The notes under the pieces: model-generated
The model's input: only the letters and a program-made list of their open reading frames with translations
What the model was told of the DNA's origin: nothing
Databases searched by the model: none
In this document: piece after piece, positions 1-62,150 of the stretch
Layout: every line of letters starts with the position of its first letter
Position numbering within the stretch: the stretch's first letter is position 1
DNA from: a virus
Virus record (IMG/VR): IMGVR_UViG_3300034284_001445
Span: 1-62,150 of that record
Direction: 5' to 3' (one strand)
DNA length: 62,150 nt
Translations under genes and position numbers: made by a program

Positions 1-3000
1 AGGTGTTGATGGTAGTTTTGGAACTTCAGGGTTGTCAGGTGAGTCTGGATCAACAGGTTCAGATGGTTCTTCAGGAGCTGACGGTAGTTTTGGAACTTCA
101 GGTCAATCTGGTACGTCTGGTTCAACTGGATCCGATGGATCTTCAGGAAACGATGGTAGTTTTGGTACAAGTGGTCAATCTGGTGAAAGCGGATCAACTG
201 GTACAGATGGTATTAGTGGTAATAATGGTTCCAACGGAACTTCAGGTATAAGCGGAGAATCAGGATCAAGTGGTACAAATGGTGTTGATGGTGTTGATGG
301 TGTTGATGGTACATCAGGTGTTTCAGGTTCCAACGGAACCTCAGGTATAAGTGGTGAATCTGGATCAAATGGTACTTATGGATCTTCAGGAAACGATGGT
401 TCCTTTGGAACTTCAGGTCAATCTGGTGAATCTGGTTCAACAGGTACAGATGGTAGTAGTGGTAATAATGGTTCCAACGGAACCTCAGGTATAAGTGGTG
501 AATCTGGGTCAACTGGAACAGACGGATCGAGTGGTTTAGATGGTTCTTTCGGAACATCTGGTCAATCAGGGGAATCTGGTAGTACAGGTACTGACGGTTC
601 TTCAGGAAATGATGGTAGTTTTGGAACTTCAGGTTTAAGTGGTGAAAGTGGTTCTACAGGATCCGATGGATCTTCAGGAAATAATGGTTCCAATGGGACT
701 TCAGGTGTTTCAGGTGAATCTGGTAGTAATGGAACAGATGGTTCTTCAGGAGTTTATGGTTCCTTTGGTTCAAATGGTCGAAGTGGGGAGTCAGGTTCAA
801 ATGGTAGTGATGGTTCTTCAGGTTTAAATGGTGTTAACGGTGTTTCAGGTGTCTCTGGATCAGACGGTACATCGGGTTTATCAGGTGTTGATGGTTCTTT
901 TGGTACATCTGGATTGTCAGGTGAATCAGGATCAACTGGGTCTGATGGATCTTCAGGAAATGATGGGTCTTATGGCACATCTGGTCAATCAGGTACGTCT
1001 GGGTCAACTGGGTCTGATGGATCTTCAGGAAATGATGGGTCTTATGGTACATCTGGATTGTCAGGTGAATCAGGTTCAACTGGAACAAACGGTTCTTCAG
1101 GAGCTGACGGCTCCAATGGAACCTCAGGTATAAGTGGTGATAGTTCTTCTTCAGGTACATCAGGGTCAAGTGGATCAAATGGTACTTCAGGTATAGATGG
1201 TGAAAGTAATTTATCATCAACATCAGGGACCTCAGGTAGTTCGGGTTCAACTGGAACATCAGGTATTGGTGGGGATAGTAATTTATCATCAACTTCAGGA
1301 ACATCTGGATCAAGCGGTTCTTCAGGATCAACTGGTACAAATGGTACTGCTGGTGCGTCAGGTTTAAGTCAATTTTCAGGTTCTTCAGGAACAGCTGGTT
1401 CTACAGGTACAAATGGTACTTCTGGTTTATCAGCAAACTCAGGATCATCAGCAACTTCAGGCAGCTCTGCTACTTCAGGTTCTAATGGTTCATCAGGAGC
1501 GTCAGCTTCTTCAGGCAGCTCTGCAACAAGTGGTACGGTTGGTTCTTCAGGCTTAAGTGCATCATCGGGTTCGTCAGCGACTTCAGGTACAAACGGTACC
1601 TCAGGTTTGAGTGCAAATAGTGGTTCATCAGCAACTTCAGGTACTTCAGCTACATCAGGTAGTTCAGGTTCATCAGGTACAAGTGGGGCTTCTGCTTTAA
1701 GCGGTAGTTCAGCTACATCAGGATCATCAGCAACTTCAGGTACAAACGGTACCTCAGGTTTAGCTGCTAATTCGGGTTCTTCGGCTTCTTCTGGTTCGTC
1801 TGCAACGTCAGGAACGGCTGGAAGTTCTGGTTTAAGTGCATCATCTGGAAGTTCAGCTTCTTCAGGTACATCTGCAACTAGTGGTTCGGCAGGTTCAAGT
1901 GGAGCTTCAGCTTCTTCAGGTACATCTGCAACATCAGGTTCTTCAGCTACAAGTGGAACAGCTGGTACATCAGGTTCATCAGGGGCATCAGCATCTTCAG
2001 GAACATCAGCATCATCTGGTTCATCTGCAACTTCAGGAACAGCTGGTACAAGTGGTTTATCAGCTAATTCAGGGTCTTCAGCAACAAGTGGTTCATCAGC
2101 AACTTCGGGTACAACAGGTACAAGTGGTTTAGCTGGTTCAAGTAAAACATCTGGTTCATCAGGAACTTCAGGTTCAAGTGGGGTTGATGGTGCTGATGGT
2201 ATTTCAGCTATTTCAGCTACATCAGGATCTTCTGGTTCTTCAGGAACAAATGGTACTGGTGGTTTATCAGGTAATAGTGGTTCATCAGCAACTTCAGGTA
2301 GCTCTGCTACAAGTGGTACGGCTGGATCTTCAGGTTTAAGTTCTTCTGCTGGGTCTTCAGCAACAAGTGGAACTTCAGGTTCAACAGGTTCTGTTGGTTC
2401 ATCAGGGGCTTCCGCTTCTTCAGGAACATCAGCATCGTCTGGTAGTTCAGCTACTTCAGGTACAAATGGTACTTCAGGTTTAGCTGCTAATTCAGGTAGT
2501 TCGGGTTCAGCTGGTTCTTCAGGAACTTCTGCGACCTCAGGATCTTCAGGTTCAGCTGGGTCAAGTGGTGCGTCAGCTTCTTCAGGAACATCAGCATCGT
2601 CTGGTAGTTCAGCTACTTCAGGTACAAATGGTACATCAGGGTTGGCCGCTAACTCGGGTTCTTCAGCAACTTCAGGTAGCTCCGCTACCTCAGGAACGGC
2701 TGGAAGTTCTGGTTTAAGTGCATCATCTGGAAGTTCAGCTTCTTCAGGTACTTCAGGTACAAGTGGATCAGCTGGTTTTTCAGGCGCTTCAGCTTCTTCA
2801 GGTACATCTGCAAGTTCTGGTTCTTCTGCTACAAGTGGAACAAACGGTACTTCGGGATTGAGTTCAAATAGTGGTTCTTCAGCAACTTCAGGTAGCTCTG
2901 CTACGTCAGGAACAGCTGGAAGTTCAGGTTTAAGCGCTTCTTCAGGTACATCAGCGTCAAGCGGTACATCAGGTTCAACTGGTTCTAATGGTTCTTCAGG

Positions 3001-6000
3001 TGCTTCAGCTTCTTCAGGAACTTCGGCATCATCTGGTTCATCAGCAACTTCAGGTACAAATGGTACCTCAGGATTGGCTGCTAATTCGGGATCATCTGCT
3101 ACAAGTGGATCATCTGCGACTAGCGGTACATCAGGTTCTTCAGGAAGTTCAGCTTCTTCAGGGACCGCAGGTTCGAGTGGAAATAGTAATAGTTCTGGTT
3201 CATCAGGTACATCAGGTAGCTCAGCTACATCAGGTACAAACGGTACATCAGGATTATCTTCAAATAGTGGTAGTTCAGCAACATCAGGATCTTCAGCAAC
3301 TTCTGGAACCGCAGGTTCATCAGGGTTGAGTGCAAGTTCTGGTAGTTCAGCAACATCAGGAACCGCAGGTTCTACGGGATCATCAGGTTCTTCAGGAGCT
3401 TCGGCATCTTCAGGAACATCAGCATCGTCTGGTAGTTCAGCTACTTCAGGTACAAATGGTACGAGTGGTTTAAGTGCATTAAGCGGATCTTCAGCAACTT
3501 CAGGTAGTTCGGCTACCTCAGGAACAGCTGGATCTTCAGGTTTAAGTGCTTCAAGTGGTTCTTCAGCAACAGCTGGAACATCAGGTTCAGCTGGATCAGC
3601 TGGTTCTTCAGGAGCTTCAGCTTCCTCAGGAACTTCGGCATCGTCTGGTTCTTCTGCTACTTCAGGTACAAATGGTACTTCAGGTTTATCAAGATTGTCT
3701 GGTTCTTCAGCAACAGCTGGTACATCGGGTACCTCAGGTACTGATGGTCAATCTGCTTTAAGTGATACTTCAGGTACATCTGGTTCTTCAGGATCGACTG
3801 GTACTTCAGGAACTGATGGTGCTTCTGCATTGAGTAAATCAAGTGGTACATCTGGTTCTAGCGGATCTTCAGGATCAACTGGTACAAATGGTACGTCAGG
3901 CCTAAGCGCTAACTCGGGTTCTTCAGCAACTTCTGGTTCATCAGCAACTTCAGGTACAACAGGTACATCTGGTAGTTCTGCATTGAGTGGTTCAGCGGGT
4001 ACTTCAGCAACTTCTGGAACCGCAGGGTCTTCAGGATTAAGTTCATCTTCTGGTTCATCGGCAACTTCAGGAACCGCAGGTTCATCAGGTTCTAATGGAT
4101 CTTCAGGAGCATCTGCTTCTTCAGGAACTTCAGCTTCTTCTGGTTCATCAGCAACTTCTGGTACAAATGGTACCTCAGGTTTAGCTGCAAATAGTGGTTC
4201 AAGCGGTACATCAGCATCTTCTGGTACAACTGGTACTGCTGGTACAAATGGTTTATCTCAATTAAGCGGATCTTCGGCAACTTCAGGTAGCTCTGCTACT
4301 TCAGGAACAGCTGGTAGCTCAGGATTGAGCGCATCTTCGGGGAGCGCAGGTTCATCTGCTACTTCTGGAACAACAGGTACTTCTGGTAGTTCAGCGTTAA
4401 GTGGTAGCGCAGGTTCTTCTGCGACTTCTGGTTCTTCAGGATCAACAGGTTCTGCTGGTACTTCAGGTGCTAGTGCAAACTCTGGTAGCTCAGCAACAAG
4501 TGGTTCATCAGCGACTTCAGGTACAAATGGTACTTCAGGATTGGGTAGATTAAGTGGGTCTTCAGCAACAGCTGGTACATCAGGTACTTCAGGTACGGAC
4601 GGTCAATCAGCGTTAAGTGATACTTCAGGAACTTCTGGATCAAGTGGTTCTACAGGTACATCAGGAACTGATGGTCAATCAGGTTTAAGTAGATCTTCAG
4701 GTACATCTGGATCAAGTGGATCTTCAGGATCAACTGGTACAAATGGTACTTCAGGTTTATCGGCTAATAGCGGATCATCTGCAACAAGCGGTAGTTCAGC
4801 TACAAGTGGTACAACTGGTACATCAGGTAGCTCAGCATTAAGCGGTAGTTCAGGTTCGGCTGGTACATCAGCAACTTCAGGAACCGCAGGGTCTTCAGGT
4901 CTATCAGCAAGTTCTGGTTCAGCTGGAACATCAGCAACTTCAGGTTCAAGTGGTTCGGCTGGAACTTCAGGGGCTAGCGCATTAAGTGGTAGTTCAGCAA
5001 CTTCAGGTTCTTCTGGATCTACAGGTACTGCTGGTACATCAGGTGTTAGCGCAAATAGTGGTTCATCAGCAACTTCAGGTTCTTCAGCTACATCAGGTAC
5101 AATCGGTACTTCAGGTTTGTCAAGACTAAGCGGTTCTTCAGCAACAGCTGGTACATCAGGTACTTCAGGTACAGATGGTGTTTCTGCTACAAGTGATACA
5201 TCTGGTACATCTGGATCAAGTGGTTCAACTGGAACTTCAGGAACTGATGGTCAATCAGCATTAAGTAAATCTTCAGGAACTTCAGGTTCTTCTGGTTCAA
5301 GTGGTTCAACTGGTACAAACGGTACTTCAGGGTTGAGTTCGAATAGTGGTTCTTCAGCAACAGCTGGTAGTTCTGCAACAAGCGGTACAACTGGTACTTC
5401 AGGTAGTTCAGCATTAAGCGGTTCTGCTGGTAGCGCAGGTTCTTCTGCGACTTCAGGAACATCAGGTTCTAGTGGTTTAAGCGCATCTTCTGGTTCAGCG
5501 GGTACATCAGCTTCTTCAGGAAGTACTGGTTCAGCTGGAACATCAGGATTAAGTGCTAATTCTGGATCATCTGCAACTTCTGGTAGTTCGGCAACAAGTG
5601 GTACAATTGGTACATCAGGATTAAGTCAACTTTCAGGTTCTTCTGGATCTGCTGGTACATCTGCGACTTCAGGTACATCAGGATCAAGTGGTTCTTCAGG
5701 ATCAGCTGGTACTGACGGAGCATCTGCTTTAAGTAGAAGTTCAGGTACAAGTGGAAGTTCAGGATCAACAGGTACAAACGGTACATCTGGTTTATCTTCA
5801 AATAGTGGCTCTTCTGCAACAAGCGGTACATCAGCAACTTCAGGTTCGGCAGGTACAGTTGGTTCTTCAGCGTTAAGTGGTTCTAGTGGTTCAGCTGGTT
5901 CTTCAGCAACAGCGGGAACAAGTGGTTCTTCAGGATCAGCTGGTACAAGCGGTTTATCGGCAAACTCTGGTAGTTCAGCTACATCTGGTTCTTCCGCAAC

Positions 6001-9000
6001 TTCAGGTACAAACGGTACTTCAGGTTTAGGTAGATTATCAGGTTCTTCAGCAACGGCTGGTACATCAGGTACTTCAGGTACAGATGGCCAATCAGCTTTA
6101 AGCGATACTTCTGGAACAAGTGGTTCTTCAGGATCAACAGGAACTTCAGGAACTGATGGTCAATCATCGTTAAGTAGATCTTCAGGAACATCTGGTTCAA
6201 GTGGTTCAACTGGATCAAACGGTACAAATGGCGCTTCAGCAAATAGCGGTTCATCAGCAACCTCTGGTTCATCTGCCACTTCAGGTACAGTTGGTACATC
6301 TGGATTGTCTCAATTATCAGGTTCTTCTGGTTCTGCTGGAACATCTGCAACAAGTGGTACATCTGGTTCTTCAGGTTCAAGTGGTACATCTGGTACTGAT
6401 GGAGCTTCAGCATTAAGTAAATCAAGCGGTACGTCAGGTTCTAGTGGTTCTTCAGGATCAACTGGTACAAACGGTACATCTGGTTTATCTTCAAATAGTG
6501 GTTCTTCAGGAACATCTGCATCAAGTGGTTCAACAGGTTCTACTGGTACTTCAGGTGCAAGTGCAAATTCAGGTTCTTCAGCAACTTCTGGTAGTTCAGC
6601 TACAAGTGGTACTGCGGGTACCTCAGGATTGGGTAGATTAAGCGGATCTTCAGCAACAGCTGGAACCTCTGGTACATCTGGTACAGATGGTCAGTCAGCT
6701 TTAAGTGATACATCAGGAACTTCTGGATCATCAGGTTCTACGGGAACTTCAGGAACTGACGGACAATCTGGTTTGAGTAGATCTTCAGGTTCATCAGGAA
6801 CTGCTGGTTCTTCAGGATCAACTGGAACAAACGGTACGTCAGGATTAAGTTCAAATAGTGGTTCTTCAGCAACAGCTGGTAGTTCCGCAACATCAGGAAC
6901 AGCTGGAACATCTGGAGTATCACAATTAAGTGGTAGCTCAGGCTCAGCGGGTACTTCAGCAACAAGTGGTACATCAGGTTCTTCTGGTTCTTCAGGATCA
7001 GCGGGTACGGATGGTGCATCAGCGTTAAGTAGAAGTTCTGGTACATCTGGTTCAAGTGGTTCTACGGGTACAAACGGTACAAACGGAGCATCTGCTAATT
7101 CAGGTTCTTCAGCAACAGCTGGTAGCTCTGCTACAAGTGGTACTGCGGGTACATCTGGTTTAAGTTCATTAAGTGGTTCAAGTGGATCTGCTGGTTCTTC
7201 AGCGACTTCTGGTACAAGCGGTTCAAATGGAACAGCTGGTAACTCAGGATTATCTCAATTAAGCGGTTCTTCAGCATCTAGCGGTTCTTCAGGAACAAAT
7301 GGTACTTCAGGTTTGAGTAGATCTTCAGGTTCTTCAGGAACTTCGGGTTCTTCAGGTACAAATGGTACAGATGGTCAGTCTTCATTAAGTAGAAGTTCTG
7401 GTACATCAGGTAGTTCAGGTAGTACAGGTACAAACGGTACTAACGGTGCTAGCGCAAATAGCGGTTCTTCAGCTACTTCAGGTAGCTCAGCTACTTCAGG
7501 TACAATCGGTACTTCAGGTTTAAGTCAACTTTCAGGTTCTGCTGGAACTTCAGGTTCATCAGCATCTTCTGGTACGTCTGGTACAGTTGGTTCTTCAGCG
7601 TTAAGTGGTTCAGCTGGTAGCGCAGGTTCTTCTGGGACTTCAGGAACAGCAGGTTCTTCAGCGTTAAGTGGTTCTGCTGGTTCTTCAGCAACATCGGGTT
7701 CTTCTGGATCGACTGGTTCTAACGGAACTTCAGGTGCTTCAGCAAATAGTGGTTCTTCCGCAACTTCAGGATCTTCCGCAACTTCAGGTACAAATGGTAC
7801 CTCAGGATTGGGTAGATTAAGTGGGTCTTCAGCAACAGCTGGAACGTCAGGTACTTCAGGTACGGACGGTCAATCAGCGTTAAGTGATACTTCAGGAACT
7901 TCTGGTTCATCAGGTTCAACTGGTACTTCAGGAACTGATGGCCAATCATCATTAAGTAGATCAAGCGGAACATCTGGTTCTTCAGGATCTACAGGTTCTA
8001 ACGGAACTTCAGGTGCTTCAGCTAACTCAGGTAGCTCAGCTACATCAGGCTCTTCAGCAACATCAGGAACGGTTGGTACATCAGGATTGTCTCAGTTAAG
8101 CGGATCTTCAGGTAGTGCTGGATCAAGTGCAACTTCAGGAACATCAGGTTCATCAGGTTCATCAGCATCTTCAGGTAGCGCTGGTACAAGTGGTCAATCC
8201 GCAAATAGTGGATCGAGCGGTACTTCAGCGTCTTCAGGTTCTACGGGTACAAATGGTACTGCTGGTTTATCGGGATTGTCACAATTAAGTGGGTCAAGCG
8301 CATCAAGTGGTTCTTCAGGAACAACTGGTACCGCTGGTACAAACGGTTCATCAAGATTGTCAGGTTCTTCAGCAACAGCTGGTACATCGGGTACCTCAGG
8401 TACTGATGGCCAATCAGCATTAAGTGATACTTCAGGTACATCTGGTTCTTCAGGATCGACTGGTACTTCAGGAACTGATGGTCAATCAGGTTTAAGTAGA
8501 AGTTCTGGTTCAGCTGGAACATCAGGATCAAGCGGATCTACAGGTACAAACGGTACTGCGGGTGCTTCAGGTTTATCACAATTAAGTGGTTCTTCGGCAA
8601 CTTCAGGATCAAGTGGTACTAACGGTACTTCTGGTTTGAGTAGATCTTCGGGTTCTTCTGGAACTTCTGGGTCTTCAGGAACAAATGGTACAGATGGTGC
8701 TTCTGCTTTAAGTAGAAGTTCAGGTACAAGTGGTAGTTCAGGATCAACTGGTACCACTGGTACAAATGGTGCTAGTGCAAATAGTGGTTCTTCAGGAACT
8801 TCTGGTACATCAGCAACTTCAGGTTCAGCAGGTACAGTTGGTTCTTCAGCGTTAAGTGGTTCTTCGGGATCTTCAGCAACTTCAGGAACTTCTGGTTCAA
8901 GTGGTACAGCTGGTAACTCAGGTTTGTCACAATTGTCTGGGTCTTCAGCATCTTCAGGTTCTTCAGGAACAAACGGAACAAGCGGTTTAAGTAGATCGTC

Positions 9001-12000
9001 AGGTTCTTCAGGAACTTCTGGTTCTTCTGGAACAAATGGTACGGATGGTGCGTCTTCATTGAGTAGGTCTTCAGGAACATCTGGTTCTTCTGGTAGTACT
9101 GGTACGAACGGTACAAATGGTGCTTCAGCGAATAGTGGTAGCTCAGCTACATCAGGTTCTTCTGCTACTTCAGGTACTGCGGGTACAAACGGTTTATCAC
9201 AATTAAGTGGTTCTTCAGGATCAGCTGGTAGTTCGGCTACATCAGGTACATCTGGCTCAAACGGAACAGCTGGTAACTCGGGTTTATCTCAGTTAAGTGG
9301 TTCAAGCGCATCTTCTGGTTCTTCAGGAACAAATGGTACTTCAGGTTTAAGTAGATCGTCAGGTTCTTCTGGAACATCTGGTTCTTCTGGAACAAATGGT
9401 ACTGATGGCCAATCATCACTAAGTAGATCAAGTGGTACTTCAGGTAGTTCAGGATCAACTGGAACAGTTGGTACAAACGGTGCTTCAGCTAACTCTGGTT
9501 CTTCAGCGACTTCTGGTAGCTCAGCTACTTCGGGTACAATTGGTACATCTGGGTTAGGCAGATTGTCTGGGTCTTCAGCAACATCTGGTACATCTGGTAC
9601 TTCTGGTACAGATGGTCAGTCAGCATTAAGTGATACTTCAGGAACTTCAGGTAGTTCAGGATCAACAGGTAGTTCAGGTACTGACGGAGCATCTGCTTTA
9701 AGTAGAAGTTCAGGCACAAGTGGTTCTTCAGGTTCTACGGGTACAAATGGTACAGTTGGTTCAAGTAATAATAGTGGTTCAGCTGGAACTTCTGGTAGCT
9801 CAGCTACTTCGGGTACAGTTGGTACATCAGGTGTTGCCGCAAATAGTGGTATATCTGTTACATCAGGAACTTCAGGAACATCTGGTTCAAGTGGTTCTAA
9901 AGGTACTGACGGTACTGCGGGTGTATCGGGTGCGTCAGCATCTTCAGGTTCATCAGCAACCTCTGGTTCTACGGGAACAAACGGAACAGCTGGTAATTCT
10001 GGATTGTCTCAATTAAGTGGTTCATCTGCTTCTTCAGGTTCATCGGGAACAACTGGTACTGCTGGTACAAACGGTTCGAGTAGATTAAGTGGGTCTTCAG
10101 CAACAGCTGGAACTTCAGGTACATCTGGAACTGATGGCCAATCAGCATTAAGTGATACTTCTGGAACTTCAGGTAGTTCTGGATCAACAGGTACGTCAGG
10201 TACAGATGGTCTTTCTGGATTAAGTAGAAGTTCTGGGTCATCAGGAACTGCTGGTTCTTCAGGATCAACTGGTACTAACGGTACATCTGGTTTATCAGGT
10301 GCTTCAGCATCTTCTGGTAGCTCTGCTACTTCAGGTTCTACTGGTACAAACGGAACCGCTGGTAACTCAGGTTTATCTCAGTTAAGTGGTTCTAGCGCAT
10401 CTTCGGGGTCTTCAGGAACAAATGGTACGGTTGGTACATCAGGTTTATCAAGATTAAGCGGATCTTCAGCAACAGCTGGAACCTCTGGTACTTCTGGTAC
10501 AGACGGTCAATCAGGTTTAAGTAGAAGTTCTGGTTCAGCTGGAACTTCAGGTTCAAGTGGTTCTACAGGTACAAATGGAACATCAGGTAATGCTGGTAAT
10601 AGTGGTTTAAGTTCAACTTCAGGTAGCTCTGCAACTTCAGGTTCAACTGGTACAAATGGTACAGCAGGTAACTCAGGTTTGTCACAATTGTCTGGGTCTT
10701 CTGCTTCTTCAGGTTCTTCTGGTTCTTCAGGAACAAATGGTACTTCAGGTTTAAGTAGATCTTCAGGTTCTTCAGGAACTTCAGGTTCTTCTGGAACAAA
10801 TGGTACGGATGGTCAGTCTGCTTTAAGTAGAAGCTCAGGAACTTCAGGTTCTTCAGGTTCAACTGGTACGAATGGTACATCAGGTTTAAGTTCAAATAGT
10901 GGATCAAGTGCGTCAAGCGGTTCAAGTGGTTCTTCAGGAACAAATGGTACTGCTGGTTTAAGTAGGTCTTCTGGTTCTTCTGGAACAAGCGGTTCTTCTG
11001 GAACAAATGGTACCGATGGTCAATCTAGTTTAAGTAGATCTTCAGGAACATCTGGTAGTTCAGGGTCAACTGGTACAAACGGAACTGCTGGTAACTCAGG
11101 TTTATCACAATTAAGTGGTTCTTCAGCATCTAGCGGTTCTACAGGTACCGCTGGTACCGCTGGTTTATCAAGATTGTCAGGTTCTTCTGGATCTTCTGGT
11201 TCTTCAGGAACAAATGGTACAGATGGTCAGTCTGGTTTAAGTAGAAGTTCGGGAACCGCTGGTTCTTCAGGTTCAACTGGTACAGCGGGTAATAATGGTG
11301 CGAGTAATAACTCAGGTTCATCAGGCACATCTGGTTCTAATGGTACTTCAGGTAATGCTGGAAATATAGGTGCTAGTGCATTAAGCGGGTCTTCAGGATC
11401 GACTGGTACAAATGGTACTACAGGTATAATCGGTGGTAATGGTTTATCAGCTAACTCTGGTAGTTCAGCGTCTTCAGGATCAACTGGTACAAATGGTACA
11501 TCAGGTTTAAGTAGATCGTCAGGTTCTTCAGGAACTTCTGGTTCTTCTGGAACAAATGGTACTGATGGTGCGTCTTCATTGAGTAGATCAAGTGGTACTT
11601 CAGGTAGTTCAGGTAGTACTGGTACTGCTGGTACTGACGGTATTTCTAGAATAGCAGGTTTTGCGGGTACTTCAGGTACTTCAGCAACTTCAGGTACAAT
11701 TGGTACGGTTGGTAACAATGGTGCTAGTAATAACTCAGGTTCTTCAGGAACTTCTGGTTCTTCAGGTTCAACTGGTACAAACGGAACTGCTGGTAACTCA
11801 GGTTTATCACAATTAAGTGGTTCTTCAGCATCTTCAGGTTCTTCAGGATCAACTGGTACTGCTGGTACAAATGGTTTAGCTGTTGGTTCTGGTATAAGTA
11901 CTCTATCAGGTTCTTCAGGATCAACTGGTACAAACGGTACAAATGGTAATGCTGGTAACATCGGTGCTTCAGCTAATAGTGGATCTTCAGGATCAACTGG

Positions 12001-14971
12001 TACAAATGGTACTACAGGTATAATCGGTGGTAATGGTTTATCAGCTAACTCTGGTAGTTCAGCGTCTTCAGGATCAACTGGTACAAATGGTACGAGTGGT
12101 TTAAGTGGATTGTCAGGTTCTTCTGGAACTTCTGGTTCTTCAGCGACTTCAGGATTAGCTGGTTCTTCAGGTTCTTCAGGTACGGAAGGAACAACAGGAA
12201 CAACAGGGTTTAGAGGTCAATCAGGATTTAGCGGAACATCTGGTTTAAGCGGTTCTGCTGGTTCAACAGGTTCTAACGGTACATCGGGTAATGCGGGTAA
12301 CATCGGAGCTTCGGCTTTAAGTGGTTCATCTGGTTCTACTGGTTCTAACGGTACAGGTGGTGTGGCTGGATTAAATGGTATTAGCGCTCTTTCAGGAACA
12401 AGTGGTTCTTCAGGAACTGCTGGTAATAGTGGTTTGGGTGGTTCTTCAGGAACTTCTGGTTCTTCTGGTTCTTCAGGTACTGCGGGTGCTTCAGGTTCAT
12501 CACGATTAAGTGGTTCTTCAGCAACTTCAGGTTCTAATGGTACTTCAGGTAATGCTGGTAACATTGGTGCAAGTGCTAATAGTGGTTCTTCAGGATCAAC
12601 AGGTACAAATGGTACTACAGGTAATGCTGGTGCTAATGGTAACTCAGCGGTGAGTGGTACCTCTGGTTCGACTGGTACTGCTGGTACAAACGGTTTACCT
12701 GTTCCTTCAGGTATAAGTCAACTTTCTGGTTCTTCAGGATCAACAGGTACAAACGGTACAAATGGTAATGCTGGTAACATCGGTGCTTCAGCTAATAGTG
12801 GATCTTCAGGATCAACTGGTACTAACGGAACTACAGGTAACAACGGTAACAGCGGTAACTCTGGATTAAGTGGAACAAATGGATCTACAGGTACAAATGG
12901 TAACAATGGTGCTAATGGTGTAAGTGGTTTATCTGGTTTATCGGGTTCTAACGGAACAGCTGGTACATCAGGTGCTAGTGGTGGAAATGGTGTTAGTGGT
13001 TTATCAGGTTTATCAGGTTCAAATGGTTCAAATGGTACAAATGGTAATGCTGGTGGAAACGGTAATTCAGGCCTATCAGGTACTTCAGGGTCAACAGGTT
13101 CTACAGGTACTACAGGTAATGCTGGTGGTAATGGTAATTCAGCGGTGAGTGGTTCTTCAGGTTCATCGGGCACTGGTGGTACAAACGGTTTACCTGTTCC
13201 TTCAGGTATAAGTCAACTTTCTGGTTCTTCAGGATCTTCAGGTACAAATGGTACTTCAGGTAATGCTGGTACTATTGGTTTATCAAGATTGAGTGGTTCT
13301 TCAGGTTCAACTGGTACTAACGGAACTTCAGGTAACAATGGTAACAGCGGTAACTCAGGTAACTCTGGATTAAGTGGGACCAATGGATCAAACGGTACTA
13401 ACGGTAACAATGGTGCTAATGGTGTAAGTGGTTTAAGTGGTATTTCAGGTTCTAACGGAACAGCTGGTACATCAGGTGCTAGTGCTGGAAATGGTGTAAG
13501 TGGTTTATCTGGTTCTTCTGGATCTACAGGTACAAGCGGTACTACAGGTAATGCTGGTGCTATTGGTTTATCAAGATTGAGCGGTTCTTCAGGATCGACT
13601 GGTACAAATGGTACAAACGGTAATAATGGTGCTAACGGTAACTCAGGTAATTCTGGTCTATCAGGTTCTAACGGTACCGCTGGTACATCAGGTGCTAGTG
13701 GTGGAAATGGTGTAAGTGGTTTAAGTGGTATTTCAGGTTCTAACGGAACTGCTGGTACAAATGGTAACAACGGTGCTAATGGTAACAGTGGTAATTCAGG
13801 CCTATCAGGATCAACAGGTACAAATGGTACAACTGGTAATAATGGTAATGCTGGTGGTAATGGTAATTCAGCGGTGAGTGGTTCTTCAGGTTCATCGGGC
13901 ACTGGTGGTACAAACGGTTTACCTGTTCCTTCAGGTATAAGTCAACTTTCTGGTTCTTCAGGTTCAACTGGTACTAACGGAACTTCAGGTAACAACGGTA
14001 ACAATGGTAACTCTGGTTTATCAGGTCTATCAGGTTCAAATGGTTCAAACGGTACTAACGGTAACAATGGTGGTGTTGGTCTTGGTGGTGTCTCAGGTGT
14101 AAGTGGAACTAATGGTTCTACAGGTACTGGTGGTGCTAATGGTCTTAACGGTGGTAATGGTAATAGTGGTGTTTCGGGTGTTAACGGCTCAAATGGTACA
14201 AATGGTGCAGCTGGTAACAACGGTAACAACGGTGCAAACGGTACTTCAGGTGTTGCTGGTAACAATGGTAACAACGGTGCAGGTGGTTTATCAGGTGTAA
14301 ATGGTTCTAACGGTACAAATGGTGCAGCTGGTAACAACGGTAACAACGGTGCAGGTGGTTTATCAGGTGTAAATGGTTCTAACGGTACAAATGGTGCAGC
14401 TGGTAACAATGGTAACAACGGTGCAGGTGGTTTATCAGGCGCTAACGGTACAAATGGTACTACAGGTGTTGCTGGAACAAGTGGTCAATCTATTAATGGT
14501 ACATCTGGTATCAGTGGTGGTTCATTCACAAACCAACCTGACTACTTGGTTAGAACAACAAGTGCAACACAAGTACAAAGTGTAAGCTTCTTGAAAGTTG
14601 ATACAACTAGTAACAGACTTGGTATTAACAATGCCTCACCATCATATACATTGGATGTTAGTGGTACTATCTACGCTTCTGCTGATGTTATTGCATTCTC
14701 AGATGAAAGAGTTAAGGATAATGTTGTTACAATTAGCGATGCTTTGAATAAAGTTAGAAGTATGAGAGGTGTTAACTATACGAGAAATGACGTTGAGGAC
14801 AAATCATTGAAAATGGGTGTTATTGCACAAGAAGTTCAAAAAGTTATCCCAGAGGTTATATCAACAAGAGAATCTGACGGATACTTAGGGGTAGCTTACT
14901 CAAACTTGGTTGGTCTACTTATTGAAGCAATAAAAGATCTTGACAAAGAAATCCAAGATTTAAAAAAATAA
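1..14971 (+). CDS. Giant Gly/Ser/Thr triplet-repeat fibre with C-terminal S74 chaperone (5' partial)
   Basis: The reading frame is open from base 2, so the real start lies upstream of the window; a TTG at 32 only mimics a start (residue numbers here count from it). About 4,830 residues are uninterrupted three-residue repeats such as GTS-GSS-GSN-GTN, followed by a linker with an LDVSG motif and a peptidase S74 domain (about residues 4885-4979). That domain carries the SDERVK signature with candidate Ser4890/Lys4895 catalytic dyad. S74 domains trimerise phage fibres and then cut themselves off. The product is therefore most likely a trimeric, very long tail or head fibre. Composition changes along the chain: GESGSTGSDG-type repeats first, then GSSATSGSSATSG, then Asn-rich GNNGNSG. 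It is one of only two plus-strand genes here. Fibre identity is strong; target and virion position are unknown. Confidence 0.93.
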   Translation, partial: GVDGSFGTSGLSGESGSTGSDGSSGADGSFGTSGQSGTSGSTGSDGSSGNDGSFGTSGQSGESGSTGTDGISGNNGSNGTSGISGESGSSGTNGVDGVDGVDGTSGVSGSNGTSGISGESGSNGTYGSSGNDGSFGTSGQSGESGSTGTDGSSGNNGSNGTSGISGESGSTGTDGSSGLDGSFGTSGQSGESGSTGTDGSSGNDGSFGTSGLSGESGSTGSDGSSGNNGSNGTSGVSGESGSNGTDGSSGVYGSFGSNGRSGESGSNGSDGSSGLNGVNGVSGVSGSDGTSGLSGVDGSFGTSGLSGESGSTGSDGSSGNDGSYGTSGQSGTSGSTGSDGSSGNDGSYGTSGLSGESGSTGTNGSSGADGSNGTSGISGDSSSSGTSGSSGSNGTSGIDGESNLSSTSGTSGSSGSTGTSGIGGDSNLSSTSGTSGSSGSSGSTGTNGTAGASGLSQFSGSSGTAGSTGTNGTSGLSANSGSSATSGSSATSGSNGSSGASASSGSSATSGTVGSSGLSASSGSSATSGTNGTSGLSANSGSSATSGTSATSGSSGSSGTSGASALSGSSATSGSSATSGTNGTSGLAANSGSSASSGSSATSGTAGSSGLSASSGSSASSGTSATSGSAGSSGASASSGTSATSGSSATSGTAGTSGSSGASASSGTSASSGSSATSGTAGTSGLSANSGSSATSGSSATSGTTGTSGLAGSSKTSGSSGTSGSSGVDGADGISAISATSGSSGSSGTNGTGGLSGNSGSSATSGSSATSGTAGSSGLSSSAGSSATSGTSGSTGSVGSSGASASSGTSASSGSSATSGTNGTSGLAANSGSSGSAGSSGTSATSGSSGSAGSSGASASSGTSASSGSSATSGTNGTSGLAANSGSSATSGSSATSGTAGSSGLSASSGSSASSGTSGTSGSAGFSGASASSGTSASSGSSATSGTNGTSGLSSNSGSSATSGSSATSGTAGSSGLSASSGTSASSGTSGSTGSNGSSGASASSGTSASSGSSATSGTNGTSGLAANSGSSATSGSSATSGTSGSSGSSASSGTAGSSGNSNSSGSSGTSGSSATSGTNGTSGLSSNSGSSATSGSSATSGTAGSSGLSASSGSSATSGTAGSTGSSGSSGASASSGTSASSGSSATSGTNGTSGLSALSGSSATSGSSATSGTAGSSGLSASSGSSATAGTSGSAGSAGSSGASASSGTSASSGSSATSGTNGTSGLSRLSGSSATAGTSGTSGTDGQSALSDTSGTSGSSGSTGTSGTDGASALSKSSGTSGSSGSSGSTGTNGTSGLSANSGSSATSGSSATSGTTGTSGSSALSGSAGTSATSGTAGSSGLSSSSGSSATSGTAGSSGSNGSSGASASSGTSASSGSSATSGTNGTSGLAANSGSSGTSASSGTTGTAGTNGLSQLSGSSATSGSSATSGTAGSSGLSASSGSAGSSATSGTTGTSGSSALSGSAGSSATSGSSGSTGSAGTSGASANSGSSATSGSSATSGTNGTSGLGRLSGSSATAGTSGTSGTDGQSALSDTSGTSGSSGSTGTSGTDGQSGLSRSSGTSGSSGSSGSTGTNGTSGLSANSGSSATSGSSATSGTTGTSGSSALSGSSGSAGTSATSGTAGSSGLSASSGSAGTSATSGSSGSAGTSGASALSGSSATSGSSGSTGTAGTSGVSANSGSSATSGSSATSGTIGTSGLSRLSGSSATAGTSGTSGTDGVSATSDTSGTSGSSGSTGTSGTDGQSALSKSSGTSGSSGSSGSTGTNGTSGLSSNSGSSATAGSSATSGTTGTSGSSALSGSAGSAGSSATSGTSGSSGLSASSGSAGTSASSGSTGSAGTSGLSANSGSSATSGSSATSGTIGTSGLSQLSGSSGSAGTSATSGTSGSSGSSGSAGTDGASALSRSSGTSGSSGSTGTNGTSGLSSNSGSSATSGTSATSGSAGTVGSSALSGSSGSAGSSATAGTSGSSGSAGTSGLSANSGSSATSGSSATSGTNGTSGLGRLSGSSATAGTSGTSGTDGQSALSDTSGTSGSSGSTGTSGTDGQSSLSRSSGTSGSSGSTGSNGTNGASANSGSSATSGSSATSGTVGTSGLSQLSGSSGSAGTSATSGTSGSSGSSGTSGTDGASALSKSSGTSGSSGSSGSTGTNGTSGLSSNSGSSGTSASSGSTGSTGTSGASANSGSSATSGSSATSGTAGTSGLGRLSGSSATAGTSGTSGTDGQSALSDTSGTSGSSGSTGTSGTDGQSGLSRSSGSSGTAGSSGSTGTNGTSGLSSNSGSSATAGSSATSGTAGTSGVSQLSGSSGSAGTSATSGTSGSSGSSGSAGTDGASALSRSSGTSGSSGSTGTNGTNGASANSGSSATAGSSATSGTAGTSGLSSLSGSSGSAGSSATSGTSGSNGTAGNSGLSQLSGSSASSGSSGTNGTSGLSRSSGSSGTSGSSGTNGTDGQSSLSRSSGTSGSSGSTGTNGTNGASANSGSSATSGSSATSGTIGTSGLSQLSGSAGTSGSSASSGTSGTVGSSALSGSAGSAGSSGTSGTAGSSALSGSAGSSATSGSSGSTGSNGTSGASANSGSSATSGSSATSGTNGTSGLGRLSGSSATAGTSGTSGTDGQSALSDTSGTSGSSGSTGTSGTDGQSSLSRSSGTSGSSGSTGSNGTSGASANSGSSATSGSSATSGTVGTSGLSQLSGSSGSAGSSATSGTSGSSGSSASSGSAGTSGQSANSGSSGTSASSGSTGTNGTAGLSGLSQLSGSSASSGSSGTTGTAGTNGSSRLSGSSATAGTSGTSGTDGQSALSDTSGTSGSSGSTGTSGTDGQSGLSRSSGSAGTSGSSGSTGTNGTAGASGLSQLSGSSATSGSSGTNGTSGLSRSSGSSGTSGSSGTNGTDGASALSRSSGTSGSSGSTGTTGTNGASANSGSSGTSGTSATSGSAGTVGSSALSGSSGSSATSGTSGSSGTAGNSGLSQLSGSSASSGSSGTNGTSGLSRSSGSSGTSGSSGTNGTDGASSLSRSSGTSGSSGSTGTNGTNGASANSGSSATSGSSATSGTAGTNGLSQLSGSSGSAGSSATSGTSGSNGTAGNSGLSQLSGSSASSGSSGTNGTSGLSRSSGSSGTSGSSGTNGTDGQSSLSRSSGTSGSSGSTGTVGTNGASANSGSSATSGSSATSGTIGTSGLGRLSGSSATSGTSGTSGTDGQSALSDTSGTSGSSGSTGSSGTDGASALSRSSGTSGSSGSTGTNGTVGSSNNSGSAGTSGSSATSGTVGTSGVAANSGISVTSGTSGTSGSSGSKGTDGTAGVSGASASSGSSATSGSTGTNGTAGNSGLSQLSGSSASSGSSGTTGTAGTNGSSRLSGSSATAGTSGTSGTDGQSALSDTSGTSGSSGSTGTSGTDGLSGLSRSSGSSGTAGSSGSTGTNGTSGLSGASASSGSSATSGSTGTNGTAGNSGLSQLSGSSASSGSSGTNGTVGTSGLSRLSGSSATAGTSGTSGTDGQSGLSRSSGSAGTSGSSGSTGTNGTSGNAGNSGLSSTSGSSATSGSTGTNGTAGNSGLSQLSGSSASSGSSGSSGTNGTSGLSRSSGSSGTSGSSGTNGTDGQSALSRSSGTSGSSGSTGTNGTSGLSSNSGSSASSGSSGSSGTNGTAGLSRSSGSSGTSGSSGTNGTDGQSSLSRSSGTSGSSGSTGTNGTAGNSGLSQLSGSSASSGSTGTAGTAGLSRLSGSSGSSGSSGTNGTDGQSGLSRSSGTAGSSGSTGTAGNNGASNNSGSSGTSGSNGTSGNAGNIGASALSGSSGSTGTNGTTGIIGGNGLSANSGSSASSGSTGTNGTSGLSRSSGSSGTSGSSGTNGTDGASSLSRSSGTSGSSGSTGTAGTDGISRIAGFAGTSGTSATSGTIGTVGNNGASNNSGSSGTSGSSGSTGTNGTAGNSGLSQLSGSSASSGSSGSTGTAGTNGLAVGSGISTLSGSSGSTGTNGTNGNAGNIGASANSGSSGSTGTNGTTGIIGGNGLSANSGSSASSGSTGTNGTSGLSGLSGSSGTSGSSATSGLAGSSGSSGTEGTTGTTGFRGQSGFSGTSGLSGSAGSTGSNGTSGNAGNIGASALSGSSGSTGSNGTGGVAGLNGISALSGTSGSSGTAGNSGLGGSSGTSGSSGSSGTAGASGSSRLSGSSATSGSNGTSGNAGNIGASANSGSSGSTGTNGTTGNAGANGNSAVSGTSGSTGTAGTNGLPVPSGISQLSGSSGSTGTNGTNGNAGNIGASANSGSSGSTGTNGTTGNNGNSGNSGLSGTNGSTGTNGNNGANGVSGLSGLSGSNGTAGTSGASGGNGVSGLSGLSGSNGSNGTNGNAGGNGNSGLSGTSGSTGSTGTTGNAGGNGNSAVSGSSGSSGTGGTNGLPVPSGISQLSGSSGSSGTNGTSGNAGTIGLSRLSGSSGSTGTNGTSGNNGNSGNSGNSGLSGTNGSNGTNGNNGANGVSGLSGISGSNGTAGTSGASAGNGVSGLSGSSGSTGTSGTTGNAGAIGLSRLSGSSGSTGTNGTNGNNGANGNSGNSGLSGSNGTAGTSGASGGNGVSGLSGISGSNGTAGTNGNNGANGNSGNSGLSGSTGTNGTTGNNGNAGGNGNSAVSGSSGSSGTGGTNGLPVPSGISQLSGSSGSTGTNGTSGNNGNNGNSGLSGLSGSNGSNGTNGNNGGVGLGGVSGVSGTNGSTGTGGANGLNGGNGNSGVSGVNGSNGTNGAAGNNGNNGANGTSGVAGNNGNNGAGGLSGVNGSNGTNGAAGNNGNNGAGGLSGVNGSNGTNGAAGNNGNNGAGGLSGANGTNGTTGVAGTSGQSINGTSGISGGSFTNQPDYLVRTTSATQVQSVSFLKVDTTSNRLGINNASPSYTLDVSGTIYASADVIAFSDERVKDNVVTISDALNKVRSMRGVNYTRNDVEDKSLKMGVIAQEVQKVIPEVISTRESDGYLGVAYSNLVGLLIEAIKDLDKEIQDLKK
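2..14522 (+). repeat. Degenerate 9-base/3-residue coding repeat of the fibre shaft
   Basis: Nearly every third residue is Gly, but in the middle section Ala, Arg, Lys, Asn, Gln or Asp replaces Gly at the same phase (GSS-ATS, RLS, QLS), so the three-residue register is kept while strict collagen rules are broken. Proline is almost absent apart from a few GLPVPSG segments near 12.7, 13.2 and 13.9 kb. A longer charged block containing TDGQSALSDTSG recurs about nine times between 3.7 and 10.3 kb. Synonymous codons vary between copies, so the array is ancient or diversified rather than a recent perfect expansion. Confidence 0.9.
14540..14971 (+). other. Fibre C-terminal head region with S74 self-cleaving chaperone domain
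   Basis: After the repeats comes a non-repetitive region: a short beta-rich stretch with GINNASPSYTLDVSG, then FSDERVKDNV and a helical tail ending in EIQDLKK. The layout (LDVSG motif, then SDxRxK, then a coiled-coil end) is typical of peptidase S74 intramolecular chaperones of phage endosialidases and fibres, in which a Ser-Lys pair releases the chaperone after trimer assembly. Cleavage would be expected immediately before Ser4890, leaving a C-terminal fragment of about 90 residues. Inference from motif only. Confidence 0.85.
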
Positions 14972-14979
14972 TAAATAAG

Positions 14980-15004
14980 AAAGGGGTTTAAAACCCCTTT
15001 TTTT
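14980..15004. terminator. Convergent terminator after the fibre gene
   Basis: Arms AAAGGGG (14980-14986) and CCCCTTT (14994-15000) form a hairpin followed by a T run to 15004 on the plus strand. It starts nine bases after the fibre stop codon and reaches the stop codon of the minus-strand peptidase gene. On the minus strand the tail is a weaker T-rich stretch, so it may also stop the opposing operon. Confidence 0.85.
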
Positions 15005-15836
15005 ATTTTCTTAAACCATTAAGTGATTTTAAAGCCCTCTCTCTGGCCTTTTCTTTGTCGATTCTGACGGTTTCATCTATAAACGGATACTTTATATTAC
15101 CCAGGGATGAAATGATCTCTAAAGCGATATTTTTGGCTTGTTGTGTAAAACCAACGCTGACATACTCCATGTTTGAATGCATGTTGTAATAACCAACTGA
15201 ATAGTTGATACAAGAAAAGTCATGAAAAGCTCCTAAAACGCTTACGTCTGTGTACGGGTGTCTACCCAAAGAATAATCACCCATGTAATCTTCTAGTATT
15301 GGTTGGATTGTTTTATAAAAATCACCTTCCTCATCAAATAGTTTAACACCATTACAATAATGGGTTACCCAATCATTTTCTGGTGCATCAAATTGAAGTG
15401 TGTATCCAACGTTTTCAAAGAATGTCTCATCTGAAAGTATTGAACCAAAGCAACCATATTCTTCTGAAACAAAAAAAGCGGCTTTAAGAATCTCAACACG
15501 TTCAAGTAATTCCAAGCAAACGTATACACCAGCCTTATTATCCCCGCCACACCCAGTTCTTTTATTTGTACCCTTTTCAACAGCGTATAAAATATCCTCA
15601 TCATCCTCACGTTCAAGAATATCCATTTCAACAATCCTATGGACTGAATCTGTATGGGCAACAATACAAGGGTAGTGATCAGCAACACCCTTTGTTACAT
15701 AGATATTGCCATGTTCATCAACAACATAATCTAAATTACTTTCACTAAGATATCTTGTTATTTTCGCTATAAGATATTGTTCTTGCCCACAATAAGTTGG
15801 GGTGGAGAGTATATCTTTTAATTTTTCTTTACTCAT
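15003..15836 (-). CDS. M20/M28-type zinc metallopeptidase (aminopeptidase-like)
   Basis: 277 residues. The di-metal peptidase pattern is complete: His61 and Asp63 in VAHTDSVH, bridging Asp99 in GCGGDNKAG, catalytic Glu125-Glu126 in VSEEYGCFGS, Asp150 in QFDAP, and His220 in NMHSNMEYVS. Enzymes of this clan remove N-terminal residues from peptides or hydrolyse related amide bonds; the substrate cannot be told from sequence. It starts inside the last bases of the GH73 lysin gene (8-base overlap), so the two are probably translationally coupled, suggesting a joint role in lysis or peptide recycling. No signal peptide is visible, so it should be cytosolic. Such peptidases are uncommon in phages. 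Confidence 0.82.
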   Translation of the reverse strand: MSKEKLKDILSTPTYCGQEQYLIAKITRYLSESNLDYVVDEHGNIYVTKGVADHYPCIVAHTDSVHRIVEMDILEREDDEDILYAVEKGTNKRTGCGGDNKAGVYVCLELLERVEILKAAFFVSEEYGCFGSILSDETFFENVGYTLQFDAPENDWVTHYCNGVKLFDEEGDFYKTIQPILEDYMGDYSLGRHPYTDVSVLGAFHDFSCINYSVGYYNMHSNMEYVSVGFTQQAKNIALEIISSLGNIKYPFIDETVRIDKEKARERALKSLNGLRK

Positions 15837-16398
15837 TAAAATACGATTTTAGATTTTGATTGTTTATAACACTTTTTAATTTTGTTATGTAAGTTGGTGA
15901 TTCTGCATAATTAGCACCTAAATATAGTAGGTATTTTTCTTCGGTGTTAATTCCGTTTAAATAAGAAGCTTGGAAATAAGCCATATCCAACACACAATCT
16001 TGCCACTTATTATAATAAGCAAAATTATTTTTTGATTCTGCGGCAGTTGTCATCCTACTTCTAGCCAAACGCATCCCAAACAAATTATGGTTTTCTTTAA
16101 ATAAATTGCTTTTACCCAAACCACTTTCCATAATAGCCTGGGCCATTACGATGTAAGGGAATTTAACCTTTTTGTTTTTTAATTCACTAATAAATCTTTC
16201 TTTTGAAAATTTATCTTTTTCTTTTTGAAGGTTAACTATTTTAACCTCATTTTCAATATTATCCAACGCATCTGATTGGAAATACCTGCCAAGAAAAAAG
16301 GAACCAACCATCAATAAAATGGTGGTTCCCAATGCTATTCTTATACCCAGTTTGTTCTTAACAAATCTGAGTTGTTTTTCATCATATTTATAAAACAT
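15829..16398 (-). CDS. Membrane-anchored GH73-like N-acetylglucosaminidase (endolysin-like)
   Basis: 189 residues. A hydrophobic segment at about residues 17-38 is a signal anchor, followed by a charged linker and a glucosaminidase domain from about residue 78. AQAIMESGLGKS contains the likely catalytic Glu91, followed by HNLFGMR and a WQDCVLDMAYFQ segment as in GH73/Bax-like enzymes that cut GlcNAc linkages in peptidoglycan. The anchor implies export in the manner of signal-anchor-release endolysins, or use as a wall-remodelling enzyme. It has its own putative promoter and a 5' hairpin, and overlaps the downstream peptidase gene by 8 bases. A virion role is possible but the membrane anchor favours lysis. 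Confidence 0.83.
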   Translation of the reverse strand: MFYKYDEKQLRFVKNKLGIRIALGTTILLMVGSFFLGRYFQSDALDNIENEVKIVNLQKEKDKFSKERFISELKNKKVKFPYIVMAQAIMESGLGKSNLFKENHNLFGMRLARSRMTTAAESKNNFAYYNKWQDCVLDMAYFQASYLNGINTEEKYLLYLGANYAESPTYITKLKSVINNQNLKSYFNE

Positions 16399-16400
16399 AG

Positions 16401-16428
16401 TTGTTGCTATCTTACATTATAGCAACAA
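16401..16428 (-). promoter_or_regulatory. Perfect 10-bp inverted repeat just upstream of the lysin start
   Basis: TTGTTGCTAT (16401-16410) and ATAGCAACAA (16419-16428) flank an 8-base loop, two bases before the ATG at 16398. In the mRNA this forms a hairpin next to the start codon; it has no T run, so it is not an ordinary terminator. It could restrict translation of the lysin or bind a regulator. Confidence 0.5.
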
Positions 16429-16433
16429 ATATA
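16426..16433 (-). promoter_or_regulatory. TATATTTG -7 box upstream of the lysin gene
   Basis: The minus strand reads TATATTTG, matching the Bacteroidetes -7 element TAnnTTTG. A TTG lies about 15 bases further upstream (16449-16451), shorter than the usual 17-23, so this is only a candidate. It lies between the BAHT and lysin genes, giving the lysin possible independent expression. Confidence 0.4.
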
Positions 16434-16434
16434 C

Positions 16435-17706
16435 CTAAAAAAACTTACCAAAAAAACTTTTTTTCTCTTTTTTTTCTAAGACCTCTTCAGTAACTTCTTG
16501 AATAATCTCTTCTTTTTTACTTAAAAGTCTATCAACAGCGTCTATAACTGTTTGAGTTTTAATAGTTTTAGAACATTCAAAATGTCTTGGTGTGTCTTTA
16601 TGATCTGGGCACCATTCCCAATCCCCTGGATTTAACCAATGTCTGTTAAAACATCCGTTACAAACATCTGGATTAAAAATTCTTTCGCAATCAGCAAACT
16701 CTGATAAAGGATAACTAAACCCTGAAATAAGAACCGTAGGTGTTCCAATAGCCCAAGATAACCAACTTAACCCACTACCAAGGCCAATAAAAGCTGACGC
16801 ATGTTTAATATCAATCATTCGGTCAACAAGATCAATGTGACCACCAGTTTTATCGATAACGTTCTTTAATGTACCACCAAGTTTGGAGTCATGCCAAGCA
16901 TCACCTAATTTTTCTGATGTAATCATAACAACCTTATAACCATTATCATTTAAATGATCGATAACACCTTGCCACCCACCTGGATGATTCCAATACTTAG
17001 CGTGCGCAGATGCGTGAGGTGCAATAATTACGTATTTACCGTCAATCCTACTAGGTTCATCAGGTACAAATACCTTTGGTTTAACTTCTTCGTAATCAAG
17101 ACCCAAAATACATGAACTACTTTCTTGTAACGGGTGTTGTTTAAAGTCGATTGGGATTTTAGATTTAACAACTTCTTTGTCATCATAGAACCAACCGATT
17201 TTATACATAGCGTACAAATCAATCACAGGCGTACCAGGTTTAACAAATTCAATTTCTGAGTACATCTTTTCAAACCATTCATTATGGAATGTTGAACACA
17301 ATACTTTACAACCGTGTTTCTTTCTAAACTCATCCACATAAGGGAACCAAGCCATTGTATCACCAACAGCGGAGCTATCTAAGTGGATATAAACTCTTTT
17401 GTCCTTACAGTCGTATGTGTGTTCAAAAACCAACTCATCAGTTTCTAATTCATACACCTTAATATTCCATTCGATGAAATATTCGATAGCACTTTTAGTC
17501 CACATGTTATTTGTAATCTCAGATACGTGATGTACGTGTCCAGTTTTATTATCAGAAAAAACAACCTTGTATTTTTTAGATATTGGTCCTTTAATCTCAC
17601 ACAAAGCACCATTCACAAAATGTATGATAAATGAGTTAGATGGTTCTTTAAAATCTTTTCTTAAGATTTCCGTATTATTGTATTCGTTAGTTAATATTTC
17701 CTTCAT
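16435..17706 (-). CDS. Autotransporter O-heptosyltransferase-like (BAHT) protein glycosyltransferase
   Basis: 423 residues. The N-terminal ~100 residues are strand-rich; then comes a GT-B (GT9-type) enzyme with IHLDSSAVGDTMAW (Asp110), HASAHAKYW and GLGSGLSWLSWAIGTP sugar-nucleotide motifs. Near the end Cys349, Cys352, Cys366 and Cys378 (CNGC, CPDH, HFEC) match the metal-binding iron finger of the TibC/Aah family. Those enzymes transfer heptose to Ser side chains of repetitive autotransporter adhesins. The Ser-rich giant fibre next door (1.5 kb away) is an obvious candidate acceptor; this is inference. It overlaps the carbamoyltransferase gene by 20 bases and ends a five-gene operon. The donor sugar is unknown. 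The last 30 residues are Lys/Glu-rich. Confidence 0.8.
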   Translation of the reverse strand: MKEILTNEYNNTEILRKDFKEPSNSFIIHFVNGALCEIKGPISKKYKVVFSDNKTGHVHHVSEITNNMWTKSAIEYFIEWNIKVYELETDELVFEHTYDCKDKRVYIHLDSSAVGDTMAWFPYVDEFRKKHGCKVLCSTFHNEWFEKMYSEIEFVKPGTPVIDLYAMYKIGWFYDDKEVVKSKIPIDFKQHPLQESSSCILGLDYEEVKPKVFVPDEPSRIDGKYVIIAPHASAHAKYWNHPGGWQGVIDHLNDNGYKVVMITSEKLGDAWHDSKLGGTLKNVIDKTGGHIDLVDRMIDIKHASAFIGLGSGLSWLSWAIGTPTVLISGFSYPLSEFADCERIFNPDVCNGCFNRHWLNPGDWEWCPDHKDTPRHFECSKTIKTQTVIDAVDRLLSKKEEIIQEVTEEVLEKKEKKSFFGKFF

Positions 17707-19312
17707 ATTTTTTATAGATAAAATTGTTTATTATTATTAAGTCAACGACATCGTTTTCTAAATGGTTAAACGCTTCGTTCGGGTGACATACAATCGGTTC
17801 TTCATGCACATTAAATGATGTATTTAAAAGAACGGGTACGCCAGTTATTTTATTGTATTCATCCAATATTTTATAAAATGTTGGGTTGCTTGTTTTAGTT
17901 ACTATTTGTATTCTAGCTGTTTTATCCTTGGGGTGAACAACTGTTGGTATTCTGTCAGCCCATTCAGGTCTTGTATCATACAACATGGTCATAAATTCAG
18001 CTGTATATCTTGATTTAGTGACATTAAAGATCGTATCAGCATGTTCTTCCATAACAGCTGGTGCAAATGGCATGAAATCGTTTCTTTGGAGTTTATTATT
18101 GAGCTTATCGTAAGTATCTGGATTAGTTACCTCACCAATGATACTACGATTACCCAAAGCTCTTGGACCGTGTTCATATCTACCGTTAAAAACACCCATA
18201 ATTTTACCTTCTGCTAAATATTTTGCGGTTAATTCTGGTGTAAATATTTCTCTTGAGAATTTATTTTGGTCCCAATAATGTTCACCAACCTCAACATCTG
18301 TATATGAGGTACCCATAAACATGTTGTCCAATCTAAATGGTTTAAAGTCTGGTGTAAACATTTTATGCACTAATAAAACACAACCAAGTGGACAACCTTC
18401 GTCACCCATTGGGGGTGCCACAAACATTTCATCAACCCAGTATAGTTCATTAATACGTTTATTTAATTTTACATTAGCAAAAACACCACCAGCTACAGCA
18501 ACTTTTTTAACATTAGGATACATGTTATGTAAGTTGTTAAACACCTGTAATATTTTTTCTTCAAAGACAAGTTGTCCTGTGTAAGCTAAGTCAGCTTTTG
18601 TACCAAAAAATACCCTAGAACCTAATGTTTTATAGTACTTGGTATAAAAATCAAGGTACAGTTGACCAAATAATACATCTGATTGATCCTTGTCTGTGTG
18701 TATACCCTCAATTTTAATACATTCATTAAAAGCTTGGTATGAAACAGTGTCATGTCTACCATGAGCTGCCATACCAACAACTTTACCTTCATCTTTAAGT
18801 CGTCTAAAACCTAAAAATTCTGTTAACATTGCGTAATAATGGCCAAAAGATTTTTTTGTTAAATCTAAACCGTCAATATAATCTAAACTACCATTGGTAC
18901 CAATAAAATATTTTGCGCTATATTGTCCACCGCTAGCATCCATAGTAACAACAAGTGTGTCCTCATCAAAACCGCTCATATAATAAGCAGTGGCTGCATG
19001 TGAATCATGGTGGTCAATAAATATAAATTTTTGTTCTGGGAATACACCTAGATTCATACTTTTCCAAAATATTTTAACCTCATGTTTAGGATAGTAACTT
19101 GTTATGTAATCAACTGAATTTAGGTCTAAATTAAATTTATTAATAGCCTCAATAATTGATTGTTTTGGGTACCTAAAATAATTACCGTAAAAATCTTTGT
19201 AAACTTTTACCCTTGTACACCTTTCTTCTTCTAAAGAAAAAATTATTTTACCATCTTCTATTAAACTTATACCACAAGAATGTGATCCAGCTGAAAGCCC
19301 TAATATTCTCAT
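17687..19312 (-). CDS. NodU/TobZ-family O-carbamoyltransferase
   Basis: 541 residues, full length for the family. The N-terminal Kae1-like domain starts MRILGLSAGSHSCG and contains FIDHHDSHAATAYY (His101-His105) and VTMDASGGQYS; the C-terminal YrdC-like domain carries NGRYEHGPRALGNRSI and NDFMPFAPAV. Family members make carbamoyl-adenylate from carbamoyl phosphate and ATP and pass the carbamoyl group to a hydroxyl, usually on a sugar (NodU, TobZ) and in some cases on hydroxymethylcytosine. Inside a glycosyltransferase operon a sugar acceptor is most likely. It overlaps the upstream GT4 gene by 4 bases (ATGA) and the downstream BAHT gene by 20. Confidence 0.9.
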   Translation of the reverse strand: MRILGLSAGSHSCGISLIEDGKIIFSLEEERCTRVKVYKDFYGNYFRYPKQSIIEAINKFNLDLNSVDYITSYYPKHEVKIFWKSMNLGVFPEQKFIFIDHHDSHAATAYYMSGFDEDTLVVTMDASGGQYSAKYFIGTNGSLDYIDGLDLTKKSFGHYYAMLTEFLGFRRLKDEGKVVGMAAHGRHDTVSYQAFNECIKIEGIHTDKDQSDVLFGQLYLDFYTKYYKTLGSRVFFGTKADLAYTGQLVFEEKILQVFNNLHNMYPNVKKVAVAGGVFANVKLNKRINELYWVDEMFVAPPMGDEGCPLGCVLLVHKMFTPDFKPFRLDNMFMGTSYTDVEVGEHYWDQNKFSREIFTPELTAKYLAEGKIMGVFNGRYEHGPRALGNRSIIGEVTNPDTYDKLNNKLQRNDFMPFAPAVMEEHADTIFNVTKSRYTAEFMTMLYDTRPEWADRIPTVVHPKDKTARIQIVTKTSNPTFYKILDEYNKITGVPVLLNTSFNVHEEPIVCHPNEAFNHLENDVVDLIIINNFIYKKYEGNIN

Positions 19313-20259
19313 CGCTGTGTGTATTGTTTGTAAACCTCTAATAATTCTTTTGATCTGTTATACCATGATAAGGACTCGGCATGTTGAATAGCTCTTTCAC
19401 GATATGTATCGTAGTTGGTGATGATGTCGTCCAAACCACGTACAATGTCTGTAACCTTTCTAGGTGCTCTCCACATACCGTTAAAATCAGTTTCAATCTC
19501 AATGGCCCCGTTAATGGGTAAACCACATGCAGCGGCCTCTAATATCGTTAAATTAGGGTGCCCAGCTTCTAATTCAGAAGGATGCATGAAGATTGTGTGT
19601 CTATGATACAAATCAACTAATTCATCTTGATTTGGCTCCCATTCGATTGATAATTTTGTGTAACCATTAACCCATGGGTTTTCATTAAAGAAATTCTGGT
19701 TATTTCTTGGTCCAGCAATTGTGATTGGTAGATTTCTCGACATTGCGGCTTGGATTGCAAAACCAAAACCTTTTCTATCATAACCATCCATACCAGCTAA
19801 ACCATTATTTGCTAAACATAATAATTTATGTTCTTTTGGCCTAACATCTGATGGGTGATAAAAATCTGTATTAACACCATGTGAAAAATAAACAGCTTTT
19901 TCTGTTTCAAAATAAGGTACCAAGAATTTACCAGGCATCAAAGAAACCTGTGATTCGAGAATAGCTCTGTTATTTTGGTTAAACACGTAAGAACCTTTAC
20001 CGTAGTAGTACGCATGGTGATCATGTAATTGATAAATGTATGGTATACCCCTATCGTGTAAAAAATGACATAAATTGGCCATGTGTACGTGAACAACATC
20101 ATATTCACCTGGTTTAATCTCATTGGCGTATTTAATATCAACCTCATGTCCTAATAATCTTAAATTCTGGGTAAACTCCCATACTATTTTTTCTACAGCG
20201 CCCCAATTAGGTGGTGGAACTGGGATTCCGCATCCTGGATGTACTTGGCAAATTTTCAT
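19309..20259 (-). CDS. GT4-like glycosyltransferase
   Basis: 316 residues with a two-Rossmann GT-B layout. The N-terminal half has PPPNWGAVEKIVWEF and a DVVHVHMAN segment. The C-terminal donor-binding half has LCLANNGLAG, PITIAGPR and MHPSELEAGHPNLTILEAAACGLP, the E-x7-E-like signature of GT4 retaining transferases. It probably moves a nucleotide sugar onto a growing glycan. It overlaps the FkbM gene upstream and the carbamoyltransferase gene downstream by 4 bases each, so the operon is tightly coupled. Donor and acceptor are not predictable. Confidence 0.85.
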   Translation of the reverse strand: MKICQVHPGCGIPVPPPNWGAVEKIVWEFTQNLRLLGHEVDIKYANEIKPGEYDVVHVHMANLCHFLHDRGIPYIYQLHDHHAYYYGKGSYVFNQNNRAILESQVSLMPGKFLVPYFETEKAVYFSHGVNTDFYHPSDVRPKEHKLLCLANNGLAGMDGYDRKGFGFAIQAAMSRNLPITIAGPRNNQNFFNENPWVNGYTKLSIEWEPNQDELVDLYHRHTIFMHPSELEAGHPNLTILEAAACGLPINGAIEIETDFNGMWRAPRKVTDIVRGLDDIITNYDTYRERAIQHAESLSWYNRSKELLEVYKQYTQR

Positions 20260-20849
20260 ATTCTTTTTTTTACGTATAATAATGCTAGGTTTGTTTCTTT
20301 ATGCACTTGCTCATAATTGATATCAAACCCATTTAATGTGAATTTTTCAATTATGTCCATTATTTTATCATAATTTTCGTAAATGCTGTGTAATTCTATT
20401 ACCCATTTGTTTGCTCTCTTCATCGTCTCATTAGACATGTTAATTAATAATGGGTATTCCCACCATTCAATATCCACTTTAATAAAATCAATGTGTGTTA
20501 AACCAAAATCATGTAACATTTTTTCTATGTTATAATGACCAACTTCATCCCTATCTGAAACAAACGCTTGTGTTATGGTAACATTTTCATTTGTGTTTTC
20601 TTTTAAACACTCAACAAATGTTTCCTCACATTCAAATGAATAAACGTGTTTTGCTTTTCTGTGGTTTAAGGCGTAATTGGTAAAAAAACCAACATTCGCC
20701 CCGCAATCGACAACCACATCACCTTTTTCAATTTCAACACCATATCTTGAGTATTCGTGATCTAACCAAATCTCTTTGAAAACACATTTATACCATTCGA
20801 TATCGAAATCTGGGTGTTTTGTGTTTAATTTGTGGCCGTGTAAATACAT
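20256..20849 (-). CDS. FkbM-family SAM-dependent methyltransferase
   Basis: 197 residues. The SAM-binding motif VVDCGANVGFFTNYAL (about residues 66-81) and the downstream FIKVDIEWWEYPLL segment fit the FkbM family, which usually methylates sugar or polyketide hydroxyls and is common in bacterial glycan clusters. It is flanked on both sides by glycosyltransferases; its start shares a base with the upstream stop (TAATG) and it overlaps the GT4 downstream by 4 bases. It probably O-methylates the same glycan that the operon builds. Confidence 0.87.
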   Translation of the reverse strand: MYLHGHKLNTKHPDFDIEWYKCVFKEIWLDHEYSRYGVEIEKGDVVVDCGANVGFFTNYALNHRKAKHVYSFECEETFVECLKENTNENVTITQAFVSDRDEVGHYNIEKMLHDFGLTHIDFIKVDIEWWEYPLLINMSNETMKRANKWVIELHSIYENYDKIMDIIEKFTLNGFDINYEQVHKETNLALLYVKKRI

Positions 20850-23602
20850 TAATTAGTAAAAATTGCTGCGTAGTCGTTATCTTTATTTTTATCTTTTCTA
20901 TCTACGATAGAATAACCTGGTAAATGTTTAGTATAGATCTTGTTAGCCATAGCACCATGTAATTTAGCAACCTTGGTCATCCACAAATCAAATGCATCCC
21001 ATTTACAAGTTTCAAATCTTTCCACAAAAGTAGGTAATTTTTCTCTATTAATCAAGTAGGATTGTGCTGGCGCAAAAATACTTAAATTAAGCATTAAATC
21101 TTCGCGTTCACCACTATATCTTTCGGCACAGTAGTTACCAAAACCAACCATATCCACGTTTTCTTCTTTAGCCAATTGTGACCATCTGATTAGATTATCG
21201 TATAATTCTTGATAAGGTGCGTCAATGATAACATCACCCTCAAATACTAAGATAAAATCATATTGGTTGTTGTCTGGTAAAGTAATACCATTTTTATGCG
21301 CTAAGAAACAACCATAGTGCCCTGGGGACAGCTTGAAGTATCCTGGTTCAGATGCGACATCCTGTGGTCTATTGCAATTATCAGCTGGTGGTAAATCCTT
21401 ATAGATTAAATTAACTTTTTGATAGTACTCAACGTTATCAAAAGTATTAGCAAAATCTTTTAAAGAAAACGCTGATCGTAACTCTTTGGGGTTACTTGAT
21501 GGTTCAGTAACTAAATGCACAATTCTAATTTTAGGTTTTGAACTATCGTTGTTAGTTAATAAATTAACACTATTGTGATCACCTTTATAATCAAAATTAC
21601 CGTTATTCGGTAAAACATTTGTGATATAATTATTATCAATCTTTATAAATTTACTCTCAATAAACTGCTGTGTATCTTTATCAAATGATTGATAGTCAAC
21701 CGTATATTCAGCATTTTCATCTAAATTATAACCAACCATATTATACCAAGCACCTCTACCTGTTACCGTAATTTGCTCTTCTTTAAGTAAAGATCCATTT
21801 TTATTAATAGTGATATTAACAATTCTACTATCAACTGAATTTGATACTTGGAAGTAAACAGCAAATGAATTTGGTATATTTGTCGGTAATACTGTAAAGT
21901 ACTCCACTCTAGAATAATCTCTATGGTGGAAATTAGTTGCTACCTCAGTTTTAAATTGCTCTTCACCAACTAATTCAATCTGATTCATTTTATCTTTAAA
22001 AGCAAAATACATCATATTCTCATACCCATTACTGAACGAACCCCATTTGGTTCTCAAATTCTCGTAACCATGGACATCAAAAATTGGTTCAACGGTATCT
22101 AAATAAAATGATGGTTTAATACCCATAAAAAACGTTGTAACAGAATGACCTTCTGGATTATTTGGCATATCACCAAAATAAGCAGATTTTGTATCCAATA
22201 CATTTGAAATGTTATCTAAATACGAATCATTTTTAAGCACGTAATCATAGTTAAGGAAATAAACTTTTTCCATACCTAACTCATTTGCTAATGCGGCACC
22301 GTTATAATAGTTTGTGTAACAAGTTGGACCATGATAAATATCATTACCTTCACCTCTTAGATTAACAAACGCAAAGAAATCAGCTTCGCTGTATCTACTC
22401 TGTGAGTAGAATGTGTGTTTGGTTAGAATATTATTTTTGTCATATATACAATAGTCAACTAAACTCTGTAAATCTGGGGAAATTGGTAAATGTGAGGTTA
22501 AAATAACTTTTCTACCAGTTTTTTTAGCAGCTAAAATACATTCAACTGTTGTATCAAATACGCTTTTTGTTGTTGGGTATGTAGAAATTATAATAGCTTC
22601 TTTTTCCCTGTTAATTTCTTTTGTTTTTGGTTGAAACTCTATACCGTTTTCAAGAACTTCGGTAATTAAGGAACAGTTTTTATTAAAATCAGAGAAATCT
22701 AAATACTTTACGTTATCAAATTTATCAAAGTAATTCAAATAAACACCAAGGTTGTAAATTAAAATTGGTAAGTTCCAGGAAATTGCCTCACGAATAACCA
22801 ATGGCATAGTTTCTTTATCATTATCAGTACCTCTGGACGTGAATAAGAATAGATCCATTGCTTGATAGAACCTATCAACATCTTTTCTTTCACCGTGCCA
22901 AACAACATTACTTGGTTTATCAACCATTAAAGGTTCCCAGTAATGAGCAAAGTTACCAGCTTGATTTCCGACAGAGTGAAAAACATAATCAGGTAAAGAC
23001 TTAGCATATTCAAAAAATTCTTTTTGATTTTTTCTTGGCGTGAACAAACCAACGTGTAATACGTGTTTTTTATTAGGATCTAAATTAAGATCTCTTAACG
23101 CATTTTCTCTATTTGGTCTTTGTTTATATTCAATAGGATATTCAACCAAAACTTTTGGGATATCAATTGATTCAAATAATTTAATTTGCCAATCAGATAC
23201 AAACATAAATTTGTCTGGGTAAAATTTCTTTTGTGTCGCATCATATGATGAATCGTGAGAAGTTTCTACGATAACATAATTACGATCTTTTTTGTAAATT
23301 TCTTTTGCAACGTCAAAATCCATGAAATATTCAGGGATTTCTTCCAAGTGTATAATGTCTGGAGACACCTGGTTAATAATATCAATCAGTTGCATTTTAT
23401 TTTCTTCCAGAGTAAAGAATTTATCTGGCGCAACCATTGAAGTTATTTTATCTCTTTGTACAACCAACACGCCACCAGTGTGGTTAGACCATTCAACAAC
23501 ATATATGTCAAACGAATCTCTAAGTAATTCAATTTTTTTAGTTAAGTACTGTGGTAAACCGCCTGTGGAAAGGTGTGGGGCGATGTATAATAATTTTTTC
23601 AT
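20849..23602 (-). CDS. Three-module glycosyltransferase: GT4 + GT-A-like + GT25-like
   Basis: 917 residues, first gene of the modification operon. Residues 1 to about 310 form a GT4-like module (APHLSTGGLPQYL, HVGLFTPRKNQKEF, SWNLPILIYN). Residues about 330-560 look like a GT-A domain starting AIIISTYPTTKSVFDTT, with FLNYDYVL in the metal-binding position. A strand-rich linker follows. Residues about 695-917 resemble GT25 (RIVHLVTEPSSNP, SPGHYGCFLAHKNGI, LVFEGDVII). GT25 enzymes add galactose or glucose to LPS or, in eukaryotes, to collagen. Three linkages could thus be made by one chain. A TATATTTG promoter and the gp23 terminator lie upstream. The middle module assignment is the least certain. 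Confidence 0.8.
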   Translation of the reverse strand: MKKLLYIAPHLSTGGLPQYLTKKIELLRDSFDIYVVEWSNHTGGVLVVQRDKITSMVAPDKFFTLEENKMQLIDIINQVSPDIIHLEEIPEYFMDFDVAKEIYKKDRNYVIVETSHDSSYDATQKKFYPDKFMFVSDWQIKLFESIDIPKVLVEYPIEYKQRPNRENALRDLNLDPNKKHVLHVGLFTPRKNQKEFFEYAKSLPDYVFHSVGNQAGNFAHYWEPLMVDKPSNVVWHGERKDVDRFYQAMDLFLFTSRGTDNDKETMPLVIREAISWNLPILIYNLGVYLNYFDKFDNVKYLDFSDFNKNCSLITEVLENGIEFQPKTKEINREKEAIIISTYPTTKSVFDTTVECILAAKKTGRKVILTSHLPISPDLQSLVDYCIYDKNNILTKHTFYSQSRYSEADFFAFVNLRGEGNDIYHGPTCYTNYYNGAALANELGMEKVYFLNYDYVLKNDSYLDNISNVLDTKSAYFGDMPNNPEGHSVTTFFMGIKPSFYLDTVEPIFDVHGYENLRTKWGSFSNGYENMMYFAFKDKMNQIELVGEEQFKTEVATNFHHRDYSRVEYFTVLPTNIPNSFAVYFQVSNSVDSRIVNITINKNGSLLKEEQITVTGRGAWYNMVGYNLDENAEYTVDYQSFDKDTQQFIESKFIKIDNNYITNVLPNNGNFDYKGDHNSVNLLTNNDSSKPKIRIVHLVTEPSSNPKELRSAFSLKDFANTFDNVEYYQKVNLIYKDLPPADNCNRPQDVASEPGYFKLSPGHYGCFLAHKNGITLPDNNQYDFILVFEGDVIIDAPYQELYDNLIRWSQLAKEENVDMVGFGNYCAERYSGEREDLMLNLSIFAPAQSYLINREKLPTFVERFETCKWDAFDLWMTKVAKLHGAMANKIYTKHLPGYSIVDRKDKNKDNDYAAIFTN

Positions 23603-23623
23603 AAATATTTCTAATTAACCATA

Positions 23624-23657
23624 CAAATATAGTAATAATAGAAACAAATATAAACAA
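23624..23657 (-). promoter_or_regulatory. Candidate promoter of the modification operon (two TATATTTG boxes)
   Basis: The minus strand has TATATTTG at 23631-23624 with a TTG 23 bases upstream (23657-23655), within the Bacteroidetes spacing of TTG-N17-23-TAnnTTTG. A second identical box at 23652-23645 has no good TTG. Both sit between the gp23 terminator and the 917-residue glycosyltransferase gene. Confidence 0.5.
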
Positions 23658-23685
23658 AAAAGGGTGGAAAAAATCCACCCTTTTG
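23656..23685 (-). terminator. Terminator after the major capsid gene
   Basis: An AAAAGGGTGGA/TCCACCCTTTT stem is followed on the minus strand by a T-rich tail (TTGTTTATATTTG). It closes the head operon 24 bases after the gp23 stop and separates it from the glycan operon. Confidence 0.85.
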
Positions 23686-23708
23686 TATTTTAATGTAAAC
23701 CTTTAAGA

Positions 23709-25289
23709 TTATCTTAAACCTGTGATACCGAAGCTAACGATATTTTGACATTTGATTACACCATAGAAACGGTTGTTAACCATTTTCTTAGCGTAACGAG
23801 TCATGATACCTTTAACTGGTGCAAAGGTGAATGGGTTGTACATTGTAGGAGTTAATTGCATTGGCACGTATGGTGCGTAGATGTAACCTGTATCCAACAA
23901 AGATGTACCTTTGTGACCCATCAAGATTGTGTCAGCTGGGAAGTAAGGATCACGGTAAACTTGGTATCTTCCACCCAATGAACCGATTCTTTCAATACCC
24001 ATGTTATATTTGTCTTGCTCTGGAGCAGCGTTAGATACGTGGAAGTATTCTAAGTCGTCCAAGATAGCTGAAACCTCAGCAGAAACTACGATCCAGTTAG
24101 CACCACCTCTTAAAGTAGCTTTGTGGATTTGTGCAGAAACTTGGTTGATCGCAGTGATCAAAGTTTGGTTCCAATCTTTTTGAGTGTAGAAACCGTTTGT
24201 AGCATTCAAACCACCTGTGTTAACTCTTGAACCAGAGTAATCCCAAGTCATTCTCCATGCAGCACCTCTACGTAAGTCACGTAAAATCTCACGGTCAATC
24301 TCAGCAGCAACTTGCTCAGACAATAAAGCTGTTAATTCAGCTTCTGCATCAATGTTATGGAACGCTGATACGTCTTGAGCTAATTCTGGAGACCACTGAG
24401 CTCTTAACTTTCTTTCGATAACAGAAACTGTTACTGATTGAAGTTCGAAGCTTACTTCACCCATTGTGTCATTGTACTCTAAAGATTCGTATTCTTTAGC
24501 TGTTACAGTTAAACCAGTCAAAGGTAATGCTACTGATGCACTGTTGTTAACAACTGCGATGTAGATAACACCACTTGAGTTCATGATTGATTTACCATAT
24601 TTTTGAGCTGGTAAATAGAAATCAAAGTCAGCATCATTAGTTACAGATGTAACGTTTAATGTTGACATAACTTCTTCAGCGTTATCCCAGTTAGTGATAC
24701 TTGCAGCGAAATCAACCTCAATGATTGAAGTTGTACTTACTGGAACTGAAGTACCAGCTAATGTAGCATAACCACTAGCAGAAGCTGAATCGAATTGATA
24801 CAAATTTGCTACAGTTTTAACGCCAGTTAAAGTAGTCGCAGCACCTTTAGAGTTGTCATAAAGACCGTTCTCTCCGTAGAAAGAGTCATAAAGGTTAGCA
24901 CTTACTGATGTACCAGCTGGGTTAATACCAGCGTTAGCAGAGTTAAATGCTGAGTTTTCTAACTTCGGAATGAAGTAGAATAATTTACCAATAGGTAAGT
25001 TTAATGCTTGAACCGAAACGATTTCGTTAGCTAATAATTTTGAGAATACTCTTCTCACGATTGGGAATACCACAGTTTCGAAAGAACCTTCGTTACCTAA
25101 AGCAACTGATTCATTAAGCATGTGTGATGCTTGGTTTTCAAATAATTGTGCGATATTCTCTTTTCTGTGACCAGCAAGACCTTCTAATAGTCCTAAGCTG
25201 TCCCATCTGTTAATTACGTCAGTACGTACAGCTTTTAAATGATTTAAGCCAACGTTACCAACTTTTCCTGATTCTAATAATGCTCCCAT
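23709..25289 (-). CDS. gp23: Major capsid protein, T4 gp23-like
   Basis: 526 residues, close to the 521 of T4 gp23. The family core is visible: AQLFENQASHML near residues 47-58, VVFPIVRRVFSKLLANEIVSVQ at about 73-94, and the C-terminal YAPYVPMQL and FAPVKGIMTRYAKK segments. The protein is made as a precursor and builds the icosahedral shell. A likely gp21-type cleavage site (consensus I/L-x-E) is LNE60/S61, near the T4 position (65). It lies downstream of the scaffold gene with a 32-base gap and a strong terminator follows it, as expected for the most abundant virion protein. It has no obvious promoter of its own and probably shares the scaffold transcript. Confidence 0.93.
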   Translation of the reverse strand: MGALLESGKVGNVGLNHLKAVRTDVINRWDSLGLLEGLAGHRKENIAQLFENQASHMLNESVALGNEGSFETVVFPIVRRVFSKLLANEIVSVQALNLPIGKLFYFIPKLENSAFNSANAGINPAGTSVSANLYDSFYGENGLYDNSKGAATTLTGVKTVANLYQFDSASASGYATLAGTSVPVSTTSIIEVDFAASITNWDNAEEVMSTLNVTSVTNDADFDFYLPAQKYGKSIMNSSGVIYIAVVNNSASVALPLTGLTVTAKEYESLEYNDTMGEVSFELQSVTVSVIERKLRAQWSPELAQDVSAFHNIDAEAELTALLSEQVAAEIDREILRDLRRGAAWRMTWDYSGSRVNTGGLNATNGFYTQKDWNQTLITAINQVSAQIHKATLRGGANWIVVSAEVSAILDDLEYFHVSNAAPEQDKYNMGIERIGSLGGRYQVYRDPYFPADTILMGHKGTSLLDTGYIYAPYVPMQLTPTMYNPFTFAPVKGIMTRYAKKMVNNRFYGVIKCQNIVSFGITGLR

Positions 25290-25321
25290 TTTAGTATTTT
25301 TTTAGTTTGTTTTTAATTTTA

Positions 25322-26611
25322 TTATTTAATTTTTCCGATGATATCCAACATTCTAGATAATTGTGGATTCTGATAAGCAGTTGATTCATTTAATTTTGAA
25401 GAACCACTAGCTTTTGGAGTTTCCATAATTTTGTCTTCAATCACTTGTTTTGTTGCTGATTTAACAGAAACTAACTGATCTTGCAAACTGTTAAAGATTT
25501 CTCTTGATTCGTTTAAGTTTTTAGCTGAATCGAATCTCTTAAGGATATTTAATTTTTCATCCTTAGTTGTAGAGTTTTCAGTAATCAATTTGATTGCATA
25601 AGTTAAGTTTGATGAAAACAAGGCAACTTCTTGTAACTGAGACTTAAGATTTTTAATAGCTGATTTATATTCAGTTTCAGAACCTTTAAATTCTTCCGCT
25701 AAAGTTTTAAAGCTATCTAACTCTTGAGTCTTTTTATTATTTTCAGCCACTGTTTCTTGGTATTTTTTTCTCATAACTACCAAGCTTTCATGTAACTCTT
25801 TTTCTTTGTTTTTGTTTCCAGCCTTATTTTGTGTACTTTCGTTGATATCTTTCGTAGCTGCATTTTTAATCATACCACTTTCTTTAGATGGTTCCTCAAG
25901 TTTCTTTTCACCTGTTGGAACTGATCCACCTTTAGTAGTCATGTGTTTGGTAGCTGCATTTTTAATCATACCACTTTCTTTAGATGGTTCCTCAAGTTTC
26001 TTTTCACCTGTTGGAACTGATCCACCTTTAGTAGTCATGTGCGCTGTAGCTTCCTTGGCAACTTCGTTAAGATCCTCTTCTGAGATTTCAATCTCATACA
26101 CTGGCTCTTCTTCTAAGTCAATCATTTCATCGACCATACCTTCCATTGGTTTATCGTTGTACTCATCAATATCAGTAGCTACTGGTGTTTCCTCAGAACC
26201 TTCTTCAGATTCTTTGTCTTCACCTTTAGAGGCTGTAATGTTGATTTGTACACCACCTTCTGGGGTTTGTACGATTTCGATCTCATCAGCAGGATCCATA
26301 AGGTTGAAATGTGTAATAACATCCTTATCTGATTCGCCAGTTAAGTCAACAACCTCTTCACCTTCTTCTGGTTCAGTAGGCATGTTACCCATACCGTCAT
26401 CATTATTTGCTGTTTGATCACCTGGTAGTTCATCACCAGGCATGTCATCTGTTAACTCTTCGTCATTAACTTCCTCTAGGTTGTTTTTGACAATTTCTTC
26501 TAATTCTTCTTTAAGAGTGCTTTTCAAAGCATGATTAGCGTTTTTAGAAACGGCTTCTCTTAGTTCTTGAATTTCAGCTAGAGTTTCTGCTAAAATATTT
26601 GTCTTGCTCAT
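25322..26611 (-). CDS. gp22: Prohead core scaffold protein, T4 gp22-like, with internal duplication
   Basis: 429 residues. It lies between the protease and capsid genes exactly as gene 22 does in T4. The N-terminal third is very acidic (runs of Glu/Asp, PGDELPGDQ), the middle holds two copies of a 32-residue unit with MTTKGGSVPTGEKK, and the C-terminal third is a long coiled coil with NLNESREIF and SRMLDIIGKIK. Scaffold proteins assemble inside the prohead and are degraded by gp21, which fits the many I/L-x-E sites. The assignment is by position, charge and coiled coil rather than a diagnostic motif. T4 gp22 is shorter (269 residues). Confidence 0.78.
   Translation of the reverse strand: MSKTNILAETLAEIQELREAVSKNANHALKSTLKEELEEIVKNNLEEVNDEELTDDMPGDELPGDQTANNDDGMGNMPTEPEEGEEVVDLTGESDKDVITHFNLMDPADEIEIVQTPEGGVQINITASKGEDKESEEGSEETPVATDIDEYNDKPMEGMVDEMIDLEEEPVYEIEISEEDLNEVAKEATAHMTTKGGSVPTGEKKLEEPSKESGMIKNAATKHMTTKGGSVPTGEKKLEEPSKESGMIKNAATKDINESTQNKAGNKNKEKELHESLVVMRKKYQETVAENNKKTQELDSFKTLAEEFKGSETEYKSAIKNLKSQLQEVALFSSNLTYAIKLITENSTTKDEKLNILKRFDSAKNLNESREIFNSLQDQLVSVKSATKQVIEDKIMETPKASGSSKLNESTAYQNPQLSRMLDIIGKIK
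25854..26045 (-). repeat. 96-bp tandem duplication inside the scaffold gene
   Basis: Copies at 25854-25949 and 25950-26045 are identical over about their first 92 bases on the plus strand. Each encodes 32 residues including KKLEEPSKESGMIKNA. DNA identity this high points to recent duplication or ongoing homogenisation. Confidence 0.95.
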
Positions 26612-26734
26612 GTTTTAATTTATTATAAAATTATTATGATATATTATCTTAGTAATAAATACTATGAAAACATCAAAAGAACAAAAAAAATAAAAAAATA
26701 TTCTTATTATCTCATATTACATTGGGGTTAAACA

Positions 26735-26764
26735 AAAAAAACCACCCGATATGGATGGTTTTTA
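26735..26764 (-). terminator. Terminator after the DUF4494-like gene
   Basis: On the minus strand AAAAACCATCC pairs with GGGTGGTTTTT (one G-U wobble) and runs into a T tract. It separates the gene at 26785 from the scaffold-capsid pair and implies a promoter for the scaffold in 26612-26734, where only AT-rich sequence with an AATAAATA motif (26654-26661) is seen. Confidence 0.75.
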
Positions 26765-26784
26765 AAGTGTTTTTTTCTTAGTTT

Positions 26785-27024
26785 TTATTCAGCGTTGATA
26801 TCAACTCCTTGTGGAAGAATGACTCTAACAATTTTAGATTCATCAATTTTTAAGATTCTAAAATCACCCATTGTACCCTCAAGATCCTTGATTACAGAGG
26901 CTTCTGCGTCAGTAACAGAGATTGCTTTGGTTAGGTAATTTTCTTTAATCTTTTTAATTTTCCCTGTTTGCTCGTCTTCAACGACAAATTGAATTGTAAC
27001 TGTGTACCAATAGTAAGTTTTCAT
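26785..27024 (-). CDS. DUF4494-like small protein
   Basis: 79 residues. The opening YYWYTVTIQFVVEDEQTGK, a Lys-rich strand and ENYLTKAISVTDAEASVIKDL resemble the start of DUF4494, a family of unknown function mostly in Bacteroidetes and their phages. This copy is shorter than typical members, keeping only the N-terminal fold. It sits between the prohead protease and the scaffold and has its own terminator. Function unknown; the Bacteroidetes link supports the host inference. Confidence 0.65.
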   Translation of the reverse strand: MKTYYWYTVTIQFVVEDEQTGKIKKIKENYLTKAISVTDAEASVIKDLEGTMGDFRILKIDESKIVRVILPQGVDINAE

Positions 27025-27078
27025 AAAAAATATTTTTTAATTGTTATAATAGTAATAAAAATTTTTTGAAAAGACAAC

Positions 27079-27792
27079 TTAAAACTTTAAAAATTTGTTA
27101 AGATTGGCTAAAAAATTATCCTCTTCAGGCGCTGCACTCTCCTCAATTTCCTTTGGTTCAGCTAAAACCTCATCATATTTTCTAAAATCTTGTGGGTCTT
27201 TATATAAGTAAGAACCAGGTGTCGATGGTGATGAGACAATATCCCAACATATTAATTCAAAGTCACCTTGTACAACATTTTTACCGTTAATCTTTTTAAG
27301 ACTACCAACACCTCTTGATGAGATACCCAATGTCATACCATAACTTAAGTAATGAGCAACTAAATCACCGTTACAAGATATGATCCCACCTCTTCTAAAA
27401 CCTTCAGATACTAATATCTCCAATTTACCTATAAGAACGTTATCTTTCCAGAACATATCTACTATTCTGTGAGGTGAACCACCTTTAAGTGATATAACTG
27501 ATTCTTGTGGGTGATCCAATTCATGGAAACTAGAGTTACGAGCAATAACTTCTCTATAGTTTTCAACTTCTCTTCTTAAGATATCTTCTGGGTATACTCT
27601 ACCATTTCTGTTTTCAACACCATATTTTTGTAATGTGGCATAATAGTATATAGGACCAGATAAATCAATAGGACCTTTGCTTATTTCCTCATTTATAATT
27701 TGTCCTTGTAATATCTCAGATACTGAACCAGCATCACCTTCAATTAAGATACCAAAACCTTCTTCGTTTTCTTTTAATATTTTTATACCCAT
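27079..27792 (-). CDS. gp21: Prohead core protease, T4 gp21-like
   Basis: 237 residues. The catalytic His is probably His94 in FHELDHP and the nucleophile Ser158 or Ser159 in LGISSRGVGS, the His/Ser pattern of phage prohead proteases (family U9/S78-like). NRNGRVYPEDIL and ICWDIVSSPSTPGSYL are also family segments. It matures the prohead by cutting capsid and scaffold proteins after I/L-x-E. The Glu-rich C-terminal tail (EEIEESAAPEE-like) may be removed in self-processing. A TATTTATG box lies 17 bases before the start. Confidence 0.9.
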   Translation of the reverse strand: MGIKILKENEEGFGILIEGDAGSVSEILQGQIINEEISKGPIDLSGPIYYYATLQKYGVENRNGRVYPEDILRREVENYREVIARNSSFHELDHPQESVISLKGGSPHRIVDMFWKDNVLIGKLEILVSEGFRRGGIISCNGDLVAHYLSYGMTLGISSRGVGSLKKINGKNVVQGDFELICWDIVSSPSTPGSYLYKDPQDFRKYDEVLAEPKEIEESAAPEEDNFLANLNKFLKF

Positions 27793-27809
27793 TTTAATAG
27801 ATTATATTA

Positions 27810-27817
27810 CATAAATA
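27810..27817 (-). promoter_or_regulatory. TATTTATG, variant of the TATTTATA box, before gp21
   Basis: Sense-strand TATTTATG lies 17 bases upstream of the gp21 ATG. It differs by one base from the TATTTATA element found at similar distance before six other genes. Confidence 0.35.
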
Positions 27818-27842
27818 TAATGAAAACAAGTTAAGTGTCGCC

Positions 27843-28766
27843 TTAATCCCCAGAAATATCAAATCCGATTCGTTCGTCAGCAATTTTTTTGTTTTTTAAT
27901 CGCTTAATGGTTTCATCATATGGGTTTTTAAGAATATATAATGAGATAAACGATTCTTTAAGATGGGCCATGGTATAACCATTAGTATCTTTAACCAATT
28001 TATCAATGTCATATAGTTTTTTATCCTCTTCATCTAATATCCCAGTAAAATAAATTTTCCTGTCTTCCGCTGTTGGTTTTTCTATTTTATATTTCTTGTC
28101 AAATCTGGATGGTCTGTCTTTAATCCTAGCTGGGATTTTTTCCAGATTATTTGTCGTTGCCACATAAACAACATTATCAATTGAATTTAGACCATCTAAG
28201 AAGTTTAAGAACACTTCTTCACCGAATTTATCAATAACAAGATCAATATCCTCAATAATACAAAGTAAAGGTCTTGTTTTTTCAACCTTTCTAACCAGCT
28301 TGGCTAATTCAACCCAATTAAACGGGTTATCAAAATAGATTGATAAACCATTATATTCTTTTAATTTATCAACCAAAAGATAAATCAAAGATGTTTTACC
28401 ACAACCTGGTTCACCGTGTAGAATTATACCTCTTTTTGGGGTTAGGTTATATTTTTTAAACCTATCTACATTATCCCAGAATTTGATTAGGTCATCGATA
28501 ATTTCATTATGTGGTAGTGATGGTAGGTGAAAAAATTCATCACTTTTATAGTTTAATTTTGAAACACCAAAACCGTTACCATCGTTATATATCATACTAT
28601 ATAAGCCAGATTCAACGGTAGCAACCGTTTTAAAGTTAAAAAAGAAATCAGTGTTGTTTATTGTATACCACGATTCGATTGATGGGTAAATTTTATCGAA
28701 GTGTTCTTTAATCATTTCTTGTCCTTCTTCTGCGGACATCTCATATAAGTCTTCTTGATCTAGCAT
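27843..28766 (-). CDS. AAA+ ATPase (BCS1/FtsH-like ATPase domain)
   Basis: 307 residues. Residues 1 to about 95 are an unrecognised N-terminal domain. The AAA+ module has Walker A GEPGCGKTS (118-126), Walker B LLCIIEDIDLVI (about 165-176), sensor ATTNN, and the arginine-finger region IKDRPSRFDKKY. Such modules remodel or unfold proteins. It sits between the upstream 149-residue gene (26-base overlap) and the gp21 gene, so a role in head assembly, or as a chaperone or disassembly factor, is plausible. No protease domain is attached. T4 has no equivalent at this locus. Confidence 0.85.
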   Translation of the reverse strand: MLDQEDLYEMSAEEGQEMIKEHFDKIYPSIESWYTINNTDFFFNFKTVATVESGLYSMIYNDGNGFGVSKLNYKSDEFFHLPSLPHNEIIDDLIKFWDNVDRFKKYNLTPKRGIILHGEPGCGKTSLIYLLVDKLKEYNGLSIYFDNPFNWVELAKLVRKVEKTRPLLCIIEDIDLVIDKFGEEVFLNFLDGLNSIDNVVYVATTNNLEKIPARIKDRPSRFDKKYKIEKPTAEDRKIYFTGILDEEDKKLYDIDKLVKDTNGYTMAHLKESFISLYILKNPYDETIKRLKNKKIADERIGFDISGD

Positions 28767-29190
28767 TTGATTTTTTTGAAAAGTAATTTAGCTTATTCTG
28801 TTCTAAGGATTCGACTATAAGATTAGACAATTCTTGCATTTTTTTAAACATTAAAGTGGAATTAAATTTTAATTTCTCTTTGGGGTATACCGTTAACTCA
28901 ATAAACATAAAACTTTTTTTATCTGATGACATACCTGAAGCTCTTAAATCAAGGTCAACAATAAAATTTTCGTTAAATGTTGTTATATCCATATTATCTT
29001 TTATTTTAACAATAATTTGTTTCCGCATTAATCTAATGTATGAGTCGTAATTATCTATTTCCTTGGGTTGCACCCATGACTCAAAATTTAAATAAATGGC
29101 GTTTAACTTAACGGCATCAATTGTACCGTATTTAACTCGAAATCTCTCGTCTGTAAAGAGTTTCTTTTCTTTCCCAAATTTGCACTGCAT
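28741..29190 (-). CDS. Hypothetical protein, coupled to the AAA+ gene
   Basis: 149 residues, not recognised. Predicted mixed alpha/beta; basic ends (MQCKFGKEKK at the start, KKSNARSRRLI at the end). It overlaps the AAA+ ATPase start by 26 bases, which suggests coupled expression and perhaps partnership. No signal peptide or membrane segment. A TAAATTTG box upstream (29268-29261) could drive both genes, divergent to the plus-strand holin-like gene. Confidence 0.7.
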   Translation of the reverse strand: MQCKFGKEKKLFTDERFRVKYGTIDAVKLNAIYLNFESWVQPKEIDNYDSYIRLMRKQIIVKIKDNMDITTFNENFIVDLDLRASGMSSDKKSFMFIELTVYPKEKLKFNSTLMFKKMQELSNLIVESLEQNKLNYFSKKSNARSRRLI

Positions 29191-29260
29191 TTTGTTTTTT
29201 CATATTTTAATATATTTTATTATTTATTGTTATAATAATAAGAAAAAAAGGTCATTAAAG

Positions 29261-29268
29261 CAAATTTA
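29261..29268 (-). promoter_or_regulatory. Possible TAnnTTTG box for the 149-residue gene and AAA+ ATPase
   Basis: The minus strand reads TAAATTTG about 70 bases before the start at 29190. The nearest TTG is only 13 bases upstream, so the match is weak. Confidence 0.25.
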
Positions 29269-29271
29269 AGG

Positions 29272-29279
29272 TATTTATA
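29272..29279 (+). promoter_or_regulatory. TATTTATA box before the plus-strand holin-like gene
   Basis: TATTTATA is in sense orientation, 16 bases before the ATG at 29296. It has the same orientation and distance as before minus-strand genes, which argues that the element is directional and real. Confidence 0.5.
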
Positions 29280-29295
29280 ATCAAACACACATATT

Positions 29296-29607
29296 ATGAA
29301 TATAGGAGACATCAAAAAATGGTCTTTCGGTGAAATGACATCGAACCCAGACGGAAAAACATCTGTAACATCAACATCAGGCTTTATCATTGTTATGGTA
29401 GGCTGTTTATCATTCCTATTAGGGGTGGTTGATAGAATTTTTATTGACAAAAGTATGGACGTAATTAATCAAGCGGTAGCTTTTACCATGATTGGAGCCG
29501 CTTTAATTGGTTATAAAAACTATACGGGTCATAAAGTGTCAATAGCTAAATCAAATGCTGAAGCTTCGTCAACTGAAGCTGACACTATGGTTGAGGAAAC
29601 CAAATAA
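29296..29607 (+). CDS. Small two-helix membrane protein, holin-like
   Basis: 103 residues with two hydrophobic segments, about residues 29-49 (FIIVMVGCLSFLLGVV) and 61-77 (VAFTMIGAALIGYKNY), and a short polar, Glu-rich C-terminus. Size and topology fit phage holins, which perforate the inner membrane for lysis, but no diagnostic motif exists. It is the only plus-strand gene besides the fibre, sits between head genes, and has its own TATTTATA box and terminator, so it is a separate timed unit. An alternative is a membrane protein for prohead anchoring. The overlapping minus-strand frame (29220-29450) looks non-coding. Confidence 0.75.
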   Translation: MNIGDIKKWSFGEMTSNPDGKTSVTSTSGFIIVMVGCLSFLLGVVDRIFIDKSMDVINQAVAFTMIGAALIGYKNYTGHKVSIAKSNAEASSTEADTMVEETK

Positions 29608-29654
29608 GATATTCCGCTATAAGCGGTGTTTTAGGACCGTTCCAGTTATGGAAC
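29608..29654 (+). ncRNA. Two short stem-loops after the holin-like gene (possible leader or trailer RNA)
   Basis: CCGCT-ATA-AGCGG (starting near 29613) and GTTCCA-GTTA-TGGAAC (29639-29654) form two small hairpins before the terminator, making three in a row over 80 bases. They may be a processed 3' RNA structure; function unknown and low confidence. Confidence 0.3.
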
Positions 29655-29658
29655 AAAA

Positions 29659-29690
29659 AAAGCCAGGATTCGCTACCCTGGCTTTACTTT
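29659..29690. terminator. Bidirectional terminator between convergent genes
   Basis: AAAGCCAGG (29659-29667) pairs with CCTGGCTTT (29677-29685). The plus strand continues TACTTTTT and the minus strand continues with a T run, so it serves both the holin-like gene and the minus-strand gene ending at 29709. Confidence 0.88.
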
Positions 29691-29708
29691 TTATTGTAGA
29701 ATGTGTGT

Positions 29709-30422
29709 TTATTCGAAACTTTTCTTTAAATCAAGAACAGTATCAATAACATCTAAAGATGGTTTTTGATTTTTCATCTCATTTAACTTTGATCTAACTT
29801 CTAATAATTTTTTAACAACAATAATATCATCAGCTTTATTTATAGTTTTTTCAACCATATTCTGAGTGCTTTCGATTAATGTTGTGTAATAGTTATTAAT
29901 AATAGATTCATCATTTTCAGCGAATAAATTCAAAACCTTAACTTGTTCCTCGTTTAATTTTGATATTTTATCAGCCAAACTTTCGTTAATTTTATCTATT
30001 GATTCTTTTATTGAAACAATATTTTCATCAACTCTTGTTAAATTTTTAACTAAATTTGTTTTATGTTTAACTTTATCAACCAATGATAATTTTTTGTTAA
30101 AAACAAGTTGGTCGATACTTTCACTAATAACATTATTAACAATAACAATGTTTTCGGTTAAAGTTTTTAATGCGTCAATTTTTGTTAAATCAAAAGATTT
30201 TAAATGTGTAATTGATTCCTCAACGAATTCTTTTGCAATATCCTCGTTTTCAAATCTCATTGTATTTAATAAGTTGTAAACCTCATTAAATTCTCTTAAT
30301 ACATTATTTTCTTTTAACACCTTAACATACTTGGAAAAAGACTTTTTAAAATCTTTTTCACCTTTTTCTTGGTAGGTTTTTTCTAAATCTGAAAGAATAC
30401 TTTCTTTTAATTGTCCAAACAT
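29709..30422 (-). CDS. Helical coiled-coil protein next to the portal gene
   Basis: 237 residues, almost wholly alpha-helical, rich in Lys, Glu, Asn and Ile with no membrane segment or known motif; repeated SIDKINESL-like heptads suggest coiled coils. In T4 the small prohead core proteins gp67 and gp68 lie between genes 20 and 21, and this gene is in the equivalent place, so a prohead core function is possible. That is positional inference only. A TATTTATA box lies 16 bases upstream and a strong bidirectional terminator follows. Confidence 0.75.
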   Translation of the reverse strand: MFGQLKESILSDLEKTYQEKGEKDFKKSFSKYVKVLKENNVLREFNEVYNLLNTMRFENEDIAKEFVEESITHLKSFDLTKIDALKTLTENIVIVNNVISESIDQLVFNKKLSLVDKVKHKTNLVKNLTRVDENIVSIKESIDKINESLADKISKLNEEQVKVLNLFAENDESIINNYYTTLIESTQNMVEKTINKADDIIVVKKLLEVRSKLNEMKNQKPSLDVIDTVLDLKKSFE

Positions 30423-30438
30423 CTGTTTAATATTTTTA

Positions 30439-30446
30439 TATAAATA
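30439..30446 (-). promoter_or_regulatory. TATTTATA box before the coiled-coil gene
   Basis: Sense strand reads CCGATATTTATA, with TATTTATA 16 bases from the ATG at 30422. The same CCGA prefix occurs at the box before the gene starting at 56378. Confidence 0.5.
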
Positions 30447-30461
30447 TCGGTTATTTTTTAA

Positions 30462-32315
30462 TTATACTAATAAATCGTCAATTTCATCAATTGTTTTTTT
30501 AAGTGACTCATTGATTAGTCTATTTTTAGCATCTAATTTTCTTTTTGTTATCTCAGCTAAAGGCTCTTCTTCGGTACCTGGTAACTCAGAACCCACTTCT
30601 GGGGCCGCAGCTGCTGTTTCAGGGCCTGGTATTTCAGCACCGCTCTCAGCTCCTGGAACTTCTAACGGGGTTGTAAAATCAGTTCCACCAGCAGTTTCAG
30701 CACCACCACCCATATCACCACCCATGCTACCACCAGCACCAGCACCACTCATATCTCCACCAGCACCACCAAGTGTCATGTTATTAGGGTCAATTTTGTA
30801 TATTTTATAGATATCTCTAAATATACCAGTTTGTTTAATGGTTTCACCCAATGATTTAAGCTCTTCACCACCAGCTTTTTCAACAGCTTGTCTTTGTATG
30901 TCGAGTTTAATCTCATCATCACTCATATTTAAGATTTCTTTCTTAGCGTAAGTCATTGACATGGCTGAGAATCCGTTACCAGCGTCAGAAACAGCGTCAC
31001 GATATAATGTAACTTTTTCTTTCCAGTTTTGGATTTTAAGCATTTCGGCTTGAGTAGATGGGCTTGTTAATGTTAACGTAAAGTTTTCTAAATCATCCGT
31101 AAACCCTTTAGTATACAAATGAATGATAGCCATTTTATTTAATTCTTGGATAAGGGCTTTTTGTACTCTATGTACAGCTCTTGCAAAACGTACGTCAAGG
31201 ATTGCCAAGTTTTTACCATCACCAGTAGTTTCCTCAAAACCAATAAAAGCTTTGGGTACTCTAAGGGCAGCAAGCATTTTCTTTTGGATATACTCAATGT
31301 CAGCTATTTCTGATAAGTTTTGAGCCCCAGGAAGCGTTTCAATTGGCATCGCAAGGCTTGGGTCCCTAACAGGTATAAAATAATCCTGATCGACAGCTAA
31401 TGCGTTATAACGTGTGTCTTGCTGACCATTATTATTATCAACCATATTAACTCTTTTGAAGTTATTGGCAATCTTGTCAACATAAGCGTCAACGTCTTTA
31501 TCATCCATGTTACCAACAAATACTTTGTAAACACGTCTTTCTGGTGCTCTGGTAACACGATAAACTAACATCGCATCTTCAGATAATAATAATTGTTTCC
31601 AAATTCTTCTTACTTTTTCAAGCATTGATGTACCATAAGGTAATCTTCTATCATCACCAAGTAATCTAAAGTGGGAAATTTCAAATGAATTAAACTCAAC
31701 ATTTTTATCTTTCCAGAAAAATTTAATATTCTTTTCTTTTTGTTGATCACCTAAACTAGTGATTTTTGAAAATCCTGGTTCAGATCTTGTCATCTCAATA
31801 TTTGGTAATTGAGTTACACCAACAATACCCTGATTAGGTACGATTTTATTGTAAACAAAATTATCACCGTATTTACATACGTTTCTAGCCCAAGATGTTA
31901 GGTTAGCGTTAATATCTAACACATTCTCAAACAAATCTGTTAATTCTTTTTTGATTCTGGTACTATCAGAATAAATTGTTAAAACTTTACCGCTTTCATT
32001 TGCTGTTGTAGCTTCTTCAGCAAAAATATCCAACGCAACAGAAATTTCTGGTGTATATTCCATGGCCTCATAATCGTAATATGATGCAATTCTTGTTGGT
32101 TCATAGTAAACAGCTTTTTGATAAAGTTCATTATCAATTTTTTTCCATTGATTTTGTAGGTATAGAGTTTGTTGTGCCTCTAACTTTTTTTGTTCCAAAT
32201 CATTACCACTTAACCCATTGAATGAACTAGGGTCAATTACGTATTTTGGGCCATCGACTTCATTACCGAGAACCTTATTTAATCTTTGAAATATTGTTAA
32301 TCTATTATCTGCCAT
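30462..32315 (-). CDS. gp20: Portal vertex protein, T4 gp20-like
   Basis: 617 residues (T4 gp20: 524). Portal family segments are clear: RIASYYDYEAMEYTPEIS, DIFAEEATTANESG, FRLLGDDRRLPYGTSMLEKV, RRIWKQLLLSEDAMLVYR, RAPERRVYKVFVGN and IGFEETTGDG. It forms the dodecameric ring for DNA entry and head-tail joining. The extra length is mainly a C-terminal tail: a Gly/Met/Ala-rich stretch (GGSMGGDMGGGAE) and a Pro/Glu-rich run before a final helix. Upstream are a 79-residue gene (6-base gap) and the terminase. Confidence 0.92.
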   Translation of the reverse strand: MADNRLTIFQRLNKVLGNEVDGPKYVIDPSSFNGLSGNDLEQKKLEAQQTLYLQNQWKKIDNELYQKAVYYEPTRIASYYDYEAMEYTPEISVALDIFAEEATTANESGKVLTIYSDSTRIKKELTDLFENVLDINANLTSWARNVCKYGDNFVYNKIVPNQGIVGVTQLPNIEMTRSEPGFSKITSLGDQQKEKNIKFFWKDKNVEFNSFEISHFRLLGDDRRLPYGTSMLEKVRRIWKQLLLSEDAMLVYRVTRAPERRVYKVFVGNMDDKDVDAYVDKIANNFKRVNMVDNNNGQQDTRYNALAVDQDYFIPVRDPSLAMPIETLPGAQNLSEIADIEYIQKKMLAALRVPKAFIGFEETTGDGKNLAILDVRFARAVHRVQKALIQELNKMAIIHLYTKGFTDDLENFTLTLTSPSTQAEMLKIQNWKEKVTLYRDAVSDAGNGFSAMSMTYAKKEILNMSDDEIKLDIQRQAVEKAGGEELKSLGETIKQTGIFRDIYKIYKIDPNNMTLGGAGGDMSGAGAGGSMGGDMGGGAETAGGTDFTTPLEVPGAESGAEIPGPETAAAAPEVGSELPGTEEEPLAEITKRKLDAKNRLINESLKKTIDEIDDLLV

Positions 32316-32321
32316 ATATTT

Positions 32322-32561
32322 TTAATTTACGTATTCACATTCTACAAATGGTGGAAATTTGTAGTTTTCTACATCTTGATCCCATTCTTTTTTTTGCACG
32401 TATGTTGTTGTACCATCAGATTCTATTGAACATTTAATAGCATCAACATTTCTTTGTAATGCTATACCGTCTTTTTTATCGAAATTTTTTGGTTCACTTC
32501 CTCTAACGATTGATGTTGACCCGAATCCACTGCTTCTAGCTTGTCTAATTATGTTTGCCAT
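32322..32561 (-). CDS. Hypothetical protein between terminase and portal
   Basis: 79 residues, unrecognised. It starts MANIIRQARSSGFGS, is polar and ends with the aromatic/acidic stretch FPPFVECEYVN. In T4 the tail sheath and tube genes 18 and 19 occupy this interval; this product is far too small to be either. It is 15 bases from the terminase stop and 6 from the portal start, so it is surely cotranscribed with them. Possibly a small packaging or connector factor. Confidence 0.7.
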   Translation of the reverse strand: MANIIRQARSSGFGSTSIVRGSEPKNFDKKDGIALQRNVDAIKCSIESDGTTTYVQKKEWDQDVENYKFPPFVECEYVN

Positions 32562-32576
32562 TTTGTTTAGTTGTTT

Positions 32577-34385
32577 TTAATTATTAGGTTTAGGTTTAGT
32601 TACGCCAAATAACCAGCCAAATTCCCTTGTATTCATCATATTATTATTTGTCGTAAATTCATCAGAATTGTAATATGATTTATCTGGATTTGGTGAGCTA
32701 GTTACGTCTTTTAATAAATAGTCTGCTTCCGTTTTTACGTTATTAGTTGTTATCTTCCAACTATCTAACATAGCTCTGGTCATATTATCTGATTCTTGTA
32801 ATCTTTTAAATGACGTATTAGCTACAAATAGACACATACCAAGAGCCATAATAAGGTCATCGTGTGAACCTTTCATATGGTCTGGCTTACCGTTTTTATA
32901 AACGAATTTTTTTAACTCAGCTGTCAATCTTTCACTTCTGATTTTAAAACCACCTCTAGCAACAGCCTCTTCTAAAGCAGCTACAATTTGACTTCTTCTG
33001 TTTTTTGATGCAAAATTTATACCTGGGATAGAGTTTTCATCTGGTATAAAATACATACTATTATTATCACCTTCTTTATCGTAATGTAATAATTTTTTAG
33101 GATAATTTAAATCTTTAAGTTTTTGGGTTGATGCAATACCCATACCACCTGTGATATCAAAAGTTGATAATGCATCATACATCCTACCGTATTGGTCAAC
33201 TATTAAAGCTGCGATATCTGGTTGAACTTTACCATGGTATTCCAAAACTTGTTCAAACGTATCATAATCAATAATGCACATACCAGTAGCATCTTCGGAA
33301 TCACCACGAGATACATCCAAAGCTAAAATATATCTATGACCTTTTTCAGGTAATTTCCATATCCATAAATTACTGTCCCAAGCCTTATCTTTAACAATCG
33401 GTTCGATGACATTTTCTTGTTCTTGTTTTCTAATAATTTCACCCTCAATAACGTTATCACCAGAACCAATAAATGCACACTCCAACTCTTGGTTGATCAT
33501 ACGTTTATTAAAGTTCATATCTCTACACATATTTTCATACCATGTAGAGTGTGGTTTATAACCATCGCTAATAAATTTAGCTATAACATCTTGGTGTAAA
33601 TCAATAACCGATTCAATAATATCTTCATCTTTTTCAGACGCTGGTTTTTGGATCCAGTCAACAATATCTTTAGTTTTGATTAAACGTAAATCCTTGTTAA
33701 ATCGTGGATCTTGCCACCATTTTAAATGGGTAACACAAAAACTGTTATCACCTTTGATAGCACCTTCATATGAAGCATAATAAATTGGGTCTAATCCATT
33801 AGGAGTTGAGATTAATACAGCTTTACCACCAGTACCAATTGAAGCGAGACACGCTGTCCATAACTCCTGACCACCCTCAACGAAGGCAGCTTCATCAATT
33901 AATAAAACAGTTGGTGTATAACCACGCAAGGCATCCTGGGATGTTGCAACGGCTTTAATTTCGGAACCGTTAGATAATCTAACGTGTTTTTGTGATGATT
34001 TATCAAATGAAACATTTACCCAATCAGGTAATTGTTTGATAAAGTTAATGATTTTGTTTTGGAACTCAATCGCTGTTTCCTGTTTATTCGCAAGAATCAA
34101 AACCTTCTCAGGTCTATCTGGACTAGCAAAAGCTGTAAGTACAGCAGAATAGGCGGCTGTTACTGTTGAGATACCAGCCTGGCGATATTTTAAAACTAGA
34201 TTAAATCTATGTTTTTTATAATTAGCAACAAGTTTTCTTTGACCATCAAAAAGCTCAAAAGGGACATAACCCTCTCTGGTTTTATCAAATGTCTCAAAAT
34301 AACTTTCTATGACATAACAAAAATCCTGAGAGCATTTTGCATACTCTAATAGTAACTCTTTTTTATCGGTAATTTGTTTTGCCAA
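32577..34385 (-). CDS. gp17: Terminase large subunit, T4 gp17-like
   Basis: 602 residues (T4: 610). The ATPase has a Walker A-like KYRQAGIST (66-74), Walker B VLLIDEAAF (about 160-168) and coupling motif LISTPNG; the nuclease half has ILALDVSRGDSEDATG and HDDLIMALGMC. It pumps DNA into the prohead through the portal and cuts headful lengths. The start is an unusual TTG at 34385: an in-frame TAG lies just upstream, and the nearby ATG at about 34399 is in another frame. A TATTTATA box is 15 bases before that TTG. No small terminase subunit was recognised nearby. Confidence 0.95.
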   Translation of the reverse strand: MAKQITDKKELLLEYAKCSQDFCYVIESYFETFDKTREGYVPFELFDGQRKLVANYKKHRFNLVLKYRQAGISTVTAAYSAVLTAFASPDRPEKVLILANKQETAIEFQNKIINFIKQLPDWVNVSFDKSSQKHVRLSNGSEIKAVATSQDALRGYTPTVLLIDEAAFVEGGQELWTACLASIGTGGKAVLISTPNGLDPIYYASYEGAIKGDNSFCVTHLKWWQDPRFNKDLRLIKTKDIVDWIQKPASEKDEDIIESVIDLHQDVIAKFISDGYKPHSTWYENMCRDMNFNKRMINQELECAFIGSGDNVIEGEIIRKQEQENVIEPIVKDKAWDSNLWIWKLPEKGHRYILALDVSRGDSEDATGMCIIDYDTFEQVLEYHGKVQPDIAALIVDQYGRMYDALSTFDITGGMGIASTQKLKDLNYPKKLLHYDKEGDNNSMYFIPDENSIPGINFASKNRRSQIVAALEEAVARGGFKIRSERLTAELKKFVYKNGKPDHMKGSHDDLIMALGMCLFVANTSFKRLQESDNMTRAMLDSWKITTNNVKTEADYLLKDVTSSPNPDKSYYNSDEFTTNNNMMNTREFGWLFGVTKPKPNN

Positions 34386-34400
34386 GGTCTATTCTTTCCA

Positions 34401-34408
34401 TATAAATA
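34401..34408 (-). promoter_or_regulatory. TATTTATA box before the terminase gene
   Basis: Sense-strand TATTTATA is 15 bases upstream of the TTG start, supporting both the box and the non-ATG start. Confidence 0.5.
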
Positions 34409-34413
34409 GTTTA

Positions 34414-35550
34414 TTATAGTCCTAAATCGCTTAAATCAAAATTATCAAGGTCATCTTTAATAAAATTATATTCCATAATTTCCATTCTTTTTTCCTTGAC
34501 AATATCTTTTATCTCTTTTTTAGCGTAATCAGGTCGATGCTCTAACAACGACATAAAATCAATAAAATCTTCAGCATCTCTTTTGAAGAGATCAATTAAG
34601 ATTAATTTTTTAATGTCATAATCTTCTTCATCAATTAAAGCGTGAAAATTACCCCATATAACAGGGAATAAACGAATATCCCATAATTCAGAAATAATTG
34701 TATCAGTATAATCAATTACTTTATCTGAGTTTTCTTTTGGTAAACCAGCTACAGATAATAAAGATATAATACCTTTTATCATTTCATGGATTAATATCGG
34801 TAAATTAATCGCTTTTGCTATAATTTTAGGTGTTTCTCCACTAAAGTCAAGCTTAACGTAACCTGCGTTATTAGAATCATCAGCTTCAATTTGTTGTTGA
34901 AACATCTCATCGCTAATTAAATAATAAAACAAGTCATTAGCAATTAAAGCTTTTTGGTAGTAACCAGTAATATCTGGTACAATCTCCTCAATTTCGGAAC
35001 TATATAAATGAAATAAATAGTGACCTCTTAATGAAGCACCTTGTGCAAACCCATTAATTGTTCTTCTTTTTACAACCTCATCTTCCATTTCATTTTCAAT
35101 TTCCTCTTTTTCTTCTTCAGTTAAAGGTGATTCCATATTTGTTTCCTCAGGTAGTTTAATATTACCTGGCTCTAATATTTCTAAATCAAAAATAACCTCA
35201 TCTTTACCGAGAAACCATTCTTCTCTTATGATTTTTTCAGCAAGTTTGCAAAGTTTTGGTCTATTACCACTCTCTTTATTTGTTGCAATATAATTAGCAG
35301 AACCTGCACACATCATAACTTCCATTGGATTTAGTTGTGATTTGTCTATACCAAATGTGTTACTATAAGAGTCGACCAACTCTTTATATCTTTCAGATGC
35401 AATAACTTCCTCTCTCCACCTCTCTGGGTGTGTGGATTGGTCGTAGTATGGCATTTTAGCCAAAGGATGTGTTCTTTTGGATAACGCATCAACTGTCGCC
35501 TTAGCGATAAAATTAGGGTAATCACCCAACTGTATTCCTGATTTTCTCAT
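34414..35550 (-). CDS. Hypothetical protein upstream of terminase
   Basis: 378 residues, not recognised. It begins MRKSGIQLGDYPNFIAKATVDAL, has a very acidic stretch at about residues 145-165 (Glu-rich, LTEEEKEEIENEME), and is mainly helical. No membrane segment. It has its own putative TACATTTG promoter directly after the preceding terminator, and lies 28 bases before the terminase gene. Position suggests a packaging or virion role, but nothing in the sequence proves it. Confidence 0.75.
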   Translation of the reverse strand: MRKSGIQLGDYPNFIAKATVDALSKRTHPLAKMPYYDQSTHPERWREEVIASERYKELVDSYSNTFGIDKSQLNPMEVMMCAGSANYIATNKESGNRPKLCKLAEKIIREEWFLGKDEVIFDLEILEPGNIKLPEETNMESPLTEEEKEEIENEMEDEVVKRRTINGFAQGASLRGHYLFHLYSSEIEEIVPDITGYYQKALIANDLFYYLISDEMFQQQIEADDSNNAGYVKLDFSGETPKIIAKAINLPILIHEMIKGIISLLSVAGLPKENSDKVIDYTDTIISELWDIRLFPVIWGNFHALIDEEDYDIKKLILIDLFKRDAEDFIDFMSLLEHRPDYAKKEIKDIVKEKRMEIMEYNFIKDDLDNFDLSDLGL

Positions 35551-35582
35551 AAAAAAAATGCCTTGTTTATTATTAACAAGGC
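35551..35582 (-). terminator. Terminator between the 43-residue gene and the 378-residue gene
   Basis: GCCTTGTT (35560-35567) and AACAAGGC (35575-35582) form a perfect 8-bp stem with a 7-base loop, followed on the minus strand by eight Ts that end at the next ATG. It closes the structural operon of 36-42 kb. Confidence 0.88.
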
Positions 35583-35589
35583 AAATGTA
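35582..35589 (-). promoter_or_regulatory. TACATTTG -7 box before the 378-residue gene
   Basis: Minus strand TACATTTG (TAnnTTTG) abuts the terminator stem, so transcripts from it would carry the whole hairpin as a leader. No convincing TTG at the usual distance was found. Confidence 0.35.
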
Positions 35590-35619
35590 AGTAAAAGTTT
35601 TTAAATAAACAAATTTTTT

Positions 35620-35751
35620 TTAAGCTTTTGGTCGACCAGGGTTTGTTTTTGGGTTAGGGATGTTAATTTTTGATGGATCCTTAACTGGCGTGGGTGTCTT
35701 TACTGGTGTTTCAACAGGTGCTTGTGTTGGGTTTTCTTGATTATTTTTCAT
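35620..35751 (-). CDS. 43-residue Pro/Thr-rich peptide
   Basis: A short open frame from ATG at 35751 to TAA at 35620 encodes a Pro-, Thr-, Lys- and Asn-rich peptide (MKNNQENPTQAPVETPVK, ending NPGRPKA). It lies 9 bases after the 261-residue gene's upstream neighbour boundary at 35761 and before the operon terminator, so it is in the right place for the last gene of that operon. Low-complexity, probably unstructured; possibly a small virion or linker protein. The Pro-rich composition and tidy position argue for a real gene. Confidence 0.55.
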   Translation of the reverse strand: MKNNQENPTQAPVETPVKTPTPVKDPSKINIPNPKTNPGRPKA

Positions 35752-35760
35752 ATTGCAAAT

Positions 35761-36546
35761 TTATTTTTTACGTTGTTTAACAAATTCCAAAATATCTGAT
35801 TTTGTCAATTTTGGTTTTTCTGACTGTGCAATAATACTAAATGTTTTTGAATTAACCAAACTTTCTTTAAGATTTTTTAAATTATCCAATAAACCTCTTA
35901 ATTTTGAATAAGCTTCTTTTTGTTTATTAGCTTTTAGTAAATCAACTGCTTGGTTAATTTGGGCTTTCAGATAAGGGTTTTGAATATCGTTAATAAACTG
36001 TGTGTAAGCTGCATCATCCATTTTACTAATAATAGTATTTGCTGGCTCCATAACTTCTTTCTTTTTTTCAGTTGGGAATAAACTTATTTGTTTTGTATCC
36101 GCAACATTAACAACGTTAAAATTACCTTCGTTTTCTAAGGCGTTTTTAGCGTCATCAAAAGTTTTAAATTCCTCAGACTCATTATCAGACATATCATAAT
36201 GATAAACAGTGTTAGCGTATTCAATAACATCTTCTTCAGACGCATTTGCTTTAACTGTACCAGATTCATCATCAATATTATATCTATTACTACTACCCTT
36301 TGGTGTATTTCTTTTAGTCCATGGTAAATCGTAATATGTGTAACCCGAAATTTTAGACATTAACTCATCAATGGTATCCTCAAAAGACCACTGACTAGCA
36401 GAATCATCTTCTGTTTGCATACCACTAGCTGTATTAGAAATTTGTTGTAATGTATTTTTTAAATTATCCAAACTTTGCATTACTTCCCCTGGGTTGTCAA
36501 TTGCTGCGGCAGCTACTGCACCTATTGCGTTATTATTTGTTTCCAT
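35761..36546 (-). CDS. Hypothetical, probable virion-associated protein
   Basis: 261 residues, unrecognised. The N-terminus (METNNNAIGAVAAAAIDNPGE) is Ala-rich; the middle is acidic; the C-terminal third is helical and Lys-rich (about residues 195-261). No transmembrane or catalytic motif. It is 8 bases after the 134-residue gene and belongs to a run of structural-looking genes ending at the 35.55 kb terminator. Confidence 0.72.
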   Translation of the reverse strand: METNNNAIGAVAAAAIDNPGEVMQSLDNLKNTLQQISNTASGMQTEDDSASQWSFEDTIDELMSKISGYTYYDLPWTKRNTPKGSSNRYNIDDESGTVKANASEEDVIEYANTVYHYDMSDNESEEFKTFDDAKNALENEGNFNVVNVADTKQISLFPTEKKKEVMEPANTIISKMDDAAYTQFINDIQNPYLKAQINQAVDLLKANKQKEAYSKLRGLLDNLKNLKESLVNSKTFSIIAQSEKPKLTKSDILEFVKQRKK

Positions 36547-36554
36547 GTTTTTAA

Positions 36555-36959
36555 TTAAAATTTATCGATTTCTTCTTTATTTATTATTGTTAGTAGTTTA
36601 TCCCTACTGTATATTTTTTCTTTTACTGATTCAATAGTTTCACCGTATCTAAAAACCAATCTATCATCAATTTCAGGTGATTCTGATTCCCAACCAATTG
36701 CTATAATACCTTCAACACAATCATACATTGAGAATGTATCCGAATTCAAAGCCAAATCTAATTCAATATCATCTGATTTTAGCATACCGATTGATTCAAT
36801 TTGTTTAACATTTGGTGGTGTTGGTATTCCGCTTGATGCTGGTTGAACATCCCAGTCATCACCGTACTCAACATTATCCAAACGTTTTGTAAAGATAAAC
36901 TCGTAGGTGTATTGACCTTTAAAATTTTTATTAAGTGGGTTTATATAAATTAAATACAT
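36555..36959 (-). CDS. Hypothetical structural-type protein
   Basis: 134 residues, unrecognised function. The strand-rich start LIYINPLNKNFKGQYTYEF, then YGDDWDVQPASSG and SMYDCVEGIIAIGWE; I recall similar small proteins in other Bacteroidetes phages without assigned function. It starts 3 bases after the 457-residue gene ends, indicating a coupled operon. Confidence 0.7.
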   Translation of the reverse strand: MYLIYINPLNKNFKGQYTYEFIFTKRLDNVEYGDDWDVQPASSGIPTPPNVKQIESIGMLKSDDIELDLALNSDTFSMYDCVEGIIAIGWESESPEIDDRLVFRYGETIESVKEKIYSRDKLLTIINKEEIDKF

Positions 36960-36962
36960 ATA

Positions 36963-38336
36963 TTACGCTTTATTTACAATATCAAAATGTAGTTCATTAC
37001 TATGTAATGTTGTCTCACCGTTGGTTTCTATTTTGATGTCAACGAAATATCTTTGCGGCACCAACCAGGTTGTGTCAATTGTAAAATAGTTATTATTTAA
37101 CGCTTTATTTGCTGGCTGCCAATCAAAAATATCAATAATAGCTGGTCCTTGTTTAACATATAGTTTATAATAAACACTATTACTAACGTAGTATTCAGAA
37201 ACTGTGTAAGGTTTTCTTAAAAGGATGTTAACCTTTCTTTGTTCACCTTGTTGTAAACCCTCACCAACTTTAATACCACTCAAAGATAAACCATATCTAG
37301 TATCATCCAAAGCATCTATATTAAAGTTATAATATTTATCAGCGTCAATTGGGACAAACCTTAGTTTAACGTTGGGTCTAGCATTACCATTATAAATAAT
37401 ATCGCTCCAAATATCGTTATATTCTGTGTAACTAACAAAATTTGTTTCATCACCATCAACCGTTACATAATAAACACCTTTTGTTTTTTGGTTAACAGTA
37501 TATCCAGTACCATTAATTGTACAGGTTGGTAATTGATCTAAATTCTCTAATTTACCATTAATAACTGAATAAAAGAATAATTTATTTTCTTTACCCAAAT
37601 AAAAACTTATCCTTTCGTCATCAATATGGTCATCATATGTTGTTTCAATGTAGGGTTCAAAAAATGTCTGTGTGTGTCTTGTAAATAAACCAAGAGCACA
37701 AACCCTATTATCTGGGAATGTCAAAGCTTCAATAGCATCTGAATATTTTAAACAAAAACCATTATAAGTTGTACCAGTTGTGGTTCCAGTTAATAAAGAG
37801 TTTACAAAATCAGTAACGTCCATTTTAATATCCTCATTACCGAAACCTAAATGTTGTACGGCAATTGGGGTGGCTCCGCTTATAACACCTGGTGTTGAGA
37901 AATTAGTCGTGTTAGTAGCTTTAGTCCAGTTAGATGGGCCTAAAATATACTCAATATTCTGTGGAAACGATTTAATCCCAGTGGCGAAATCATAACCATT
38001 ACCCTCATCCCACAATTGATTTACATCATGCAACTCAAGGTCAAAAGATGTTGGTCGATAATAATCACCAAACATTAAATTGTTGTCAATACTTAAAATA
38101 TCTTTAATATCAAAATTACTAGTATTTTTAATTGTTAACGTGTGTTTTACATTTCCGTTTGGATTTATAACACCAGATGTTACAAGATTTTTAATCTCAT
38201 CAAACGAGCAATAGAATAAAAACCTACTGATGAGATTACCAAAATATAGTTCTGACACTTGGTTTTTACCAGTGTTTACGTCACTATCTCTAAGAATGGT
38301 GTTGTTTTTATCAAAATATGTTCTGTATATACCCAT
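36963..38336 (-). CDS. Large unassigned virion-type protein
   Basis: 457 residues, strand-rich throughout with many aromatic and Asn/Thr residues, as in tail, neck or fibre-attachment proteins. Recognisable features are absent: no membrane segment, collagen repeat or enzyme motif. The start MGIYRTYFDKNNTI is followed by SRFLFYCSFDEIKNL. It lies in a four-gene coupled block (40.0-36.5 kb) with another large strand-rich protein, so I call it a probable virion protein without further assignment. Confidence 0.75.
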   Translation of the reverse strand: MGIYRTYFDKNNTILRDSDVNTGKNQVSELYFGNLISRFLFYCSFDEIKNLVTSGVINPNGNVKHTLTIKNTSNFDIKDILSIDNNLMFGDYYRPTSFDLELHDVNQLWDEGNGYDFATGIKSFPQNIEYILGPSNWTKATNTTNFSTPGVISGATPIAVQHLGFGNEDIKMDVTDFVNSLLTGTTTGTTYNGFCLKYSDAIEALTFPDNRVCALGLFTRHTQTFFEPYIETTYDDHIDDERISFYLGKENKLFFYSVINGKLENLDQLPTCTINGTGYTVNQKTKGVYYVTVDGDETNFVSYTEYNDIWSDIIYNGNARPNVKLRFVPIDADKYYNFNIDALDDTRYGLSLSGIKVGEGLQQGEQRKVNILLRKPYTVSEYYVSNSVYYKLYVKQGPAIIDIFDWQPANKALNNNYFTIDTTWLVPQRYFVDIKIETNGETTLHSNELHFDIVNKA

Positions 38337-38349
38337 AGTAATAAATATT

Positions 38350-40002
38350 TTAATTAATACGTAAGTTATGATTAATTATCTTTGTTGTGGAATTTGTTGT
38401 GTTTCCGTTTATTTCTTGGGCAATTTGCCCTCTTAATTCTGCAACCAATGCAACCGCGTTTTTACTTAAAGAACCCTCAGATTGTCCAATTGAGTGGCCG
38501 TGAGATAAGAAAACACTTAGTATTTGATCTAACAGGTCTAGTATTTTTTCACCCCTAACATGGCCATAAGTTTCGTAACTCCTACCCGAATCGTCCGAAG
38601 AAAGATTTGATAAAAATTTGGAAATAGTTTCTTTACTCATACCATCATTGGCACTTTCAAGGTAATCCCTTGAGTTAATACTGCTTAAAAATAAAAATTT
38701 ATCAGCATAATTAACATTTACTGTAACCTCTTTATCATTTACGGAAGATTGTGTTTGTTTAGTTGTTGTTGTAACAGGTGCTTGTAATTCCTGATCACCT
38801 AAGAATCTAGCGTTATTGTACTTTCTAATTTTACTTATAAAAGTGTTAAATTCTTTAAATCTAACATAATCCAATGATGTTGAATCTGTTGGTTGTGTTG
38901 CTGGTATACCAAGTTGGGTTTGTAATTCAATACTAGGTGTTGTATACGTATCCCTGTTGTATGGATTTATCCTAACAACAAAGTTTTTTAAATCAGAGAT
39001 CTCATCTGGTGTATCATGGTTTGCCCCAGAACTATTCGCTCTAAAAGGTATCCTATTAACTAAACTTATAATATTACTAGCGGATTCAATTCTTTGTGAG
39101 CCAACTGTTTGTGGGTTATAAAATTTAATCTTTTTTGTTTTGTAAGCTGAAATAATATCTTCAATAGTTTTATCCATTGATTCGATATCATTAAACTCTA
39201 ACGTGTGATTAACAATATATTGATTATAGTTTGTACCAGACGTATAGTTTTGAAAGCTATTATAATCTTTTTTCATTAAACCTCTAACAATTTTTGATAC
39301 AATATCTAAAGTGCTATATAAGTTTATGTTACATACAATATTTTTACTGTCAAGAGCTTCCTTTCTAGTATAATCAAATGTTATTTCAACGATATAATCC
39401 AAAAAAACATCTGGTTTTTTTGTTTCAGTAACATCTTTAACAGTATAATTTGTTGTTTTTGTAAATTTTGATATTTGAAATACTGGGTATGTTTTTTTTC
39501 TATCCTGGTTATCTATGTGATCTAATCTAAGTAGAATTCTGTCATTACCTAAAGAAACTTGTTCATTATTAAAACCAGAAAAGACTGTGTCGTTAACGTT
39601 ATTTGAAATGTCATCGGATACAGGAAATTTTCTTCTACTAGTTTCCTCAAAATATGTTGTGTTTAGCTTTAAAGGATTTTGTGTTACAGGACCAATATAA
39701 TTAACAGTACCATCATCAAATTTAATTAATCTAACAACCTGACCAGGTTTAGGTATAACTGATATTTGATTAGGCAAAAATGGTGACGCTAGATATGGAT
39801 CACCAATTTTACTGGTAACACCACCCCTATCACTCCATTTATCGTATTTTACTGAACCTATGTTTAATAAACTAATTGCATTCTCAATAGATGTATAGGA
39901 AACGTGTCCCTTGTAATCCTCATATGAGGCAACAAGTATTCTCCCAAAATTTAAGGGATCACCATTGTTAAAACAAATACCTAAACTAAACTCAGCCTTC
40001 AT
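38350..40002 (-). CDS. Probable baseplate protein with gp5-OB-fold-like start
   Basis: 550 residues. The first ~120 residues read like an OB-fold baseplate hub domain: LNFGRILVASYEDYKGH, then PFLPNQISVIPKPGQVVRLI and GTVNYIGPVTQNPL, echoing T4 gp5 and related spike proteins in which a pressure-loaded hub binds the tube. No lysozyme domain is seen. The C-terminus (HGHSIGQSEGSL, then helical) is unusual. Its start overlaps the 72-residue coiled-coil gene by 11 bases. The baseplate call rests on weak pattern similarity and context. Confidence 0.5.
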   Translation of the reverse strand: MKAEFSLGICFNNGDPLNFGRILVASYEDYKGHVSYTSIENAISLLNIGSVKYDKWSDRGGVTSKIGDPYLASPFLPNQISVIPKPGQVVRLIKFDDGTVNYIGPVTQNPLKLNTTYFEETSRRKFPVSDDISNNVNDTVFSGFNNEQVSLGNDRILLRLDHIDNQDRKKTYPVFQISKFTKTTNYTVKDVTETKKPDVFLDYIVEITFDYTRKEALDSKNIVCNINLYSTLDIVSKIVRGLMKKDYNSFQNYTSGTNYNQYIVNHTLEFNDIESMDKTIEDIISAYKTKKIKFYNPQTVGSQRIESASNIISLVNRIPFRANSSGANHDTPDEISDLKNFVVRINPYNRDTYTTPSIELQTQLGIPATQPTDSTSLDYVRFKEFNTFISKIRKYNNARFLGDQELQAPVTTTTKQTQSSVNDKEVTVNVNYADKFLFLSSINSRDYLESANDGMSKETISKFLSNLSSDDSGRSYETYGHVRGEKILDLLDQILSVFLSHGHSIGQSEGSLSKNAVALVAELRGQIAQEINGNTTNSTTKIINHNLRIN

Positions 40003-40210
40003 TTTTATCCTCGAATTTTAATCTTTGTTTTAATTCATTATAAACTTTATCATAAGTAACTTCAACTTCTTCCATTGTTGTTGTTAATCTTAGGACGGTT
40101 TCTTTAACATCCTCGAAATCATTTTTTAGGGCAACCAATAGTGTTGCCAAATCTTTATTTGACTTTTTATCAACGTTTTCAAAAATCTCTTTTAGTTTTG
40201 GGTTATTCAT
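39992..40210 (-). CDS. Small coiled-coil protein
   Basis: 72 residues, mostly helical with heptad-like spacing (DVKETVLRLTTTMEEVEVTY). It overlaps the 550-residue gene by 11 bases and starts 3 bases after the 634-residue gene ends, with a weak GAGGAT ribosome-site-like run near its own end serving the next gene. Probably a small assembly or connector factor; function unknown. Confidence 0.65.
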   Translation of the reverse strand: MNNPKLKEIFENVDKKSNKDLATLLVALKNDFEDVKETVLRLTTTMEEVEVTYDKVYNELKQRLKFEDKNEG

Positions 40211-40213
40211 ATT

Positions 40214-42118
40214 TTACTGTATTTGTCCAAATCCTGTTGTAAAACCAACACCTACTGTTGTTACCTCAACCTTTGCGTTTGTTTTTATGTTTGAAACCAT
40301 AATTTTCATTGTTTCTTCCAAAGCAATGATAAGATGATTTGGTGTTCCGTCTGGAAAAGTTGCCGCTGTTTCAATACCCTTTTCACCTAAATTAGATTTA
40401 AGGTCATTTATCATAGATACGTGATTTAAACCTGGTTTTAAAGCACCCCCGAGTAAAACTAACGGTGGTGGTATTGGCGGCATAGGTACAACGTTCAATA
40501 ACTTTAGTAAACGAAGTATCTGATCAATTATTGATTGGCAACCACCTACTTTGAATCCTTTTAAAGCGTTTAAAAGAGCTAATAAACTTTTTAATGAAGA
40601 TATGTAATCAAGACCTCTTTGTTTTAAGAAATCAGCGCTAATTTTTTTAGCTAAACCAATCAAATCTTTTTTTACCATATTAAAAATATTTTTAATTAAT
40701 AAATCTGTAACAAAACTACCGATTTTTTTAACTAAAGGTCTCATAAAAGATATCATTTCTTCTGGTGATTTTTTTGTGTTATCACCTTTTAAAACCAAGT
40801 ATAATTTAGGCACCACCAATAATTTAGGTGTCATAATCATTTGCATAATAGCATATGGTATTGCTTTTAAAATATTTAATTGAATTTCAGCGTTTATATT
40901 AGGTAAATTAATTGCTGCATTTATTTCACCTGAATTAACAACATCATTAATACCGTTTTTTAAGGCTCTATCTAATACATCAGATGCTTGATCTAAGCTT
41001 GGTATCTTTTTAGAATTATCTATTGTACTGGTATTTGATTGCGGTGTAACATTTTGCGGATTTTCGTTGGGAAAGATTAATCTGTCACCCTGGCTATTAT
41101 TAAATAATTCCTCTAAAGAATTTATAATATCATCTGCATTTATGGCAATATCTAGATTACCACATGAAGAAAATCTTAAAAAACCATTCGCCCTAAGATT
41201 ACCAGTGTTTTCAATATCATCTAATTCTTTTTTATTAAAATTAAAAACATTATCAAAATCAGCGTCAGCGTTTAAAACACCACTATCTTCACCGTTTTTT
41301 TGTGCGTCTGATGGGTTAAACTCTTTATCTAGGAAATTTTTATTTGATGCATCTGGCTTTTCATCATCATTTTCATTACAAAAACCAAACATTTTTTTTA
41401 ACCCTTTAATTAAAGCGCTTTGTTTAACTATGATTTTTTTATTTAACTTTGATTTGGTGGATACCGATCCAGTTAATATGTCCATTAATATAGCCATAAA
41501 ATTAGGAAAGTTAAATACTGGTGTTACTACACCCATGTAGTCATTTAAAAAATCACCGTATAATTTTTTTGAGTAAAATTCACCAAATTTAAATACGAAT
41601 GTTGATGAATCTTTTGCGTGTATAGTAAATAATACTCTATTACCTTTTTTAAGTACTAAAGGTGAGTCGCTTATAGCAATTTGTGATTTACTAAAAAAAT
41701 AATTTACGTGCTTGGTAATATCATTACCCTCATACATTAATTTACCAGTCCTACTATCTGGATCAATATTTAACAAACCAAAAGAATCAATTTCTTGTTT
41801 GGTCATTTCTATACCACCGACTGCTAATGTTGTATACTTTTGTGGGATTATTAAATTAGTGTCACAACCAAATAAAGCAATAAAATTATCAATAATAATC
41901 TTATTAATATCATCGAATTTTTTTAATTGGGATAAACTACCTTTTAATATTAGACTTTTAAATTCTTTTTGGCCTCTGGTTGATTTTACTAACTCAACTA
42001 AAAAGTCAACAAACTCTAATTTATCTAATTTTTTTTGTGCATCGGTAGCGTATGGTTTCTGATTATTAGAAACCACGAGTGACCTATATCTTGAAAATAT
42101 TTCGCTTTGTGAACCCAT
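40214..42118 (-). CDS. Large unassigned protein, probable tail or baseplate component
   Basis: 634 residues, unrecognised. N-terminal helical domain (to ~90), a strand-rich middle with YFFSKSQIAISDSPLVL, an Asp/Asn-rich linker (~265-390), and a C-terminal half with hydrophobic helices and a Pro-rich turn (VPMPPIPPPLVLLGG) followed by Gly/Thr-rich strands. The hydrophobic patches could be membrane-interacting or buried trimer contacts. It is coupled to a 127-residue gene upstream and sits in the structural operon. Confidence 0.7.
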   Translation of the reverse strand: MGSQSEIFSRYRSLVVSNNQKPYATDAQKKLDKLEFVDFLVELVKSTRGQKEFKSLILKGSLSQLKKFDDINKIIIDNFIALFGCDTNLIIPQKYTTLAVGGIEMTKQEIDSFGLLNIDPDSRTGKLMYEGNDITKHVNYFFSKSQIAISDSPLVLKKGNRVLFTIHAKDSSTFVFKFGEFYSKKLYGDFLNDYMGVVTPVFNFPNFMAILMDILTGSVSTKSKLNKKIIVKQSALIKGLKKMFGFCNENDDEKPDASNKNFLDKEFNPSDAQKNGEDSGVLNADADFDNVFNFNKKELDDIENTGNLRANGFLRFSSCGNLDIAINADDIINSLEELFNNSQGDRLIFPNENPQNVTPQSNTSTIDNSKKIPSLDQASDVLDRALKNGINDVVNSGEINAAINLPNINAEIQLNILKAIPYAIMQMIMTPKLLVVPKLYLVLKGDNTKKSPEEMISFMRPLVKKIGSFVTDLLIKNIFNMVKKDLIGLAKKISADFLKQRGLDYISSLKSLLALLNALKGFKVGGCQSIIDQILRLLKLLNVVPMPPIPPPLVLLGGALKPGLNHVSMINDLKSNLGEKGIETAATFPDGTPNHLIIALEETMKIMVSNIKTNAKVEVTTVGVGFTTGFGQIQ

Positions 42119-42120
42119 TA

Positions 42121-42504
42121 TTATTCATACTCTTTTTCATTCGTATCCGATTCACTTGCAGTTGCTTGACTTTTGATAAAATCCTCAGCCCACTTTCTAT
42201 CATCATCGGTAATTGTCATATTACCAGCAGCGGCATCAGATGGTCTACCAGATTTATATAGAATATCACCCTGTATTTTGATTAACCTTAGTTTTTTTTC
42301 AATGGATGAATCGATTATTTTTAATAAATCATTAGTGATTTTACCAACCAAAGCGATATCAGAATTTTCGTTAATATCTTTTGTAAATTTTTTATAGGCT
42401 GTTAAAGCTCTATTTCTTTCGTCAACAATTTCATTATAAGTCTCTTGCATAAGCTCTTTCATGCTATCTTCTGAAACGTCAACTTTTTTCTTTTTTGGTA
42501 TCAT
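42121..42504 (-). CDS. Helical hypothetical protein at the start of the structural operon
   Basis: 127 residues, helical and charged (Lys at the start, Glu/Asp at the end), no known motif. It is the first gene after the TATTTATA box at 42528-42521, two bases before the 634-residue gene, so it should lead the operon running to 35.6 kb. A chaperone or assembly factor is possible. Confidence 0.7.
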   Translation of the reverse strand: MIPKKKKVDVSEDSMKELMQETYNEIVDERNRALTAYKKFTKDINENSDIALVGKITNDLLKIIDSSIEKKLRLIKIQGDILYKSGRPSDAAAGNMTITDDDRKWAEDFIKSQATASESDTNEKEYE

Positions 42505-42520
42505 AATAAATGTTATTTAA

Positions 42521-42528
42521 TATAAATA
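42521..42528 (-). promoter_or_regulatory. TATTTATA box heading the structural operon
   Basis: Sense GATATTTATA, with TATTTATA 16 bases before the ATG at 42504 and directly after the gp55 sigma gene. It would drive at least the genes from 42.5 to 35.6 kb, down to the next clear terminator. Confidence 0.55.
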
Positions 42529-43242
42529 TCAACCATCTAAATAATTGTCCTTAAAAATACGGTATAATGACTTAAATCTTTTCATACTGTTCCTAATTTC
42601 TTTGGTATTTAGGCCAGTCATATTACGGATATACAATAATATTAAGTTTTTATTGAATTTTGGTGAATTTTTACCCTCATTAACTTGTGAAAACAATTCA
42701 CGCCACTCTTCAAGTATCTTTACCAGAGAATGACCAACTTTAAATTCATTTTCATTTAAATCGTCTGATTTTAATTCATCTTTTATATTGGTGGTTAAAG
42801 TTTCAATAAAAATTGTTAAGTCAAGATCTTCATTATCAATACGATATAATAATTCGTCTCTTTTTAAAATATCACCTTCATGTTGATCAATATCAACAAT
42901 AGATGTTGTTTTCTTATATTCTTTAACCATTTCACCAAAAAGGTAATTTTTACATATCGTACCAAAATACGAAAATGATCTTTTACCCTTTTCAGGTTTA
43001 AATTTATCAAATTTTGTCATTAAAAATGACAGAGTGTCAGCATGTAAATCGTGGAATTCGTATGATTGTCTATATAATTTATAGGTTCTAATAATACTTT
43101 CTATCATAGTATTGATAGGTTCTTGTAAGAATTCTCTATAAATTTTTTCTCTTTCGCCAACCGTTTTAGCTTCCAGAAACATGACCACCGCTTTCTCTTG
43201 CTCTACGCCATAGTAGTTGCGATCTTTTTTCTGTTTTGCCAT
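42529..43242 (-). CDS. gp55: Late-transcription sigma factor, T4 gp55-like
   Basis: 237 residues (T4 gp55: 185). A sigma region-2-like block lies at about residues 45-110: YEFHDLHADTLSFLMTKFD, then KGKRSFSYFGTICKNYLFG, matching the RNA-polymerase-binding and promoter-melting helices of gp55 homologues. It would redirect host RNA polymerase to late promoters. The C-terminal extension includes a helix-turn-helix-like RNMTGLNTKEIRNSMKRF segment. Its start shares a base with the stop of the GT2 gene upstream, tying sigma synthesis to a sugar gene. Confidence 0.85.
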   Translation of the reverse strand: MAKQKKDRNYYGVEQEKAVVMFLEAKTVGEREKIYREFLQEPINTMIESIIRTYKLYRQSYEFHDLHADTLSFLMTKFDKFKPEKGKRSFSYFGTICKNYLFGEMVKEYKKTTSIVDIDQHEGDILKRDELLYRIDNEDLDLTIFIETLTTNIKDELKSDDLNENEFKVGHSLVKILEEWRELFSQVNEGKNSPKFNKNLILLYIRNMTGLNTKEIRNSMKRFKSLYRIFKDNYLDG

Positions 43243-44072
43243 TACTCACTAACGTCATTTTCCTCATATATTATATACCTATCATTGTTAAACAAATATT
43301 CTTTTTTAGCGGTTTCCATCCAAAATAAAGCCTGTTTAGGGTTCATCTTATATTCAACAGCTTCACTATTTTTATATAACCAGAACAAGGATTCCTCTCT
43401 CATGTTAACGTGTTTGTAACCAATTTTTGGTATAACCATTGATTTGTAACCGTTTTTATGAAAACGTAATAAAAACTCATAGTTAAATGTTAATTTGATT
43501 TGTTTAAAACCGTTAATCTCGTTAAAAATAGCTGTTTTAATAACCATACCACAAGGGCTAATATTAGGATATTCTAATAAACACTCTAAATCAACATTAC
43601 CAAGTGATTCACTAAAGTTATAAGCCCAAATAGCTTCATTTGATAACCCTATAAAGCCGTTATCTTCAGAAACATCATTAACAATAGGTAAAAACATATC
43701 AACTTCTGGATACGCTTCAACATGAGTTTTAACATTACCGTACCATGTTTTTGATACTTCATCATCAAACTCTAAAATTGACATGTATTCGGTGTCAACA
43801 TGTTTTGCTGCGTAATTTATTTGGTTTTGGTAGTCGGTATCACCATCGTTTACTATGATCTCAACATTTAAACCGTATTTTGATAGGTCCATTGACTCTA
43901 ATTTAGCGTCAACCTCAATACAATTACATCTTACGATTAAAACCTTTTCTGGTTTAACTTCATTTCTACTAATTGATGATAATGCGATATCGAATAAATC
44001 ATCAAATTTTTGTTTCCCGATATCAGCAACTGAATGTACGGGAATTATAACGGTTAAATTAGTTTTGCTCAT
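43242..44072 (-). CDS. GT2-family glycosyltransferase
   Basis: 276 residues. GT-A start NLTVIIPVHSVADIG, an IIVNDGDTDYQNQINYAA segment, and ILEFDDE in the DxD metal site, then SPCGMVIKT and a C-terminal KHVNMREESLFWLYKN. Probably an inverting transferase adding one sugar to a glycan. It overlaps the upstream GT4 gene by 14 bases and touches the gp55 gene downstream. Confidence 0.85.
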   Translation of the reverse strand: MSKTNLTVIIPVHSVADIGKQKFDDLFDIALSSISRNEVKPEKVLIVRCNCIEVDAKLESMDLSKYGLNVEIIVNDGDTDYQNQINYAAKHVDTEYMSILEFDDEVSKTWYGNVKTHVEAYPEVDMFLPIVNDVSEDNGFIGLSNEAIWAYNFSESLGNVDLECLLEYPNISPCGMVIKTAIFNEINGFKQIKLTFNYEFLLRFHKNGYKSMVIPKIGYKHVNMREESLFWLYKNSEAVEYKMNPKQALFWMETAKKEYLFNNDRYIIYEENDVSE

Positions 44073-45141
44073 TTTGTTCTACTTCTTTTTTAAAATTTTC
44101 TTTTATTGTTTCTAGTTTTGAGATCTTTTTATTAAAAAGGTATTCATAAACTTCTTTAGTATTTTTTTCGAAAATCTCTTCGGTGTATTTACCCTCAACT
44201 GTTTTTGAAACATTTAATAGATTCTCTGGTAAAGTATCTTCTAACCAGTTTTTAATGTAGCTAGATAAAATCTCTGGTATTTGATTTTCATCGTAAACCC
44301 AAACACCGTTTTCATCTGTCATCCATTCTGGGATGATATTAGGTACTTTACCAATAACAGGTACGTTACACTTAATAGATTCAATTGGGTATCTACCGAA
44401 TGATGAGTCGTCATCAATCCATATAGAAACACAACATTCTTTTAGATTCTTAGCGAAAGTATCTTGTGGCATTGTATGCATATCTTTAAAGGATACGAAT
44501 CTGTAGATTGGATATTTCAAATAAAACGATTTAATCATTTTAGCAGCCTTTCTAGCTTCACGGCAATATATTGCAATGATAGGTTTTTGTGGTTTATCAT
44601 TTAAAGTAAACATCTCATTTGAAATAGTTGGTTCGATAAATTGAACATCTTCAACTGGTACAGTATCTTCAATCATTGTTTTAAGTGAGTTTGATGTTGT
44701 GATACACTCTTCAACACCTAAATCAGCCCAAGATTTACCAGGAGCAAAAGCCTCAAGCATATAATCAAATGATTGTACGTAGACAATTTTCTCAATGGGC
44801 ATTTTTTCAATTTGTTCAAATACAGTACCATACACTTCTGGTACAATAATAAAATCTGATGCACCTACAACAAGGTTGTTATCCTCAATCGATAAATGTT
44901 CTAATTCATCGCATTCTGGTGTTAACCATGATCCGACTTTAATGTAATCGTTTTTTTCGTGTAACATACTAACGCTATAACCCAAGTTTTTAAGTGTTAG
45001 CGCTTGTTTATACAGATGAATAACACTTGATTTAGCATTACCTTTAGTGTCTGGCACCAAAAAAACAATTTTTTGTTCTTTGTTTTGAATCTTACTTATA
45101 GCTGATTCAATGTTTTTAACTATTTCGTTAGTTTTTTCCAT
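44059..45141 (-). CDS. GT-B (GT4-like) glycosyltransferase
   Basis: 360 residues. N-terminal Rossmann half KIVFLVPDTKGNAKSSVIHLY with LKNLGYSVSMLHE; C-terminal half IAIYCREARKAAKMIKSF, WIDDDSSFGRYPIESIKCNVPVIG and GVWVYDEN, which matches the donor-site E-x7-like region of GT4 enzymes. It overlaps the GT2 gene downstream and a degenerate HAD-like gene upstream by 14 bases each. Donor unknown. Confidence 0.8.
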   Translation of the reverse strand: MEKTNEIVKNIESAISKIQNKEQKIVFLVPDTKGNAKSSVIHLYKQALTLKNLGYSVSMLHEKNDYIKVGSWLTPECDELEHLSIEDNNLVVGASDFIIVPEVYGTVFEQIEKMPIEKIVYVQSFDYMLEAFAPGKSWADLGVEECITTSNSLKTMIEDTVPVEDVQFIEPTISNEMFTLNDKPQKPIIAIYCREARKAAKMIKSFYLKYPIYRFVSFKDMHTMPQDTFAKNLKECCVSIWIDDDSSFGRYPIESIKCNVPVIGKVPNIIPEWMTDENGVWVYDENQIPEILSSYIKNWLEDTLPENLLNVSKTVEGKYTEEIFEKNTKEVYEYLFNKKISKLETIKENFKKEVEQNEQN

Positions 45142-45763
45142 TTTGTTCTTTCTTTAATTTTTTTAGGATTTTAAATAATTCTTCATTGTTAATTATAGTA
45201 TAATCTGACTTAATATCAACATTAAAATCATTTTTGTGTTTTATTGATATCTTATTTTTTGGTTTGTTTTTTAATAGTTTAGGATTATCAGTAACCAAAA
45301 TATCACAATACAACCAAAAATCCTTCCATTTACTTGGAAAGATTATTTGCTCTAGGTTGTAGTAATTTTTACTTAGGAAAAATAATGTTGCTGACTTAGA
45401 TCTTTGACTCTCATTATTTAATAAAACGATTTTAATCTTGTTTTTGTTAGAGAAGTCGCATATTTGTTTAATAATACCAGGTTGACTTTCCTCAACCCGA
45501 CCAAATACCTCAAAACACGCATCTTCATACATAAACCTACTTAGGTTAAAAGAAGCGTCTTTTTTATTTTCAGATAACTCTAACTCTTTATCAACTTCAA
45601 AGTTAGTGTCAATAATCTCCCCTTCGATGTCTGGGAACGATTTGGATAAGTCAAAAGGATTTATAGGTAAAATGGGTTCTTTTTCAAACTCAAATTCATA
45701 TAAATCCATTAACTTACTAATATGTTCTCTTAGAATGTTATTTATTGTAATACCTATTACCAT
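45128..45763 (-). CDS. HAD-like protein lacking the catalytic aspartates (hypothetical)
   Basis: 211 residues. KIKIVLLNNESQRSKSATLFFLSKN and LYCDILVTDNPKLLKNKP resemble the core of 5'(3')-deoxyribonucleotidase-like HAD phosphatases, but the expected DxDxT at the start is replaced by GITINNILRE, so it is probably not an active phosphatase of that type. The C-terminus is Lys-rich. It heads the gp55 operon with GT4 and GT2 genes. An unrelated fold is possible. Confidence 0.5.
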   Translation of the reverse strand: MVIGITINNILREHISKLMDLYEFEFEKEPILPINPFDLSKSFPDIEGEIIDTNFEVDKELELSENKKDASFNLSRFMYEDACFEVFGRVEESQPGIIKQICDFSNKNKIKIVLLNNESQRSKSATLFFLSKNYYNLEQIIFPSKWKDFWLYCDILVTDNPKLLKNKPKNKISIKHKNDFNVDIKSDYTIINNEELFKILKKLKKEQNGKN

Positions 45764-45816
45764 AGTTATTTATTATTTTTGTATAAAAATAACATGATCT
45801 TGGTCTAAAATAAAGT

Positions 45817-46581
45817 CTACATTTTATTTTCGTTGAATATTTTTTCGATTTTTTTGATTAACGGGTTTCTAACAACATCATCTTCACCCAATGTGATTGT
45901 TCCAACCTCATCAAAATCACTAAACTTTTTAATGATAAAATTTAAAGAGCTTTCACCCTTCTTTTTCATATCAATTTGGTTTTCATCCCCTAAAAATATC
46001 ATTTTAGAGTTTTCACCAAGTCTAGTCATAATTGTTCTAATATTGTCAATAGAGATATTTTGAGCTTCATCGATGATTGTAATTGAATTATCAATGTTAA
46101 TACCCCTCATATATGCAATTGGCATTTCTTCGATCATATTGTTAGCTCTTAAAAGCTCAACATTGTGTTTACCAATTACCTTTTCAAAATTATGCATAAA
46201 AGAATACATAAACGGTTCCATCTTTTCTTTCATGGTACCCTTTAAAAACCCAATCTCTTCATCCTTTAAAGTTGTCACAGATTTAACGATAACAATTTTT
46301 CGGTATCTTGGGTCACTTTTAAGAAGTTCTAACGCTACAGCGCAAGATAAGAAGGTTTTACCTGTACCTGGTAACCCAGAACAAATAACAATTTCCTTAT
46401 TTTTTATCTCAGTGACTAATTTTTTTTGATTTTGTGTTTTATACTTGATGTCAACTTTCATCTTATCAAGAACATTACCGATATGAGCTTTATTAATTTC
46501 TTCAAAAGCTTCACTCTCTTCTTCGGGCGTTAATCTTTTTCTTGTTTTTCTAGTTGCTGTTTTTGTTTGTCTTGTATTCAT
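45817..46581 (-). CDS. phoH: PhoH-like ATPase
   Basis: 254 residues. Walker A GLPGTGKT at residues 69-76, IVKSVTTLKDEEIGFLKG, and Walker B ITIIDEAQN (167-175) followed by RTIMTRLGENSKMIFLGDENQID are diagnostic for PhoH. PhoH is common in T4-like and marine phages; a link to phosphate stress or RNA metabolism has been proposed, but its role is not settled. It has a basic N-terminal extension (RQTKTATRKTRKR). Downstream is a 53-base gap before the HAD-like gene. Confidence 0.93.
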   Translation of the reverse strand: MNTRQTKTATRKTRKRLTPEEESEAFEEINKAHIGNVLDKMKVDIKYKTQNQKKLVTEIKNKEIVICSGLPGTGKTFLSCAVALELLKSDPRYRKIVIVKSVTTLKDEEIGFLKGTMKEKMEPFMYSFMHNFEKVIGKHNVELLRANNMIEEMPIAYMRGINIDNSITIIDEAQNISIDNIRTIMTRLGENSKMIFLGDENQIDMKKKGESSLNFIIKKFSDFDEVGTITLGEDDVVRNPLIKKIEKIFNENKM

Positions 46582-46594
46582 ATATTTGATTTAT

Positions 46595-47038
46595 TTATTT
46601 ACATAATAACCATACTAACTCGGCTATAACACCTTCACCACCTTTACTATTAAGTATTTCAATTTTATCACTATTATAACGAATCGCTCTATCACAATCT
46701 TTTGGTGCAAAGAATCTGTCTGATTTTTCTATTAAACCAAGATCCCACACATCATCACCAATAGCAATAAATTTTTCGTTTAGTTGATCAGCAAAAAGTT
46801 TTTTATCCTTTGATATAACAATCTCTGATCCAGTTTTTTTGGCAAAAGTTTCTGAACCTGGCCAATTACTTGCGGTTAATATGATAACATCATAACCATA
46901 TGATATTAATTCTCTAATAGCCCTAACATCACGTGTGTTAGTACCTTTAAATTGTTCACCGTTATGGGTATAATATATTTTACCATCGGTTAGTACACCA
47001 TCAAAATCTATTAATATTTTAGTTACTTCATTAATCAT
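46595..47038 (-). CDS. KdsC/YrbI-like HAD phosphatase
   Basis: 147 residues. DFDGVLTDGK (Asp11, Asp13), ILTASNWPGSE, DKK (~77-80), IAIGDDVWDL (Asp95, Asp96) and KGGEGVIAELV near the end match the KdsC family, which dephosphorylates KDO-8-phosphate or nonulosonic acid-9-phosphates before CMP activation. A phage copy beside glycosyltransferases suggests that an acidic sugar is made or recycled for the island. The motif AP-K-D-C-D replaces the usual FAPADA, so substrate could differ. It overlaps the upstream gene by 4 bases. Confidence 0.82.
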   Translation of the reverse strand: MINEVTKILIDFDGVLTDGKIYYTHNGEQFKGTNTRDVRAIRELISYGYDVIILTASNWPGSETFAKKTGSEIVISKDKKLFADQLNEKFIAIGDDVWDLGLIEKSDRFFAPKDCDRAIRYNSDKIEILNSKGGEGVIAELVWLLCK

Positions 47039-47676
47039 AATAAAATTGATTGCCAGTTATTCCCATAGGTTTCGTTTAATATTTGATGTTCTACCACATT
47101 TCTGGTATCTCTTAATTCTTTTCTTTTTTTTGATATTGGATCTGATAAATCTTTTACAAGATACCTATGATCCACAAAAGCACCATGATCGACACCAATT
47201 TTGTGGCCAAGCGCTTTGATTTCATAACTCCAAACCAGATCAAAAAACCAATAATAATAATTTTCATTTAAAGGATATTTTAAAAACAGGTCAGTTTTAA
47301 CAATTGGTGAGGTCCACTCAATATATTTTGTTTCAATAACCTGATCAGATTTATTATTTTTGTGTGAAGGATGGTCACTATTATGTGACGGATGTATTGC
47401 AGCAAAATTAGTTTTATCCATTGAGTCTATTAGCCTATTAACAGTAGCTGTGGTAAAATTATTATTTGTTACAAAAAATAAATATTCAGGTTGGTTATCC
47501 CCAAAATTTTTATATAATTCTGGTATAGCTGAATTAAAAGCTTTTGTCATAGACCCAACACCTTCCCTATCAACATATATAACAGGTAAATTTGAATCAA
47601 CTATATCTTTTTGTGTTGACTCCCAGTATGACTCTAAATATTTTAAAGCTATTATACAAACTTTATTTGATACCAT
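47035..47676 (-). CDS. Short GT-A-like glycosyltransferase
   Basis: 213 residues. VYVDREGVGSMTKAFNSAIPEL and EYLFFVTNNNFTTAT look like the acceptor and donor loops of a GT-A/GT2 enzyme, but the metal-binding DxD is TNNN here, so activity is doubtful or non-canonical. The C-terminal KYPLNENYYYWFFDLVWSYE and FVDHRYLVKDL resemble GT2 catalytic helices. It overlaps WbsX-like and KdsC-like neighbours by 14 and 4 bases. Confidence 0.62.
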   Translation of the reverse strand: MVSNKVCIIALKYLESYWESTQKDIVDSNLPVIYVDREGVGSMTKAFNSAIPELYKNFGDNQPEYLFFVTNNNFTTATVNRLIDSMDKTNFAAIHPSHNSDHPSHKNNKSDQVIETKYIEWTSPIVKTDLFLKYPLNENYYYWFFDLVWSYEIKALGHKIGVDHGAFVDHRYLVKDLSDPISKKRKELRDTRNVVEHQILNETYGNNWQSILL

Positions 47677-48745
47677 TTAATGCGTCTTTTATAGCCAGTA
47701 AATATTGGTTACCATACAGATCACTTGGTTCAATTACAGCACCCTCACCCCACTCATTCCAAGCAAAAATAAATAAGTAATTATACGGTTCATTATTATC
47801 ATTAACAACATTTTCTAATTGTTTCTTTAAATAAAACTCAAAGTTTTTTGGGTCGTTGTATAAATCAATTGTTGATGCTCTGTTTTTAGCTCTTGGGGAT
47901 GAGTCCCAACCACTATAAAAACCACGAATATAAGGTTTAATACCAACATCATTTGGTTTTTTTAGGTTAGTTATGTTTTCCCATTTTTTAGGTGCATAAA
48001 ATATGGTTACATTATCATTACTTTCTGGTTCTGGTTCAGAAAACCTATTAACATACATTGGATGATACTCAATATACGCATCAGCATTTTTATTAACACC
48101 ATCATTACTACCATCTTCATTAAAATGGTTTAAAGTTTGTGAAAAAATAATACCATCAAAACCTTCTTTCTTAGCTAAATCATCAAAATGTTTTTTAAAT
48201 TTATCGAACTCTTTAAAATGACCCATTCTATAAACAAGAAACATCGGTTTATTATCAACTTTTATGTAATTCTTGTGTTTAAAAAATTTTAATAAATAAT
48301 TAAAATGTTCTGTCCAATCCTCTTCAGTACCATATTCCTGTTTTATTAGGTAGTTTTTTTCCATACCATCCCAAGTTCTTGTCCAGGGTTCATTAGCCCA
48401 TTCAAAACAAAAATTAATGTTAGGTTCACCATCCTCAAGCATTCTTTCAGCAACTTCATACATAACTTTATTACCTGGGTGACCATAAAACCAATAATGA
48501 TATAAACAAAACCCGTCTATACCATGTTCTTTAGCTAACTCAGCGTGTCTTTTTCTTACGGCATAGCTCCGTAAATCATAATCACCAAATTCGGATGATG
48601 TCCTTATAAATCTTTGGTTTTTATGGAATATTTTTACATCATATAAATTATTCCACTCAGTAAAACCACGACCCCAGAATTGATCGTTTTCAGCAAAAGG
48701 GTGAAATTGCGGAAGGTAAAAACAAATAATTTTTGGTTTAGACAT
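47663..48745 (-). CDS. WbsX/GH99-like glycan enzyme
   Basis: 360 residues. The start PKIICFYLPQFHPFAENDQFWGRG, then GFTEWNN, HGIDGFCLYHYWFYG, NFCFEWANEPWTRTWDG, NKPMFLVYR and IFAWNEWGEGA are the hallmark segments of the WbsX (Glyco_tran_WbsX) family, whose fold resembles GH99 endo-mannosidases. Members occur in O-antigen and rhamnan clusters, usually fused to or beside glycosyltransferases; whether they transfer or hydrolyse is unclear. It overlaps the RgpF-like gene by 8 bases. Confidence 0.9.
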   Translation of the reverse strand: MSKPKIICFYLPQFHPFAENDQFWGRGFTEWNNLYDVKIFHKNQRFIRTSSEFGDYDLRSYAVRKRHAELAKEHGIDGFCLYHYWFYGHPGNKVMYEVAERMLEDGEPNINFCFEWANEPWTRTWDGMEKNYLIKQEYGTEEDWTEHFNYLLKFFKHKNYIKVDNKPMFLVYRMGHFKEFDKFKKHFDDLAKKEGFDGIIFSQTLNHFNEDGSNDGVNKNADAYIEYHPMYVNRFSEPEPESNDNVTIFYAPKKWENITNLKKPNDVGIKPYIRGFYSGWDSSPRAKNRASTIDLYNDPKNFEFYLKKQLENVVNDNNEPYNYLFIFAWNEWGEGAVIEPSDLYGNQYLLAIKDALNGIK

Positions 48746-49733
48746 ATTTAATAGTTTTATTTAATTTTTTTATTGTTAAAATAGGTAAAAATCTTTCAAA
48801 TGCGTGAGCCATTTGCCCATCAAGATCAGAACCATCTTCAAAATATGATAAATCCGTTAGCATACCTATCTGTTCAATTAATTCCGCACTACATAAAAAA
48901 AATGTTCCAGCTGAAAATTCTAATTGTTTTAAGTCATAATCAATTTTATATAACTGCATCAATCTTCTTAAATTATTGTGGTTACTACCCATGGAATTTG
49001 TTTTATATAAACCTGGAGTTATCAGACCAAACTCATAATACCTTATATCTTTAATAAGATTATTAACTTTGTTTTCATCACCCATTAACGCTATTAACAT
49101 ATCATTTCTCCAAGTGTTACCACTTTTTAAATGTGGGCTTTTTTTTGTGTGTATAAAATAAACGGAATCGTACTGATTTTTTATTATATACTTTGACATG
49201 GTTATTAAACCACCAATATCTCTACCTTTATTAATATTTTTAATAATTTTTGCGTTAGGATATTTATCAACTATCTTATGTATAACATCTTTATCATAGT
49301 TATCTATTACAGCGTTAATATATAAATCAAACTTACATTTAATGTTATCTAAATAACTATCTAAGGTACTCCATAGATCTGGATAAAACATATGGATAAA
49401 AACAGCCAATTTTTTTTGTCTAAAAGGGAAAGGTGTGATTGTATTAATATTGTCTATAATACCAAAATTTTCTGTAACTTCTGGTAAAGAGTAATCAACC
49501 ACAAGTTCTTTTTTTTCAAAATATTTTGTTACGTCAACAAGATTATTTTTTTTAACTACTGTTTTTTTTATCATATACGACTCACTTTTATTTGTATCCA
49601 CATAGCTTTTTTTTATTGTTGTTTTTTCTGTGTCGGACAATCTTTCCTCTTTTATAAAATTGTCTGTTTTATCATAAATAACCTGATTGTTATCACTATC
49701 TTTTGTTGTTTTTTTAATCCTAAAAAATCCCAT
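48738..49733 (-). CDS. RgpF-like rhamnan-synthesis glycosyltransferase
   Basis: 331 residues. The first ~100 residues are polar and low-complexity (Lys/Thr/Asp, several Lys pairs). Then comes the RgpF domain: LAVFIHMFYPDLWSTLDSYL, NKGRDIGGLITMSKYI, VYFIHTKKSPHLKSG, WRNDML and SAGTFFLCSAELIEQI. RgpF family members assemble rhamnose-glucose cell-wall polysaccharide. The combination with WbsX next door is common in bacterial O-antigen clusters, so this island may have been acquired as a block. An imperfect TATTTAAA lies 14 bases upstream. Confidence 0.87.
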   Translation of the reverse strand: MGFFRIKKTTKDSDNNQVIYDKTDNFIKEERLSDTEKTTIKKSYVDTNKSESYMIKKTVVKKNNLVDVTKYFEKKELVVDYSLPEVTENFGIIDNINTITPFPFRQKKLAVFIHMFYPDLWSTLDSYLDNIKCKFDLYINAVIDNYDKDVIHKIVDKYPNAKIIKNINKGRDIGGLITMSKYIIKNQYDSVYFIHTKKSPHLKSGNTWRNDMLIALMGDENKVNNLIKDIRYYEFGLITPGLYKTNSMGSNHNNLRRLMQLYKIDYDLKQLEFSAGTFFLCSAELIEQIGMLTDLSYFEDGSDLDGQMAHAFERFLPILTIKKLNKTIKYV

Positions 49734-49765
49734 ATAATATTTTTTAATTTAAATAGTTATGAAAA

Positions 49766-51202
49766 CTAAATAACATCAGATATTTTACCCAAAGATTCAT
49801 TAAAATCTTCAGTGTGTTTATTTTTATTAAACTCATATTCATAACCAAGTTTATATTTTTTATTAAACTCACTTAACCTTTTTTTATAAAGTGACATTTT
49901 ATTTAAAAAATATTTTAAACCAAGTCTTTTATAATGTAAAAGTAAAAATTCACCTTCAAATAATTTAACTTTATTACCTCTTGGTGCTGCAACATGACAA
50001 CCACCGTTATAGTTCATTTCAGTTATATTTTTTGTTTTAAACATAACTAGTTTATCAAATAGTTGGTTTTTATATCCAGTTTTAACAAGATTAGTTAATT
50101 CATCACCATAATTAAATTCAAACTCATCTACAATCATGTCATAACCAGTTGGTTTAATGATAGTTGAGTCACTTTCATAAAACTTAATGATCGATTTTTT
50201 TAAATCATCGCTATGTAAAAATTCATCCATATCACAGACAATAACAATGTCTGCCTTACCAATTGAGTTTTTCCAGGCATTATTTTTTATCTGTAAATAA
50301 GTATCATCCCTAATCTCACCTTTGGTATCATATGGTATTACGGTAACCTTTGGGTGTGATTTTAATAATTTGGTACCACCATCGTTTGATTTATTATCAT
50401 AGACATATATATTTGAAACATAATTTTCGTAATGCTTTAAAAAGTAAGGTATAATTTTTTCTTCGTTCCAGCAAAGAACATACATATCAATTTTTGGTAA
50501 ATCTTTATCAAAAAGAATATGTTTATTATTCTCATTTAAACAAATTGGTAATTCCCCACCATATATTTCTTCAAATAAAGTTTTATTTTCAACCCATTGT
50601 TCATTAACCTGACCAACAGACTTATGTAATATTGTTATGTTTGATATTAACCCAATATCAACACCATTAATATAGTTTGATAAACAAAATGATATATCAT
50701 AAAAGTGAAAACCTTTAAATCGATCATCAAAAATATTTTCTATTCTGGTTCTGTCAACAGCGATAAATAAACCATCCACAGCAACCATCTCTTTTAATTG
50801 ATTACCGTAATTTTCGGAGTATTTGTTTGCCCATACCTTTGTACCGTCAGTATGTTTTACTGTACCATGCATTGCACTACGTACTTCCCACCACATACCA
50901 CTAACCATATGGTTTGTCCCAGCAACGCCAAGAATACCGTATTCGGGGTTTTTTTCAAAAGCTTTTAAAACCTTTTCACCCCAATTTTTTGTTTCAAACA
51001 GGATATCATCGTGACAAAAAATAATAATATCGCTTGACGCATCTTTTAAACCTTTATTGTATATTTCCGTTAAAGAATATTCACCATTATTTTCATATGG
51101 TAAAACTTCAACACCTTTATACATACAGGTTTTCTTAACATGCTCAATAAAATTTTCATCTATCTTTCTTGTTGAGAAAACAACGCTTATTTTATGACTC
51201 AT
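49766..51202 (-). CDS. Two-domain glycosyltransferase (GT2 + GT2/GT92-like)
   Basis: 478 residues. The N-terminal domain (to about 225) has KISVVFSTRKIDENFIEHV and IIIFCHDDILF with an HDD metal site, as in StrF-like GT2 (Glyco_tranf_2_5). The C-terminal domain (about 235-478) has KIDMYVLCWNEEKIIPYF, VYDNKSNDGGTK and IVIVCDMDEFLHSDD (DMD), as in Glyco_tranf_2_4/GT92-like enzymes. One chain could thus add two sugars. It overlaps the 101-residue gene upstream by 11 bases. Confidence 0.88.
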   Translation of the reverse strand: MSHKISVVFSTRKIDENFIEHVKKTCMYKGVEVLPYENNGEYSLTEIYNKGLKDASSDIIIFCHDDILFETKNWGEKVLKAFEKNPEYGILGVAGTNHMVSGMWWEVRSAMHGTVKHTDGTKVWANKYSENYGNQLKEMVAVDGLFIAVDRTRIENIFDDRFKGFHFYDISFCLSNYINGVDIGLISNITILHKSVGQVNEQWVENKTLFEEIYGGELPICLNENNKHILFDKDLPKIDMYVLCWNEEKIIPYFLKHYENYVSNIYVYDNKSNDGGTKLLKSHPKVTVIPYDTKGEIRDDTYLQIKNNAWKNSIGKADIVIVCDMDEFLHSDDLKKSIIKFYESDSTIIKPTGYDMIVDEFEFNYGDELTNLVKTGYKNQLFDKLVMFKTKNITEMNYNGGCHVAAPRGNKVKLFEGEFLLLHYKRLGLKYFLNKMSLYKKRLSEFNKKYKLGYEYEFNKNKHTEDFNESLGKISDVI

Positions 51203-51497
51203 TCTCTTCTTCTATGATTAAATCTCTTACCAGATTATCATTTTTATATTTTAATACTGGTATAATACCTTTTATTGTTTGAAGATAGGTAAACATTTGA
51301 TTAACTTCACCTAATTCACGTTCAAGAAACGTTGCTAATTTATAATCCTCTGAATTTAAAGGGTATACAAACGCATATAAAACTTTATCACCAATATCAA
51401 TTCTTTTACCTGACCAAACAGTTTTATATTCTATTTGGTTTAAGATATCACTTGTGATTGCTTTATAAGCTTTTATTTGGTCTTTAAATACTATCAT
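51192..51497 (-). CDS. Hypothetical protein between dUTPase and GT genes
   Basis: 101 residues, unrecognised; alternating strands and helices with an acidic tail (LIIEEENES). It overlaps the GT gene downstream by 11 bases and shares a base with the dUTPase stop, so it is translated from the same mRNA. No motif or membrane segment. Function unknown. Confidence 0.68.
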   Translation of the reverse strand: MIVFKDQIKAYKAITSDILNQIEYKTVWSGKRIDIGDKVLYAFVYPLNSEDYKLATFLERELGEVNQMFTYLQTIKGIIPVLKYKNDNLVRDLIIEEENES

Positions 51498-52084
51498 TAA
51501 CTAACCCCAGTTGAACCGAAACCACCAGCACCTCTATCGCTACTTGATAGTTCGTTTGTTTTTATAAATTTAGTTTTACCCATTGTTTGTACAGCGGCAA
51601 TAACACCTTGTGCTATTCTATCACCATTGTGTACATAGAACGGGTTTAATTTATCCGTATTGTGTAAAATAATACCAATCTCACCTCTGTATCCAGAATC
51701 AACAGTACCAGGGCTATTTAAAACCATAACACCGTTATTTAAAGCTAAACCACTTCTAGATCTAATTTGTAATTCATACCCCAAAGGTATTTCAAAATAC
51801 AAACCTGTTTTTATTAAAGCTCTACAACCTGGCTCAATATCAACAGGGTTACCAATAAAAGCTCTGATGTCAAAACCACTATCTCCTTCTTTTTCATAAG
51901 TAGGGTCTGGGTTATTCGATTTGTTAATGAAAGAAACCTTCAATTTAATTGTCATTGTAGCTGGATCATAATCCCAATCACCCATCATGTGCTGGGTTTC
52001 TTTTAGAATACTATCCAACTCATTTTTTGTTTCATCATCAAAAAGATCATCCATGTTTAAATCTTCTAATCTGTTGTTACTCAT
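51497..52084 (-). CDS. dut: dUTPase (dUTP diphosphatase)
   Basis: 195 residues. All five trimeric-dUTPase motifs are present: GDSGFDIRA (67-75), RSRSGLALNNGV (108-119), GTVDSGYRGEIG (126-137), GDRIAQGV (154-161) and RGAGGFGSTG (184-193). It hydrolyses dUTP to dUMP and PPi, keeping uracil out of phage DNA and feeding thymidylate synthesis. It has an unusual ~45-residue acidic N-terminal extension (MDDLFDDETKNELDSI). A TATTTATA-like AATTTATA lies 15 bases before the start. Confidence 0.95.
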   Translation of the reverse strand: MSNNRLEDLNMDDLFDDETKNELDSILKETQHMMGDWDYDPATMTIKLKVSFINKSNNPDPTYEKEGDSGFDIRAFIGNPVDIEPGCRALIKTGLYFEIPLGYELQIRSRSGLALNNGVMVLNSPGTVDSGYRGEIGIILHNTDKLNPFYVHNGDRIAQGVIAAVQTMGKTKFIKTNELSSSDRGAGGFGSTGVS

Positions 52085-52085
52085 A

Positions 52086-53306
52086 TTATATTAATGTTTT
52101 ATAAATTTCAGCTCTTAATTTTGTTACGTGATTTATATCATACCTGTCTTTAACGGTCTCATATAGTTTTTCACCAAGATCTTCAACAAGATTTGGGTTA
52201 TCAATTAACCTTTTAATGTGTTGACTCCATTGTTTGTGGTTTTTACTTGATTCAACTAATAAAGAGTTACCTTTTGAATTAAAACCGCCACCCTTTTCAA
52301 TTGCAGAAACCAAATCAATGGTGTAAGGCCCATAATTTTGAGCTATTATAGCTTTTTTATGGAACCCAGCCTCAATTACCTTTAACTGGGATTTATATTT
52401 ATTAAAAGAACTATCATTTAACGGTGCTAAAGCCACATCAAATTCATTATAACCCTTTGCGTATGTATCAATTGGCTTAGTCCATATTCTTCTATATGGC
52501 ATATTTGTATCATCGTAATTTAGGTCTTGCTCAAATTTCAACAAATGTTTAATATATTCCTGATCTTTAATCGTTTTAAAATGATCGGTTAGGTATATTT
52601 CATACATAAACCAAGTTGTTTCAACAGGTTGCATTTGTCTTTCCATCATTTCACCTGTTTCAGGGTTTTGAGCCCTAACAGTACCTCTTGTGTCATAACC
52701 ACATAATACAATTTGCATCTTATCCCCGTACTCATTTGACCTTTGAGGTACACCTTTTAATAACTCGATATCTTTAGCGTGTGATGAGCCACCTAACCAG
52801 CCAAATCTTAACCTATCTGACTCACTTGGTTTTGGTTTAAATTGTGTTTCATTTGGGTTTATTGCGTTAGCCAAAACAACACATTTTTTGTTATATTTTA
52901 AAACCTCTTTTTGTAAAAAATGCGTTGACACGGTTACTAAATCAGCTTCTTTTACGATATTAATCGTGTGGCCTGGTATATTATTTTTTTTTGCTGTTTG
53001 ATATAAACCATGTGATGGATCTAAATCCCAGTGATCATCTAAGTCAATAATAACTTTACCACCAAATGATTTAATTTTTTTGATGATTTCAGCACCTTGT
53101 AAATAATTACCACCTGGGGCTCTATGGAAAAAGAACAACTGGAATTTTTTTAGGTAACCATCATCATTAAAATTAACGTTTTCATTAATCTCAACAAAAA
53201 AATCATCCGCGTTATTATTCTGTAGTGTTACATGTGGGTCTACACATCGATATTTACCTGAACCAGCTCTATCGTTTGGTTGTACTAATATATTAATTTT
53301 ACTCAT
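52086..53306 (-). CDS. GT4-like glycosyltransferase
   Basis: 406 residues from the ATG at 53306 (MSKINILVQPNDRAGSG). An upstream ATG at 53369 would add a hydrophobic low-quality stretch (FCLIFKPFFLLL) that overlaps the terminator, so I prefer 53306. GT-B features: KVIIDLDDHWDLDPSHG, VTVSTHFLQKEVL, FGWLGGSSHAKDIELLKG, ALAPLNDSSFNKYKSQLKVIEAG (donor site) and GNSLLVES. It opens the operon through dUTPase and the second sugar island to PhoH. Donor sugar unknown. Confidence 0.83.
   Translation of the reverse strand: MSKINILVQPNDRAGSGKYRCVDPHVTLQNNNADDFFVEINENVNFNDDGYLKKFQLFFFHRAPGGNYLQGAEIIKKIKSFGGKVIIDLDDHWDLDPSHGLYQTAKKNNIPGHTINIVKEADLVTVSTHFLQKEVLKYNKKCVVLANAINPNETQFKPKPSESDRLRFGWLGGSSHAKDIELLKGVPQRSNEYGDKMQIVLCGYDTRGTVRAQNPETGEMMERQMQPVETTWFMYEIYLTDHFKTIKDQEYIKHLLKFEQDLNYDDTNMPYRRIWTKPIDTYAKGYNEFDVALAPLNDSSFNKYKSQLKVIEAGFHKKAIIAQNYGPYTIDLVSAIEKGGGFNSKGNSLLVESSKNHKQWSQHIKRLIDNPNLVEDLGEKLYETVKDRYDINHVTKLRAEIYKTLI
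52100..52107 (-). promoter_or_regulatory. AATTTATA, variant TATTTATA box before dUTPase
   Basis: Sense AATTTATA lies 15 bases before the dUTPase ATG inside the end of the GT4 gene. One mismatch to the consensus, so chance is likely. Confidence 0.2.
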
Positions 53307-53358
53307 AGGTTTTATATTATGTTTCCATAATAATAGGAAAAAAGGTTTAAAAATCAAA

Positions 53359-53366
53359 CAAAAGTA
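53359..53366 (-). promoter_or_regulatory. Possible TACTTTTG -7 box of the GT4-dUTPase operon
   Basis: Minus strand TACTTTTG fits TAnnTTTG and lies about 50 bases before the chosen start, just after a terminator. No TTG at 17-23 bases was seen. Confidence 0.3.
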
Positions 53367-53367
53367 C

Positions 53368-53397
53368 AAAAAAAATGGGGAATATTAAATTCCCCAT
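53368..53397 (-). terminator. Terminator after the small DUF397-like gene
   Basis: ATGGGGAAT (53375-53383) pairs perfectly with ATTCCCCAT (53389-53397), loop of 5 bases, followed on the minus strand by an eight-base T run. It isolates the 53-kb accessory genes from the GT4-dUTPase operon. Confidence 0.87.
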
Positions 53398-53428
53398 AAT
53401 TTATTTTTTCTTAGTATGAACCTTAATT

Positions 53429-53617
53429 TTAAGATTCGTTAACAATTTCGTCAAATTTACCTTCTTTAGCCGCTTCAACAAAGTCAGCAAATTGGGTTTT
53501 AGTCCATGTTGTTATTCCTTCTGGTCCTTCTTTATCACCCAATACAATTGCGTTTTCTTGAACCTCAATAACTGGACAGCATTTGTTTTTACAAAATTTT
53601 ATTATATTATTACTCAT
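53429..53617 (-). CDS. Small Cys-containing protein, DUF397-like
   Basis: 62 residues. The order CKNKCCPVIEVQENAIVLGDK, then TTWTKTQFADFVEAAKEGKFDEI, follows the DUF397 pattern (Cys-x-Val-x-Val, W-T-x-x-x-F-x-x-F-V-x-x-x-x-G-x-F), a small family frequent in Actinobacteria and with scattered phage members. The function is unknown; the CxxxCC cluster could bind metal. It sits just before a strong terminator. Confidence 0.55.
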   Translation of the reverse strand: MSNNIIKFCKNKCCPVIEVQENAIVLGDKEGPEGITTWTKTQFADFVEAAKEGKFDEIVNES

Positions 53618-53637
53618 TTGTTTATTTATTTAAAGAG

Positions 53638-53799
53638 TTATTTTTTTGAGGTGATTGACCATATACCACCAACTAATGTCATGGCAGCGCCAATTAATTC
53701 ATTAGACAAAACATCTGTCGCCAAACCTTTTGCTACTAAAATACCGCCAACAAACGTCAATACGTGTCTTACGATTCCTAATACTTGTTCTTTTTTCAT
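53638..53799 (-). CDS. Small membrane protein, Pam3_gp28-like holin
   Basis: 53 residues from the ATG at 53799 to TAA at 53638. The sequence MKKEQVLGIVRHVLTFVGG, then LVAKG, ELIGAAMTLVGGIWSI and SKK matches the two-segment layout of the Pam3_gp28 putative holin family: two hydrophobic stretches around a short polar turn and a Lys-rich end. Holins release endolysin by opening the inner membrane. It lies between the 202-residue and 62-residue genes. A second holin-like gene is at 29.3 kb, so one may be an antiholin or have another role. Confidence 0.65.
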   Translation of the reverse strand: MKKEQVLGIVRHVLTFVGGILVAKGLATDVLSNELIGAAMTLVGGIWSITSKK

Positions 53800-53803
53800 A
53801 ATT

Positions 53804-54412
53804 TTACTTTTTAACTGATTTATTATTATTTTCTTTTAAAACATTTAATTTACCACCAAATATTTTGTCACCTATTTTAATTTGAAAATTCTCATCAATA
53901 CTAGTTTTTTTAGCTTGTTCTTCAAGAACAGTCTCAACGGTTTTTTTGATAATGTATTCAATTAACTCCCTATCCATTGTTAAAGCTGGGGCTGATTGAG
54001 CTGGTGCAACTGATCTTGGTTGTACAACTTCATCAATTTGTCTAATTTTAGGTTGTGCTTTAGCGATTTGCTCCATTAAATTATCCATACCAACTGGTAC
54101 CGTTGGGTCAACAATCGGATTATCGATGAACGACTGTAGTATTTCTTTAGGCATTTTTGATGATGACAGGTTTTTCATAGTGTTTTTAGGTACACCACCA
54201 CCAGCATTTCTTGTTCTAGCTGCAACTTGCTCTTCGGTTAAATATTCTGGTTCACGTTCTTGGTAGTTGTCTGAATAAACTTCTCTATTCATGCCCGACA
54301 TACCTCTATCTTGTGCCATTTTACCGCCAGTATTGGCTTCAACTTTTTCCATTACTATTCTTGCTTTAGCAATTCCTTGTGCTAATAACGCTGCTTTATC
54401 TTGATTATCCAT
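53804..54412 (-). CDS. Hypothetical protein, polar linker plus helix
   Basis: 202 residues, unrecognised. Helical start (ALLAQGIAKARIVMEKVEAN), a central Gln/Arg/Pro/Ser-rich disordered region, and a C-terminal helix (RELIEYIIKKTVETVLEEQAKK) followed by a strand motif (KIGDKIFGGKLNVL). This resembles virion or scaffold-like linker proteins. It overlaps the 211-residue gene by 8 bases upstream and ends 5 bases before the holin-like gene. Confidence 0.7.
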   Translation of the reverse strand: MDNQDKAALLAQGIAKARIVMEKVEANTGGKMAQDRGMSGMNREVYSDNYQEREPEYLTEEQVAARTRNAGGGVPKNTMKNLSSSKMPKEILQSFIDNPIVDPTVPVGMDNLMEQIAKAQPKIRQIDEVVQPRSVAPAQSAPALTMDRELIEYIIKKTVETVLEEQAKKTSIDENFQIKIGDKIFGGKLNVLKENNNKSVKK

Positions 54413-55040
54413 ATATGTTATATATCCATTTTAAGAATCCAGAACTATGTTCAGTTACAACCTCTTTGTCATTTGGGTTCTCAGGGACATTTTGTCCTTG
54501 AGGTTGGGGTTCCACTGGTTTTTGTTCTGGTTTATTTTTTATTTCTGGTTCTTTATAATTCATGTTAGCGTATTTAGGGTCTGTTGGTCCAGCTGGTTTG
54601 CTAGTATCTACATATTTTTCTGATCTACCAGAAGCCATTTTTAAATCATTACCATTTGACCTAAATTCAGCGCTATTTCCGTTTTTATCTGTATATCTTT
54701 GGTTATTAGTATCAAAGGTTCTTAATTGCTTACCTGTTGAATCGTAAACCATTTGTATACTACCATCTTTTATTTCATCTACAATAAATGTTTTATAAAC
54801 TTGGTTTTTAGTATTTGTCGCACCATTATATTGAAAAGCTCTTAACATGTCTTTACCTGTTTTATCACTTTTACCCAAAGCCACGGGTTCAACACGTCTA
54901 TAATTTTGGCGTGTATAACCTTTTTCATTTGGGTCACCTAGTTTAACACCTCTATACCAAAATACAATTGAATATTTATTTTCAATTGCGTATTTTAATA
55001 TGTCGAGTTTGTTACCACTTGTGTTTTCAATAATAAGCAT
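54405..55040 (-). CDS. WYL-like domain protein with Pro/Asn-rich tail
   Basis: 211 residues. Residues about 10-90 resemble the SH3-like WYL fold: LKYAIENKYSIVFWYRG, then YRRVEPVALGKSD, DMLRAFQYNGATN and YKTFIVDEI. WYL domains sense ligands or nucleic acids and often regulate defence or transcription, but there is no DNA-binding domain here. The second half is low-complexity Lys/Pro/Asn/Glu-rich, ending in hydrophobic FLKWIYNIYG. It could regulate phage or host transcription; the family call is by pattern only. Confidence 0.6.
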   Translation of the reverse strand: MLIIENTSGNKLDILKYAIENKYSIVFWYRGVKLGDPNEKGYTRQNYRRVEPVALGKSDKTGKDMLRAFQYNGATNTKNQVYKTFIVDEIKDGSIQMVYDSTGKQLRTFDTNNQRYTDKNGNSAEFRSNGNDLKMASGRSEKYVDTSKPAGPTDPKYANMNYKEPEIKNKPEQKPVEPQPQGQNVPENPNDKEVVTEHSSGFLKWIYNIYG

Positions 55041-55052
55041 AAATAAAAAAAA

Positions 55053-55316
55053 TTAAACTACAGATGAATCTGGATATGTATTACTGTCTTTATAATTGTT
55101 AACAGCAACCAATTTTGATCTTTCTTCAACATCAGTGGTGTTACCGATATCACCTTTACCCTTAGCGTCACCACTAAGTGCGTTAGGGTTTGTTGAGCTA
55201 TACTCAAAAGAGTTTGGTTTATACTCATTAACTGGTATTAATTTACCGTTTAGTTCTTGATCAGCAACCTGTCTTAATTGTGTGGATGCTGGTACTTTTA
55301 AAATGTTATCTGCCAT
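55053..55316 (-). CDS. Hypothetical small protein
   Basis: 87 residues, polar and Asn/Ser/Asp-rich with no recognised motif (ADNILKVPASTQLRQVADQE near the start; ends NTYPDSSVV). It lies 12 bases from the WYL-like gene and 2 bases from the 164-residue gene, so it is cotranscribed. Probably a small virion-associated protein; not proven. Confidence 0.65.
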   Translation of the reverse strand: MADNILKVPASTQLRQVADQELNGKLIPVNEYKPNSFEYSSTNPNALSGDAKGKGDIGNTTDVEERSKLVAVNNYKDSNTYPDSSVV

Positions 55317-55318
55317 GA

Positions 55319-55813
55319 TTATATTTTATTTATTAATTTTTTTATTCTAGTTATATCTTCAAGTAATGCGCTATTAAACATTATGTCTGGCGTATCCATT
55401 ACGTTATTTGGTAAATCGGTATTAAAATCATCCCCTTCAGAATCTTTTCTAAACTGACCGTTCATACCAGCATTTGTCCTAGCAACTTTATTACCCTGAA
55501 CTCTTTCTTTTTCTCTTTTTATGAGATCCTGAACCCAAACATTTAATACATCACCACCGTTTAAAGCGTATTCAACTGGATTAACCTCATCTTTATTTAC
55601 GTTATCAAAATATGATTTAATCATAGCTAAATTAACATACGGTTGATTTGGGTTATTCACCAAAAAATTAGCTCTTTTATAACCTTTAACTGTTTTGTGG
55701 TCTTTAAATTTTTTTAATGTATTTTTAATATGAATCAAAACCTCATCTGGTATGTCATAAGTCATACCGATAAGTTTTGAATTTACCTCATATAATTTTG
55801 AATTTTTATCCAT
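55319..55813 (-). CDS. Hypothetical protein
   Basis: 164 residues, unrecognised; helical first half with LIHIKNTLKKFKDHKTVKGYKR, Asn/Asp-rich centre, and a final helix (LLEDITRIKKLINKI). It overlaps the 190-residue gene upstream by 8 bases. No membrane, enzyme or nucleic-acid motif seen. The coupled arrangement suggests that it acts with its neighbours. Confidence 0.68.
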   Translation of the reverse strand: MDKNSKLYEVNSKLIGMTYDIPDEVLIHIKNTLKKFKDHKTVKGYKRANFLVNNPNQPYVNLAMIKSYFDNVNKDEVNPVEYALNGGDVLNVWVQDLIKREKERVQGNKVARTNAGMNGQFRKDSEGDDFNTDLPNNVMDTPDIMFNSALLEDITRIKKLINKI

Positions 55814-56378
55814 TTTTTAATGAGTCTTCAAAATAAGACATTAATAATTTTTTCTCACCTTCATTTAAGTTGTTCTTAAAAAATTCAAGAATTTTGTCAA
55901 ATTTATCAAAAAGCAATTTTTCTTTATCTTTAACTTCCTCTATACTCGTTGGCATATTCTTTGAAATAAGGTAATCATTGTCCGTTCTTTTTGAAATAAG
56001 ATCCTCAAGCATTTTAAACGCTTTTTCTTTGGCAATTTCTTTTAATTTATCTTTGGGGTCAATGACAGGTTTAACATCTTTTCTTTGTTTTACTTCAGTA
56101 AAATAATCCTCAAAAGTATGTTCCATACCTTTTTTACCCAAAAATTCATAGAATTTCTTAGGGTTGCTTTTACAATAATCTGCTTCGTTATTAAAAGGTA
56201 ATACAGATTCACCGTAATATCTTCTATAGTTTTGAAAAACAAACGGTTGTCTAGTTTTTAAAATAGTAGCATCAGTTGTATCATGAGTGGTGTTAACGTA
56301 ATTAATGTATTTTTTATCACCACTAATTATATCACCATCTGCATCAATAAATTCGTTTATATCTTTATTAGTGTTCAT
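55806..56378 (-). CDS. Hypothetical protein at the head of the accessory operon
   Basis: 190 residues, unrecognised. It starts MNTNKDINEFIDADGDIISGD and has a long Lys/Glu-rich helical second half (KLKEIAKEKAFKMLEDLI onward). It is the first gene after a TATTTATA box and a perfect inverted repeat, and overlaps the next gene by 8 bases. Probably the leading gene of the accessory operon to 53.4 kb. Confidence 0.7.
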   Translation of the reverse strand: MNTNKDINEFIDADGDIISGDKKYINYVNTTHDTTDATILKTRQPFVFQNYRRYYGESVLPFNNEADYCKSNPKKFYEFLGKKGMEHTFEDYFTEVKQRKDVKPVIDPKDKLKEIAKEKAFKMLEDLISKRTDNDYLISKNMPTSIEEVKDKEKLLFDKFDKILEFFKNNLNEGEKKLLMSYFEDSLKNG

Positions 56379-56402
56379 CCGATATTTTACTATAAATATC
56401 GG
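56379..56402 (-). promoter_or_regulatory. Inverted repeat overlapping the TATTTATA box before the 190-residue gene
   Basis: CCGATATTT (56379-56387) and AAATATCGG (56394-56402) are perfect complements around a 6-base loop, directly before the ATG at 56378. The right arm overlaps TATTTATA. It is not followed by a T run, so it is more likely an operator or RNA hairpin than a terminator of DNA polymerase. Confidence 0.5.
56391..56398 (-). promoter_or_regulatory. TATTTATA box before the 190-residue gene
   Basis: Sense CCGATATTTATA, 12 bases before the ATG at 56378; identical 12-base context (CCGATATTTATA) to the box at 30446-30439. Confidence 0.5.
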
Positions 56403-56422
56403 TGATTTGAGTAATATTTCAA

Positions 56423-59400
56423 CTAAACCGTAAATTCTTCATCTAGACCAGGTATTTTAAATCTTATTTCATCTGAAAACCAATAATCAGATTCATATTT
56501 CATTTTAGCCCAGAATTCTTTTTCCATTGGGGATGGTGTGAAAAATTCTTCCAAGGTGTCTTGGTCTTCAATATCGGTTGGCTGGTTATTTACTAAATCT
56601 AATTCAGATCTTAAGAACATTGTTCTTTCACCAGATTTTTTAATTAAAATTTTATCTCTAACATCAAGAGAGAAAGCAACTAATAGCGGTTCAACCTTTT
56701 TATTTAAGGCTTCCAAATATTTTGGTACGTTATATTCACCAATATAATCTGGTTGGTTCTCAATAATATCATTTGGTACTAATGTTGCGTACATTTCACC
56801 GTGTTTATCTTCTTGAGCATCACCATGCGATTTTGTTTTACCGTTATTAACGTAATAAATTGTATCACCAAGATTAACATCAATATCATGTTTAATCGCT
56901 AACTCCATGTGAGCTTGTTTAGCCAATTGTCTGCCATTTTTATCACCACCACGATTTATGTAAGCGTTTATTGATTTCTTAACTCTAGATTTTGTGGCAA
57001 TTTTTGCTAACGGTATCTCTTTATTATAAACCTTTTCAGCGTATTCATAGTAATATTGAACAAAATCATAACCATGGCCGTTTAATAACATTTTCATGCC
57101 TTTAGCTAAAAACTCCTCAATATAAACAGGCATAGCTTTTGACTTGATACTATTACCAGTTAAACTAATTGATCCATCATCTTCTAATAAAGCGTAGTTT
57201 TTTCTTGATAGGTTTATGGTTGCTGGCCAAATACCATCCAAACCAAGGCCCATCTCACCACGCATGTACGTATCGTTAAATTCAGCGACTATAGCTTTAA
57301 CACCTGTATATTCTTTACCAGCTTCAACTTCATCGTTTAATCCTTTACCAATATATGTATAGTGCTCACCGTTTTTAGGGGCCATAAAGTTCACACCATC
57401 CGTATCAAGTACCAAAGGTGTGTAACCACGTTTAACAAAAAATGTAACCATCAGTCTAAGGTATTGTCTTGCCGTACATGTAATACGTTCACTGACATCA
57501 ATTTCAGCCCATTGGAAAGCCATTGGTGCTCCAAGGGCACCGAACATCGAGTTAATAAAGATCTTAAGTGGTAACTGTTTACGTTTATATTTGTCAGCTA
57601 ATTGGTAATTACCCTCTTTTTTGTACTTGTCAGATAATTTCTTAGCGTTAAAACGTTCAGTGTGGAAATACTTTAACATCGATTTCATTGCACCGTTAAC
57701 ATCAACACTCGGAAATACATCATGAGCCAATTGAATAGCTGGGTATAGTGAATTGTAGTCCATCTTTCTTAAAGTGGTTGAGTATCCAACTTTAAATAAC
57801 CTTGATAAACCACCCGTGTAATCTCTTTTAACATCTGATACAGGTATCGCTAAATCATTTTCAAATGAATATGTCATCATCAATAACTTCCATAACCCAG
57901 CTGTACCCATGGTCGATACCCTTTGGTACGTTGTCGGTACCAATTTAGCCAACAAGAATGATGATTGATTATAAACGGCATCAACTTCCATGGTTTCCCA
58001 TAAATCATCAACCAAGTAACGCTCAACAATATATTTACCGTCAACTTCTTGGAAGGTGTTAATATAATCACGTAATGCACGTAATAAATCTATTAGATAT
58101 TTAAAAGTTTTTGGTGCTCTCATATCTAACTGAGCCAAACCTGTACCAATACCCATTTTAGGGAACACAATAGTTTTACCTTCTTTAATCTTTTCAATTA
58201 TCTGATTAATATCAGTATCAATATATTTTTTAATGGAATCAAAATCTTTGTCATTAAAATAAGATTCAGGTGTTGATTCTGGTGAATGTTTTGTTACAAC
58301 ACCGATAACATTTGGTTCACCACGCATTTCTTTTGCTTGACCACCAAGTCCTTGCCTCGTCATGTTATCACCAAAAACAAATATTTTATCTGGATTAGCT
58401 TGGATGTCTTCTCTACGAATGTAATCCATAAACTCTAAAGCTGGTTTTGTTTTAGTGTACGAACCAGTTCTATCGTCAAAATAGAATTTATCCTTTGAGT
58501 ACCATGTATTACCAATTTTATCACCAACAATGTAAACACGATTCTTTTTGGCAATCTTGTTATACTTACAAACATACTTTAAACCAACTGACTTCATACT
58601 TGAATCAATTGCTTGTGCACGCCTAGCTGAGTGGATAATGTCAATAACACTATAACCAAACATATTAGTTTGTGTATATTCTTCCACCTCATTACCAAGT
58701 TTAAGTACGCTTTTTTCTTTTCTTTGGATAAGCTCACCTGGTTTAAGTGTTATAGCTATATCTTGAATATTTAATCCAAGTTTTTGACAACGAACAAAAA
58801 AGAAATCCCAGTCAAAGTTAGCGCTATTATAACCAGCAATAATTGTTGGTTTAATGTCATTAATAACCTCGAAGAATTTTGTAATTGCTTGTCTTTCAGA
58901 TTCATCATCATCCTCAACTGGTATAATTTCTTTAACACCTTTATTAGTATAGACACCAATCAAAAATATCCTATTGATATGTGGATCTAAACCTGTTGTC
59001 TCTAAGTCAAATATAAATTTATGAATATCATCATATTCTTCATACCCTTTAAACAAACGTTTACCAGTGTGTATAAAGTATTGTTCAACAGGTGATATCA
59101 TTAAAAAGTGTGATCTAATATCGTTTCTTGTGTCATAGACATAGATGCCACCTTCTCTGAAGAAATCTAACATTCTTTTATTACCTTGATTACAAGTGAC
59201 CAAGTATCTATAACCCTCAAGTAGTTTTGGGTGATCACCACCTAAAGATTTAATTTCAATACCAAATCTTTGTCTAGCAGATTTAATCTTTGAATCGCTA
59301 TTACCATAAAAATTGGTTAATTCCTTAATCTTATTAAGATTTTTAATCCACATGAAAGCGAGTAACGGTTCTGTTTCGACATAGTTACCTCTTTCAGGAT

Positions 59401-59524
59401 CTTGTTTAACCTTATGGATTAGATTAGTTTCGGCATCGTACTCAACATTCACAATGTATTTCTCATCATTGTGTCCATTTAAAAATTTTTCTATTTCTTC
59501 AAGGGAAATTTTGTATTCGGCCAT
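56423..59524 (-). CDS. gp43: Family B DNA polymerase, T4 gp43-like, with inserted macro-like domain
   Basis: 1033 residues (T4: 898). Exonuclease motifs: Exo I FDLETTG (Asp173, Glu175), Exo II NSANFD (Asn233-Asp238) and Exo III YLVDD (Tyr503, Asp507). Polymerase motifs: A MDYNSLYP (Asp589), B KIFINSMFG (Lys654-Gly662) and C LDTDG (Asp707, Asp709). It replicates and proofreads phage DNA. Between Exo II and Exo III sits an extra ~115-residue module (about 371-487), which accounts for most of the excess length. A promoter with TATATTTG and TTG 19 bases upstream directly precedes it. No intein junctions (no Cys/Ser start, no His-Asn end) are seen. Confidence 0.95.
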   Translation of the reverse strand: MAEYKISLEEIEKFLNGHNDEKYIVNVEYDAETNLIHKVKQDPERGNYVETEPLLAFMWIKNLNKIKELTNFYGNSDSKIKSARQRFGIEIKSLGGDHPKLLEGYRYLVTCNQGNKRMLDFFREGGIYVYDTRNDIRSHFLMISPVEQYFIHTGKRLFKGYEEYDDIHKFIFDLETTGLDPHINRIFLIGVYTNKGVKEIIPVEDDDESERQAITKFFEVINDIKPTIIAGYNSANFDWDFFFVRCQKLGLNIQDIAITLKPGELIQRKEKSVLKLGNEVEEYTQTNMFGYSVIDIIHSARRAQAIDSSMKSVGLKYVCKYNKIAKKNRVYIVGDKIGNTWYSKDKFYFDDRTGSYTKTKPALEFMDYIRREDIQANPDKIFVFGDNMTRQGLGGQAKEMRGEPNVIGVVTKHSPESTPESYFNDKDFDSIKKYIDTDINQIIEKIKEGKTIVFPKMGIGTGLAQLDMRAPKTFKYLIDLLRALRDYINTFQEVDGKYIVERYLVDDLWETMEVDAVYNQSSFLLAKLVPTTYQRVSTMGTAGLWKLLMMTYSFENDLAIPVSDVKRDYTGGLSRLFKVGYSTTLRKMDYNSLYPAIQLAHDVFPSVDVNGAMKSMLKYFHTERFNAKKLSDKYKKEGNYQLADKYKRKQLPLKIFINSMFGALGAPMAFQWAEIDVSERITCTARQYLRLMVTFFVKRGYTPLVLDTDGVNFMAPKNGEHYTYIGKGLNDEVEAGKEYTGVKAIVAEFNDTYMRGEMGLGLDGIWPATINLSRKNYALLEDDGSISLTGNSIKSKAMPVYIEEFLAKGMKMLLNGHGYDFVQYYYEYAEKVYNKEIPLAKIATKSRVKKSINAYINRGGDKNGRQLAKQAHMELAIKHDIDVNLGDTIYYVNNGKTKSHGDAQEDKHGEMYATLVPNDIIENQPDYIGEYNVPKYLEALNKKVEPLLVAFSLDVRDKILIKKSGERTMFLRSELDLVNNQPTDIEDQDTLEEFFTPSPMEKEFWAKMKYESDYWFSDEIRFKIPGLDEEFTV
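58064..58414 (-). other. Macro-domain-like insertion inside the DNA polymerase exonuclease region
   Basis: Residues about 371-487 contain IFVFGDNMTRQGLGGQAKEM, RGEPNVIGVVTK and TIVFPKMGIGTGLAQL. From memory these match a small stand-alone phage and bacterial family (GDN, GGQA, RGEPN, GIGTGLA) whose fold looks macro-like; macro domains bind ADP-ribose. The flanks rejoin exonuclease sequence (DYIRR before, YIVERYLVDD after). Insertion rather than fusion is clear from motif order; ligand binding is inference. Confidence 0.8.
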
Positions 59525-59541
59525 AATTCGTTATTTTGGCA

Positions 59542-59571
59542 CAAATATAAGTATAAAACTTAAAAAAACAA
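59542..59571 (-). promoter_or_regulatory. Promoter of the DNA polymerase gene
   Basis: On the minus strand TATATTTG (59549-59542) is preceded, 19 bases upstream, by TTG (59571-59569), a full match to the Bacteroidetes consensus TTG-N17-23-TAnnTTTG. The box is 17 bases before the ATG at 59524. It is the best promoter in the window and suits an early or middle gene. Confidence 0.65.
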
Positions 59572-59578
59572 AAAAAGG

Positions 59579-59980
59579 TTAAATAATATCTGTTTTTACG
59601 AATGAATCGAGGATGTGTATGTATAATTCCTCTTGAATTGGTGCTATTAACTCACCATAAACTTCAGTTGGGTCGGCTAGATCAAACAAGGTTAATTTAA
59701 ATTCACCAAGAAACACCCCAGGTTTGTCGGTATCGTCTTTTGTAAATTGGTATGTTATGATATAGTTTTTGTAACCATTTTCGTCACAAGGATTTTCAAG
59801 TACAACATTTGCCGCTTTATTTGCAACTTTGTATATACCAGTTTTTTCATCTTTCATGGCAAATGTTACCACACAATTTTCGATTAACTCTTCGAAACGT
59901 CTAAAATCGTTGCGGCCATCTCTGAAAACTTTCATTTTCAAAATAGGTAATGTCGCGTTTTGTCTTATACTGAATATCAT
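59579..59980 (-). CDS. BppU-like baseplate upper protein fragment or small virion protein
   Basis: 133 residues, strand-rich. RQNATLPILKMKVFRDGRND, VVTFAMKDEKTGIYKVAN, NYIITYQFTKDDTDKPGVFLGEFKLTLFD resemble the N-terminal domain of phage baseplate upper proteins (BppU/DUF2479-like), which attach fibres to the baseplate. It lies just downstream of the GTSG-repeat protein (1-base contact) under a TATTTATA box, so a late virion protein is likely. Low sequence information, so the family call is tentative. Confidence 0.6.
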   Translation of the reverse strand: MIFSIRQNATLPILKMKVFRDGRNDFRRFEELIENCVVTFAMKDEKTGIYKVANKAANVVLENPCDENGYKNYIITYQFTKDDTDKPGVFLGEFKLTLFDLADPTEVYGELIAPIQEELYIHILDSFVKTDII

Positions 59981-61680
59981 TAGAATAGGTTTTTTATAAA
60001 TATTTGTCTTCCACCGTTTATTATTGGTAAGTTATATATACCTGCAATACTTCTAAGTTCTTTTTTAACTTCAACAGTATACAAAGGTACACAATACATT
60101 TTAAATGATTTAACACCACCTAAAAATGTTCCAGCAAAAAATCTTTCTAAAACGGTACCAAGTACTTTTGTCTTATCAAACACAACAGCATCAATTAAAC
60201 TTTGGGTACCACCACCAAATGAAATATTAAACGGTACACCTTCTTGGTATTTCGCATCGGTATCTAATTCATGTGGTATAACCTCAACAAATTTTTTATT
60301 TCTAAAAACTAGAAATCCGTTTAGGTAAATTGAGAAGGTTCCTTTTTTATAGTCACCGTATTTTAACTGGCAATTATCACCATATCCAAAATCCCTTTCA
60401 AACACTCCAGTTATATTTAAAAACTTTTTTTCATTAACATTGATAACTGGTTTTTTTGTATAACATTCTTCAATGGTAAAGTATTTTGTAATAATAAGAG
60501 CTTTTGTATGACTAACACAAGGATCATCGGGTTCCATTATAAATGAGTTGTTTGTTATACCGCTTACTTCTTGTGTCGCCCCAGTGTAACATATGTCAGT
60601 TGGGTATATTGTTCTATAACCAATTCTACCATCATTGGTAACTCTTATACCAAATGCATTATAAGTTAAATCGCTATATTCCTGATGATATTGTAAAGGT
60701 TGAGAATCTGTTGTGTAATTTCTACCAGTATACATTAAACCATTATAATAGTTAAAATAACCAATGTAATTGGTTAAACCATCTAAACTTATTAAATTAT
60801 TATAGGTGAATAAGTTTGTTGTGTTTAACGGTAAGATTTCATAGTTATTTTCAAATTTTTGTATCTCAATGTCAGTCTTATCAGCAAATTTATTTTCAGC
60901 TCTTGTTCCTAAATAAAAAATAAAACCACTATTATTTGGGTAAACCTCGTTCAAAGTTACACAACTCCCTGATGATCCAGAAGAACCAGATGTTCCTGAA
61001 GTGCCATTAGTACCGTTAGATCCTGAAGAACCGTTAGACCCAGAAGAACCAGATGTTCCTGAAGTACCAATAGTTCCATTAGTACCGTTAGATCCAGAAG
61101 AACCAGATGTTCCTGAAGTACCACTAGTTCCAGTTGAACCTGTTACGTCCATAGGAAAATGAACAACCATGTCAACGGTCCAACCCATTTTTGCTCTGGC
61201 TGGATACCATTCAACGTTCTCACCAAATATTTTATAAAAGCCTTGGTAAAAACCACCGTTTAATTTGTTGTAGTAAACACCGTTATCAAGGTTTAAATGA
61301 TCGATCTCATAACAATAATTACCACTATAACCTGATATTTCATGAAAACAGAATGTATCCCCAGTCTCGACCACATATGTTAAATTTTTATCGACATCAA
61401 TAACAATATCTTGATTAACCGTATACCCTATTGTATCACCAGTGAAATTATTAATGTTAGATATTTCACCATTATGTATAAAAAAGTTATCATAACCAGT
61501 AAGGGTTATATTCTTTAATTCAACTTCTTCTGTTTGAACACTCCCAGGGGTTGAACATAGATCTTCAGTAATATTAATGTTTATTAAATTACATTCACTA
61601 TAATTACGATAAAAATCACGACAATCTTTTGTGACAACTAAATCAAAATAATCACTATTATCTAGGGCTGTATAAAACAT
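59980..61680 (-). CDS. Virion protein with central GTSG collagen-like linker
   Basis: 566 residues in three parts: a strand-rich, Cys-containing N-terminal domain (to ~178), 19 Gly-x-y triplets of the GTS/GSS/GSN type (residues ~180-236), then a ~330-residue strand-rich C-terminal domain (ITGVFERDFGYGDN, FNISFGGGTQSLIDAVVF). The linker uses the same GTSG chemistry as the giant fibre. It is probably a trimeric tail or fibre-attachment protein. The end of the reading frame carries the TATTTATA box of the next gene. Adjacent genes touch it at both ends. Confidence 0.82.
   Translation of the reverse strand: MFYTALDNSDYFDLVVTKDCRDFYRNYSECNLININITEDLCSTPGSVQTEEVELKNITLTGYDNFFIHNGEISNINNFTGDTIGYTVNQDIVIDVDKNLTYVVETGDTFCFHEISGYSGNYCYEIDHLNLDNGVYYNKLNGGFYQGFYKIFGENVEWYPARAKMGWTVDMVVHFPMDVTGSTGTSGTSGTSGSSGSNGTNGTIGTSGTSGSSGSNGSSGSNGTNGTSGTSGSSGSSGSCVTLNEVYPNNSGFIFYLGTRAENKFADKTDIEIQKFENNYEILPLNTTNLFTYNNLISLDGLTNYIGYFNYYNGLMYTGRNYTTDSQPLQYHQEYSDLTYNAFGIRVTNDGRIGYRTIYPTDICYTGATQEVSGITNNSFIMEPDDPCVSHTKALIITKYFTIEECYTKKPVINVNEKKFLNITGVFERDFGYGDNCQLKYGDYKKGTFSIYLNGFLVFRNKKFVEVIPHELDTDAKYQEGVPFNISFGGGTQSLIDAVVFDKTKVLGTVLERFFAGTFLGGVKSFKMYCVPLYTVEVKKELRSIAGIYNLPIINGGRQIFIKNLF
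59995..60002 (-). promoter_or_regulatory. TATTTATA box before the BppU-like gene
   Basis: Sense TATTTATA overlaps the last codons of the 566-residue gene (Ile-Phe-Ile-Lys) and lies 14 bases before the next ATG at 59980. Confidence 0.45.
60970..61143 (-). repeat. Short GTSG triplet repeat in the 566-residue virion protein
   Basis: About 19 uninterrupted triplets (GSTGTSGTSG, GTNGTIGTSG), the same composition as the 5-kb-residue fibre, joining two globular domains. Uninterrupted Gly at each first position here, unlike the fibre middle, so a true triple helix is possible. Confidence 0.9.
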
Positions 61681-62150
61681 TATATAATCTTAATTGGTTT
61701 TTGGAATGCTCTAAATTTAAGGGCTTTATTAATTTCTTCAGCCTCAGAAGACATTCTCTTAAGAATTTCTATTGGATTTAATTTAAACATTCTATCCTCT
61801 AATTCTTTTTTAAGTGTAACCATCTCATCTTTACCTTCTGATAAAAGCGATTGGTATTCAATTTCCATATTTGCATCTGGAACTGGTATTTTACCACCAA
61901 ATGTACCTCTTACCCTACCTAAAGTTTCTTTACATAATGCAATAAAATATCTTCTGATCCAAACTTTAGCTGGATCATTTAAATCATCAAATGAAATATT
62001 ATCCAACGGAACATCAGAAGGTGATTTAATAATATCTTTGTTTTTTGCTAAACAATCGTCTTTAATTAATGGGTTAATATCGTAATACCAATACCAACAT
62101 TTACCCTGGTCAAGCATTGAACCCCTAAAATCAAACTTACCACCTGGGGT
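61680..62150 (-). CDS. C-terminal part of a virion-type protein (5' partial)
   Basis: An ATG at 62117 gives 145 residues, but the frame is open to the window edge (TPGGKFDFRGS before it), so the gene probably starts outside. Visible segments: LDQGKCWYWYYDINPL, WIRRYFIALCKETLGRVRG, FGGKIPVPDANMEIEYQ and a helical end (EILKRMSSEAEEINKAL). The LGRVRG-FGG-IPVPD pattern is one I recall from virion structural proteins of related large phages; no function assigned. It touches the 566-residue gene by one base. Confidence 0.75.
   Translation of the reverse strand, partial: TPGGKFDFRGSMLDQGKCWYWYYDINPLIKDDCLAKNKDIIKSPSDVPLDNISFDDLNDPAKVWIRRYFIALCKETLGRVRGTFGGKIPVPDANMEIEYQSLLSEGKDEMVTLKKELEDRMFKLNPIEILKRMSSEAEEINKALKFRAFQKPIKII

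What the first reader, a model, noticed from the sequence alone, without database searches (positions are those of the whole stretch)
16435..17706. Autotransporter heptosyltransferase homologue in a phage
The GT-B fold with IHLDSSAVGD, GLSWLSWAIGTP and the C-x2-C ... C ... C finger is that of TibC/Aah-type BAHTs, which I know from enterobacterial adhesin systems rather than from phages. Asp110 and the four Cys are retained, suggesting activity. It makes protein O-glycosylation, rather than polysaccharide synthesis, a concrete expectation for this phage.
Basis: partly seen in the sequence, partly recalled or inferred. Interest (0 to 1): 0.8.

Follow-up and report, generated by a model that had tools for sequence, protein, structure and literature searches.

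The report
TibC-type protein glycosyltransferase in phages
A virus of aquatic bacteria carries a relative of the enzymes that coat bacterial adhesins with sugars, placed beside a giant collagen-like tail-fibre gene, which suggests that many phages sugar-coat their own fibres with an enzyme family known so far from bacterial adhesins.

Summary
Window 17706-16435 (minus strand, 423 aa) scores 322 bits against NCBIfam TIGR04414 (Aah/TibC; cut-off 200). TibC is its only PDB sequence hit and its best fold match (E 6.7e-33, TM 0.82; LPS heptosyltransferases at best E 3e-8). The catalytic Asp (D116 here; D110 in TibC), the donor-site Lys and Trp, and all four iron-finger Cys are invariant in 83 phage homologues. 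The contig is a tailed phage, and 584 viral contigs carry relatives. New here: the likely target. The gene ends a cassette (two GT4-type glycosyltransferases, FkbM methyltransferase, carbamoyltransferase) beside a proline-poor Gly-X-Y fibre gene of at least 4979 aa with 2353 Ser/Thr. In 30 of 31 representative loci with enough flank a repeat fibre is next to it, in two gene arrangements. In other phages the enzyme is fused to the same GT4 neighbours. One neighbour ends in a domain whose best PDB fold match is human collagen galactosyltransferase COLGALT1. Best reading: O-glycosylation of the phage's own collagen-like fibre. Unproven: substrate, iron, and heptose as the sugar. Phages and sampled Flavobacteriaceae lack a clear ADP-heptose synthase domain. 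The thumb that builds the TibC ring is altered.

The parts
16435..17706 (-). TibC/Aah-type (TIGR04414) glycosyltransferase, 423 aa
17359..17361 (-). codon of the catalytic Asp (D116 = TibC D110)
   Evidence: invariant in 83 phage homologues; role from PMC4358343
16573..16662 (-). iron-finger region with C349, C352, C366, C378 (= TibC C339, 342, 358, 370)
   Evidence: four Cys 83/83
17687..19312 (-). NodU/TobZ-like carbamoyltransferase (PHROG 1601), overlaps the start of the TibC-type gene
19309..20259 (-). GT4-type glycosyltransferase, 316 aa; fused to the N-terminus of TibC-type proteins in other phages
20256..20849 (-). FkbM-family methyltransferase, 197 aa
   Evidence: TIGR01444 52.8 bits over cut-off 37.7
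20849..23602 (-). 917-aa modular glycosyltransferase: N-terminal GT4, middle domain, C-terminal GT25-like domain
20852..21532 (-). GT25-like domain; best PDB fold match human COLGALT1
1..14971 (+). giant collagen-like (Gly-X-Y) tail fibre, at least 4979 aa, open at the window's left edge; the proposed acceptor
   Evidence: convergent with the cassette
14300..14971 (+). C-terminal part of the fibre, matching tail-fibre and baseplate PHROGs (S74-type chaperone end by inspection)

Best explanation
The gene encodes an active GT-B glycosyltransferase of the Aah/TibC family. With its cassette partners it O-glycosylates Ser/Thr of the phage's own collagen-like tail fibre in the host cytoplasm before assembly. 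The TibC-type enzyme puts the first sugar on Ser/Thr, and the GT4 and GT25-like domains, FkbM methyltransferase and carbamoyltransferase extend or cap it. Shown: family identity, conserved active site, phage context, linkage to the fibre, fusions with the neighbouring glycosyltransferases. Inferred: catalysis, the fibre as acceptor, the order of action. Uncertain: whether the sugar is heptose, the oligomeric state, bound iron.
For: Family and fold. Active site: D116, K237, W315 and four Cys 83/83, R296 82/83; Ser in place of TibC T226 as in annotated plasmid-borne enzymes of Pandoraea, Paraburkholderia and Acetobacter. Acceptor: the fibre has 961 Gly-X-Y triplets, X mostly Thr/Ser and Y mostly Ser/Asn, 2353 Ser/Thr, 9 Pro, 0 Cys. 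Linkage: among 43 representatives (90% identity), 7/7 window-type loci and 23/24 of the second type with at least 4.9 kb upstream have a repeat fibre next to the cassette; the exception has a short repeat stretch. The unit recurs in the 735-kb phage LR756501 (fibre, 917-aa homologue, GT4-TibC fusion) and a fibre is near the fused gene in Microcystis phage Mel-JY01. Reverse test: 11 of 23 fibre-selected virus records carry the family against 0 of 16 capsid-related controls (Fisher p 0.0009). Fusions. Collagen-type partner. In bacteria the gene sits next to its AIDA-repeat partner.
Against: No biochemical evidence. Linkage counts are not independent (the second type is one syntenic lineage), and the 4.9-kb limit was chosen after seeing the data. 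12 of 23 fibre-bearing records lack the enzyme. In two records it lies 25 and 62 kb from the fibre; over all 11 records proximity alone is modest (combined p 0.025). The TibC substrate is a beta-helix, not Gly-X-Y. The thumb is altered.
Confidence: 0.65

Rival explanations
1. Same fibre target, but the donor is not ADP-heptose: another nucleotide sugar is used, so this is a TibC-like O-glycosyltransferase and not a heptosyltransferase. (This rival concerns only the sugar and overlaps with the best explanation.)
For: No ADP-heptose synthase domain (TIGR02199) over the cut-off in 28 phage records or in 60 Flavobacteriaceae, the family of the only host hint. TibC P300 is Gly in all 83. Fused phage forms often lose the adenine-contact Arg.
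Against: The window enzyme keeps R296, K237 and W315, and its donor-site letters equal those of the Acetobacter plasmid enzyme. 42 of 60 Bacteroidia genomes do have the synthase domain. The host of the window phage is not established.
Confidence: 0.35
2. The acceptor is another virion protein (capsid, sheath, or the second short collagen-like fibre at 59980-61680), as in mycobacteriophages, which glycosylate capsid and tail tube.
For: The cassette abuts the major capsid gene in the window type and the tail-sheath gene in the second type. Mycobacteriophage virion glycosylation is established (PMC12363180).
Against: Capsid and sheath neighbours change between arrangements, whereas the repeat fibre and the GT4-type partners stay.
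Confidence: 0.12
3. The cassette modifies host surface polysaccharide or LPS (receptor masking).
For: GT9-superfamily heptosyltransferases act on LPS; a second sugar cluster (WbsX, RgpF, GT2, KdsC-like) lies at 43242-53369.
Against: LPS heptosyltransferase models score far below their cut-offs; fold favours TibC; consistent linkage to fibre genes.
Confidence: 0.08
4. A decayed or passenger gene recently captured from a bacterium.
For: None beyond the family's bacterial fame.
Against: Invariant active site across 83 phage sequences; phage sequences are diverse and apart from the bacterial clade; over the cut-off in 1 of 395 Bacteroidia genomes, that one on a phage contig.
Confidence: 0.02

Closest known systems
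TibC / Aah bacterial autotransporter heptosyltransferases (TIGR04414; PDB 4rap, 4rb4; PMC4358343)
   Same: Sequence family, predicted fold with N-terminal beta-barrel, catalytic Asp, donor residues K/R/W, four finger Cys; in bacteria also encoded next to the protein modified
   Different: Phage-encoded; partner gene is a collagen-like fibre and not an autotransporter; P300 is Gly; thumb altered; part of a larger glycosyltransferase cassette and often fused to GT4 domains
Mycobacteriophage virion glycosylation (Che8, Corndog, Myrna; described in PMC12363180)
   Same: Phage-encoded glycosyltransferases that modify virion proteins
   Different: Those modify capsid and tail tube; no TIGR04414 enzyme or collagen-like target is described in the passages read
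Glycosylated collagens (COLGALT1 in animals, mimivirus collagen, BclA of Bacillus spores; PMC8968730)
   Same: Sugars on Gly-X-Y proteins; the C-terminal domain of the 917-aa neighbour folds like COLGALT1 and mimivirus R655
   Different: Human COLGALT1 acts on hydroxylysine; here Lys is rare (15) and Ser/Thr dominate
UniProt A0A6J5SVC1 'Glycosyltransferase Aah/TibC' [uncultured Caudovirales phage]
   Same: Phage homologue, 42% identical over the aligned part
   Different: Annotation only; no study of it was found

Membership tests
Aah/TibC O-heptosyltransferase (TIGR04414, BAHT) | score over the curated family cut-off (200 bits) | tested here: met
   322.4 bits
Aah/TibC O-heptosyltransferase (TIGR04414, BAHT) | TibC-like fold: N-terminal beta-barrel plus GT-B | tested here: met
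   AlphaFold model, strands 25-97 at pLDDT 91-96 then GT-B; TM 0.82 to 4rap. Pfam PF21129 is below its cut-off (14 against 27)
Aah/TibC O-heptosyltransferase (TIGR04414, BAHT) | catalytic Asp and donor residues (TibC D110, T226, K230, R286, W305) | tested here: met
   D116, S233 (Ser also in bacterial members), K237, R296, W315
Aah/TibC O-heptosyltransferase (TIGR04414, BAHT) | four-Cys iron finger | tested here: inconclusive
   All four Cys invariant, but the region has low pLDDT; iron not testable
Aah/TibC O-heptosyltransferase (TIGR04414, BAHT) | beta-hairpin thumb with hydrophobic tip (TibC F265, V266) for dodecamer assembly | tested here: not met
   Shortened thumb, D269-A270 at the tip, short helix in the model. 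Pandoraea members also lack the hydrophobic pair (Thr-Thr)
Aah/TibC O-heptosyltransferase (TIGR04414, BAHT) | partner autotransporter encoded nearby | tested here: not met
   Neighbours are phage and glycosyltransferase genes and a collagen-like fibre
Aah/TibC O-heptosyltransferase (TIGR04414, BAHT) | transfer of heptose from ADP-heptose to Ser/Thr | not testable with these tools
   Donor supply uncertain
GT9 LPS heptosyltransferase (WaaC/WaaF/RfaQ) | score over family cut-offs and best fold match | tested here: not met
   38 bits or less; E 3e-8 against 7e-33 for TibC
Collagen-like protein (fibre, 1-14971) | Gly at every third residue over long stretches | tested here: met
   1229 of 1252 Gly of the first 4700 residues in one register; longest perfect run 123 triplets
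GT25 / collagen galactosyltransferase (C-terminus of the 917-aa neighbour) | Pfam PF01755 over its cut-off; fold | tested here: inconclusive
   9/9 members hit PF01755 but the window member scores 19.6 against 24; best fold match COLGALT1 E 1.5e-7

The most novel reading that the evidence does not exclude
A phage-encoded collagen-glycosylation system: a TibC-type enzyme, a COLGALT1-like domain and GT4 enzymes hyperglycosylate a fibre of about 5000 residues with almost no proline, and the sugars replace proline/hydroxyproline in stiffening the Gly-X-Y shaft and shield it. It would be widespread in aquatic phages, including a 735-kb one.
Probability: 0.35. Interest if true: 0.9.

Novelty: new variant of a known kind. 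Interest (0 to 1): 0.72.

Why it matters
The Aah/TibC family is known from adhesin glycosylation in bacteria. Here a large viral branch (584 viral contigs, only 4 of 50,697 annotated phage records) is tied to collagen-like tail fibres. If right, it gives a concrete, testable enzyme-substrate pair for phage fibre glycosylation, offers a way for collagen-like shafts without proline to be stabilised, and means that adsorption, antigenicity and fibre stability of many uncultured phages depend on a modification invisible in the sequence. It also offers compact enzymes for glycosylating repeat proteins.

Tried and rejected
LPS heptosyltransferase: rejected by HMM and fold. Phage ADP-heptose synthesis: no TIGR02199 match over the cut-off in 28 records. 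A cellular Bacteroidota source: one match over the cut-off in 395 Bacteroidia and in 395 Bacteroidota genomes, both times the Winogradskyella MAG, whose contig is itself phage. One fibre DNA pattern did not match the window's own fibre, so fibre presence was also scored from translated ORFs. The PDB sequence profile of the GT25-like domain gave nothing; only the fold search did. Literature searches for phage-borne heptosyltransferases of this type found none. A clean phage-to-bacterium root for the tree was not obtained: one fused phage form (L320) branches next to the bacterial clade. Virulence plasmids of pathogens were not fetched; non-pathogen plasmids (Pandoraea, Paraburkholderia, Acetobacter) were used as bacterial references.

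Full report
Observation. The ORF lies at 17706-16435 on the minus strand (423 aa). TIGR04414 scores 322.4 bits (cut-off 200, E 3.6e-96), while LPS heptosyltransferase models score 38 bits or less. The only PDB sequence matches are TibC (4rap, 4rb4; E 2.5e-58; with a phage profile E 4.3e-72). An AlphaFold model (pLDDT 79.8, pTM 0.76) has a confident N-terminal beta-barrel and a GT-B core; its first 21 PDB fold matches are TibC chains (E down to 6.7e-33, TM to target 0.79-0.82), followed by GT9 enzymes at E 1e-8 or weaker.

Active site. Using the residues named for TibC in PMC4358343, mapped on 83 phage sequences: D110 is D116, K230 is K237, W305 is W315 and the four finger Cys are C349, C352, C366, C378, all invariant; R286 is R296 (82/83); T226 is Ser (82/83), as in bacterial members on plasmids of Pandoraea, Paraburkholderia and Acetobacter; P300 is Gly (83/83), as in Acetobacter. 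The finger is poorly modelled, so its geometry remains open. The thumb that makes the TibC ring is shortened, lacks the hydrophobic tip and is modelled as a short helix. The protein is therefore filed as a phage branch of the TIGR04414 family that works like TibC, not as a demonstrated dodecameric autotransporter heptosyltransferase.

Distribution. 584 viral contigs encode relatives, but only 4 of 50,697 annotated phage records. One close relative was found among 84,980 species genomes; it lies on a contig with tail sheath and tube genes, so it is a phage in a Winogradskyella bin. Bacteroidia and Bacteroidota samples (395 genomes each) hold no other member over the cut-off. In the tree the bacterial enzymes form one clade (100/100) and phage sequences make up the rest; root and direction of transfer are not resolved. 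The nearest named terminase relatives are Flavobacterium phages at 30% identity, so a Bacteroidota host is likely but not shown. A described group of large aquatic phages with predicted Flavobacteriia hosts has four core glycosyltransferase groups (PMC12619734); whether one of them is this enzyme was not tested.

Cassette and target. Upstream on the same strand, nearly end to end, lie a carbamoyltransferase, a GT4-type enzyme, an FkbM methyltransferase and a 917-aa modular glycosyltransferase. Downstream, beyond a glucosaminidase-type endolysin and a peptidase, a convergent ORF encodes a collagen-like fibre of at least 4979 aa that runs off the left edge of the window: 961 Gly-X-Y triplets, 2353 Ser/Thr, 9 Pro, no Cys. 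Among 43 representatives at 90% identity, 7/7 with the window's order have a repeat fibre on the 3' side, and 23/24 with a second order (fibre, 917-aa homologue, GT4, TibC-type, tail sheath) have it 4-5 kb upstream; the other 12 end before that point. The exception carries an 800-aa fibre with a short repeat stretch. Four loci that seemed to lack the fibre have matches to a repeat pattern elsewhere in the record. Reverse test: 11 of 23 records chosen only by fibre pattern carry the family (10 over the cut-off, one at 193 bits), against 0 of 16 capsid-related records, 14 of them without the pattern (Fisher p 0.0009; p 0.003 if split by fibre presence). In nine of the eleven the gap is 0.6-6.7 kb; in two it is 25 and 62 kb (combined p for proximity 0.025 over all eleven). 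These tests are not corrected for shared ancestry.

Functional coupling. In five other phage records the enzyme is fused behind a homologue of the window's 316-aa GT4 protein (E 1e-85 or better), and in four behind a homologue of the N-terminal domain of the 917-aa protein. A 735-kb metagenomic phage carries a fibre with short repeats, a shuffled 917-aa homologue and a GT4-TibC fusion side by side. The C-terminus of the 917-aa protein is weakly GT25 by Pfam (9/9 members, best E 1.1e-4, window member below the cut-off), and its model (pLDDT 72) matches human COLGALT1 and mimivirus R655 best (E 1.5e-7 and 3.6e-7). A collagen-galactosyltransferase-like domain next to a collagen-like fibre is hard to read as chance, though at 14% identity specificity cannot be inferred.

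Mechanism. Most likely the TibC-type enzyme places the first sugar on Ser/Thr of the nascent fibre in the cytoplasm, and the partners extend, methylate and carbamoylate it. Whether the sugar is heptose is open. The adenine-contact Arg is kept in the window's branch, and 42 of 60 Bacteroidia genomes have an ADP-heptose synthase domain over the cut-off, but 0 of 60 Flavobacteriaceae and 0 of 28 phages do. Glycosylation of Gly-X-Y proteins has precedents in BclA and mimivirus collagen (PMC8968730), and phage virion glycosylation in mycobacteriophages (PMC12363180).

Novelty. A phage protein named Aah/TibC exists in UniProt, and bacterial members are well studied, so the enzyme is a new variant of a known kind. 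The linkage to giant collagen-like fibres, the fusions and the COLGALT1-like partner were not found described in the library searched, which holds only open-licence papers.

Noticed in passing
window 43242-53369, minus strand: A second sugar cluster: WbsX glycosyltransferase, RgpF-like, GT2 enzymes, KdsC-like phosphatase and another glycosyltransferase, with PhoH and dUTPase genes in the same stretch.
   Followed up: partly
window 59980-61680, minus strand: A second, short collagen-like (Pfam Collagen) fibre protein with SGTSG repeats, a possible second acceptor.
   Followed up: no
L082:2-3049 (Microcystis phage Mel-JY01, PP395634.1): The collagen-like fibre ORF was missed by the depositors, who annotated two hypothetical genes antisense to it; the fused TibC-type gene is annotated only as 'methyltransferase FkbM'.
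   Followed up: partly
L327:9521-11845 (minus): A phage homologue that keeps Asp, Lys and Trp of the active site but has lost all four finger Cys and the adenine-contact Arg: a natural test of whether the iron finger is needed.
   Followed up: no
L322:5004-7112 and the ORF starting at 17424: One phage record carries two TibC-type enzymes, one fused to GT4 and one stand-alone and divergent.
   Followed up: no
window 12217-14418, minus strand: Long proline-rich antisense ORFs are by-products of the Gly-X-Y repeat, not genes.
   Followed up: partly
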